Shown here in pieces: positions 1 to 35,226 of a stretch of DNA of 35,226 nucleotides. This stretch comes from a virus. The notes beneath the pieces are model-generated. The model was not told the DNA's origin, searched no databases, and was given only the letters and a program-made list of their open reading frames with translations. Every line of letters begins with the position of its first letter. Position 1 is the stretch's first letter. The stretch is from the IMG/VR virus record IMGVR_UViG_3300031576_000199, positions 1-35,226 of that record. One strand, given 5' to 3'. Made by a program: the position numbers and the translations under genes.

Positions 1-2
1 TG

Positions 3-77
3 CTCGCGGAGTGCCGGCGGGCGATGGAGGAATCCCGGGTGAACGCGCCAAACCTGAAGCACCACGGGAGGCGGTGA
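3..77 (+). CDS. 3' end of an upstream gene (partial)
   Basis: An open frame enters from the left edge and stops with TGA at 75-77, giving a charged C-terminal tail of 24 residues ending NLKHHGRR. Nothing in so short a piece identifies a family. It ends 3 bases before a GTG that follows the purine-rich GGGAGGCGG, which would fit a tightly packed phage operon. It may equally be a chance frame, because only the last residues are visible. Confidence 0.3.
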   Translation, partial: LAECRRAMEESRVNAPNLKHHGRR

Positions 78-278
78 GCCGTGCCGGAAAAGGAAATTCT
101 GGTCGGCGGCCCAGCGGACGGCCACCGTAATCGAGAATGGCGGCGCGCCCAAGGTGAACGCGGTGCCCGGCGCGCGCGAGGAGCTGCTTCAGTGGCTGGC
201 CGGAAGGCGGCGGAATTGAAGCCCTATTTCGAAACATGCTTCGTGGCCCTTTCCGTCGGTAGTCGTAGTGCACCATGA
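58..278 (+). pseudogene. small ORF, possibly frame-disrupted
   Basis: A GTG at 81 opens a 65-residue frame beginning MPEKEILVGGPADGH. The N-terminal GGPADG motif is familiar from small phage proteins, but the frame then turns into Arg-rich low-complexity sequence. From about 118 a different frame, open from 58 and ending with TGA at 217-219, reads as much better protein (IENGGAPKVNAVPGAREELL), yet it has no ATG, GTG or TTG start of its own. The simplest reading is one small gene of about 45 residues broken by a frameshift near 115-125. Function is unknown. The alternative is that only the 81-278 frame is used. Confidence 0.25.
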
Positions 279-286
279 CGCCTGGA

Positions 287-304
287 ATTCAGTCTATTCA
301 GTCT
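287..304 (+). repeat. tandem 9-bp direct repeat upstream of the DUF3800 gene
   Basis: ATTCAGTCT occurs twice back to back (287-295 and 296-304), followed by AGTC. It lies about 85 bases before the preferred start of the DUF3800 gene. It could be a regulator site or a scar of the event that brought in the accessory gene; the sequence alone cannot decide. Confidence 0.5.
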
Positions 305-388
305 AGTCATATCGAGGACTTTCTCGGACCTCTCGCTTTCCTGGTCTGCGGTCTACCTGGACGCGAGCGGGAAGAGAGGCTGCTTTTC

Positions 389-1198
389 ATGCTTGTGGCG
401 TACATCGATGACAGTGGTACGGATCGCAAGGGGCACGTTGCCACTCTCGCGGGCTTCATTGCCAGCGCCGAGCAGTGGCATGAATTTTCCGGGAAGTGGC
501 GATCTGTACTGAATCAGCATCCCCGTATCGAATACTTCAAGATGAAGGAAGCCCACCGGCTGGAGGACCAGTTTAAGGAGTTCTCCGTTCCTGAGCGGGA
601 TCAGCGCGTGTCACAATTGGCTGCGCTGATAGGCGAGTTAAAGCCTCATGCGGTGGCATCGGTGGTTTGGTGGGAGGACTTCCGGGAGTTCCAGAAATGC
701 TTCACCAATCCAGTCCAAGTCTATCTGGTACTGTACCAGAGCGTCTTTTGGACCATCCTGACTACTCTCAGGCTTCGCTTCCCTGGGGAGCAGGTGGAGA
801 TTGTCTACGACGAACAAGGGGCGCTCGGGACTAAAGCTGCATCGGTGAACGACTGGGCGACGCTTGCATTGTCGAAGCGATACCGTAGTGTTCTTGCAGG
901 CAACCCAGTACACAGAGACAGCAAGCGCGTCTTGCCTCTACAGGCCGCCGATATGCTGGCTTGGCACATTCGGCGTGGAGCAACCGCCGAAGGTTGGACC
1001 GTTTCGCAGATGCCGCAGGAGTTTGATGGGCTGCAATTAGGCTACCGCCTATTGTCCAAGGATCGTCTTGCTCGCATGGCGGCACACGCACGAGAGTTAA
1101 TCGAGCGCTTCCCTGACATCGAAGCAGTCTACTCCCCGGCGGAACTGAAGGAGATCCGCAACAAATTCCTGGGATACGATCCAGATGTTGTGGCATGA
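389..1198 (+). CDS. DUF3800 family protein (accessory gene)
   Basis: The 269-residue product begins MLVAYIDDSGTDRKGH and shows the DUF3800 hallmarks: an N-terminal beta strand ending in YIDDSG, an LAGFIA strand, a W..F...W helix, the IEYFKMKEA segment, and a late ADMLAWHIRR motif around residues 195-205. DUF3800 proteins are thought to have an RNase H-like fold, with the early Asp pair as candidate metal ligands. Their role is unproven, and they are common in phages and mobile elements. I prefer ATG 389 over the upstream in-frame ATG 275 because GAAGAGAGG lies about 9 bases before it and the extra N-terminus lacks family character. The gene looks less GC-rich than its neighbours and stands alone, as a recently acquired moron would. 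Confidence 0.8.
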   Translation: MLVAYIDDSGTDRKGHVATLAGFIASAEQWHEFSGKWRSVLNQHPRIEYFKMKEAHRLEDQFKEFSVPERDQRVSQLAALIGELKPHAVASVVWWEDFREFQKCFTNPVQVYLVLYQSVFWTILTTLRLRFPGEQVEIVYDEQGALGTKAASVNDWATLALSKRYRSVLAGNPVHRDSKRVLPLQAADMLAWHIRRGATAEGWTVSQMPQEFDGLQLGYRLLSKDRLARMAAHARELIERFPDIEAVYSPAELKEIRNKFLGYDPDVVA

Positions 1199-1388
1199 TA
1201 GAAGCGTCCGCCTGCTTTCCGGTCAGCTGAGCAGCAGAATCTCTTTCGAGGCGAATGCGGGTAACACAACTACCCGATGCGCCACGGTCTTGCTTTCCGA
1301 CCAACCCCGTGATAGCATAGCATCGAAGTAACCACACGAAGGTCGCCGGGGCGACCGCGCGCAAGCGAAGAAACCCCGCCCCATTCGA
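1199..1388. other. non-coding stretch with a short GC hairpin
   Basis: No convincing gene is visible here. GGTCGCC at 1341-1347 pairs with GGCGACC at 1350-1356, giving a tight hairpin without a following T run, so it is not a standard terminator. TTGCTT (1290-1295) and TAGCAT (1313-1318) are 17 bases apart and could be a weak promoter driving rightward toward the terminase genes. I give this little weight because both hexamers are poor. Confidence 0.3.
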
Positions 1389-1709
1389 GTGCTGCAACCA
1401 CGTCCTGAGACCTTCCCGGTTGAGGACTGCCGGGGTGTCGTTGTGAGCCGGTTGACCGCCGCCATCATCGCCGAGATGGAGGCCCGAGGCTCGGTTCGCG
1501 TGGTTCGAAAGGGCCTGCACGGAGAGCGTGGGGTGGCGCGGGCCCGTCTCAATCCTCACGTGATCGCAGCGACCGAACTCCGGAAGATGTGCGGCGCGCG
1601 GTACAGCCACCAGCGCGAGACCGACGACAACATCCGCGGCGTTTGGGCGCTGCGGAGGATACCGGAGGGCCTTTCTGCCCAAAGATTTCTGGGTCCTTCC
1701 TGGGGCTGA
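1389..1709 (+). CDS. hypothetical protein, uncertain
   Basis: A GTG-started frame of 106 residues has the G/C-rich third positions expected for this genome. Its middle reads as plausible globular protein (LTAAIIAEMEARGSVRVV, then ELRKMCGARYSHQRETDD). I recognise no family. No good ribosome-binding site precedes the GTG, and overlapping minus-strand frames are also open, so coding status is doubtful. It lies between the DUF3800 gene and the methyltransferase remnant, in a region that looks like recombination debris next to the packaging genes. Confidence 0.35.
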   Translation: MLQPRPETFPVEDCRGVVVSRLTAAIIAEMEARGSVRVVRKGLHGERGVARARLNPHVIAATELRKMCGARYSHQRETDDNIRGVWALRRIPEGLSAQRFLGPSWG

Positions 1710-1723
1710 AAACCCGAGGGTAG

Positions 1724-1879
1724 ATCATTGCACAATTGCGCTACCGTCAGGCTAGAAAAGTGGTTGTCGGTTGTCAGTTGGCGAACACGATGTACGAGCC
1801 GATCCTGTACGGCTGGCGCGACGGGACCGAGCACTTCTGGTGCGGCGTGAGGGAAATCTGCGACCTAAGGCAAGAATGA
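1724..1879 (+). pseudogene. remnant of a phage DNA methyltransferase
   Basis: The frame open from 1724 to TGA 1877-1879 contains TMYEPILYGWRDGTEHFWCG (ATG at 1790). This closely matches a segment I know from phage N4/N6-type DNA modification methylases of the ParB-plus-methylase type, where YEPILYGW...HYWCGARD..DVW precedes the C-terminal catalytic motifs. Only this block survives: the DPPY-type motif and the AdoMet-binding FxGxG motif are absent on both sides, and the sequence diverges after WCGVREICDL. In many phages such a methylase gene sits just before the small terminase gene, exactly as here, so I read this as a decayed resident gene. A short peptide starting at GTG 1760 or ATG 1790 might still be made. 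Confidence 0.5.
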
Positions 1880-1882
1880 TCG

Positions 1883-2368
1883 ATGCCCCTGGTAAGCCTG
1901 CGGAAGTACGCGACTCATCGCCTGGTCAGCCTCACGGCCGTCCAGAAGGCGATTCAGCAGGGGCGGATCAAGACCGCGCCAGACGGCAAGATCGACCTCG
2001 AGCAGGCGGACCGCGATTGGGAGCGGAACACCAGCCCGGTCAACGCCCCAAAGCGAGCGCCCAGGGCTGGCGGCGGCGCGGCAGGCGGGCCGACCTACGC
2101 GCAGTCGCGCGCCGTCCGCGAGGTGTACCTGGCGCGGCTCGCCAAGATCGAGTTCGAGGAGCGCGTCGGCAAGCTGGTAAGCCGGGATGAGATTACCGTG
2201 GCCGCGTTCACCAAGGCCCGGACCGTGCGCGACAACCTGCTCAACATCCCGGACCGCGTGGCGGCGGTGCTTGCGGCCGAGACCGATCCGGTGCGGATGC
2301 ATCAGATCCTGAGCGACGAAATTCGGAAGGCACTAATTGAGCTCTCTGGCGACAACAACACCGGTTGA
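1883..2368 (+). CDS. terminase small subunit, Nu1-like
   Basis: This 161-residue protein is expected to recognise phage DNA and load the large terminase. The N-terminal part (LRKYATHRLVSLTAVQKAIQ, then IDLEQADRDW) fits a winged-helix-like DNA-binding domain of the Nu1 type, in which the helix is followed by an 'IDLEQADRDW' strand-helix. A Pro/Gly-rich linker (about residues 52-70) leads to a helical C-terminal part (SRAVREVYLARLAKIEFEERVGKLV...RDNLLNIPDRVAAVLAAE) that typifies small terminases, where it mediates oligomerisation and large-subunit contact. Its length matches the family. It begins 4 bases after the methylase remnant and overlaps the large-subunit gene by 32 bases. Confidence 0.85.
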   Translation: MPLVSLRKYATHRLVSLTAVQKAIQQGRIKTAPDGKIDLEQADRDWERNTSPVNAPKRAPRAGGGAAGGPTYAQSRAVREVYLARLAKIEFEERVGKLVSRDEITVAAFTKARTVRDNLLNIPDRVAAVLAAETDPVRMHQILSDEIRKALIELSGDNNTG

Positions 2369-4256
2369 AGGCATCGCCGCATGGGTTTACGGCGAGGCCT
2401 TTCGGGCAGGGCTGAAGCCTGAGCCGCTGCTCACCGTCTCGCAGTGGGCCGATCGATACCGGGTGCTCTCGCAACGCGCATCGGCCGAGCCGGGGCCGTG
2501 GCGAACGGACCGCACGCCGTACTTGCGCGAGATCATGGACTGCCTTTCGCCGTCGTCTCCGATCGAGCGCACCATCTTAATGAAAGGCGCTCAGATCGGC
2601 GGCACCGAGTGCGGAAACAACTGGATCGGATTCGTGATCCACCAGGCGCCGGGGCCGATGATGGGCGTGCAGCCCACCGTCGAGATGGCCAAGCGGAACT
2701 CGAAGCAGCGCATCGATCCGCTGATCGAGGAGAGCAAGGCACTGAAGGAACTCGTCCGGGACCACCGCTCTCGGGACAGCGGTAACACGATCCTGGCGAA
2801 GGAGTTTCCCAGCGGCGTTCTGGTGCTCACCGGCGCCAACAGTGCCGCCGGCCTCCGCTCTATGGCCGCGCGGTACCTGTTCCTCGACGAGGTCGACGGC
2901 TACCCGGGTGACATCGACGGCGAAGGGGATCCGGTCAACTTGGCGCTCGCCCGCACGCGCACGTTCGCGCGGCGGAAGCTGTTTATGGTCTCGACGCCGA
3001 AGATCACGGGCCTTAGCCGGATCGAGAGGGCCTACGAGGAGAGCGACCAGCGCAAGTACTGGGTGCCCTGCCCGCATTGCGCCGAGCACCAGGTGCTCAA
3101 GTTTCAGCGGCTGCAGTGGCCGAAGGGAGAGCCGGATAAGGCCGTTTACCTCTGCGAGCACTGCGATCAGGCCATCGAAAACTACCGCAAGACGTGGATG
3201 CTTGAGCGCGGCCAGTGGCGAGCGTCGACAACCGGTGACGGCAGGACGGCCGGCTTTCATCTGTCGAGCCTCTACAGCCCGGTCGGATGGTTCTCCTGGA
3301 GCAACGCGGCCCGGATGTTCCTGGAAGCACAGAAAAGTCCTGCGCTACTCCAGGTGTTCATCAACACGGTGCTGGGTGAGACCTGGGTCGAATCCGGGGA
3401 GGTTCCCGACTGGCACCGCCTCTACGAGCGCCGCGAACTTTATCAGCTCGGGACGGTTCCATCCGGCGGCCTGATCCTGACGGCCGGGGCCGATGTCCAG
3501 AAAGATCGCGTCGAGCTGCAGGTGGTCGCCTGGGGCGAAGGGAAGGAAAGCTGGCTGGTCGACTACGCCGTGCTCGACGGCGATGTTGGGGGCGTCGAGG
3601 TCTGGGGGAAGCTGACGGCGGCGCTGGGCGTCGTCTATCGGCACGCGGGTGGCGCCGATCTCGGGATCGACTGCCTGGCCATCGATTCCGGCTACGCCAC
3701 GCAAGAGGTCTACGCCTGGGCGCGCCACCAGGCCCCCGGCCGTGTAATCGTGATCAAGGGCGTGGAGCACGCGGTGGCGGCGATCGGGCGGCCGGCGCCG
3801 GTCGAAGTGACGCACGCCGGCAAGAAACTCGCGCGCGGCGTCCGGGTCTGGCCGATCTCGACGTCGACGCTCAAGAGCGAGTTGTACGGCTGGTTGCGGC
3901 TCGCCGCGCCAGTCGAGGGGCAGCCCTTCCCGCCTGGCTACTGCCACTTCCCGCAGCTCGGAGACGAGTTTTTCCAGCAACTCACCGCCGAGCAGCTCGT
4001 CGCGCGGACCATCCGCGGCGGCTACCGGAAGCACGAGTGGCAGAAGATTCGGGCGCGCAACGAGGCCCTCGACAACCGGGTTTATGCCCGGGCCGCCTCG
4101 ATCGTGAAGGGCGTCGACCGCTTCACGCCGGAGCGTTGGGCGCAAATGCGCGAACACCTGGGGGGCGTCGTCGCCCTCCGGCCGGAACAGCCAGCCCAGC
4201 CACAGGAGCGTCCTTGGCTCACGCCGCGGCCGGACGGATGGCTGAGGAGGGGCTGA
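2337..4256 (+). CDS. terminase large subunit, lambda gpA family
   Basis: The 639-residue ATPase-nuclease packages DNA into the prohead. The ATPase part shows a deviant Walker A, GAQIGGTE (residues 84-91), like the degenerate P-loop of lambda gpA. Walker B is YLFLDEVD (180-187) and the coupling motif VSTPK is at 218-222. A zinc-knuckle pair CPHC (245-248) and CEHC (273-276) is usual for this family. Candidate nuclease acidic residues lie at D386 (GADVQKDR) and D450 (AIDSGYATQEVY). The best start is TTG 2337, inside the small-subunit gene; it gives the expected N-terminus, and no closer ATG in frame precedes conserved sequence. Length matches gpA (641 residues). Confidence 0.95.
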   Translation: MSSLATTTPVEGIAAWVYGEAFRAGLKPEPLLTVSQWADRYRVLSQRASAEPGPWRTDRTPYLREIMDCLSPSSPIERTILMKGAQIGGTECGNNWIGFVIHQAPGPMMGVQPTVEMAKRNSKQRIDPLIEESKALKELVRDHRSRDSGNTILAKEFPSGVLVLTGANSAAGLRSMAARYLFLDEVDGYPGDIDGEGDPVNLALARTRTFARRKLFMVSTPKITGLSRIERAYEESDQRKYWVPCPHCAEHQVLKFQRLQWPKGEPDKAVYLCEHCDQAIENYRKTWMLERGQWRASTTGDGRTAGFHLSSLYSPVGWFSWSNAARMFLEAQKSPALLQVFINTVLGETWVESGEVPDWHRLYERRELYQLGTVPSGGLILTAGADVQKDRVELQVVAWGEGKESWLVDYAVLDGDVGGVEVWGKLTAALGVVYRHAGGADLGIDCLAIDSGYATQEVYAWARHQAPGRVIVIKGVEHAVAAIGRPAPVEVTHAGKKLARGVRVWPISTSTLKSELYGWLRLAAPVEGQPFPPGYCHFPQLGDEFFQQLTAEQLVARTIRGGYRKHEWQKIRARNEALDNRVYARAASIVKGVDRFTPERWAQMREHLGGVVALRPEQPAQPQERPWLTPRPDGWLRRG

Positions 4257-4451
4257 ATGGCCTACACCCAGACGCAGCTCGACGCCCTCCAGGCGGCGCT
4301 GGCGAGCGGCGTGTTGACGGTCGAGTTCGACGGCAAGCGCGTTACGTATCGGTCACTCGATGAGGTTCAGCGGGCCATCGGGACGCTCGAGAAGGAGCTC
4401 GGGCAGCAAACCGCTGACAGATTCACGCTCGCTAAGTACTCATCCGAATGA
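4257..4451 (+). CDS. head-tail joining protein, gpW-like
   Basis: This 64-residue product has the length and layout of lambda gpW (68 residues): an N-terminal amphipathic helix (LDALQAALASG), a two-stranded hairpin (LTVEFDGKRVTYRS) and a C-terminal helix (LDEVQRAIGTLEKELG). gpW binds the portal after packaging and prepares the head for the connector. Position between large terminase and portal matches lambda. Its ATG directly follows the terminase stop, and its TGA overlaps the portal ATG, so translation is coupled. Confidence 0.85.
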   Translation: MAYTQTQLDALQAALASGVLTVEFDGKRVTYRSLDEVQRAIGTLEKELGQQTADRFTLAKYSSE

Positions 4452-5962
4452 ATTGGCTCGATCGGCTGGTTGGATATCTCGACCCGGCGGCCGGCTTCCA
4501 CCGGGTGCGGATGCGGCGAGCGATCGACGTGTTGCTCGCCTACGAGGGCGCCAAGGTTGGCCGGCGCACCGGCGACTGGGTGACGACGGGCGGAAGCGCA
4601 AACGCCGAGATCGGCGGCGCCCTGACGCTGGTCCGCGAACGCGCGCGCGACCTGGTTCGCAACAACCACTTCGCGGCGCGGGCCGTAAATTCGTACGCGG
4701 TAAACATCGTCGGAACCGGCATCATGCCGCGGGCGCGGAGCGGCGATGAGGCGATCGACGCCAAGATCGATGAGCTATTCAATGAGTGGTCGGAGCGTTG
4801 CGATGCGGATGGGCTGGAAGACTTCTATGGTTTGCAGGCGCTGGTAACGCGAACATGCATCGAATCAGGAGAAGTGCTGGTCCGGCTGCGAAACCGGCTA
4901 CCGGAAGACGACGACCTTCCCGTTCCTCTTCAGTTGCAGGTGCTCGAGCCCGATCTTCTGGATCAGACGAAGACCGAGCCAACGAAAGACGGCGGCTTCA
5001 TCATCCAGGGCGTGGAGTTCGACGGGATCGGCCGGCGGATCGCCTACTGGCTATTCCCGCAGCACCCTGGCGAAGTGGCGATCATCACGAAATCGCGATT
5101 GACGAGTCAGCGCGTCGATGCAGCCTCGATCCTGCATATCTTCAAGCGGGATCGGCCGGGTCAGGTGCGCGCGGTGTCGTGGTTCGCGCCGGTGATCCTG
5201 AAAATGCGGGATCTGGCGGAGTACGAAGAAGCGGAGCTGGTTCGAAAAAAGGTCGAGGCTTGTTTCGCCGGATTCGTCACGTTGCCGGAGGGTGCCGGGG
5301 ACGGGACGATCGCGCCGACCGAGACCAAAGACGGGAAACGGATCTCGACGCTCTCGCCCGGGATGATCGAGTACTTGAAGCCCGGAGAATCGATGATGTT
5401 CGGCTCGCCGGCCGGTGTCCCAGGGTACGCCGATTACAAGCGCGCACAGATCCACGACATAGCGGCCGGGCTGGGGCTGCCCTACGAGCTTTTGAGCGGG
5501 GATCTGAGCCAGGTGAACTACTCGAGCATTCGAGCGGGCATGCTCGAGTTTTGGAGAATGGTCGATGCGTTCCAGTGGCTGACGCTGATACCGCGTTTCT
5601 GCATTCCAGCCTGGAGCAATTTCTTCAAGGCAGCCGCGCTCTCGCAACGAAAGCTCTCGAGCCGATTGCAGAACGTGGATGCCGAGTGGACGCCGCCCGT
5701 CAAGGCAAGCGTCGACCGGGAGAAGGAAGCGAAGGCAGACCTAGTCGAGTTGCGCACTGGCACCAAGACCCTGCGGCAGGCGATCGCGGAGAAGGGGTAC
5801 GACCCGATCTCGCAGATCGAGGAGATCGCCGACACCAACGCCTTGCTCGACAAGCTCGGGATCGTCCTCGATTGCGATCCGCGCAAGGTAGCAAAAACCG
5901 GCGCGGCCCAGAAAGAGGTAGACGATGAAGGTCAAGATTCCGATCCAGCGGCTCGCCGCTGA
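4448..5962 (+). CDS. portal protein, lambda gpB family
   Basis: The 504-residue protein should form the dodecameric portal at one capsid vertex. Family features in order: VRERARDLVRNNHFAARAV near residues 60-80, the VGTGIMPRAR segment, LEDFYGLQALVTRTCIESGE, IQGVEFDGIGRRIAYWLF, the SILHIFKRDRPGQVRAVSWF block, and the GLPYELLSGDLSQVNYSSIR block that is highly characteristic of gpB-type portals. Length is close to lambda gpB (533). The C-terminus is acidic (EVDDEGQDSDPAARR). It overlaps gpW by 4 bases and the next gene by 38 bases. Confidence 0.92.
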   Translation: MNWLDRLVGYLDPAAGFHRVRMRRAIDVLLAYEGAKVGRRTGDWVTTGGSANAEIGGALTLVRERARDLVRNNHFAARAVNSYAVNIVGTGIMPRARSGDEAIDAKIDELFNEWSERCDADGLEDFYGLQALVTRTCIESGEVLVRLRNRLPEDDDLPVPLQLQVLEPDLLDQTKTEPTKDGGFIIQGVEFDGIGRRIAYWLFPQHPGEVAIITKSRLTSQRVDAASILHIFKRDRPGQVRAVSWFAPVILKMRDLAEYEEAELVRKKVEACFAGFVTLPEGAGDGTIAPTETKDGKRISTLSPGMIEYLKPGESMMFGSPAGVPGYADYKRAQIHDIAAGLGLPYELLSGDLSQVNYSSIRAGMLEFWRMVDAFQWLTLIPRFCIPAWSNFFKAAALSQRKLSSRLQNVDAEWTPPVKASVDREKEAKADLVELRTGTKTLRQAIAEKGYDPISQIEEIADTNALLDKLGIVLDCDPRKVAKTGAAQKEVDDEGQDSDPAARR

Positions 5963-7829
5963 GGTCGATCGCGTCGGCGAAGACCGCACGGTGGACGTGG
6001 TTTTCTACTCCGGCGAGAAGGTCCGGCGATTGGGGTGGGACGGGGCCTACATGCTTCAGTTCAGCATGGACCCTGCGGCGGCGAAACTCGGCCGGCTGAA
6101 CGGCGGGGCGCCAGTCTTGAATGCCCACAGCCAGTGGGACGTGCAGGGCGTGATCGGCGTTGTGGAGCGCGCCTGGCTCGACAACGGTCGCGGCCGCGCA
6201 ACGATCCGGTTCAGTGAACGCGAGGACGTCGCGCCCATCTGGAACGACGTGCAGGCGAAGGTCTTACGGAACGTCTCGATGGGCGTGAGCATTTTGCAGA
6301 TGAAGGAGCTGGACAAGGAACCCGGCGGCGAGCGAAGCTTTCTCGCCACGGAATGGGAGCCGCAAGAAATATCGCTGGTTCCCATCAGCGCCGACGCCGG
6401 CGCGAAGATTCAGCTTGCCGCCGGCGCGGAGAGTGATTGCGAAGTCGAATTTCTGCGGGCGACGCCCGCCAAAGGAGAACGTATGGACCCGAAGGAAGAG
6501 AAAGAAGTCAAGGCTCCGGGCGCGTTGCCCGAGGCCGAGAAGGTGGATCTGGCGGCCGCAGGCGAAGCCGCGAGGGTGCAAGAGCGGCAGCGTTTCGACG
6601 ACATCACGGCGGCTGTGAAGCTGAGCGGTCTCGAAGCGAGCTTGGCGGGAGACTACTTCGGGGCCGGCAATTCGGTCGACGAAGTCCGCACGGCGCTGCT
6701 CCAGAAACTGGCCGAGCGCGATCGCTCAGTCGAAACCAGGGGCCAGCGGTCGGAAGTCGTGCTCGATGCGGCCGACACGCGGCGCGAGGGCATGACACAC
6801 GCTCTGTTGCACCGCTACAACCCTACCCAGCACAAGCTCGACAAGGGCGGCGCCTTCGTCGGCATGTCGCTCCTCCGCATGGCCGAGGAGTGCCTGGTCG
6901 CCAGCGGACAATCGGTGCGCGGGAAGCGGCCCATGGAAATCGCGCAACTCGCGTTCCATGGCACGACCGACTTCCCCAACGTGCTCGCGGCGACGGGCTA
7001 CAAGACCCTGCGGGACGGATACGAGGCGGAGCCGCAGAATTTCGAGCCCTTCTGTCGCCGGATGACCGTCCCGAATTTCAACACGTTCAACGCCCTGGTG
7101 CTGGCGGAAGCCTTCGATTTTGAGAAGGTGAATCCGTCCGGCGAGTTCAAGCAGGGGCCGCTGGCCGAGAGCAAAGAGACCTACAAGGTCCTCACCTACG
7201 GAAAGATCGTCGCCGTCAACCGCCAGGCGATCGTCAACGACGATCTCAACGCCTTCACGCGCATCCCGGAGATGCATGGTCGGGCCGCGCGTCGGCTCGA
7301 ACTGGACACGGTCTGGGGCATCATCACAGCGAACGCGGCCATGGGCGACGGCGTGGCCTTGTTCCATGCGACGCACGCGAATCTGGCGGCCAGCGGCGCG
7401 GCGCCATCCGTAACGACACTCGGGGCTGGCCGCAAGGCGGTTCGCATCCAAAAGGGCGTCGGCGCCAAAGCGCGCCTGAATCTCAGGGCGGCGTTCCTGA
7501 TTCTTCCGGCCACGCTCGAGACGACCGGCGATCAGCTGCGCACACAGATCACTCCAGCGCAGTTCAGCAACGCCGTGCCGGAGTGGATTCGGGGTTTGGT
7601 CCCCATCGTCGAGCCGCGCCTGGACGACAACTCGACGACCGCCTGGTACCTCGCGGCCGATCCGGGCCAGATCGACACCATCTGGTACTGCTATCTTCAG
7701 GGCCAGGAGGGCGTCTTCCTCGATTCACGGATCGGTTTCGAGGTTGACGGGATCGAGTTGAAGGCCCGCCTCGACTTCGGCGCCGCGGCGATCGACTTCC
7801 GCGGTCTTTACAAAGATCCGGGCGTGTAA
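5925..7829 (+). CDS. prohead protease / major capsid protein fusion
   Basis: A 634-residue polyprotein. Residues 1 to about 165 form a prohead serine protease domain, with candidate catalytic His68 (VLNAHSQWDVQGVIG) and Ser118 (LRNVSMGVSIL) in the familiar sequence contexts and the EISLVPISADAGAKI strand following. Residues 187-270 are charged and helical (scaffold-like). From about 290 to the end is a HK97-fold major capsid protein (GMTHALLHRYNP..., TTDFPNVLAATGYKTLRDGYEA, GKIVAVNRQAIVNDDLNAFTRIP, and the C-terminal FRGLYKDPGV). Such fused protease-capsid genes are known in other phages. The start ATG follows AAAGAGGTAGACG and overlaps the portal gene. Confidence 0.9.
   Translation: MKVKIPIQRLAAEVDRVGEDRTVDVVFYSGEKVRRLGWDGAYMLQFSMDPAAAKLGRLNGGAPVLNAHSQWDVQGVIGVVERAWLDNGRGRATIRFSEREDVAPIWNDVQAKVLRNVSMGVSILQMKELDKEPGGERSFLATEWEPQEISLVPISADAGAKIQLAAGAESDCEVEFLRATPAKGERMDPKEEKEVKAPGALPEAEKVDLAAAGEAARVQERQRFDDITAAVKLSGLEASLAGDYFGAGNSVDEVRTALLQKLAERDRSVETRGQRSEVVLDAADTRREGMTHALLHRYNPTQHKLDKGGAFVGMSLLRMAEECLVASGQSVRGKRPMEIAQLAFHGTTDFPNVLAATGYKTLRDGYEAEPQNFEPFCRRMTVPNFNTFNALVLAEAFDFEKVNPSGEFKQGPLAESKETYKVLTYGKIVAVNRQAIVNDDLNAFTRIPEMHGRAARRLELDTVWGIITANAAMGDGVALFHATHANLAASGAAPSVTTLGAGRKAVRIQKGVGAKARLNLRAAFLILPATLETTGDQLRTQITPAQFSNAVPEWIRGLVPIVEPRLDDNSTTAWYLAADPGQIDTIWYCYLQGQEGVFLDSRIGFEVDGIELKARLDFGAAAIDFRGLYKDPGV
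6471..7829 (+). promoter_or_regulatory. internal ribosome-binding site and nested capsid start at ATG 6483
   Basis: Inside the fusion gene, AAAGGAG at 6471-6477 stands 5 bases before an in-frame ATG at 6483. It lies exactly where the protease domain ends and the charged scaffold-like segment (MDPKEEKEVKAPG) begins. The resulting nested product of 448 residues would be scaffold segment plus capsid protein without the protease. The nested lambda C/Nu3 pair follows the same logic. This is the strongest Shine-Dalgarno match seen within any gene of the window. Confidence 0.7.
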
Positions 7830-7844
7830 ACCTAAGCAGGTCCT

Positions 7845-7890
7845 GCGGTGCCGGCGGCGCCTTCCCCTAGCGGAATCGCCGCCGGACCGC
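7845..7890 (+). other. strong GC-rich stem-loop between capsid and decoration genes
   Basis: GCGGT (7845-7849) plus CCGGCGGCG (7851-7859) pairs with CGCCGCCGG (7877-7885) plus ACCGC (7886-7890). This makes 14 base pairs with a single bulged G and a 17-base loop. There is no T tract after it, only GCAAAAGTTTGGG and then the ribosome-binding site of the next gene. It may be an mRNA-stability or partial termination element that sets the capsid to decoration ratio. Confidence 0.6.
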
Positions 7891-7921
7891 GCAAAAGTTT
7901 GGGAAAAAAGGAGAGAATCTC

Positions 7922-8467
7922 ATGAAGAATTTCGTGCAGCATGGTGACACGATCACCTTGATCGCCCCTTACGTGCGGGTCTCCGGAGAGGGGGCGCTCG
8001 TAGGCTCCCTGTTCGGCCTCGCCGTAGACGACGTGGCGAGCGGCGCAGAAGGCGAGTTTGCTGTCGCCGGCGTCTTTGACATCACCAAAGAAGGCGTGGC
8101 GATTGCCGCCGGCCAACTCGTTTACTGGGACGACACGAACAAGCGCGTGACGCCGACGGCATCCGGCAACAAGCTGGTCGGCGTTGGCAGCAAGGCGGCC
8201 GCCTCGGGCGACGCCACGGGGCGCGTGAGACTCAACGGCACCATGCTCCCGCAGGTCTTCGTCTCAACGGAGCAGACCGGCACTGGATCGTCGCAGAGCA
8301 TCGCGCACGGCTTGGGCGTCACGCCGTCAAAGGTGTTCGTCTCGCCGACCGACACGGCCCCGGCGACGGTTGGCGTGTACACCGCGACCGAGGGCACCCA
8401 CACCGCGACGAACGTGCTTGTGACCGTGACGAGCGGCAAGAAGTACAAGGTCATCGCCATCGTGTAG
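7922..8467 (+). CDS. DUF2190 capsid decoration protein
   Basis: This 181-residue protein begins MKNFVQHGDTITLIAPYVRVSGEG and continues LVGSLFGLAVDDVASG, TKEGVAIAAGQLVYWDDTNKRVT and KLVGVGSKAAASGDATGRVRLN. This is the signature of DUF2190, a family that includes capsid-cementing proteins. Residues from about 115 onward (SSQSIAHGLGVTPSKVFV...) form an extra beta-rich C-terminal domain resembling those that extend from virion surfaces. A strong site, AAAAAAGGAGAG, precedes the ATG. Position just after the capsid gene fits a decoration role, as with lambda gpD, but here it follows rather than precedes the capsid gene. Confidence 0.82.
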   Translation: MKNFVQHGDTITLIAPYVRVSGEGALVGSLFGLAVDDVASGAEGEFAVAGVFDITKEGVAIAAGQLVYWDDTNKRVTPTASGNKLVGVGSKAAASGDATGRVRLNGTMLPQVFVSTEQTGTGSSQSIAHGLGVTPSKVFVSPTDTAPATVGVYTATEGTHTATNVLVTVTSGKKYKVIAIV

Positions 8468-8471
8468 GGCA

Positions 8472-8786
8472 ATGGCCGCGTTCGATGCCCCCGCGGCTGG
8501 GCTGGCCGCATCGGTCCTCGCTGCCTTCGGCGAGCCGGTTACCTACCAGCCCAGCCCGCCAAACGGAACGCCGGTTTCGATTTTCGTGGCCCGGAGAACG
8601 GCACGGGAGCGCGAGCCGACGGCGGAAGGGGCCTACGTGGTGTTTTTTGTCCGGCTGTCGGATTTGGCGGCTGGGCCGCCGGCGGCCGGAGACCTCGTGA
8701 CCGTCAAGGGGGTTGCCTACAAGGTCTACGACATAGACAACGACGGCCAAGGGGGGGCCGAATTGACGTGCCGGAAAGCAGCCTGA
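8472..8786 (+). CDS. head-tail connector, gpFII-like
   Basis: The 104-residue product begins MAAFDAPAAGLAASVLAAFGEPVTY and ends in a compact beta region (GDLVTVKGVAYKVYDIDNDGQGGAELTCRKA). This layout fits the lambda gpFII / head-tail attachment family, whose members complete the head and form the tail docking surface. The GDxVxxxGxxYxVxDIxxDGxG pattern is the main reason for the call. It lies 4 bases after the decoration gene, the usual position after capsid genes. Another small connector family remains possible. Confidence 0.6.
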   Translation: MAAFDAPAAGLAASVLAAFGEPVTYQPSPPNGTPVSIFVARRTAREREPTAEGAYVVFFVRLSDLAAGPPAAGDLVTVKGVAYKVYDIDNDGQGGAELTCRKAA

Positions 8787-8815
8787 ATCACGGATTATTG
8801 TGATCGGAGGATCGC

Positions 8816-9013
8816 ATGAAACGCCTGATTCCCGCCGTACTCGCCATACTGGCCGCCGCAACCCTGCTCGCCGGCTACAACACCTGTCAGCGGTATTGCC
8901 TGCACGAATGGAAAGAAGGCTACCGGGCCTGTCGCAAGGTGGGCTTCCCGGCAGGCTGCGTCACGGCGCTGGAGACGGAGTTCTGGACGTGTTGGAACGC
9001 CTGCCAGCCGTAG
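8816..9013 (+). CDS. small exported Cys-rich protein, helical-hairpin type
   Basis: A 65-residue protein with an N-terminal signal or anchor (MKRLIPAVLAILAAATLLAG) and no good lipobox. The mature part has six cysteines in a mirror-symmetric layout: C-x3-C-x10-C-x8-C-x10-C-x3-C. Two CxxxC motifs on opposing helices are the pattern of disulfide-tied helical hairpins (alpha-hairpinin or CHCH-like folds), so a periplasmic disulfide-bonded hairpin is a reasonable inference. ATG 8816 follows CGGAGGATCGC. It lies between a head connector and a putative wall hydrolase, which suggests an envelope role such as lysis timing or exclusion. I know no named family. Confidence 0.65.
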   Translation: MKRLIPAVLAILAAATLLAGYNTCQRYCLHEWKEGYRACRKVGFPAGCVTALETEFWTCWNACQP

Positions 9014-9025
9014 AGGAAGAATCTC

Positions 9026-9391
9026 GTGACGGATCTGGTTGAACGCATCGCGCAAGCCATCGCCCGCTTCGAGGGTTTCTACAAACTCGGCAGCGTGGCG
9101 CAGCGGCAGAACAACCCAGGAAATCTGCGTTCCTGGGGCAAGACGCCCGTGGTGGGCGGCTACGCTTCATTCCCGACGCCGGAGGATGGTTGGAAGGCGC
9201 TGAGGCGGCAGGTGCAGAAAAATATCGACCGGGGCCTGACGCTGCAAGAGTTTTTTGCCGGGAAGCCGGGCGTGTACGCTGGCTACTCTCCGGCAAGCGA
9301 CGACAACCATCCCGTGCCGTACGCTACTTTCGTCGCGCAGCGCGTAGGAATCAGCGTCGATGCGGTTTTGGCGCAGCTCCAAGGAACGTAA
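9026..9391 (+). CDS. P5-like lysozyme-fold protein
   Basis: The 121-residue protein contains IARFEGFYKLGSVAQRQNNP then GNLRSWG, followed by YASFPTPEDGWKALRRQV, FFAGKPGVYAGYSPASDDNH and YATFVAQRVG. This matches small proteins often annotated as structural protein P5-like or lysozyme-like domains; Glu16 in RFEGFY is the obvious candidate acid. They are presumed to cut peptidoglycan, either as virion-borne hydrolases or in lysis. The start is GTG 9026 with AGAGGAAGAATCTC before it. No signal peptide is present, so export would need a holin or virion placement. It is the only wall-hydrolase candidate in the window. Confidence 0.6.
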   Translation: MTDLVERIAQAIARFEGFYKLGSVAQRQNNPGNLRSWGKTPVVGGYASFPTPEDGWKALRRQVQKNIDRGLTLQEFFAGKPGVYAGYSPASDDNHPVPYATFVAQRVGISVDAVLAQLQGT

Positions 9392-9392
9392 A

Positions 9393-9827
9393 ATGGCGCG
9401 CGTTCGTGTCCGTTTCAAAAAGCAGTTGCGGGTCGATCACCTCAACTTCAAGCAATTCCAAATGCTCAAGCTGGCGACGGTCGGAGTGGCGGCGGTCAAG
9501 AACCGGGTGCAGGCTGCTCTCGGCTCGGGGGACGGGCCGGCCCTGCCGCTGACCCGGCGTTATGCGATCCGCAAATCGCGGATGCGGCTCGGGAACAGGC
9601 GCAACCTGACGTTCACCGGCGCGATGCTGCGCAACTTGCAAGTCCGCACCGTGAGCGAGAGGGACGCTCGTGTGGGATTGAGCGGAAGGAAGGATCGGAT
9701 CAAGGCCCTGGCGAACGAGCGCATCGAGCCATGGCTGACGTTTTCGCCGCGTGACCAGCAGGCCACAGTGACGGCGGCGCAACGCATTTTCAGTGAAAAC
9801 GCCAAGCGTTTCATTCTGACCTCATGA
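9393..9827 (+). CDS. neck / tail-completion protein (HK97 gp10- or lambda gpZ-like)
   Basis: I start this 144-residue protein at ATG 9393, 1 base after the previous stop, rather than at the upstream in-frame 9360. The upstream start would overlap the hydrolase gene and adds no conserved sequence. The product is very basic: MARVRVRFKKQLRVDHLNF, then VKNRVQAALGSGDGPALPLT and RRNLTFTGAMLRNLQVRTV, ending in a helix TVTAAQRIFSENAKRF. Small basic proteins of this shape between connectors and the tail terminator are typically gp10/gpZ-like neck proteins that join head and tail. The family call rests mostly on order and size. Confidence 0.55.
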   Translation: MARVRVRFKKQLRVDHLNFKQFQMLKLATVGVAAVKNRVQAALGSGDGPALPLTRRYAIRKSRMRLGNRRNLTFTGAMLRNLQVRTVSERDARVGLSGRKDRIKALANERIEPWLTFSPRDQQATVTAAQRIFSENAKRFILTS

Positions 9828-10297
9828 TCGACCCAGCCATCCTCGTAAACGCGGTCGTCACCGCCCTTCGGGACATTCCGAGCCTGCTCGCCGAAGTCCG
9901 CGGCGACGCCGAGCGGATCACCGCCTACCGCGACAAGCCGCCCGACAATGTGAGCTTAGATGAAGCGATCTACCGGATGCCCGCTCCCTCGGTCATGGTC
10001 GCTTGGCAAGAAAGCGGTCCTGGGAACTTCGCGGAGTGGGAAGCTTGGAAACACCAGGTCTCTATTTTCGTGCGCGCCGACGACGCGCCGGATCTAAATG
10101 TCGCGAGCGGCTCATTCTACCGGATCTTTCAGGCGATCTGGAAAGGTCCAAGAAACGCCGGTGAAACGCTCCGTAACACAACAGTCCACGCGGACCTCTA
10201 CCCGATGGACGTTCCAACATTCCGACGCATCCGAGACATTGAAGGCGTCGATTTCTTTGAAGTAGCCGTGACTTTTACGGAGATCGGAGACAACTGA
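9824..10297 (+). CDS. tail terminator protein (gpU-like role)
   Basis: The 157-residue product starts MIDPAILVNAVVTALRDIPSL and contains the central VMVAWQESGPGNFAEWEAWKH strand-turn and a late VTFTEIGDN strand. This is the alpha-beta arrangement of tail terminators that cap the tail tube. It sits one gene before the small pre-tube ORF and the tube gene, the normal place for a terminator. Overlap with the preceding gene is ATGA. Sequence similarity to lambda gpU itself is not obvious by eye. Confidence 0.55.
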   Translation: MIDPAILVNAVVTALRDIPSLLAEVRGDAERITAYRDKPPDNVSLDEAIYRMPAPSVMVAWQESGPGNFAEWEAWKHQVSIFVRADDAPDLNVASGSFYRIFQAIWKGPRNAGETLRNTTVHADLYPMDVPTFRRIRDIEGVDFFEVAVTFTEIGDN

Positions 10298-10461
10298 TGC
10301 CACCGACAGAAACGGTCTGGATGCAGCCCCCCGGCGGAGGGCAGCCGGAGGAGGTCGACGCGGCCCCCGACAACCTCGTGCCGCTGATGGTCGCCGGTTG
10401 GAGCCAGTGCGAGCCGCCACAGGCGGCCGAGCCGTCGAGCAAATCGAAGAAGGAGAGTTAG
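10297..10461 (+). CDS. small Pro-rich protein before the tail tube gene
   Basis: A 54-residue ORF starts with ATG 10297, sharing its A with the preceding TGA, and stops at TAG 10459-10461. It begins MPPTETVWMQPPGGGQPEEV, has a short hydrophobic core LVPLMVAGWSQ and a Lys-rich end. The VPLMVAGW pattern resembles small phage proteins of unknown role that include a V.xMxxxGW motif near head-tail genes. The tight coupling on both sides (next start 3 bases downstream) supports translation. Its final codons contain the AAGGAG used by the tail tube gene. Confidence 0.65.
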   Translation: MPPTETVWMQPPGGGQPEEVDAAPDNLVPLMVAGWSQCEPPQAAEPSSKSKKES

Positions 10462-10464
10462 GCT

Positions 10465-11475
10465 ATGGCAAACACGCGGGAAATCCTGATCGGGTTCGGC
10501 AAGAAGAAGCAGACGAACATCACGACCGCGAACATCCTCGCGGACATCTGGCGCCTGAACAAGCTCAACGCCACCCTCGCCAGCCCGAAATACATCGCGG
10601 AGGACGACGCCGCGGAGCTCGGCAAGGGCCATGAGTTCGCGACGGCGACGTTCAAGTCGCACATCGAATCCACTGGGCACCAGCTCGAGAAGTACATATC
10701 GAGCGAGTTCGCGGCATGGTTGTTCTCGTTCGGGCTGGGCAAGGTCGTCAAGACCGGCGTGGGGCCTTTCACCTATACCTGCACGCCGCTGAGTCCTGTA
10801 GCTGATGGGCTCGAGCTGCCTTACTGGTCGTTCCTCGAGCAAATCCGCCCTGGCGCTACCGACGTGCGCGACATCATGCTGGTGGGTTGCGCGATCAAGA
10901 GCTTCCGGCTCCAGATTTCGAGTGGCCCGGGACGAGCGAACGCGCGGGCGACGGTCGAGTTCACTCACTCCGGCAAAATCACAGAGCCGTCTGCGATCAC
11001 GTTGCCAGCGGCCACCGCCGAAAACCTACTGAACGCCTACTCTCTCGCCTGTACGATCCTGGGCGTCGACTATGTGACGGCGAAGAACTTCGTGTCGCTC
11101 GAGATGGGCTGGGACAACGCCTTCCGCGATGGCTTCTACCCCGGCAGCGGCCAACAGGACGGCTACCAGATCCAGGGCCGCCTGGAGTCCGGCGACCGCG
11201 TCCCATTTCTGAACTTCGTGGCGCGGTACGTGGACGGGTCAACGGAGTTGCAAAAGGTCCGCGATCTCACGACTGGCACGGTGGTGATTGTGCTAACGAA
11301 GGACGCCAACAACAGCATGACGGTCACCTGGCACCAGGTTGGCTTCCAGGTCGCCGAGGTTGGCGACGCCGACGGCCTGGTCACCGTCTCGGTCACGGGA
11401 AAGCCGCAGTACCACGCGACCAACGGCGTCGTCTCGGCGGTTGTGGTGACCCCCGTCGACGCGATCGCGCAGTGA
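10465..11475 (+). CDS. major tail (tube) protein
   Basis: This 336-residue, beta-rich protein is the expected building block of the tail tube. It follows the terminator and precedes the chaperone pair, which in siphoviruses defines the tube gene. Sequence features include MANTREILIGFGKKKQTNIT, a central block with GHQLEKYISSEFAAWLFSFGLGK, and an extensive Val/Thr-rich C-terminal half (VVIVLTKDANNSMTVTWHQV). The strong AAGGAGAG lies 9-12 bases before ATG 10465. Compared with lambda gpV (246) it is longer, which fits a tube protein of another family with an added domain. Confidence 0.8.
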   Translation: MANTREILIGFGKKKQTNITTANILADIWRLNKLNATLASPKYIAEDDAAELGKGHEFATATFKSHIESTGHQLEKYISSEFAAWLFSFGLGKVVKTGVGPFTYTCTPLSPVADGLELPYWSFLEQIRPGATDVRDIMLVGCAIKSFRLQISSGPGRANARATVEFTHSGKITEPSAITLPAATAENLLNAYSLACTILGVDYVTAKNFVSLEMGWDNAFRDGFYPGSGQQDGYQIQGRLESGDRVPFLNFVARYVDGSTELQKVRDLTTGTVVIVLTKDANNSMTVTWHQVGFQVAEVGDADGLVTVSVTGKPQYHATNGVVSAVVVTPVDAIAQ

Positions 11476-11485
11476 GGAGAGCCAC

Positions 11486-12145
11486 GTGTTCGATACCAAG
11501 TGCGACATCGACGTGACGATTGCGGCCGGAGACGTCCGCAAAGTGGCAACGGTGCGGTTCCCGACGGATGCAGAATGGGCGGATCGTGCGGCCGCACAGA
11601 GAACGGTGATCCGGTCCATCGGCAGGGGCCGGTCGGAGACCGAGATTCTGAACGGCGCGGAGGTCGATCGGGAGCTCTTCGTCAAGATCCTGTTGTCGGA
11701 GAACGCGGCTGCTTTCGATGACGCCGAGGCTTCGGCGGTCATCGGGCGGATCGCGCGCTGCGAAGCCGGAGAAGCGGAACACGACGGCAGTCAGGTCCGC
11801 ATTCCGCTTAGCACGGCAGCCGGCGACACGACGCACTTCATGAAAGTGCCGAGCCAGAAACAGGTCCTCGATTACGGCAAGGCGGCCGTGAGGCTGGTCG
11901 AAGGCCGGCACCGGCAGGAGCTGCGATTAAACGTGGTCCCGGCCGGCACGCTCTACGATGCGCTGGTCGCGGCGCCGGCCTGCAATAGCTCACTGGGGCC
12001 GGCTTACGTCGACGGCGTCGTCCCGATCATCCACAAGCAGGCCGTCATCGCGGAGCTGGTGCGATCGATCAAGGAAACAGAGGACGAACCGGGAAACTTG
12101 CAATTCCGGCCGTCTGGCCGGACCAACCCAGCATCTGGTTCCTGA
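11486..12145 (+). CDS. tail assembly chaperone, gpG-like (short product)
   Basis: The 219-residue product is read in the zero frame and stops at TGA 12143-12145. It starts MFDTKCDIDVTIAAGDVRKV with FPTDAEWADRAAAQRTVIRS, as in other siphovirus tape-measure chaperones. The GAGGAGAGCCAC site precedes GTG/ATG-type initiation at 11486. Its role would be to coat the tape measure protein before tube polymerisation. Near its end lies a -1 slippery heptamer that diverts some ribosomes into the downstream frame, giving a longer G-T product. Confidence 0.8.
   Translation: MFDTKCDIDVTIAAGDVRKVATVRFPTDAEWADRAAAQRTVIRSIGRGRSETEILNGAEVDRELFVKILLSENAAAFDDAEASAVIGRIARCEAGEAEHDGSQVRIPLSTAAGDTTHFMKVPSQKQVLDYGKAAVRLVEGRHRQELRLNVVPAGTLYDALVAAPACNSSLGPAYVDGVVPIIHKQAVIAELVRSIKETEDEPGNLQFRPSGRTNPASGS
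12091..12122 (+). promoter_or_regulatory. programmed -1 frameshift signal (GGGAAAC plus hairpin)
   Basis: GGGAAAC at 12091-12097 is phased as G GGA AAC in the zero frame of the chaperone gene, the classic X XXY YYZ arrangement; lambda G-T uses GGGAAAG. Seven bases downstream, TCCGGCC (12105-12111) pairs with GGCCGGA (12116-12122) across a GTCT tetraloop. This is a perfect 7-bp stem at the right distance to stimulate slipping. Translation continues from CTT 12097 in the -1 frame, which is open to 12423. Confidence 0.85.
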
Positions 12146-12423
12146 TCCGCAAGGCCCTTCGCAAAGACGAACTTTGCCTGGGCGTGACGATCTGCCCGGA
12201 TGCGCACGACGGCGAGCGTTGCCAGGAGTGTCCGCTTTCAAGCTTCGAGGCCGCGATGAGCAGCCCCTTAGGGGAAGACCTTTCGAGGATTGTGGACCTC
12301 GATTTCGCGCTCCGCGCCGGCTTCACGATAACGCTCGATGACATCGCGGCCGACGACTTTGCAGCGCTGCAAATCCTCCACGCGGAACGCGACAAGATCC
12401 AAGGGGAAAAACTGAAGCAATGA
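12097..12423 (+). CDS. tail assembly chaperone extension, gpT-like (-1 frame)
   Basis: After the slip the fusion continues for 108 codons, giving a G-T protein of about 312 residues. The extension reads LAIPAVWPDQPSIWFLIRKA, then CLGVTICPDAHDGERCQECP and a helical end (DFAALQILHAERDKI). The CPDAHDGERCQECP block could bind a metal. A GTG at 12184 is in this frame, but conserved-looking sequence starts well upstream of it, so the frameshift and not that GTG explains the frame. Its stop overlaps the next ATG. Confidence 0.8.
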   Translation, partial: LAIPAVWPDQPSIWFLIRKALRKDELCLGVTICPDAHDGERCQECPLSSFEAAMSSPLGEDLSRIVDLDFALRAGFTITLDDIAADDFAALQILHAERDKIQGEKLKQ

Positions 12424-15400
12424 AACGCGCCCTCTCGCTGCTCCTCCTGTTCGCGTCCCAGTTGCTCGGGGCCGGCACGAGGATTCAGGACACGCTCCGG
12501 TACCCCGATGGAACCGTGGCCAGCGGCTCGGCCGAGATTTCTCTGTTCACGCCGTTCACCACGCCGGGCTTCATCCCCACCGCGGCCAGCAAGATCATCG
12601 CGCCGATCACCGCCGGCGTAATCGATGTCACCCTGGAGCCGAACGACACAGCCGTCCCCGCCGGCACCAGCTACCAGGTTCGCTTCATCCTCACAAAGAC
12701 GGCCGTTTACAGCGGCGCCTATCTTCAATACTGGATTGTTCCCACCTCCGGCAGCATCCTGAAGATCAAAGATGTGGCGGTGGCGTCGAGTCCCACGCCA
12801 GCTCTCACCATTACCCTTCCCCAAATCAGCACGCTCGGCGCCGTCAAGGGCGACCTGATCGCCTTCGGGACGTCCTGGTCGCGGTTCCCAGCCGGGCCCG
12901 ATGGCCAGTGCATGGTCGCCGATTCTACCCAGGCGCTGGGCTTGAAGTACGCGGTTTGCGGGGCCGGGGGCGGCGCTCCGACCGCAGCGACATATATCAC
13001 TCAGACCTGCGACGCCACCTTGACGGCGGAGCAATGCTTGTCTGCTCTGGCGACCGGCATCCTCAAGTCTACGACCATAACCGGCATCGTCTCGATAGCG
13101 GCAGCCGCCGATCTGCCGACGCACGCCTCACGGCACCAGAACGCCGGGAATGATGAGGTGGCCCAAGCGGCCGCAGGCGCCAACGCCATCCCGAAGGCCG
13201 GAGCAGGAGGGACGCTGGCGGCTGGATGGGTAGCTGAGGTTCTGAGCGTCACCGAACTTAGTACCTATATTGCCGCCAGCGGTTCGGGTACCGATGCGAT
13301 CCGGGCGACGATCACCGCGCCGGCGGCATTGCACTTTCTGGCCTGGGACGCTGGTACGACGAACTGGGTTAACCGCGTGCTGGCCGACGCGGATGTTCCA
13401 GACAGTATAATCCTGACTAATATTACGCAGATCACCAACCGGGCGATCGCTGATACAACCGGTACCCTGCTTGAAGCACGCGGAGGCACAGGAGAATCAG
13501 CCTATGTCTTGGGCGACACATTGTACTCGGACGCCGCGAACAGTTTGGCGAAACTCGCCGGAAACATCACCGCCGCGAAACAATTCCTGACGCAGACAGG
13601 CACAGGGGCGGTGTCTGCAGCACCGGTCTGGGCGGCGATCCTCGACAGCGATCTGCCTGCTTCAATCACGCGCGACACAGAGGTCAACGTCCAGGGCACC
13701 GCGAACGAAATCACTTCCAGCGGTTCGGGTGTAGCGCCAGTTCTCTCGATTGCGGCGGTCCTGAATCTAGCAGGGAAAGTTCTCTCGGGCGGATCGCCGC
13801 TCGTCCTCGAGGGCGCGACGACCGATGCCAACGAGACGACCGTGGTGGTTACGGACCCGACCGCCGCCCGGACGTTCACGCTGCCGAACGCCAACAGCAC
13901 GGCGATTCAACCATTGACGTGCGGTGGGACCGACAAGGTTTCGGCGGTGTCGGCGCTCGGCGTCATCACCTGCACGGCGGACTCTGGCGGGGCGGGCGGC
14001 GATAACATCACGGTCAACGGGACCGCCGCCACGGATGCGAACTTCATCACGCGCGCGGCCACGGGCACTTTCCCTTCCGTCACGCCACAACTCAACACCA
14101 CACCAAGCCCTGACGAGATCACATTCGATGTCGGAGCCGTCAGCGCCACGACCGCCGGCGTGCTCACCACCGGGGCCGACACCATCGCTGGCGCGAAAAC
14201 CTGGACCGGGGCGGGCAAGTACGACGAGGTAGCGTTGACGATCGAGCGCTCCAACGCCCTGTTGACAAATCCCGACGGTTTGGTGCTGGATAACCCCACC
14301 GCAGCAGACACTACCAATACTCGCCAGTTTTCACCGTGCGTCGAATGGAAGGGTTCGGCCTGGAAATCCGATGCAACAGCCGAATCCCGCACCGCCTTCA
14401 TGCGGGGCTGCAACCAACCGCTGAACGCCACAAACCAGATAGGCGTGCAAATGGTTTGGGAAGGAAAACGCTCAAATGATGGCTCCTACTCGACGCTCAT
14501 GGAGTGGGAAGTATCTAACACGCACCATGTCCGAATGTTCGGAAAAAGCACGCAATCGAGCGCGGTACTCGGAGTCCGCAGTGGCTTGAACAGCGGCTCC
14601 TATGGCTTCGGTCACGAGACTAACGATACAACGGTCCAGATGTATACCTGGGCACAGTCCACAGGTACCCCGTCGGCTTGGATGGGCATTGCCACGAATA
14701 CAGGGTCTTTCATTCTTTACGCTGGTAGCACGGACAGCGGTGGCTTCCGCTTGGACCAAAACGGCAACATCGGTATTGGCGGCGAGGCTTGGACGAGCAA
14801 TACCCCGGATGGCACGGTCCACATCAAGCACACTGGCGGCGCAGTCACGACCGTATTCATTGACGCTTCTTCGTCTCAAGGAACGAACGCCCTATTAACG
14901 TTCCGCGACAACTCTGAAGCGTCTTTATCGAAGGTTGACGAGGATGGCACCTTCGTTTTCGACAACGGCGCGACCGCGGCTCAAGGCATCCTGCTCTCGA
15001 TGGCGCAGCCAGGAGCCGCCGGGCAGCGCGATTCCCACTGGCTGGAGCTGACTGGCACGTCGTTCGACACTTCCGGCCATGACGCCGACTGGCGCTGCTT
15101 CGTGGATGTGACCTCAGACGCCGCAGCTTCGACCTTCACCTGCCAGAGCCGCATCGACGCGGCGGGCTTCGCCACGCGCTGGACGGTGACGGACGCCGGG
15201 CTGCTCAACGCTACGACACTAACCGAGGGCGGAAACGCAGTTCCGAACGCCACGGATCATCTTGGCTTCTTCGCGGCCACGACCTCGGCACAACTCGCTG
15301 GCGTGATCTCGAATGAGACCGGCTCCGGCCTCTTAGTCCTTGCAACCAATCCCACGCTGACCGACGTAACGGTAGACGATCTCATCACCTTCAACGAGAC

Positions 15401-16598
15401 GGCGGGAGACGCGGCCTGCGCCGCCGGAGACTACTGGCTCAAGGGCAACTCCACGACCGCGAAGATGCGGGGCTGCGAGAACGGTACGGCCTTCAACCTG
15501 AACGCCGCCGCCGGGGCTGCCAACTGGGAAACCCTTGCAAACAGCGCGAATACTGCGACTACATACCTGTCGAACAACACGGCCGAGACCGTGGATTTCC
15601 AGCTTCAGGCCGCCTTTACGACGGGCATCCAGTTCGGCATCCGGCAAAACACCGGCAACCCTACGGGCGGAACACTGTTCGCGGTAACCGCCGCTGATCC
15701 CGATCCGGTTGTTTCCTTGTTCCAGCGCGCCGTCGATGGGGTTACAGTCCTGGTGACCGTCGAGAACTCCCAGGCCAACGCCGCCACCTCGGTCAACGAG
15801 ACCGCCGACATCCGGGGGCTGTTCGCAGGCCTGGAGGCTGGCCTGATCCGGTTCGGCAAGACTGAGGACTACACGGTCGCCGCGAACGAGTCGAGCTTCA
15901 TCGCCTTCCTGACGCGGACGGATGGGACGACTGCCGAGGCCGGCCGATTCCTGCTGAACGGCGTGCTGGATGTGGCGACAGGATACCGGATCGGGGGCGC
16001 AGCAGCCAGCAACAACGTACTGATGGGTAACGGGACGAACTTCGTCTCGCAGGCCATCTCGATGGCCGCCCTACCCGCCAACATCAAGAAGGGGACCATC
16101 ACCTTCGCTCCCGGCGCAGCCACTTTTCCCGATGACTCCACCAACAACATCGGGGCAACGCTCAACTGGCGGAAGTCGAGCGCCGCCGCCCCATCGCCGT
16201 TTTGGACTGAGCTACTGTTCTCAACGCTCGATTATGCGGACTGGCAGTTTCGGGTCCCGGACGACTACGGGACTTCCCCGGTGTGCGAGTTCTTCTACAA
16301 GATGGTCTCCGCGACCACCAACAACGTGGCGTTCTCCTGCGCCCTGGCCTGCATCACGCCGGGCGATGCGACAGACGTGGACGCCGACGCCATGGCTACC
16401 GCCAACAGCAGCGCGGATAACACGGTGCCCGGTACGGCGGGACATGAGAAGAAAGTCACCGTCTCCGCGACAAACGACGATTCGATGGCCGCCGGTGATT
16501 TGTGCATTCTCAAGGTTCGCCGGATCACTCCTTCAGGCACAGACGCGACCGGGGATGCCGAGGTGCGCATGGCTGCCCTTACGTACACGAGGAACTGA
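12420..16598 (+). CDS. large fibre-like protein with Sec signal peptide
   Basis: A 1392-residue protein. The N-terminus MKRALSLLLLFASQLLGAG is a typical signal peptide (Lys-Arg, then a Leu-rich core). It is followed by TLRYPDGTVASGSAEISLF, a carbohydrate/beta-sandwich-like opening often seen in phage fibre N-termini. Further on come LPTHASRHQNAGNDEVA (a common tail-fibre motif) and LLEARGGTGESAYVLGDTLY with TQTGTGAVSAAPVWAAI, the usual fibre repeat, then long Ser/Thr/Ala-rich beta sequence. A C-terminal jelly-roll-like region is FPDDSTNNIGATLNWRKSS... to the end. Paired cysteines occur throughout (for example CMVADST...YAVCG and TCDATLTAEQC). The signal peptide is unexpected for a virion fibre, since virions assemble in the cytoplasm. 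Overlap with the chaperone stop is ATGA. Confidence 0.7.
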   Translation: MKRALSLLLLFASQLLGAGTRIQDTLRYPDGTVASGSAEISLFTPFTTPGFIPTAASKIIAPITAGVIDVTLEPNDTAVPAGTSYQVRFILTKTAVYSGAYLQYWIVPTSGSILKIKDVAVASSPTPALTITLPQISTLGAVKGDLIAFGTSWSRFPAGPDGQCMVADSTQALGLKYAVCGAGGGAPTAATYITQTCDATLTAEQCLSALATGILKSTTITGIVSIAAAADLPTHASRHQNAGNDEVAQAAAGANAIPKAGAGGTLAAGWVAEVLSVTELSTYIAASGSGTDAIRATITAPAALHFLAWDAGTTNWVNRVLADADVPDSIILTNITQITNRAIADTTGTLLEARGGTGESAYVLGDTLYSDAANSLAKLAGNITAAKQFLTQTGTGAVSAAPVWAAILDSDLPASITRDTEVNVQGTANEITSSGSGVAPVLSIAAVLNLAGKVLSGGSPLVLEGATTDANETTVVVTDPTAARTFTLPNANSTAIQPLTCGGTDKVSAVSALGVITCTADSGGAGGDNITVNGTAATDANFITRAATGTFPSVTPQLNTTPSPDEITFDVGAVSATTAGVLTTGADTIAGAKTWTGAGKYDEVALTIERSNALLTNPDGLVLDNPTAADTTNTRQFSPCVEWKGSAWKSDATAESRTAFMRGCNQPLNATNQIGVQMVWEGKRSNDGSYSTLMEWEVSNTHHVRMFGKSTQSSAVLGVRSGLNSGSYGFGHETNDTTVQMYTWAQSTGTPSAWMGIATNTGSFILYAGSTDSGGFRLDQNGNIGIGGEAWTSNTPDGTVHIKHTGGAVTTVFIDASSSQGTNALLTFRDNSEASLSKVDEDGTFVFDNGATAAQGILLSMAQPGAAGQRDSHWLELTGTSFDTSGHDADWRCFVDVTSDAAASTFTCQSRIDAAGFATRWTVTDAGLLNATTLTEGGNAVPNATDHLGFFAATTSAQLAGVISNETGSGLLVLATNPTLTDVTVDDLITFNETAGDAACAAGDYWLKGNSTTAKMRGCENGTAFNLNAAAGAANWETLANSANTATTYLSNNTAETVDFQLQAAFTTGIQFGIRQNTGNPTGGTLFAVTAADPDPVVSLFQRAVDGVTVLVTVENSQANAATSVNETADIRGLFAGLEAGLIRFGKTEDYTVAANESSFIAFLTRTDGTTAEAGRFLLNGVLDVATGYRIGGAAASNNVLMGNGTNFVSQAISMAALPANIKKGTITFAPGAATFPDDSTNNIGATLNWRKSSAAAPSPFWTELLFSTLDYADWQFRVPDDYGTSPVCEFFYKMVSATTNNVAFSCALACITPGDATDVDADAMATANSSADNTVPGTAGHEKKVTVSATNDDSMAAGDLCILKVRRITPSGTDATGDAEVRMAALTYTRN

Positions 16599-17008
16599 TG
16601 CTCTTGATTCCCCTATTTCTACTCTGCGCTTCGCTGGCTACGGCTCAGAGCCGTCCATCAGTTAAGTTCCGGGCCACGTTCGCACCGAATGCCACCGGCT
16701 TGACCCGCGCCAATACCGTGAGCACCGACCTTTCTGCCTGGCTGCTAGGCAAGACCTACATGATCCGCAATCCCGCGACCATTGCAATCAATGAAACCGG
16801 ACGCCGGGAGATCAACGCATTTCTCCAACTTTCAGCGGCTGATGCCCTTGCCCTCAAGACCTACATCGAGAGCCGGTTGGCAACATGGCGTGCCGACGCG
16901 GGAAGCGTTGATCTACATTTCCATCACTGTCCGGCGGATGGGCAGTTCAAGGACTGGGAGGGTTGTGAGCGTGATCCCAGGGCCGCTTTCCAAAGGATCA
17001 TACAATGA
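16598..17008 (+). CDS. exported protein of unknown function
   Basis: The start is ATG 16598, coupled as TGATG to the fibre gene, with GAGGAAC just before it. The in-frame GTG at 16502 lies inside the fibre gene and would bury the signal. The 136-residue product begins MLLIPLFLLCASLATAQSRP, a signal peptide with a likely cut between Ala16 and Gln17. The mature part holds a globular domain (NPATIAINETGRREINAF, ALALKTYIESRLATWRADAG) and a Cys pair in HHCPADGQFKDWEGCERD. No family recognised. It continues the series of exported products after the fibre. Confidence 0.7.
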   Translation: MLLIPLFLLCASLATAQSRPSVKFRATFAPNATGLTRANTVSTDLSAWLLGKTYMIRNPATIAINETGRREINAFLQLSAADALALKTYIESRLATWRADAGSVDLHFHHCPADGQFKDWEGCERDPRAAFQRIIQ

Positions 17009-17844
17009 TGCCGCGACGGATATCCGAGTGGTGGGTGGTGGCTGTCGCTTTTTGCGTTCTCGTGTTCTTGTGTGGCGCCGCATGGGCAGCCATCGATTTT
17101 GACGGCTTAGATGACGTTCTGGATTGCGGTAGCGCGTCGTCCCTGGACGACATTTCGCCGCTAACCTATTCAACGTGGGTGAATATCGACACGTCCGGGG
17201 AGGGCAGCTTCGGGCGTTTCTTCGATAAAACCACAATCCGCTTTCTCATCAATCAGAATTCGGCGAACCAACTCACGTTCGGACATGTCACAACGGGTAC
17301 AGCCTTGGACAGATCCACGACGGCTAACCCAGTGGCATTCGATAGTTGGCATCATGTTTTATTCACTTGGAATGGCGGCCTCTTGTGGTCAGGAGTTCAC
17401 ATTTACATAGATGGCACGGAAGCCTTATACGCGGGAGGAACGGACGGCACTGGGTCGCTGTCAAGTGATGCGGCCGACAATCTCTTGCTGGGGAATCGGG
17501 CGGCAGGCGACCGGACGTTTGATGGGATGTTTGCGGACACAGCGATGTGGGCCGCCGTGTTAAGCGCCGATGAAATCTCTCGGCTTGCGCTTTCGCGGCG
17601 CACGCAGATCCCACTTCAGATCCGTCCCGCTGACCTGCGGCTCTACGTGTCGATAACGGAATTTTCTGACGGCGTTACGGCCAGCGGCACGGGAGCGATC
17701 CGGGATCGTAGCGGAAATGGTAACCACTGCACGCCGACCAACAGTCCTGTTGGCCGCGCCCAGCCCCTGGGCATCCAAGGCGTAGCCTGGCTGCGATCCC
17801 CGATCACCGTACCGTGGGCGCTTGCTGCGAGGGTTGTGTGGTGA
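17005..17844 (+). CDS. exported LamG/concanavalin-like domain protein
   Basis: The 279-residue protein starts MMPRRISEWWVVAVAFCVLV and has a probable cut after AWA at residue 28. The mature part is a LamG-type (concanavalin A-like) sandwich: IDFDGLDDVLDCGSAS, LTYSTWVNIDTSGEG, ANPVAFDSWHHVLFTW, VHIYIDGTEALYA, ADNLLLGNRAAGDRTFDGMF and TAMWAAVLSADEISRLA. The last two are the familiar 'G.F.G.iDevriynraLsaeEI' ending. Such domains bind glycans or other surfaces. The C-terminal tail (DRSGNGNHCTPTNSPVGRAQ) is also common in phage LamG proteins. ATG 17005 overlaps the previous stop. Confidence 0.75.
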   Translation: MMPRRISEWWVVAVAFCVLVFLCGAAWAAIDFDGLDDVLDCGSASSLDDISPLTYSTWVNIDTSGEGSFGRFFDKTTIRFLINQNSANQLTFGHVTTGTALDRSTTANPVAFDSWHHVLFTWNGGLLWSGVHIYIDGTEALYAGGTDGTGSLSSDAADNLLLGNRAAGDRTFDGMFADTAMWAAVLSADEISRLALSRRTQIPLQIRPADLRLYVSITEFSDGVTASGTGAIRDRSGNGNHCTPTNSPVGRAQPLGIQGVAWLRSPITVPWALAARVVW

Positions 17845-17845
17845 A

Positions 17846-17923
17846 ATGAGCGCCACGCACCAATTCGACGAGAAGCTGTTCGACGAGGCGCTGTTCGACG
17901 AGGGGCCGGTGGTCATCCGATGA
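17846..17923 (+). CDS. 25-residue FDE-repeat peptide
   Basis: ATG 17846 to TGA 17921-17923 encodes MSATHQFDEKLFDEALFDEG followed by PVVIR. It starts 1 base after the LamG stop and ends in an ATGA overlap with the LuxR-like gene, so both ends are coupled. At DNA level it is built from 15-base tandem units TTCGACGAGnnGCTG at 17864-17908. Short phage peptides with FD-rich repeats exist next to fibre genes, but I know no assigned function. It might be a small acidic adapter or only a coupling leader. Confidence 0.55.
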   Translation: MSATHQFDEKLFDEALFDEGPVVIR

Positions 17924-18318
17924 CTAGCACCATTCGGTTTAGCCCACGACAGAAGCAAGTCGTGTTGCTTTTCGGGGATGGCTTGACCATTGACCAGATC
18001 GGAGCGCGTCTCCAGATTGACCCCACAACATGCAGGGTCTACCTCCGAGCCGCGTTCGAGAAGTTGCGATCTAAAATCGAGGCGCCGGAACTAACCAAGC
18101 GCGAGCGCGAGTGCCTGGAGTTGTATGCGGGCGGCCTGAAGGTAAAGGGGATCGCCCGCAAGCTCGGCCTAGGCATTCGCACCATTGATACCCATCTACA
18201 AAAAGTGCGCGACAAGACCGGGATTCACAACGCCGCCGGATTAGGCGCCGCTTGGCAGCGGGGGCTTGCTGCGCCTAAGCGCGGGGAGTCGGTTCAGGAG
18301 ATGGTTATCTTGGGATGA
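17920..18318 (+). CDS. regulator with two tandem LuxR-type HTH domains
   Basis: This 132-residue protein consists of almost nothing but two LuxR/GerE-type units. Unit 1 (about residues 7-51) is FSPRQKQVVLLFGDGLTIDQIGARLQIDPTTCRVYLRAAFEKL. Unit 2 (58-116) is LTKRERECLELYAGGLKVKG followed by IARKLGLGIRTIDTHLQKVR and the end AAWQRGLA, which is close to canonical. There is no receiver or autoinducer domain. It may bind adjacent or direct-repeat sites as a monomer with two heads. It lies between exported-protein genes with 4-base overlaps on both sides, an odd place for a transcription factor and a hint that it controls the surface-protein island or host genes. Confidence 0.8.
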   Translation: MTSTIRFSPRQKQVVLLFGDGLTIDQIGARLQIDPTTCRVYLRAAFEKLRSKIEAPELTKRERECLELYAGGLKVKGIARKLGLGIRTIDTHLQKVRDKTGIHNAAGLGAAWQRGLAAPKRGESVQEMVILG

Positions 18319-18332
18319 TGGAGGCCAAGGTG

Positions 18333-19058
18333 ATGAAGCAGCTTATCGTTTTTCTGGCGGCGATGGTCGTCGCCGCCGCACAGATTACGACTCGCACTCA
18401 CTCTGCCGGCTCCAAATCGTTCCCGGTTGCGGTGACGGTCAAGGCCATCACATGCTCCCTGGGCGACGGCGGCGGGCCATCTGGCGGGACAGCGATCATC
18501 GACTTAGTTTGCGATTCTCCAACGCGACAGCCTTCCGGCTTGCAAGTCACGATCAATCACCCGCCAGGCCTCACGGTAGTCGATGTCGCCCCTGGGCCGG
18601 CAACTACTACCGCCGGCAAGACGATCAGTTGGAAGTCGGTTGATACGGGATCGGTTCTTGTTGCCTGGAGCATGAGCGCCACGACAATCCCGAACGGCGT
18701 CGTGGCGCGCGTAACATTCAGCATCGCAGGAACGGCCACCGGCACGGCCACCGCAACCCTGCGTGAGGTCATAGCGGCAAATGCCGCCGGTTCCCCGATC
18801 CGCTCCACTGCCGCCGCGGGTGGAGGCGTAATCACCATCTCCGCGCCCGCCGTAGAGCTGGCCGGAGCGTCTTGCACTCCCACCACCGTCACAGCAGGCG
18901 ATGCGGTGACCTGCACGGTCAGGTTGACCGGCGCGGCTCCGGCTGGCGGCTTCGTCGTGAGCGTCACTACCTCTGATCCGACGATTGACACCGTACCGCC
19001 CACCGTGACGGTCCCCGCCGGCGCGACTACAGCGAGCTACGCAGGGACGACGAAATGA
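18333..19058 (+). CDS. exported cohesin-like / Ig-like protein
   Basis: I place the start at ATG 18333 (MKQLIVFLAAMVVAAAQITT), which gives a clean signal peptide with an AAA-Gln junction and a GGAGG about 12 bases upstream. ATG 18315 (which overlaps the previous gene) is the alternative and would add six residues. The first mature domain (LQVTINHPPGLTVVDVAPGP ... NGVVARVTFSIAG) resembles a cohesin-type sandwich. The second, from about residue 170 (GASCTPTTVTAGDAVTCTVR ... VTVPAGATTASYAGTTK), resembles the Ig-like repeats frequent in acidobacterial secreted proteins. It stops abruptly, as if the last strand is missing. Confidence 0.65.
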   Translation: MKQLIVFLAAMVVAAAQITTRTHSAGSKSFPVAVTVKAITCSLGDGGGPSGGTAIIDLVCDSPTRQPSGLQVTINHPPGLTVVDVAPGPATTTAGKTISWKSVDTGSVLVAWSMSATTIPNGVVARVTFSIAGTATGTATATLREVIAANAAGSPIRSTAAAGGGVITISAPAVELAGASCTPTTVTAGDAVTCTVRLTGAAPAGGFVVSVTTSDPTIDTVPPTVTVPAGATTASYAGTTK

Positions 19059-19378
19059 CCATCCCTCTCCTGTGGCGTATCCGCGAAACGTTGCGGAGAG
19101 TTGTGTCTGTCGTAAACGGCAAGCTCCTGGTCGTCATGGCGCTCGTGCTGGCAACTACGGTCTCTATGTGGATGACGAACCGGTACCGCGATTCCCAGGG
19201 GCATCGCCGGGACGCCGCCATTGAGGCCATCGCTGACCTCCAGGCCGAGCTTGCGGAGGGCCGCATAGCCGCTCTCCGGGAACTTGCAGAGGCGCATAAG
19301 ATCATCATCGGCCAGAACCGCGAGATTCTGGATAACCAGCGAACCATTCTCAGCCGCCTCTCGGGAGGTCAGCGGTGA
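19055..19378 (+). CDS. single-pass membrane protein with coiled coil
   Basis: The 107-residue product has a basic N-terminus (MTIPLLWRIRETLRRVV), one membrane segment (KLLVVMALVLATTVSMWMT, about residues 23-41) and a long charged helix to the end (RDAAIEAIADLQAELAEGRI and on). This N-in, periplasmic-coil layout fits an i-spanin or a similar accessory lysis protein, but membrane chaperones and phage exclusion proteins look alike. It overlaps both neighbours by 4 bases. Confidence 0.6.
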   Translation: MTIPLLWRIRETLRRVVSVVNGKLLVVMALVLATTVSMWMTNRYRDSQGHRRDAAIEAIADLQAELAEGRIAALRELAEAHKIIIGQNREILDNQRTILSRLSGGQR

Positions 19379-19635
19379 ACGGCATACCTCCCTGGTTCGG
19401 TCAGGTCTTCGGTTTCGCGGTGACGCTCTGCGCGGTCGTATTCCTCAACCGCTGGCAGATCCGAGCCTTGGAAACCAGCGCCCACACTCTCTCCGAGAAG
19501 TTTGAGGAATTGCGCGACAAGGTAGATGAGAGGTTCAACGACTTTCAGCGGCAAATCACCGCGCTACGTGAAATCGTCATCGCGTACAGGGCCGAACGCG
19601 AGGCCATCGAACGCCTGCGCGGTAAAGGAGTCTGA
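19375..19635 (+). CDS. second small membrane / coiled-coil protein
   Basis: A GTG start at 19375, overlapping the previous TGA, opens an 86-residue protein with one membrane segment (FGQVFGFAVTLCAVVFL, about residues 8-24). It is followed by a heptad-rich coil (LSEKFEELRDKVDERFNDFQ ... EREAIERLR). The architecture duplicates that of the preceding gene, so the pair may form a complex. Holin or spanin-type roles are possible. No lipoprotein partner (o-spanin) is seen nearby. Confidence 0.6.
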   Translation: MNGIPPWFGQVFGFAVTLCAVVFLNRWQIRALETSAHTLSEKFEELRDKVDERFNDFQRQITALREIVIAYRAEREAIERLRGKGV

Positions 19636-19683
19636 CGTACGGATCATCATCTATTCCCAACCGGCGGCGAATCCCGCGGCGAG

Positions 19684-20085
19684 TTGATCGCGGCGGCGCT
19701 CATCGTCGCGCTGATCCAGTTCGCCAAGAAGCGCGGCTGGATCGCGGACCAAGCCAAGCGCTTGCAGGCCGCGCTCGGGTGGATCACAGCGTTTGCGATG
19801 AGCTTCGGCGTGCACTTCACGTTCTCCGGCTCGCTCGAATGCGGCGGGAGCGCCGGGGTAGTCTGGCCGGGCTTGACAGAGCTGGCCCACAACTCCACCA
19901 ACTTCGCGTGGGCGCTGATCTCCCAGAAGGGCTGCTACACGCTGGCCCGGATTCCCGATCTGCTGCGGTCAACCGTCGTGCAGATGGTTGCTTTTCAGAA
20001 GGGCGCGCCGCTCGGTACCTTGACGGACTCGAAACTCAGCGACCTCATTAAGTCGATGAATCTGCCGGGGATGCCGGTCAAATAA
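19684..20085 (+). CDS. holin-like membrane protein, unknown function
   Basis: The frame is open from 19636, but the first standard start is TTG 19684, without a clear ribosome-binding site; an unusual start in 19636-19680 cannot be excluded. The 133-residue product has two hydrophobic segments, IAAALIVALIQFA near the N-terminus and LGWITAFAMSFGVHFTFSG around residues 31-49. Cys residues follow in SLECGGS and QKGCYTL. It ends 7 bases before the tape measure gene. Two-segment proteins of this size beside coiled-coil membrane proteins suggest a lysis cassette, but no endolysin is adjacent. Confidence 0.5.
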   Translation: MIAAALIVALIQFAKKRGWIADQAKRLQAALGWITAFAMSFGVHFTFSGSLECGGSAGVVWPGLTELAHNSTNFAWALISQKGCYTLARIPDLLRSTVVQMVAFQKGAPLGTLTDSKLSDLIKSMNLPGMPVK

Positions 20086-20092
20086 AGGTCGC

Positions 20093-22888
20093 ATGCCCGC
20101 AAACGCAAGGCTCCAACTCTCGATCGAGGCAGATGCCTCTCAGGGTAACACCGAAGTCAAGAAGTTCAACGTCTCTCTCAAGGGCCTCGGCGAGGTCGGA
20201 CACGCCGCGGGGATCCGCGCCGGCGGCGCGCTGGAGGGCCTGACCACCAAGATCATCGCCGGGGCGACGGTCGCCAACACGCTCTCCGCGGTGTTCCGCA
20301 AGCTCGCGGTCGAGGTCAAGAATCTGGTAGTCGGCTTCGGCAACCAGTCGGAGGAGATGCTCAACCTCGCCGACAGAACAGGGTTCACCGTGAAAGAGGC
20401 GTTCGAGTTTTCAGCCGCCGCGCGCGTCATCGGGACCGACCTCGGCACGATCGTGCCGTCGATGAAGAAACTCTCCGAGGCGCTGGCCGGCGCTGGAGAC
20501 GAAGGGAAGGAGGCGCGCCAGATTCTCAAGCTCCTCGGAATTGACATGCGGGATCTGGGGCGCACCGGGAGCGTCACGGGCGATTTGATGCTCGAGCTGG
20601 CGAAAAGCATCAGGGGGTTGTCGGTGCCGGAGCAGCGACTCGCGCTCGACAAGCTCCTCGGGCGGGGCGCTGGCGAGCAGCTTCCCTTCTTCAAGCAACT
20701 CCTGGAGGTGTTGCCGCAGGTCCGCGCGGCCGGGGCGGGCGCGCTGGCCGACATGGCGGAAAAGGCGACGCAGTTCGATGATGCGCTGGATTTGTTGGCG
20801 GAGAGCTGGAAGTCTCTGAGCGCGATCCTCAACAAAAAGATCGTCGGCATCATCGAGGTGCTCGCCCCAGACTTCGTTAAGTCTGGACCGGGCCGGGGGA
20901 ATTTGGGGCTTGGGATCGCCCAATTCTTCGACCCGAGGAGCGTGAGCCATCTCGTGCAGCGACCTCGGCCCGGAGCCACGCTCACGCTACCGAGCGAGCA
21001 GGACATAAACGCGGCTGCGGCGAGGCGAGGGCTGGGCGACAGAATCCTGGCCGCCGAGAAGGCGGTGGAAGCCTCGAAGAGAGCCATCGCCGCCGAGAAG
21101 CAGACCAGCCAGATCCTGCTCGCCGCGAAGAAGGGCGAGCTCGACGCGGTCGGCAAGATCGTCCTGGAGTACCAGCAATACCGGAAGGAACTCGGTTTGT
21201 CGGCGCAGGCCCTCCGCGATCTGGCGGAAGCCGAGGAGATCAGCATTGGCGCGGAGCGGGCGAAGGAGCTGCGGGAGGCTACGGCCGCTGATCTGAAATC
21301 CCTTGTGGAGCGCGACGAGGAGCGGAGGAAGCTCGTCGAGATGGCCTTTGAAGAAGAGCAGCAGCTCCGCCGCGAAACCCTGGAGATCGGAATCTCTCAG
21401 TACGACGACTTCATCCGGGAGCAGATTCGCCTCGCCGAGGTGCGGCGCGACCGGGAACTCGGGGCGCTCGAGCTGGTCAACACGCGGACGATCGCCGAGA
21501 GGACCGCGATCGAGGACCAGAAGTTCCTAATCCAGGAGCAGGCCATTCGGAGAATCACCGACCTCGAGCTCGCCGCGATCAAGAGCCGGGCGCGGACCGA
21601 GATCGCGCTGTTGGAAGCCGTCGCGCTCAGCAGGCAGGACCTCGCTGGGGCAGCGATGGACAAGATCGCCGCCATCCAGAGGGTGACCGACCAACAGGCG
21701 GCAACTGAAAGCCTCAAGGCCGATGACGCCGTGGCGGCCGCCCGCCAAGCTGGCCAGATCCGGCAGGCTACAATCATCCGGGACTCGAACGAGCGGGTCT
21801 TCTCTCACCTCAAGGACGTCTCGGGTCGGGTGTTCGACGCCATGCTCCAGCGCGGTGAGAGCGTCTGGAACGTCTTTAAGAACGCCGCCCTCACGGCGCT
21901 GCGGGAGATCGTCACCAGCACCGTCGCGCGGTCGCTGATGCAGCTCCTGGGGGGCGGTGGCGGCCAGCTCGCCGGCGCGGGCGCCGGAGGCGGGCGCTTC
22001 GGGGGCCTCGGCGGCCTCCTTGGAGGGTTAGGCTTCGGAGTGCCCGCCATCGGTCCCGGTGGAACCGCGCCGTTCAATCCCAACGCTGGTACTGGAATCG
22101 GAGGGGCGCTTCCGCGCTTCGGCGGCATTAGGGACTTCCTGGGGCTGAGCCAGGCCGCTCAGTTCGGGGGTGGCGTCAGCGGCGCGCTGGGTGGCGCCCT
22201 GTCGTCACCGTTGGCAGGTCTGGCGGGCATCGGTCTGTTCGCGAGCGGGTTCCGCCGCGGCGGCGTGGCCGGGCTTGGCCTCAGCGTGGGCGGCGGGTTC
22301 CTGGCCGGCGCGAGCATCGGGTTCGCAATCGGGGGACCTTTCGGCGCGGCGCTCGGGGCGATCATCGGGACCGGCGTGGGTCTGATCTCCGGGTTGATCG
22401 GCCTGTTCCGCAAGTCCGCAGAACAAAAGGCGAAAGAGAAGATCAAGAGCCTCTATGGCCTGACGATCAGCACCCAGTTCGCCAAGCAGATCGTCGAGAT
22501 CGCCCGCAGCGTCTTCGGGGGTAACCTCGATATGGCCGTCAGGAGCACCCAGGTGCGCGAGCTGCTCGAGCTCTGGGCTATGGCGACCAGCCAGACCTTC
22601 GGGGCGGGGGTCCCGCGGCCGACCGTCTCGACCTTTGGGCTGTCGTCTGGCCGGCTGCTTCAGATCAGTGGCGGCTCGGCCACCGCGGCGCCCGGGATCG
22701 GCGGAGGCGGCGCCGGCGCGGTTGTCCTCGATCTCGACAATGCGCGGCTCAGAATCGAGGGCATGGAGACGGCGATCCTGGAGGGCGCCCGAGTTGTCAG
22801 CAAAGCAGTCGCGCGGTCGTTCGAGGGCAGCTCTGGCCGCCGGCAGAGCGCGGCGCTGACATTCGCCCCGAGCACGATCACGGATTGA
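20093..22888 (+). CDS. tail tape measure protein
   Basis: The 931-residue protein sets tail length. The N-terminal part (ARLQLSIEADASQGNTEVKK ... LKGLGEV) is typical for tape measures, as is the helical stretch with EEMLNLADRTGFTVKEAFEF. Residues 320-580 are long charged helix (EKAVEASKRAIAAEK, ELREATAADLKSLVERDEER). From about 610 to 790 there is a Gly/Ala-rich membrane-active-looking segment (LLGGGGGQLAGAGAGGG; GGFLAGASIGFAIGGPFGAA). The end returns to a small domain ending SALTFAPSTITD. ATG 20093 follows AAAGGTCGC. In lambda this gene follows the G-T chaperone directly; here 7.7 kb separate them. Confidence 0.9.
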   Translation: MPANARLQLSIEADASQGNTEVKKFNVSLKGLGEVGHAAGIRAGGALEGLTTKIIAGATVANTLSAVFRKLAVEVKNLVVGFGNQSEEMLNLADRTGFTVKEAFEFSAAARVIGTDLGTIVPSMKKLSEALAGAGDEGKEARQILKLLGIDMRDLGRTGSVTGDLMLELAKSIRGLSVPEQRLALDKLLGRGAGEQLPFFKQLLEVLPQVRAAGAGALADMAEKATQFDDALDLLAESWKSLSAILNKKIVGIIEVLAPDFVKSGPGRGNLGLGIAQFFDPRSVSHLVQRPRPGATLTLPSEQDINAAAARRGLGDRILAAEKAVEASKRAIAAEKQTSQILLAAKKGELDAVGKIVLEYQQYRKELGLSAQALRDLAEAEEISIGAERAKELREATAADLKSLVERDEERRKLVEMAFEEEQQLRRETLEIGISQYDDFIREQIRLAEVRRDRELGALELVNTRTIAERTAIEDQKFLIQEQAIRRITDLELAAIKSRARTEIALLEAVALSRQDLAGAAMDKIAAIQRVTDQQAATESLKADDAVAAARQAGQIRQATIIRDSNERVFSHLKDVSGRVFDAMLQRGESVWNVFKNAALTALREIVTSTVARSLMQLLGGGGGQLAGAGAGGGRFGGLGGLLGGLGFGVPAIGPGGTAPFNPNAGTGIGGALPRFGGIRDFLGLSQAAQFGGGVSGALGGALSSPLAGLAGIGLFASGFRRGGVAGLGLSVGGGFLAGASIGFAIGGPFGAALGAIIGTGVGLISGLIGLFRKSAEQKAKEKIKSLYGLTISTQFAKQIVEIARSVFGGNLDMAVRSTQVRELLELWAMATSQTFGAGVPRPTVSTFGLSSGRLLQISGGSATAAPGIGGGGAGAVVLDLDNARLRIEGMETAILEGARVVSKAVARSFEGSSGRRQSAALTFAPSTITD

Positions 22889-22892
22889 AGCT

Positions 22893-23294
22893 ATGCCAGG
22901 GTCGGTTGCCAGCGCCGTGCCGACGACAGTGCTCCCGCAGAGCCTGTCGAGGAGCTTCGACCACGAGCGCGAGTTCCCGGTCGTCGGCAACGAATACCGC
23001 AACGGCGAGAGCCAGAGGTTGTTCCTGGCGGCGAGCAGCCGTAAGCGGTGGCGCCAGGCCAAGCGGCTCACCGCGGCGCAAATGGCCACGCTGCGCAGCT
23101 TCTATCTGGCCCGCAAAGGCCCCCAGGAGCCGTTCTATATCTACGATCCATGGGACACCTCACCGAAGTTCTCCTGGGATGCGACTGGCGTGGCCACAGT
23201 CGGACGCTACACCGTGCGTTTCGGTGGCGCCTTCGAGCAGGTCATGGCGATCGGCCGCGGCGAGGTGTCGATCGAGATGATCGAGATCGCCTGA
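22893..23294 (+). CDS. distal tail protein, gpM-like
   Basis: This 133-residue protein contains FPVVGNEYRNGESQRLFLAA, RKRWRQAKRLTAAQMATLRS, FYLARKGPQEPFYIYDPWDT and GRYTVRFGGAFEQVM. These are hallmarks of the small minor tail family that occupies the gpM position and binds the tape measure end (also similar to DUF2460-type distal proteins). It starts 4 bases after the tape measure stop. A second copy of the same kind of domain is fused at the front of the 1321-residue protein downstream. Confidence 0.7.
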   Translation: MPGSVASAVPTTVLPQSLSRSFDHEREFPVVGNEYRNGESQRLFLAASSRKRWRQAKRLTAAQMATLRSFYLARKGPQEPFYIYDPWDTSPKFSWDATGVATVGRYTVRFGGAFEQVMAIGRGEVSIEMIEIA

Positions 23295-23295
23295 G

Positions 23296-23904
23296 ATGAA
23301 CCGCTCGCCTGACCTTGATGCCCTGGCCATCGCGCAGAACTATCAGTGCCTGCAAACCCTGATCCGTTTTCACGCGGTTCCGGTCTTCGCCAAGGGCGGG
23401 GTCCTGCTCCATGGAACTTTCTCTGTCGCTCTCGGAGTGGCCGATCGGGAGCCGATCTGTGCAAGTGACCGAGTTTTTTTTAGGAAATGGAAGCCGAATG
23501 GGGCCGATCTCAACTGGGTGCCAGCAATCAATTGCATCATCCCGAGGACGGATTATGTGCTAGAAGCCCTCGCTGGCGATCGCGAACTCTCAGGGTATGA
23601 GCGTCGATTCGCGAAGCGGACTTTCGGAAAAACACATCGACTCAACGGCACATCAGCAAGCTGGTCGCTTCAGGAGGATATCGATTTCTACGCGATGCAG
23701 ATTGCCGTGCACGAAGATCACATCGAGGTGGATGTGGATCCCGCCAATCCCACCGGAAATAGCGGCCTGTGGGCGAAGTTGAAGCATCTCGGGCAAGTTC
23801 TCCACCACGGCCTGACTGGGGCGAAAACAGATCCTTTTGACGTACTGGCCGGCCTTCGGAAACGGGGATTGAGCGTGCCAGATTTGAGGACGGCGCGCGC
23901 CTGA
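23296..23904 (+). CDS. unknown protein inserted between distal tail genes
   Basis: The 202-residue product (MNRSPDLDALAIAQNYQCLQ ... LRTARA) is not a family I recognise. It has no signal peptide or membrane segment. A mixed alpha-beta make-up (LHGTFSVALGVADREPICAS; YAMQIAVHEDHIEVDVDPAN; SGLWAKLKHLGQVLHHGL) is visible. The gene uses more A/T-rich codons than both neighbours, including a T7 run at 23474-23480 region, which suggests separate ancestry. It is tightly packed (1-base gap on each side). It may be a moron or a tail accessory factor. Confidence 0.7.
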   Translation: MNRSPDLDALAIAQNYQCLQTLIRFHAVPVFAKGGVLLHGTFSVALGVADREPICASDRVFFRKWKPNGADLNWVPAINCIIPRTDYVLEALAGDRELSGYERRFAKRTFGKTHRLNGTSASWSLQEDIDFYAMQIAVHEDHIEVDVDPANPTGNSGLWAKLKHLGQVLHHGLTGAKTDPFDVLAGLRKRGLSVPDLRTARA

Positions 23905-23905
23905 G

Positions 23906-26900
23906 ATGCCAGACTTCATCGGAAACATCCAGGTTCCGGAGATCGCGGCCTCCGGGACCTTCCCCATCAAACCGGATCCGGGCTGGGGTTTGGCGCACGC
24001 GCCAGAAGTCGCCACCCATCCATTCGGGAGCGGTGAGGCGAAGATCGAGCAGCGCTTCCTGCTCGGCAACGGCGTCAAGCGATACCTGTTCCGCCGGGCG
24101 GCGATGAACGACACCGATCGCGTCGCGCTCCGCGACTTCTGGGAAACCCACAAGGGCGCCTACCAGCCGTTCACCTACAACGCGCCGAGCGACGACGGGC
24201 AGGGCACTTCGGCCGTCACCGTTCGGTTCATCGAGACGGCGCTCTCCTGGGAGTTTCTCGCCTTCCACGTCTCGACGGTCGGGATCACCTTCGCGGAAGT
24301 CCCTGACCCCGCAGCCGCCCCGAGCTACACGCTCAATTCGACGGTGACGAGATTCCCGACGAGCGGTCTGGCGACGGCGCTGCTATCGCAAGTCCAGGAA
24401 ATCATCCCTCTCCTCAAGATCACGGTCCGCCAGGCGGGCTATCCGGTGATCTTCCTATCCGACCGGCGCGCGACGGTCGGCGGGCAACTCTACCAGGCCC
24501 GGCTTCTCGAGTTCAGTGGCATCTCGCAGTCGATGGGCGGCGAGTCGGATGAAGCCTCGTTCTCGTTCGGCAATGCGGACCGGGTAATGCGCGACCTGGC
24601 CAACGACGCGGACCTATTCCGGGCGTCAATCGAATTCAGCCTGTTCCATGTTGGCCAGGGAATCAAGCTCGATCTCTGGAAGGGGGAGGTCATCGACTGG
24701 TCGCTGAGCACGGGGCCGGAGTTCGAGGTCCGCGCCACGGATGGCGTCTATTCCCTGAGCCTGGCTTACCCCAATCGGCGGATCTCTCGGAGCTGCTGGA
24801 AGGATTTTAACGATGGCCTGAACTGTCCGGCCGCGACCCAGGGCGGCTCGAACCTGGGAACGCCATGCGATAAGGGTTTCGACACCGCCCAAGGTTGCGT
24901 ATTCCACACCATGCAGAACTTCTTCGGCGGGATTGTGGCCAAACCGCAATCAGTGCGCCTTCGCGACTGGTCCGAGCCTGGGCTGCGGAAACCACTTATC
25001 ACGAGCACCTCGATCGTGGCTGACTCGATCTACGACAAGGTCCTCCGCGAGATCTGGTGCAACATCGCTGGCGGCGATGACTCGAAGGGCATTAAGGTCA
25101 ACTGCGACCTGGTCTCCGGGCGCGACGAATCGGACTTCTACAACGCGCTCGGCGTCATCGGCGAAGGCCCGCTCGGAAGGCTCGGAACCGGCAACACCCT
25201 CGATGGGCAGATCCACCACGGCGGCAACCTCAGCACCTACGGGCTGCGCGTGAGTCTCGGAGCCGATCCGAATCCAGACCCGTTCTCGCTCGGCGAAGGG
25301 ACCCCGCAGGTGTATGGACCAGAGCGCGCAGCAGGTACCGCCTTTATCGAATTGCGACGCTCTGACGAAACCGGCATCCAGCCAACCCGACTCGACCAGC
25401 ACGCGATGCAGGCCGTCGTGATACAAGGCTTAACGGGTTTCACCTGGACCGGCGCCGGGGCGCGGAGCGCGACGCCTGGTCTTACAAATCCGGTTTGGAC
25501 CGCGGTGAACATGCTCTTGCGCGGGCTGGCGCTGAAGGGCGCGAGCGCCGCCGCGCAGGAAGCCATTTTCGACGTGGCGCAAGCCGTCGCGGCTGCGGCG
25601 GTCTGCGACACGTCCGTTACGAAGCTCGTTGGCTCGGGATCCGAGACGCAGTTTCGTTTTATCGGCGTCGTGCAGGACGAGAAGCCCCTCCGGGATTGGC
25701 TGCAAGAAGCGCTGATGAACTGCCTCGGCTGCTACACCTTCAGTTTCGGAAAGATCAGAATCGGCGTTCGCGTCAACGCTTCCGCGGCGGAGGCCTTCAC
25801 GGACGGCAACATGCTGTTCGGGTCGCTCCAGCTCGCCCCGATCCGGCCGAGCTACAACCACATCACGGTCAACTTCGCGGACGAGGAGTTTGATTTCGTC
25901 CAGAACAGCGTCGTGCTCTACGATATCGATCACGCAAAATGGTTGGGCGGTTCGGCCTCCCCTGTGTTTTTGCGCTCCACCCTGAACCTCACGGGCGCGA
26001 CCACCAAATCGCAAGCGCTCCGGGTCGCGCAGGTGCGGCTCAAGGAAGAGCTCGGCGGCATCAGCCTGACCGAGATGCGACGGGCGCGCACTGCGGCCTG
26101 GAAAACTACCGTGCTCGCTCTCGCGGTCGAGCCGGGCATGGTCGTCTCTATCACACACCCGGATGCGCCGACCGGCAGCGGCAAGTTTCGCGTCACCGGC
26201 TGGCGGTTGAACTCAGATTACTCGATCGACCTCCAGGGGCGGTCCGTCACTGATGGGATGTACGACACGGCGGTAGGGCCGAAACCTGCCGACGTGGTCG
26301 TCTCGCCGATTCCGCCAGAATTTCAGCAGGTTCCCTCGGGTCTCGCGTGGCACCCCGATCACGAGGCGCCGGCCAGCGGCGACCCCATGTTCGATGTCAA
26401 CGACAAGACTTTCGGTCTGGCGCACTCGAATAGGTTCATGGCGGACGGTTCGTCCGTGTCCGTCCTGAAGATCTCCGGGAAACTCCCAGTCAACAGTTTC
26501 ATCGCAAACTCGAAACCCCCGCTACTCGGGACGTTCTCCGTCGCCACGACCGGCGGGTCGCTGCCGGGCGGCAAGACCTACTATGTCGCGGTGTGCGCGA
26601 AGGATTCCGCAGGACGTTTCACGCCGCCATCAAATATCCTCGAAATCCCAGTTCCCGCCGGGACCAGCACGAACAAGATCACCCTCAGCGGAATCACCTG
26701 GCCCTCCGGGAGCTACGCGGGGTATCTCGTTTTCGGGGCGATCGATGACATTCGGATGCTCACCCGGCAGTCCGATGTGACCATAGCGCTCCCGTCCACG
26801 ATCGAACTGACCGCGGCGTTCGTGCGCTCCACCCTGAGTTTCCCGAGCTACCGCTTCTCGAAGCTGGTGGCGAAGATCAAGCGCGTCGCCGGCAGCGGCG

Positions 26901-27871
26901 CCCTGGGACATTCCGGCGTCGTCGGCACGGCGATCGATTCGGTCGCGCTCAACAAGATCACGGTTACGGGCCTCGCCGATCCGGGCGACAATTGGGCGGG
27001 CCGGGACCTCTCGGTCATCGCGGACGTGAGCGATGGCTCGGCCGGCGTCTGGAACTTCAACTGCACGGCCTACAACACTTCGACCGGCGAGTTCACGGTG
27101 ACGCCGGATCCCCAGGCCGCGGGAGTTCAGGCCAGCGACACCCTGATCATCCGAACGGCTCCGACCACCGTGAGCAGCACGACCATCGGAGACGCGAAGT
27201 ACATCAACAAGCTCGCCCCGTCGGGGCTGACAGTCGATGCCGAGAAAAATCACCTGGTCCGGATCATCGCCGGGCCCGGGCGCGGACAGATGCGGCGCAT
27301 CTTGAGCAACACCGCGACGGTGCTGACCGTGGACCGCCCGTGGACTACGACTCCAACCTCAGGCTCTCGATTCGTCGTTGAGCCGCCCGACTGGGATCAG
27401 GAGGTCGAAGGCTCCGAAGTGCTGAACGCGGACCCGGCGCACACCTCCCAACTCGAGATCGTGTTCGACAACTGGCCGGATACGACCGTGCTGGTCGGGG
27501 TGTTCGCCGTCGACGTTGCCGGCAGCGAGACGCCGGAGGAGCTGGCCGTCTTCCGGGAGACTTTCCTGTACGGCTTTGATTTTCTGGTCGAGCCGCTGAC
27601 CGGCGATCAGGTCAGCCGTGTCGACGTGATCAATATCGACCTGGCCGCGAACCACACGATGGCGATCCCCGGCCACGCGATCGGGACCGTGATCATCTAC
27701 GTCATCAACCAAACCGGCGCCGCGAACTTCACGGTGACCTGGCCGGCTTCCTTCGACGGCATGGGCGATTATCCGATGCCCACTGGCGCCGGGAAATCAA
27801 TCCGCCTCGCCTTCCACAAAAAGAGCGGGACGGAAATGGAGCTTCTATGGGGACCAATCGAGAAAGGGTGA
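23906..27871 (+). CDS. fused distal tail / baseplate hub protein (gpM-, gpL- and gpJ-like regions)
   Basis: A 1321-residue fusion. Residues 1-115 repeat a gpM/DUF2460-like domain (EQRFLLGNGVKRYLFRRAAM, LRDFWETHKGAYQPFTYNAP). Residues about 150-360 form a DUF2163/gpL-like domain with four cysteines C297, C307, C321 and C331 (RSCWKDFNDGLNC, GTPCDKGFDTAQGC); in lambda gpL the equivalent cysteines hold an iron-sulfur cluster. Residues about 560-800 resemble the tail-tip hub (gpJ/TipJ class: DWLQEALMNCLGCYTFSFGK; RVTGWRLNSDYSIDLQGRSV). The remainder is beta-sandwich and FN3-like sequence (LPGGKTYYVAVCAKDSAGRF). One polypeptide thus replaces three lambda proteins at the tail tip. Confidence 0.8.
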   Translation: MPDFIGNIQVPEIAASGTFPIKPDPGWGLAHAPEVATHPFGSGEAKIEQRFLLGNGVKRYLFRRAAMNDTDRVALRDFWETHKGAYQPFTYNAPSDDGQGTSAVTVRFIETALSWEFLAFHVSTVGITFAEVPDPAAAPSYTLNSTVTRFPTSGLATALLSQVQEIIPLLKITVRQAGYPVIFLSDRRATVGGQLYQARLLEFSGISQSMGGESDEASFSFGNADRVMRDLANDADLFRASIEFSLFHVGQGIKLDLWKGEVIDWSLSTGPEFEVRATDGVYSLSLAYPNRRISRSCWKDFNDGLNCPAATQGGSNLGTPCDKGFDTAQGCVFHTMQNFFGGIVAKPQSVRLRDWSEPGLRKPLITSTSIVADSIYDKVLREIWCNIAGGDDSKGIKVNCDLVSGRDESDFYNALGVIGEGPLGRLGTGNTLDGQIHHGGNLSTYGLRVSLGADPNPDPFSLGEGTPQVYGPERAAGTAFIELRRSDETGIQPTRLDQHAMQAVVIQGLTGFTWTGAGARSATPGLTNPVWTAVNMLLRGLALKGASAAAQEAIFDVAQAVAAAAVCDTSVTKLVGSGSETQFRFIGVVQDEKPLRDWLQEALMNCLGCYTFSFGKIRIGVRVNASAAEAFTDGNMLFGSLQLAPIRPSYNHITVNFADEEFDFVQNSVVLYDIDHAKWLGGSASPVFLRSTLNLTGATTKSQALRVAQVRLKEELGGISLTEMRRARTAAWKTTVLALAVEPGMVVSITHPDAPTGSGKFRVTGWRLNSDYSIDLQGRSVTDGMYDTAVGPKPADVVVSPIPPEFQQVPSGLAWHPDHEAPASGDPMFDVNDKTFGLAHSNRFMADGSSVSVLKISGKLPVNSFIANSKPPLLGTFSVATTGGSLPGGKTYYVAVCAKDSAGRFTPPSNILEIPVPAGTSTNKITLSGITWPSGSYAGYLVFGAIDDIRMLTRQSDVTIALPSTIELTAAFVRSTLSFPSYRFSKLVAKIKRVAGSGALGHSGVVGTAIDSVALNKITVTGLADPGDNWAGRDLSVIADVSDGSAGVWNFNCTAYNTSTGEFTVTPDPQAAGVQASDTLIIRTAPTTVSSTTIGDAKYINKLAPSGLTVDAEKNHLVRIIAGPGRGQMRRILSNTATVLTVDRPWTTTPTSGSRFVVEPPDWDQEVEGSEVLNADPAHTSQLEIVFDNWPDTTVLVGVFAVDVAGSETPEELAVFRETFLYGFDFLVEPLTGDQVSRVDVINIDLAANHTMAIPGHAIGTVIIYVINQTGAANFTVTWPASFDGMGDYPMPTGAGKSIRLAFHKKSGTEMELLWGPIEKG

Positions 27872-27879
27872 GGCTTGAA

Positions 27880-29463
27880 ATGTTGAGAACTCTCTGCATC
27901 TTGCTGATAGTCACGGGCGTGGCTTGCGCCCAGGCATTCGACCAACGCATGAGGACCCTGACGCTCTCGCCGCGCGGCACGGGAGCGGGCCAGACCGGAC
28001 AGGCCTGCTTTGAGGAATTGCGCGCGAATGGGACGAACACCGCGTGCCTGAAGGCGCCCGACAGCTTGAGCGCCACGATCGGATGGTCGTTGCCGAGCTC
28101 GGATGGAACCAACGGTCAGGTGCTCACGACGAATGGGGCAGGGGCCCTGTCTTGGAGTTCTGGTGGTGGAAGCGGCACAACCATTACCGTCAACGGATCG
28201 CCTTTGGCCGCGACGAGCGCCGACTTCGACGATTCCACCCCGGCCGCGCCGGCCAACAAATACAACGTCAAGTGGCAGAAGGACGCCCTCACGCCCACCA
28301 ACATCTCCGCCTACGTCGATCCAACGCTGTTTGTGACGCCGACCTGGGGATCGGGATCGACCCTGACCTGGACCTTCGACGATGGAGTTAACGATCTGGT
28401 GTTGGCGTTCAGCAGTGGAGCGTCCGGCCAAGGCATCATGGCGGTTCAGGGGCAGATCAACTCCCGAAACATCTACCCTGATACCGATGCGGCCTATCAG
28501 CTAGGACAACTGCCGAGTTTGCGGTACGCCAGTGCGGCGATCAACGCCATCGATCTCGGCAAGGCTTCCGCCACCGTGGGCGTTCTCAATATCTACCACA
28601 GCGCCGTGGGCGGAACCGCGACCATACGCGGCGGCAATGTGACGGCTTCAGGATCGGACATCGAGTTCGTCCTTCCTACCAGCGCCGCCATCTACCCCAG
28701 CGCCGACAACGCTTTCAACAACGGTTTGGCCACCCGCCAGTGGGGCAATACCTATTCGGCGCGGTTTACTGCCAGCACCGATCCGGCTTCGGGCAACGAG
28801 TTGACGCGGCGCTCTTACAACGACTCGACCTACGGGCGGTTAGCTGTAGCGAACACCTGGACGGCCGGTCAAACGTTCAATGCCGCACTCGCCATCAATG
28901 CTACGGCAACCGGGCGTTCGTGGTTTTTCGCTGCCAACAATACCTACGCCATCGGAGATGCCGTCAACACAGCCATCGAGATCAACTCCAACATTTTCAA
29001 AGCGGGACAAACGGGAACGACACTCGGGCAACTATGGCTACGTGACGAACTCGGCGGGACTACCTTCATCATGCGCGGTGTTGGTGGTGCAGCAGATATC
29101 GATGGTAATCTGATCCCCAAAACTGATCTCAATCACGCTATCGGGACAGCTGGTCGCCGCTTTAGTGATCTCCGCGTCAACACTGCTACTTTTTCTGGAG
29201 CCGTTACATTCTCATCTACCATTGCCGTAACAGGAGCCTCCACGTTCACGGGCGGCACAACCCACAACGGCGGTCTACAAACTGGATCGAGCGCCAATTC
29301 GACGCTCTACATCGGCGGAAGCGGCAACTTCTACACCCGGACCTTTTCCGGCGGCGATGTCAGTTGCGGCGGCGTAACGGATGGATGGATGGGGGTCAGG
29401 ACGGACACCAACGAGCTTCAGGTTTGCATCGGCGGCGTAGTAAAGAAAGTGGCCCTGGCATGA
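27880..29463 (+). CDS. second fibre-like protein with signal peptide
   Basis: I start at ATG 27880 (after AAAGGGTGAGGCTTGAA), not the in-frame ATG 27847 inside the hub gene, because this yields a signal peptide MLRTLCILLIVTGVACAQAF with an ACA-Gln junction. The 527-residue protein is fibre-like: DGTNGQVLTTNGAGALSWSS, then four copies of a trimeric-fibre motif. These are near residue 196 (IYPDTDAAYQLG), 270 (IYPSADNAFNNG...RQWGNTYSARF), 353 (NTYAIGDAVNT) and 409 (LIPKTDLNHAIGTAGRRFSD). Cys pairs (QACFEELRANGTNTAC; DVSCGG...LQVCIGG) fit an oxidising compartment. It sits where lambda has its side-tail-fibre genes. Confidence 0.7.
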   Translation: MLRTLCILLIVTGVACAQAFDQRMRTLTLSPRGTGAGQTGQACFEELRANGTNTACLKAPDSLSATIGWSLPSSDGTNGQVLTTNGAGALSWSSGGGSGTTITVNGSPLAATSADFDDSTPAAPANKYNVKWQKDALTPTNISAYVDPTLFVTPTWGSGSTLTWTFDDGVNDLVLAFSSGASGQGIMAVQGQINSRNIYPDTDAAYQLGQLPSLRYASAAINAIDLGKASATVGVLNIYHSAVGGTATIRGGNVTASGSDIEFVLPTSAAIYPSADNAFNNGLATRQWGNTYSARFTASTDPASGNELTRRSYNDSTYGRLAVANTWTAGQTFNAALAINATATGRSWFFAANNTYAIGDAVNTAIEINSNIFKAGQTGTTLGQLWLRDELGGTTFIMRGVGGAADIDGNLIPKTDLNHAIGTAGRRFSDLRVNTATFSGAVTFSSTIAVTGASTFTGGTTHNGGLQTGSSANSTLYIGGSGNFYTRTFSGGDVSCGGVTDGWMGVRTDTNELQVCIGGVVKKVALA

Positions 29464-29984
29464 GCGACTGGCGCAGCCTGGCAGCGAATTTCTCGGTTGA
29501 TCTCGTCGGCCAGCCGGACGACCGCCTTGGAACCTGGGGCTTGGCCGAGGCCGCGCTGAATGAGATCACCTTTAGCCATCGCCCGCCAGAGAAGCACGTC
29601 GTAGAGATCGGCGGGGTCTTCGGAACTCTTGACGCCCGCATCCGGGAAGTTTTGCGGATGGAGGATGGCGGCCAGCAGGTCATGGAAGTCGCATCCTTCG
29701 AGGGTTGCGGGTTCCTGTTCGGCCTATTGAGCACGGCACCGGGCGGGAGCGTGCAAGCGTACCCGGCAGCCGACAACTGCTGGCTCTATCTCCAGGGCAA
29801 CGTGACCGGCGAGCAGCCGAGCATAAGCTTGCCGATCGCGCACAACCCGTTGCGGACGGTGTTCGCCTTGGAGCGTGACGGGAAGCTGGTCATCAAGTTC
29901 GCCGTGTACCTCAAGGACTTCCATAACCCGGTGCACCTGGAAGCGAGTTTCGTGTTAGAGTACCGTTTCAGGAGAACAACATGA
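29460..29984 (+). CDS. unknown protein following the fibre gene
   Basis: ATG 29460 overlaps the fibre stop (ATGA) and gives 174 residues; the longer GTG-started frame from 29364 lies inside the fibre gene. It starts MSDWRSLAANFSVDLVGQPD and continues LNEITFSHRPPEKHVVEIGG, GVFGTLDARIREVL and FVLEYRFRRTT. No signal peptide, no recognised family. Position after a fibre suggests a fibre chaperone or tip accessory protein, by analogy only. Confidence 0.65.
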   Translation: MSDWRSLAANFSVDLVGQPDDRLGTWGLAEAALNEITFSHRPPEKHVVEIGGVFGTLDARIREVLRMEDGGQQVMEVASFEGCGFLFGLLSTAPGGSVQAYPAADNCWLYLQGNVTGEQPSISLPIAHNPLRTVFALERDGKLVIKFAVYLKDFHNPVHLEASFVLEYRFRRTT

Positions 29985-30370
29985 GGAAGTTTTGTTTTAT
30001 GATCGCGGTTTGTTTCACGTGGAACGTGCTGGCGCAGGAGAGCGCGCCGCCGGCGAAGGCGGCCGAAGAGAAGCCGGTGGGCGCGGCGAGCGCCAAGGCT
30101 GACAACCGTCCACCCGCGGTGACCCCGGAACAGAAGGCGCTGCTCTGGGAGGCTCGCGCGAACATTCTCCAGATCGAGCAGGGCTTTGACCGGCTGCGGG
30201 CGCAGTTCAAGGACTGGAGCGACCGCCAGCAAATCGTTCTGAGGCAACTCGATCTCGAAGCGCGCCGGGCGGCCGGATGGGAGCTAGACCCGAAGCTCGA
30301 ATGGGCGAAGATCGCCCAGCCGGCCGCGGCCAACGGCCCGCCGGCGAAGCCGAAAGATGCGCCTCGCTGA
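29981..30370 (+). CDS. small exported helical protein
   Basis: The 129-residue product starts MRKFCFMIAVCFTWNVLAQE, a signal peptide with a VLA-Gln junction. After an Ala/Pro/Lys-rich linker comes one long helix (QKALLWEARANILQIEQGFD ... RQLDLEARRAAGW) and a Pro-rich end. It resembles small periplasmic coiled-coil proteins, and an o-spanin-like or envelope spacer role is conceivable. Unknown family. It is the last gene of the late block and overlaps its predecessor by 4 bases. Confidence 0.7.
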   Translation: MRKFCFMIAVCFTWNVLAQESAPPAKAAEEKPVGAASAKADNRPPAVTPEQKALLWEARANILQIEQGFDRLRAQFKDWSDRQQIVLRQLDLEARRAAGWELDPKLEWAKIAQPAAANGPPAKPKDAPR

Positions 30371-30429
30371 GCCGTCATCGGCGGTTGAGCGAAGAAAGGA
30401 GGCCGCTGCGGCAATACCTTGAAGAGCCT

Positions 30430-30471
30430 GGTTCGGGCGCGACCCACTCACGGGAGGCCGCGCCCCGAACC
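30430..30471 (+). terminator. strong hairpin after the late operon
   Basis: GGTTCGGGCGCG (30430-30441) pairs with CGCGCCCCGAACC (30459-30471) with one bulged base, forming a 12-bp stem around a 17-base loop. It sits 60 bases after the last late gene. There is no directly adjacent T run (ACCTTTTAG follows only at 30521), so it may be a weak intrinsic or Rho-assisted terminator. Confidence 0.45.
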
Positions 30472-30582
30472 ACAACCGACTGCCCAAAAAGGCAACCCGA
30501 CGGCTTCAGCTCGGGCGCTGACCTTTTAGAATCAATCACCTACCTCGAATTATTAAATTCTGTTCATGAACGCAGATTCCGC

Positions 30583-30611
30583 TTGACACCTTCCGGGAGT
30601 GGGCGCATAAT
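30583..30611 (+). promoter_or_regulatory. sigma70-type promoter of the early region
   Basis: A perfect TTGACA -35 hexamer (30583-30588) and CATAAT (30606-30611) are separated by exactly 17 bases. They lie in an AT-richer pocket of otherwise GC-rich DNA. The expected start point is near 30618, just before the palindrome. This is the best promoter in the window and would drive the micro-gene and recombination operon. Confidence 0.8.
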
Positions 30612-30622
30612 CTGAGGCGCTG

Positions 30623-30642
30623 TTTAGTTAACATTAACTAAA
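30623..30642 (+). promoter_or_regulatory. perfect palindromic operator
   Basis: TTTAGTTAA (30623-30631) and TTAACTAAA (30634-30642) are exact inverted repeats with a CA spacer. The site begins about 5 bases after the expected transcription start and ends 13 bases before the first ATG, so a bound repressor dimer would block the promoter. The Cro/YdaS-like protein encoded at 30829 is the obvious local candidate. Confidence 0.75.
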
Positions 30643-30655
30643 AACTGGGGGAAGT

Positions 30656-30826
30656 ATGGCGAAAGACGAGAGGGAACGGAAGCGGAACGCGGTGCAGGCC
30701 GCATGGCGGGCGCTGGTGCTGGTGGTGCCGATGCCCAGAGATGAGGAGGAGACGAAGGACAGGTGGTGTGCGGCCGCTTCTGAATTGCTCGTCGCGGCCT
30801 TCCCGGAGTACCTGGGGCAGGGTTAG
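30656..30826 (+). CDS. small early protein, unknown function
   Basis: The first gene after the promoter-operator. ATG 30656 follows GGGGGAAGT, and TAG is at 30824-30826. The 56-residue product starts MAKDERERKRNAVQAAWRAL and has a helical, basic N-terminus with a Trp-Cys containing second helix (KDRWCAAASELLVAAFPEYL). No family recognised. Small basic phage-early proteins often bind host factors. Confidence 0.6.
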   Translation: MAKDERERKRNAVQAAWRALVLVVPMPRDEEETKDRWCAAASELLVAAFPEYLGQG

Positions 30827-30828
30827 GC

Positions 30829-31056
30829 ATGGACGCGAACGTCGAGTTGGCGCTCCGACACGGGCTGGTCGGTCGCTTGGCGAAACGGTTGAAGGTCTCG
30901 CCCACGGCTGTCTCTTTGGTGCTGCACGGCAAATCGAAATCGGCCCGCATCAGCGCGGCGCTCGACAAGGCTCTCTTCCACGCCGGCCAAATCGAAGCGC
31001 GCCGGCGGCTGAAGGCGGAGCCGCAGGAAAGGCGGAGACTCGATGCCGTGGGATAG
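30829..31056 (+). CDS. Cro/YdaS-like helix-turn-helix regulator
   Basis: The 75-residue protein contains LVGRLAKRLKVSPTAVSLVL followed by HGKSKSARISAALDKAL. This is a helix-turn-helix with the residue pattern of small Cro or YdaS-type phage repressors (helix 2 LAKRLK, turn VS, recognition helix PTAVSLVLHG). Its basic C-terminus (EARRRLKAEPQERRRL) can add DNA contacts. It begins 2 bases after the preceding stop and lies 190 bases downstream of the palindromic operator, so autoregulation of this promoter is the natural model. Confidence 0.75.
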   Translation: MDANVELALRHGLVGRLAKRLKVSPTAVSLVLHGKSKSARISAALDKALFHAGQIEARRRLKAEPQERRRLDAVG

Positions 31057-31162
31057 GCGCGACGTGTCGTACCTCTGGGCCGCGCTCTTGGTGTTCATCC
31101 TCGGCTGCGGCGTGGGCCTACTGCTGTGCGAGCTTCAATGGCAGTCTTGGTTGCGGAGGTAG
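31043..31162 (+). CDS. 39-residue membrane micro-protein
   Basis: ATG 31043 overlaps the end of the regulator gene; TAG is at 31160-31162. The product, MPWDRRDVSYLWAALLVFIL and on, has one membrane span (LWAALLVFILGCGVGLLLC, about residues 11-29) and a basic, Trp-containing tail. A GGAGAC site precedes it. Small early membrane proteins are often superinfection-exclusion or holin-like, but nothing here decides. Confidence 0.6.
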   Translation: MPWDRRDVSYLWAALLVFILGCGVGLLLCELQWQSWLRR

Positions 31163-31165
31163 GCC

Positions 31166-31300
31166 ATGACGGAAATCGAGCTGGGCGAGTGGCAACCCGA
31201 GATCGAGGGCGATGTGGATTGGGAACTCGAGCAAGAGGCGGCGGTCGAAGAGTACCCGGCGGTCGTAGAAGAGGATGAGGCGCATGGACTTGAACGTTGA
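31166..31300 (+). CDS. 44-residue acidic micro-protein
   Basis: ATG 31166 follows the previous stop by 3 bases, with GCGGAGGTAG as the ribosome-binding site. The product (MTEIELGEWQPEIEGDVDWE ... EEYPAVVEEDEAHGLER) is extremely acidic. Such proteins may mimic DNA and block nucleases or other DNA-binding proteins, which is only a suggestion from charge. Its end overlaps the next gene by 17 bases. Confidence 0.55.
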   Translation: MTEIELGEWQPEIEGDVDWELEQEAAVEEYPAVVEEDEAHGLER

Positions 31301-31445
31301 ACTCGAGGAACTGCGCGCCCGGATCGCCGCCGCGATCGACGTCCTTGAGAAATCGCCGAACGACACCGGACTCCTGGCGGCCCTGCTGATACTCAAGCGC
31401 AAGCCTCCAACGAATCGCGGGCTGTGCTTTACGCCGTTGTATTGA
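31284..31445 (+). CDS. 53-residue micro-protein
   Basis: ATG 31284 lies within the preceding gene after GAGGATGAGG; TGA is at 31443-31445. It reads MDLNVELEELRARIAAAIDV then LEKSPNDTGLLAALLILKRK and a short tail: two amphipathic helices. No family recognised. Confidence 0.55.
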   Translation: MDLNVELEELRARIAAAIDVLEKSPNDTGLLAALLILKRKPPTNRGLCFTPLY

Positions 31446-31447
31446 AA

Positions 31448-31579
31448 ATGAGCGAACAGGAAATCCAACTCGTGAACGAGCTTCTGCTGGGGGCCACGCC
31501 GCCGACACGCGAATTCCTGGAGCGCGCGAAGGCGTGCGTAAAGATAGAAGTTTTCGACGCCTGGCAGGATGCCGCATGA
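31448..31579 (+). CDS. 43-residue micro-protein upstream of the nuclease
   Basis: ATG 31448 to TGA 31577-31579. It begins MSEQEIQLVNELLLGATPPT and ends FDAWQDAA; the sequence looks helical and soluble. It shares an ATGA overlap with the nuclease gene, so it is at least a coupling leader for it. No family recognised. Confidence 0.55.
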   Translation: MSEQEIQLVNELLLGATPPTREFLERAKACVKIEVFDAWQDAA

Positions 31580-32475
31580 GCGAAAAGTTTCAATGGCATA
31601 CCAGCGCCCTCCTAATGAACGAGGGTTGCGGAGAGCAGTTCCGGCGCCGGTACTTGGAAGGCGAGCGGCTTCTGCCTGGCGTGGCGGCCACGGTCGGGAC
31701 GGCGGTAGATCGGACGGTCCATGCCGATCTTGCTGAAAAGATGGCCGGCCGCGAGTTGCTGGACGACTTGGCGGTGGCGGATCTCGCGTTCGAGAACCTG
31801 GCCGGCGCTTGGGACAAGTACGGCGTGACCCTGGCGGCCGAGGATGCGATCGCGGGCCCGGCGAAGGTGAAAGGCGCGGCGATCGACAAGAGCATCCGCC
31901 TCGCGCAACTCCATCACCGGCGGGTGGCGCCGACGGTCATGCCGACGCACCTGCATCAGAAATTCGTGCTCGACTTCAATGGCTACGACTTCCAGCTCGC
32001 CGGCGAGATCGACATCAGGGAAGTGGACACGATCCGGGACGTGAAAACTGCCGGGAAGTCTCCCGATGCGGGTGCCGCGGAGCGGTCGCTCCAGCTCGAC
32101 GCCTACGCGTTGGCGGTGCAGGCGGAGACAGGGCATCCGCCGCGGCGGGGCGTGCTCGACTTCCTGGTCGACACGAAGCTACTCCAGGTCGTGCAGCCGG
32201 AGCGGAGCTTCGAGAAGGCGGACTTCGGGCCGTTCCTGGCGCGCTTGCAAGTGGCGGAAAAGGCCCGGCAGAAAGGCGTGTTTGTTCCGGCGCGACCGGA
32301 CGATGGGGCTGGCCGCGTGAATTGGCGCTGCACGCCGAAATGGTGCGGTTACTTCCAGACCTGCCGGTACGCGCTGCGGCCGGTGTCGATTTCGCTGGTG
32401 AACATCGAGACGGCGCCGGTGGTGGACCTGACGAAAGCGCTGGAAGCGCCCGACGCAGAACCGTGGCGTGCATGA
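31576..32475 (+). CDS. Cas4/RecB-like PD-(D/E)XK nuclease with iron-sulfur cysteines
   Basis: The start is ATG 31576 (MSEKFQWHTSALLMNEGCGE), coupled to the micro-gene. The 299-residue protein shows the nuclease core: GEID (residues 143-146), IRDVKT (153-158, with D155 and K157) and SLQLDAYALAV (Q173, Y177). Four cysteines, C18 near the N-terminus and C252-x4-C257-x5-C263 at the C-terminus, match the cluster-holding layout of Cas4 and AddB-type nucleases. The family resects DNA ends with 5'-3' or 3'-5' polarity, and phages use it for recombination. It is followed by an exonuclease and a probable recombinase, so a phage recombination module is likely. Confidence 0.85.
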   Translation: MSEKFQWHTSALLMNEGCGEQFRRRYLEGERLLPGVAATVGTAVDRTVHADLAEKMAGRELLDDLAVADLAFENLAGAWDKYGVTLAAEDAIAGPAKVKGAAIDKSIRLAQLHHRRVAPTVMPTHLHQKFVLDFNGYDFQLAGEIDIREVDTIRDVKTAGKSPDAGAAERSLQLDAYALAVQAETGHPPRRGVLDFLVDTKLLQVVQPERSFEKADFGPFLARLQVAEKARQKGVFVPARPDDGAGRVNWRCTPKWCGYFQTCRYALRPVSISLVNIETAPVVDLTKALEAPDAEPWRA

Positions 32476-33098
32476 CGACTATCTTTTTTGATCTGGAAAC
32501 CGGGGGGCTCGAGGCTCTCGACCCCGACATCCAACTCGCGGCCGTGGCGGTCAACGATCAGTGGAAAGAACTCGACTCCTTTGAGGCCAAGATTCAGTTC
32601 AACGAGTCCGAGGCGAATCCCGAAGCGCTGGCACTGAATCACTACGACCCAGTGGCATGGAAGGCAGAGGCGAGACCACCGCCGGAAGTGCTGTGGAAGT
32701 TCGCGCGGTTTCTCGAACCGTACCGCTCACTGGAATTGATCTCGAAGGCTAAGGGCATTTCCTATCTGGTGGCTCGGCTGGCCGGGCACTGCGTCTCGAC
32801 GTTCGACGGCCCACGTCTCTGGCGGCTCGCTCGGGAACACACGATTTTCCTAGCGGCGCATCCGCAGATGAAGGACACCCTGCAACTCGCGCTCTGGTGG
32901 CGAGATGGTCGATGGTTTCGGGATGGCGCGCCCGAGAATTTGAAACTGGCGACCCTGTGCAAGTGGTTCGAGATCCCGCTACCGGAAGCGCACGATGCGC
33001 TGGCGGATGTGCGGGCGAGCGTGGCGTTGGCGAAGTCGTTGAACCAACATTTCCTGGGCTGGAAAGAGGAGGAAGATGATGGCGCAAGACCGAGTTGA
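32472..33098 (+). CDS. DnaQ-like 3'-5' exonuclease (DEDDh)
   Basis: The start is ATG 32472, overlapping the nuclease stop (ATGA). The 208-residue protein has Exo I FFDLETGGLE (D7, E9), Exo II GHCVSTFDGPRL (D112) and Exo III PEAHDALADVRAS (H174, D179). These are the five ligand/catalytic positions of the DEDDh exonuclease superfamily. Typical substrates are single-stranded DNA or RNA ends. It may trim 3' ends or remove mismatches for the recombination module; proofreading cannot be excluded. Confidence 0.85.
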   Translation: MTTIFFDLETGGLEALDPDIQLAAVAVNDQWKELDSFEAKIQFNESEANPEALALNHYDPVAWKAEARPPPEVLWKFARFLEPYRSLELISKAKGISYLVARLAGHCVSTFDGPRLWRLAREHTIFLAAHPQMKDTLQLALWWRDGRWFRDGAPENLKLATLCKWFEIPLPEAHDALADVRASVALAKSLNQHFLGWKEEEDDGARPS

Positions 33099-33981
33099 AG
33101 AAACTGGCGTTTCGACGATCACGGGACACGGCGGCGAGATCCAGGCGGCGAGCATGTCGGCGGCCGCGGCACGGGAAATCGAGGTTCGGGTGACGCTGGC
33201 GAAGCGGTTTCTGCGCGTCGAGGATCAGTGTTTCCAGAAGGTCTCGGTGGCGCTGGCCCGGCCGGAGTTCGCGGCGCTCGCGTACTACGAAATGCCGGCG
33301 TTCGGAAAGAAAGGCAAGCCGGTGCCGGTGCGGTCGGTCCACCTGGCACGCGAGATGATGCGGTGCTGGACGAACCTCGCCTCCGGGCTGATCCTGGTGG
33401 CGGAGGATGAGAGTTCAGCGACGGTGCGCGGGTTCTGTTGGGACATGGAGACGAACACCTACCGTTTCGAGGACGTTGGGGTCCCCAGGCTGGTGCAGAA
33501 GCGGCAGTACGACAACGAGGGGAACCACACCGGAACAATTTGGGTCAAGGCCGACGCGAACGATTTCCGCCGGCTGTGCGCGAACCTGGGCGGGCGGGCT
33601 GAGCGCAACTCCATTTTCAGAACGATTGGTGCCCAGTACGTCGAGGCCGCCGTAGAGCTGGCGAAGGCGACGCAGATCCAAGCCGTCAAAGGCAATCTGT
33701 CGAAAGCCGTCAAGGGGTTGCTGCTGGCCTACGAGCGTATCGGGATTTTCGTGGGCCAGATCGAGCAGTACATCGGCTGCAAGATCAGCGAGGCGACGGC
33801 CGAGCAAATCGCGGAGCTCGAGGGCATCGGCCGGGCGATCAAGACCGGCGAGGCCCGCTGGTCGGACTACCAGACGAAACCGGCAAATGAGATCGTGGAG
33901 ACGATCGACCCCGCGACAATCACGCGGAGCGCGGACGAGAACCGTGGGCATGATGCGGCGAGGGCCGAGGAGGCGCGATGA
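33076..33981 (+). CDS. putative phage recombination (annealing) protein
   Basis: The 301-residue protein starts MMAQDRVEETGVSTITGHGG; GAGGAGGAAG before the ATG pair is a strong site, and the gene overlaps the exonuclease by 23 bases. It contains REIEVRVTLAKRFLRVEDQC, FAALAYYEMPAFGKKGKPVP then RSVHLAREMMRCWTNLASGL, TVRGFCWDMETNTYRFEDVG and DANDFRRLCANLGGRAERNS. This is a family I associate with phage genomes, with AKRFPR- and AYDLE/AWDLE-type blocks, beside exonuclease genes. An annealing or recombination-mediator role is inferred from that neighbourhood; no catalytic motif shows it. Confidence 0.6.
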   Translation: MMAQDRVEETGVSTITGHGGEIQAASMSAAAAREIEVRVTLAKRFLRVEDQCFQKVSVALARPEFAALAYYEMPAFGKKGKPVPVRSVHLAREMMRCWTNLASGLILVAEDESSATVRGFCWDMETNTYRFEDVGVPRLVQKRQYDNEGNHTGTIWVKADANDFRRLCANLGGRAERNSIFRTIGAQYVEAAVELAKATQIQAVKGNLSKAVKGLLLAYERIGIFVGQIEQYIGCKISEATAEQIAELEGIGRAIKTGEARWSDYQTKPANEIVETIDPATITRSADENRGHDAARAEEAR

Positions 33982-34031
33982 CCGAACAGGAGGTGCACGG
34001 TAAGGAGATACGCCAGATGATCGGAGGATGA
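33978..34031 (+). CDS. 17-residue ORF, doubtful
   Basis: An ATGA-coupled frame gives MTEQEVHGKEIRQMIGG and stops at TGA 34029-34031. It is too short to judge; the coupling is the only support. It may be a broken start of a former gene, since the stop falls just at the foot of a strong hairpin. Confidence 0.25.
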   Translation: MTEQEVHGKEIRQMIGG

Positions 34032-34092
34032 ATCCAGCCCGGCCATTGCGGCCGCTGATCACGAACGGTTGACCGGCGGCCCGGGTTGGATT
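34031..34092 (+). other. 12-bp stem hairpin after the recombination genes
   Basis: AATCCAGCCCGG (34031-34042) pairs with CCGGGTTGGATT (34081-34092), with one G-T wobble. The 38-base loop itself contains GCGGCCGC. No T run follows. It separates the recombination operon from two unknown genes and may end, protect or process the transcript. Confidence 0.55.
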
Positions 34093-34121
34093 GATTCTCT
34101 GATCTGAAAGGAAGCACCACA

Positions 34122-34313
34122 ATGGCCGTTCGGCAGATAGACACAACGAATTACTTTGGAGTCTCCGTCGTCTGGCCTGACGGCATTATGATTATGATTG
34201 TACCAGGGCATATGACGAAGGCCGCGGCTCTGGGGTTAGCGGCTTGGCTAGTCGCTCTGGCCGACGATGACAACCAGTTCCCGGCAATTCTGGAAGCAGT
34301 ACGGAACACCTGA
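34122..34313 (+). CDS. 63-residue unknown protein
   Basis: ATG 34122 follows CTGAAAGGAAGCACCACA. The product (MAVRQIDTTNYFGVSVVWPD, GIMIMIVPGHMTKAAALGLA, ending PAILEAVRNT) looks like a small alpha-beta protein with a hydrophobic strand, and is not clearly a membrane protein. No family recognised. The upstream leader is nearly repeated before the next gene. Confidence 0.55.
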   Translation: MAVRQIDTTNYFGVSVVWPDGIMIMIVPGHMTKAAALGLAAWLVALADDDNQFPAILEAVRNT

Positions 34314-34328
34314 AAGGAGCAGCACCAA

Positions 34329-34970
34329 ATGGCACTTGCACCGCGTAGCGCCGTACCCGAATCATGGATGGCCGAGAATGGTGGCCCCTGGCATCTAGCG
34401 CCACCACATCTCGGTGGGCAGCGCCACTACTTCTCGCCGCTGTTTTCCTACCGACCAACCGAGGCCGACTTCGCGGCCCGCGTTAACGCAACCCCGCCGC
34501 CCCCGCCTCCACCCGATGGCCCGCCGGAGTTTGTTGCGCTGTACGGACCGCGCCCGAAGGCGCAGGACTACCCGCTAATTGCCGACTTCTTTCGGGAACT
34601 GGCCGACTGGGAAAACGCTCTACGGGATTTCACGCCGACAACCGAGCCGCCGCCGGTGTGGTGGGTCTTCCAAAACGCCCAGACCTGCTGGCGGTACGGC
34701 ATGGGAACACCAGTGTTGTTCAAGACGGCGATCTACGGCTGGACGGCCCGGTTCGCCGCACTGACGCGCAAGGTTCCCGGCATCACCTACTACGACGTAC
34801 CAGCCTACTACGTCATGTCCTCGGCGGGCAACGTCGTGTCGGGCTACCAGATCAACATGAGCCTGGCTGGTCTCGACCCGACCGACAACGGGACGTGGCC
34901 GAGGCATCCATGGGTCCCGCCGCAGCTCTGGCCGGACGGGGTAGAGACCGAGCAGCAGCACGGGGCGTAG
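34329..34970 (+). CDS. 213-residue unknown protein with Pro-rich stretch
   Basis: Starts MALAPRSAVPESWMAENGGP and includes a run of seven prolines (about residues 57-63). It then has a Trp/Tyr-rich region (PPVWWVFQNAQTCWRYGMGT; GITYYDVPAYYVMSS) and a Trp-rich end (GTWPRHPWVPPQLWPDG). The high Trp content is striking. No signal peptide and no recognised family. CTGAAAGGAGCAGCACCAA precedes the ATG. Confidence 0.65.
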   Translation: MALAPRSAVPESWMAENGGPWHLAPPHLGGQRHYFSPLFSYRPTEADFAARVNATPPPPPPPDGPPEFVALYGPRPKAQDYPLIADFFRELADWENALRDFTPTTEPPPVWWVFQNAQTCWRYGMGTPVLFKTAIYGWTARFAALTRKVPGITYYDVPAYYVMSSAGNVVSGYQINMSLAGLDPTDNGTWPRHPWVPPQLWPDGVETEQQHGA

Positions 34971-34971
34971 A

Positions 34972-35060
34972 ATGACTGTGACCGAAGCTGAGTCCTGGCG
35001 GGCTTCGACTGGGCGATAGAGGCGGAGCGGTGGAAGGTCACTTGTGGACCGGGGGGATGA
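34972..35060 (+). pseudogene. short ORF pair, possibly a frameshifted micro-gene
   Basis: ATG 34972 reads MTVTEAESWRASTGR and stops at TAG 35017. In the -1 frame the sequence continues LAGFDWAIEAERWKVTCGPG to TGA 35058-35060, just before the next ATG. Together they resemble one small protein of about 28 residues broken by a frameshift. Sequencing error or real decay are both possible; evidence is thin. Confidence 0.2.
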
Positions 35061-35061
35061 G

Positions 35062-35226
35062 ATGGCGACCAGCGAAGTGAAATGGTACAGAAGGAATTTA
35101 GCCGTGAGTGAGGTTAGACAGAAAGGCATCCGGCTTCCCTTGTCCTGGGTCCTGATAGCTTTGGTCCTCCTCTTAGCTTGGAAACTCACCGCCCAGACCA
35201 CCGCCACCTTCACGCCGCAACGCGCC
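35062..35226 (+). CDS. exported or membrane protein, 5' part only
   Basis: The frame runs off the right edge (55 codons visible). ATG 35062 follows GGGGGGATGAG; GTG 35104, after AAGGAATTTAGCC, is an alternative start that gives a more usual signal peptide. A hydrophobic segment (LPLSWVLIALVLLLAWKLTA) ends in an LTA-Gln junction like those of the late exported proteins. Function unknown. Confidence 0.55.
   Translation, partial: MATSEVKWYRRNLAVSEVRQKGIRLPLSWVLIALVLLLAWKLTAQTTATFTPQRA

Follow-up and report, generated by a model that had tools for sequence, protein, structure and literature searches.

A signal-peptide-bearing fibre-like protein family and an accessory-gene slot in the tail module of a siphophage lineage

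A previously undescribed family of tail-fibre-like proteins, the FIB1 family, is encoded in the tail modules of a lineage of related siphophages and has a signal-peptide-like N terminus in every known member, an unexpected and directly testable feature, unusual in that tail fibres are ordinarily assembled within the cell. In the virus analysed here, the FIB1 gene opens a multi-gene island between the tail assembly chaperone and the tape measure gene, a junction that comparison with relatives reveals as a newly mapped slot for defence genes and exported proteins of these phages. This part of the explanation, the slot and the family, is well supported. On balance, we also favour the wider explanation, in which a composite island in the accessory slot is expressed late and supplies a FIB1 protein exported through Sec, with receptor occupation as its preferred function. 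Acidobacteriota, the phylum with which the lineage is associated, abound in soil, and hardly any of their phages are in culture.

The window and its tail-module island

The window, meaning the whole stretch of DNA analysed, is an IMG/VR contig of 35.2 kb. Its head module is lambda-like (terminase, portal and protease–capsid fusion), and its tail genes run in the order major tail protein, G–T chaperone, island, tape measure, DUF2460-like protein, hub and fibre. Upstream of the terminase, positions 275–1198 encode a DUF3800 protein of low GC3 (0.63). The closest host identified, an Acidobacteria MAG, carries a related prophage (L032; 56% capsid identity), the sole one from a scan of genome contigs, and we infer that the soil virus represented by the window probably has its host among the Acidobacteriota. 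The features discussed are as follows.

10465..11475, + strand: major tail protein, left landmark and query for relatives (phrog_290, 6.6e-11)
11486..12145, + strand: tail assembly chaperone G, homologous and syntenic in relatives
12091..12097, + strand: −1 slippery heptamer G GGA AAC for the G to T frameshift, from sequence and correct phase
12184..12423, + strand: T part of the G–T chaperone, reached via the frameshift (relatives' T parts 44–62% identical)
12420..16598, + strand: FIB1, fibre-like protein of 1392 aa that starts with a signal peptide; its conserved N-domain (aa 18–135) comes from family comparison
16598..17008, + strand: SP2, small signal-peptide protein for which searches gave no homologue (1-bp overlap with FIB1)
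17005..17844, + strand: LamG-domain exported protein (PF13385, Laminin_G_3, 1.5e-22; 4-bp overlap)
17846..17923, + strand: 25-aa ORF with FDE repeats, QFDEKLFDEALFDEG (4-bp overlap with the LuxR-like start)
17920..18318, + strand: LuxR-like double helix-turn-helix regulator, GerE/sigma70 region 4-like (PF00196, 2.6e-20, two stretches)
18315..19058, + strand: Coh, cohesin/Ig-like exported protein (PF00963, 1.3e-3, below the curated cut-off; 4-bp overlap)
19055..19378, + strand: TM1, one membrane segment and a coiled-coil-like tail, from sequence (4-bp overlap)
19375..19635, + strand: TM2, one membrane segment and a coiled-coil-like tail (weak Rz-like match, phrog_739, E = 0.041; 4-bp overlap)
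19684..20085, + strand: TM3, small and partly hydrophobic, from sequence only (48-bp gap before it; TTG start uncertain)
20093..22888, + strand: tape measure protein, right landmark (phrog_8125, 1.7e-8)
22893..23294, + strand: DUF2460-like tail protein (PF09343, 3.7e-6, below cut-off)
27880..29463, + strand: FIB2, another fibre-like ORF that begins with a signal peptide, located after the hub, where the fibre gene usually lies
29981..30370, + strand: small exported protein after FIB2, with the signal-peptide-like N terminus MRKFCFMIAVCFTWNVLA followed by Q

The T frame is kept in relatives, which supports the chaperone frameshift. Between this chaperone and the tape measure, the original prediction had placed eight genes and a micro-gene, all in one direction and mostly overlapping by 1–4 bases. 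Order and coordinates hold: the island (12420–20085, 7.7 kb, all on the + strand) comprises eight genes and the 25-aa ORF, which corresponds to the predicted micro-gene and is real as an ORF. FIB1 makes up more than half of the island, and its start (12420) shares the 4 bp ATGA with the T stop. An assembly artefact was rejected, as the independent contig L077 has an identical T/FIB1 join and the overlaps are exact.

The predicted LamG-like and double-LuxR products are borne out by the Laminin_G_3 match and the two GerE stretches, the regulator being one without a sensor domain, and the cohesin/Ig-like protein does find PF00963, but short of the curated cut-off. As for the three small membrane proteins that had been expected, TM1 and TM2 have one segment each, but TM3 lies below the membrane-segment threshold and had no family match in HMM searches. 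From its sequence, TM3 is possibly holin-like; TM1–TM3 together may be lysis or envelope proteins, with no convincing lysis homologues.

The chaperone–tape measure junction in related phages

Relatives were collected by major tail protein alignment in IMG/VR (113 confirmed, best 80 loci kept); the tape measure and LamG proteins, used as queries, returned no useful relatives. The junction was scored in the 67 loci in which T and the tape measure are both visible, which form 45 groups at 90% nucleotide identity. T and the tape measure lie at a distance of about zero in 22 of these groups and are separated by an insert of 0.3–3.8 kb in 20, with both states in the remaining 3. Because the two genes adjoin in some groups and flank an insert in others, with presence and absence at one site among close relatives as is characteristic of accessory insertions, we regard the junction as a slot in which this siphophage lineage keeps accessory genes. 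The arrangement in the window, missing from 22 of 45 groups, is therefore not the standard order.

At 7.7 kb, the insert in the window is the largest among the junctions compared. The inserts of relatives lie mostly on the opposite strand and often hold defence or toxin–antitoxin genes: a PIN/VapB-like pair (L128:10725-11441), HicA with an HTH protein (L086), TIR-TPR (L104:12097-15495), REase-ARP (L107:12100-12954), a STAND-type ATPase (L131:12102-13190) and an aspartyl protease (L135). In the tail operon of the L077 contig (G409), two genes named by eye lie between the DUF2460-like gene and the hub (reversed coordinates 28570–32887): one for a regulator of the FadR type, the other carboxypeptidase-regulatory/TonB-receptor-like, with a product of 1159 aa that has a signal peptide.

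The FIB1 family and its signal peptides

Members of the FIB1 family share a conserved, β-rich N-terminal domain of about 110 aa, in which the motif LEPNDTA is invariant across the alignment, followed by exchangeable C termini. Searching IMG/VR with this N-domain yielded 26 loci, a number that includes near-identical copies and repeats of loci from the major-tail-protein set, and recognisable tail-module genes surround the match in 25 of them. The N-terminal ~160 residues of FIB1 are 63–66% identical to those of L077, which occupies the same slot, and of three members encoded after the tape measure (L079, L120 and L146); identity to further members, mostly located after the DUF2460-like gene, is 31–41%. 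A single type of C terminus is common to L077, L079, L120 and L146; FIB1 has another. In relatives, the DUF2460-like gene (hyp22893) is often directly flanked, before or after, by FIB1-type genes, which occupy four positions overall.

Position 1, between T and the tape measure: the window and its close relative L077
Position 2, between the tape measure and hyp22893: L079, L179-L182
Position 3, between hyp22893 and the hub: L185, L187-L190, L192-L198, L200, L202
Position 4, after the hub: L186, L199, L201

This distribution identifies FIB1 as a gene of the tail module that ended up in the slot, and not as foreign cargo. Location in the tail module and the combination of conserved N-terminal with exchangeable C-terminal parts are both traits of siphophage tail fibres, and tail-fibre PHROG matches occur in relatives. 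The N-domain itself had no significant match in Pfam, PDB sequences or INPHARED, being absent from 50,697 phage records, and a PDB fold search likewise gave nothing significant; the structure models of the N-domain are of low confidence (pLDDT 65 and 56), and the faint fold similarity that they show to tail-fibre and minor tail protein domains is too weak to decide whether FIB1 is a virion fibre.

Fibres of tailed phages normally have no signal peptide, their synthesis and assembly both taking place in the cytoplasm, and from this the family departs. A signal-peptide-like N terminus lies right before the N-domain in 26 of 26 viral-contig loci, and it is present in all 13 matches among 297 Acidobacteriota genomes, which is why we use the name fibre-like and not tail fibre. 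Across the 26 loci, the N-terminal hydrophobic 9-mer has a mean of 2.26–3.56 against 1.23–1.87 in the mature part, and identity between members is 28–63% in the signal region against 64–88% in the mature domain; this faster drift of the signal region is as expected of a true signal peptide. Misassigned start codons were rejected as the source, since all members show such an N terminus despite the drift. A lipobox cysteine is absent from the FIB1 signal, MKRALSLLLLFASQLLGA followed by GTRI.

For signal peptides we relied on inspection by eye and on simple scripts, not on a trained predictor. By eye and crude score they are convincing on FIB1, SP2, LamG and Coh, in agreement with the four exported island proteins originally predicted, and of these four a stricter script recovered all except LamG. 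With that script, 4 of 13 window ORFs of at least 150 aa were called, compared with 11 of 127 in the relatives' tail regions (Fisher p = 0.02, a rough value since the ORFs are not independent); the 11 consist of eight FIB1 family members, two internal starts in tape measures and one receptor-like cargo gene. The core head and tail proteins of the window are without a signal-like N terminus. On signal-peptide tail fibres or Acidobacteriota phages, our literature search found nothing to the point.

Most of the N-domain matches in Acidobacteriota genomes fall in a second phage-like cluster (L060, L061, L063-L072) that comprises a terminase, portal, adaptor and giant signal-peptide fibre-like gene and adjoins DUF3037-like and HipA-like genes, these last two named by eye. 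In L067, the terminase, portal and head–tail adaptor were confirmed by PHROGs.

Two other readings of the exported N terminus deserve consideration. FIB1-type proteins could be genuine virion fibres that undergo export and processing before they are added to the particle, either in the periplasm or on lysis. Their genes, placed by those for the tape measure, DUF2460-like protein and hub, together with the N-domain and its exchangeable C termini, the tail-fibre PHROG matches in relatives, the weak fold matches, and the signal peptide on the giant fibre-like protein of the second cluster, all speak for such a role, and the constant company of tail genes and the weak tail-fibre-domain similarity fit a virion part equally well. 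We nevertheless regard it as rather unlikely: fibre assembly outside the cytoplasm is not known to us from any tailed phage, and the relatives also encode a non-exported protein of about 1000 aa after the hub that could be the normal tip protein. Improbable, in our judgement, is that the N terminus is retained and serves as an anchor of the fibre in the virion or a membrane. The segment does stand at the same place before the N-domain in all members, but it begins with positive charge, continues with a hydrophobic core, has small residues ahead of the domain and drifts fast, all of them marks of a cleavable signal peptide, and nothing like it is present on the window's core head and tail proteins.

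Probable island assembly, proposed mechanism and known systems

Behind FIB1, the island looks different. In the relatives' loci compared, SP2, LamG, the HTH protein, Coh and TM1–TM3 have no counterpart, bar a generic LamG match. SP2 has no match in 247 Acidobacteriota genomes, and the C-terminal domain of Coh matches 11 of the 247, including ORFs of 2000–5000 aa. GC3 is 0.63–0.71 for SP2, LamG, LuxR and Coh versus mostly 0.77–0.86 in the head–tail genes, with FIB1, TM1, TM2 and TM3 not clearly deviating. The overlaps, the lower GC3 and the absence from relatives suggest that the genes behind FIB1 are later, separate additions. A scan of the island for sigma-70 consensus sites found no promoter-like site, and terminator-like sites are at chance level, so we do not file the island as a classical moron; no Rfam elements were found. 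With no promoter found, late-operon expression is likelier than lysogenic expression, which the original prediction had entertained and which also sits poorly with genes chained to T by overlaps.

That prediction had further read the island as one coherent host-surface set rather than a virion part list. Its surface-cargo element is upheld in part by an accessory slot that about half of the relatives leave unfilled, a set rich in exported proteins and the matches of Coh to large Acidobacteriota ORFs; coherence is not supported, given a FIB1 family at home in tail modules and neighbours that look separately added. We accordingly give little credence to a single surface-remodelling cargo expressed from the prophage or early in infection, despite a gene chain that joins a regulator to four exported proteins and despite the FadR-type regulator with a large receptor-like gene in the neighbouring tail slot of a related contig, for FIB1 has its own tail-module history, the other genes are absent from relatives and no promoter was found.

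In the explanation that we favour, an exported tail-fibre-like FIB1, found elsewhere in the tail module in other relatives, came into the slot, as comparison shows and as the close relative L077, which has it there too, bears out; genes for secreted and membrane proteins would then have been added behind it with starts overlapping stops, so that the late transcript would still reach the tape measure. Expressed late together with the tail genes, FIB1 would leave the cell by Sec through its signal peptide and bind a host-surface ligand with its exchangeable C terminus. We tentatively propose that, on infected cells and on the debris of lysis, it would thereby take up the phage's own receptor or coat, keeping competitors and released progeny from adsorbing to them, with LamG and Coh perhaps acting at the same surface; this preferred mechanism, taken alone, is clearly less secure than the explanation as a whole. 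At slightly below even confidence, we suggest more broadly that an Acidobacteriota siphophage fibre family travels through Sec and represents either the first tailed-phage virion part assembled on the periplasmic side or an exported receptor occupier.

Among known systems, Lom of phage lambda, one of several exported products of tail operons, is likewise an outer-surface product of a tail-region gene; it is a single outer-membrane protein encoded after J, whereas FIB1 is fibre-like and encoded before the tape measure. Precedent for a phage protecting its own receptor with exported proteins comes from the superinfection-exclusion lipoproteins Llp (phage T5) and Cor (T1/phi80), which block that receptor; llp adjoins the receptor-binding gene pb5, and purified pb5 alone blocks infection too (PMC9586334, PMC13164509). 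Unlike these small lipoproteins, FIB1 is large (1392 aa) and fibre-like, is without a lipobox and lies in a tail-assembly slot, with no homology shown. The same junction takes an extra gene in Cluster O mycobacteriophages, where an HNH gene is present in some members and not in others (PMC4351075), although that is one homing endonuclease gene in place of the multi-gene exported set of the window. Finally, tab of phage JBD26 resembles the island as an extra gene placed among late genes, and differs as a late-operon moron that is a small defence gene expressed constitutively from the prophage (PMC10884400).
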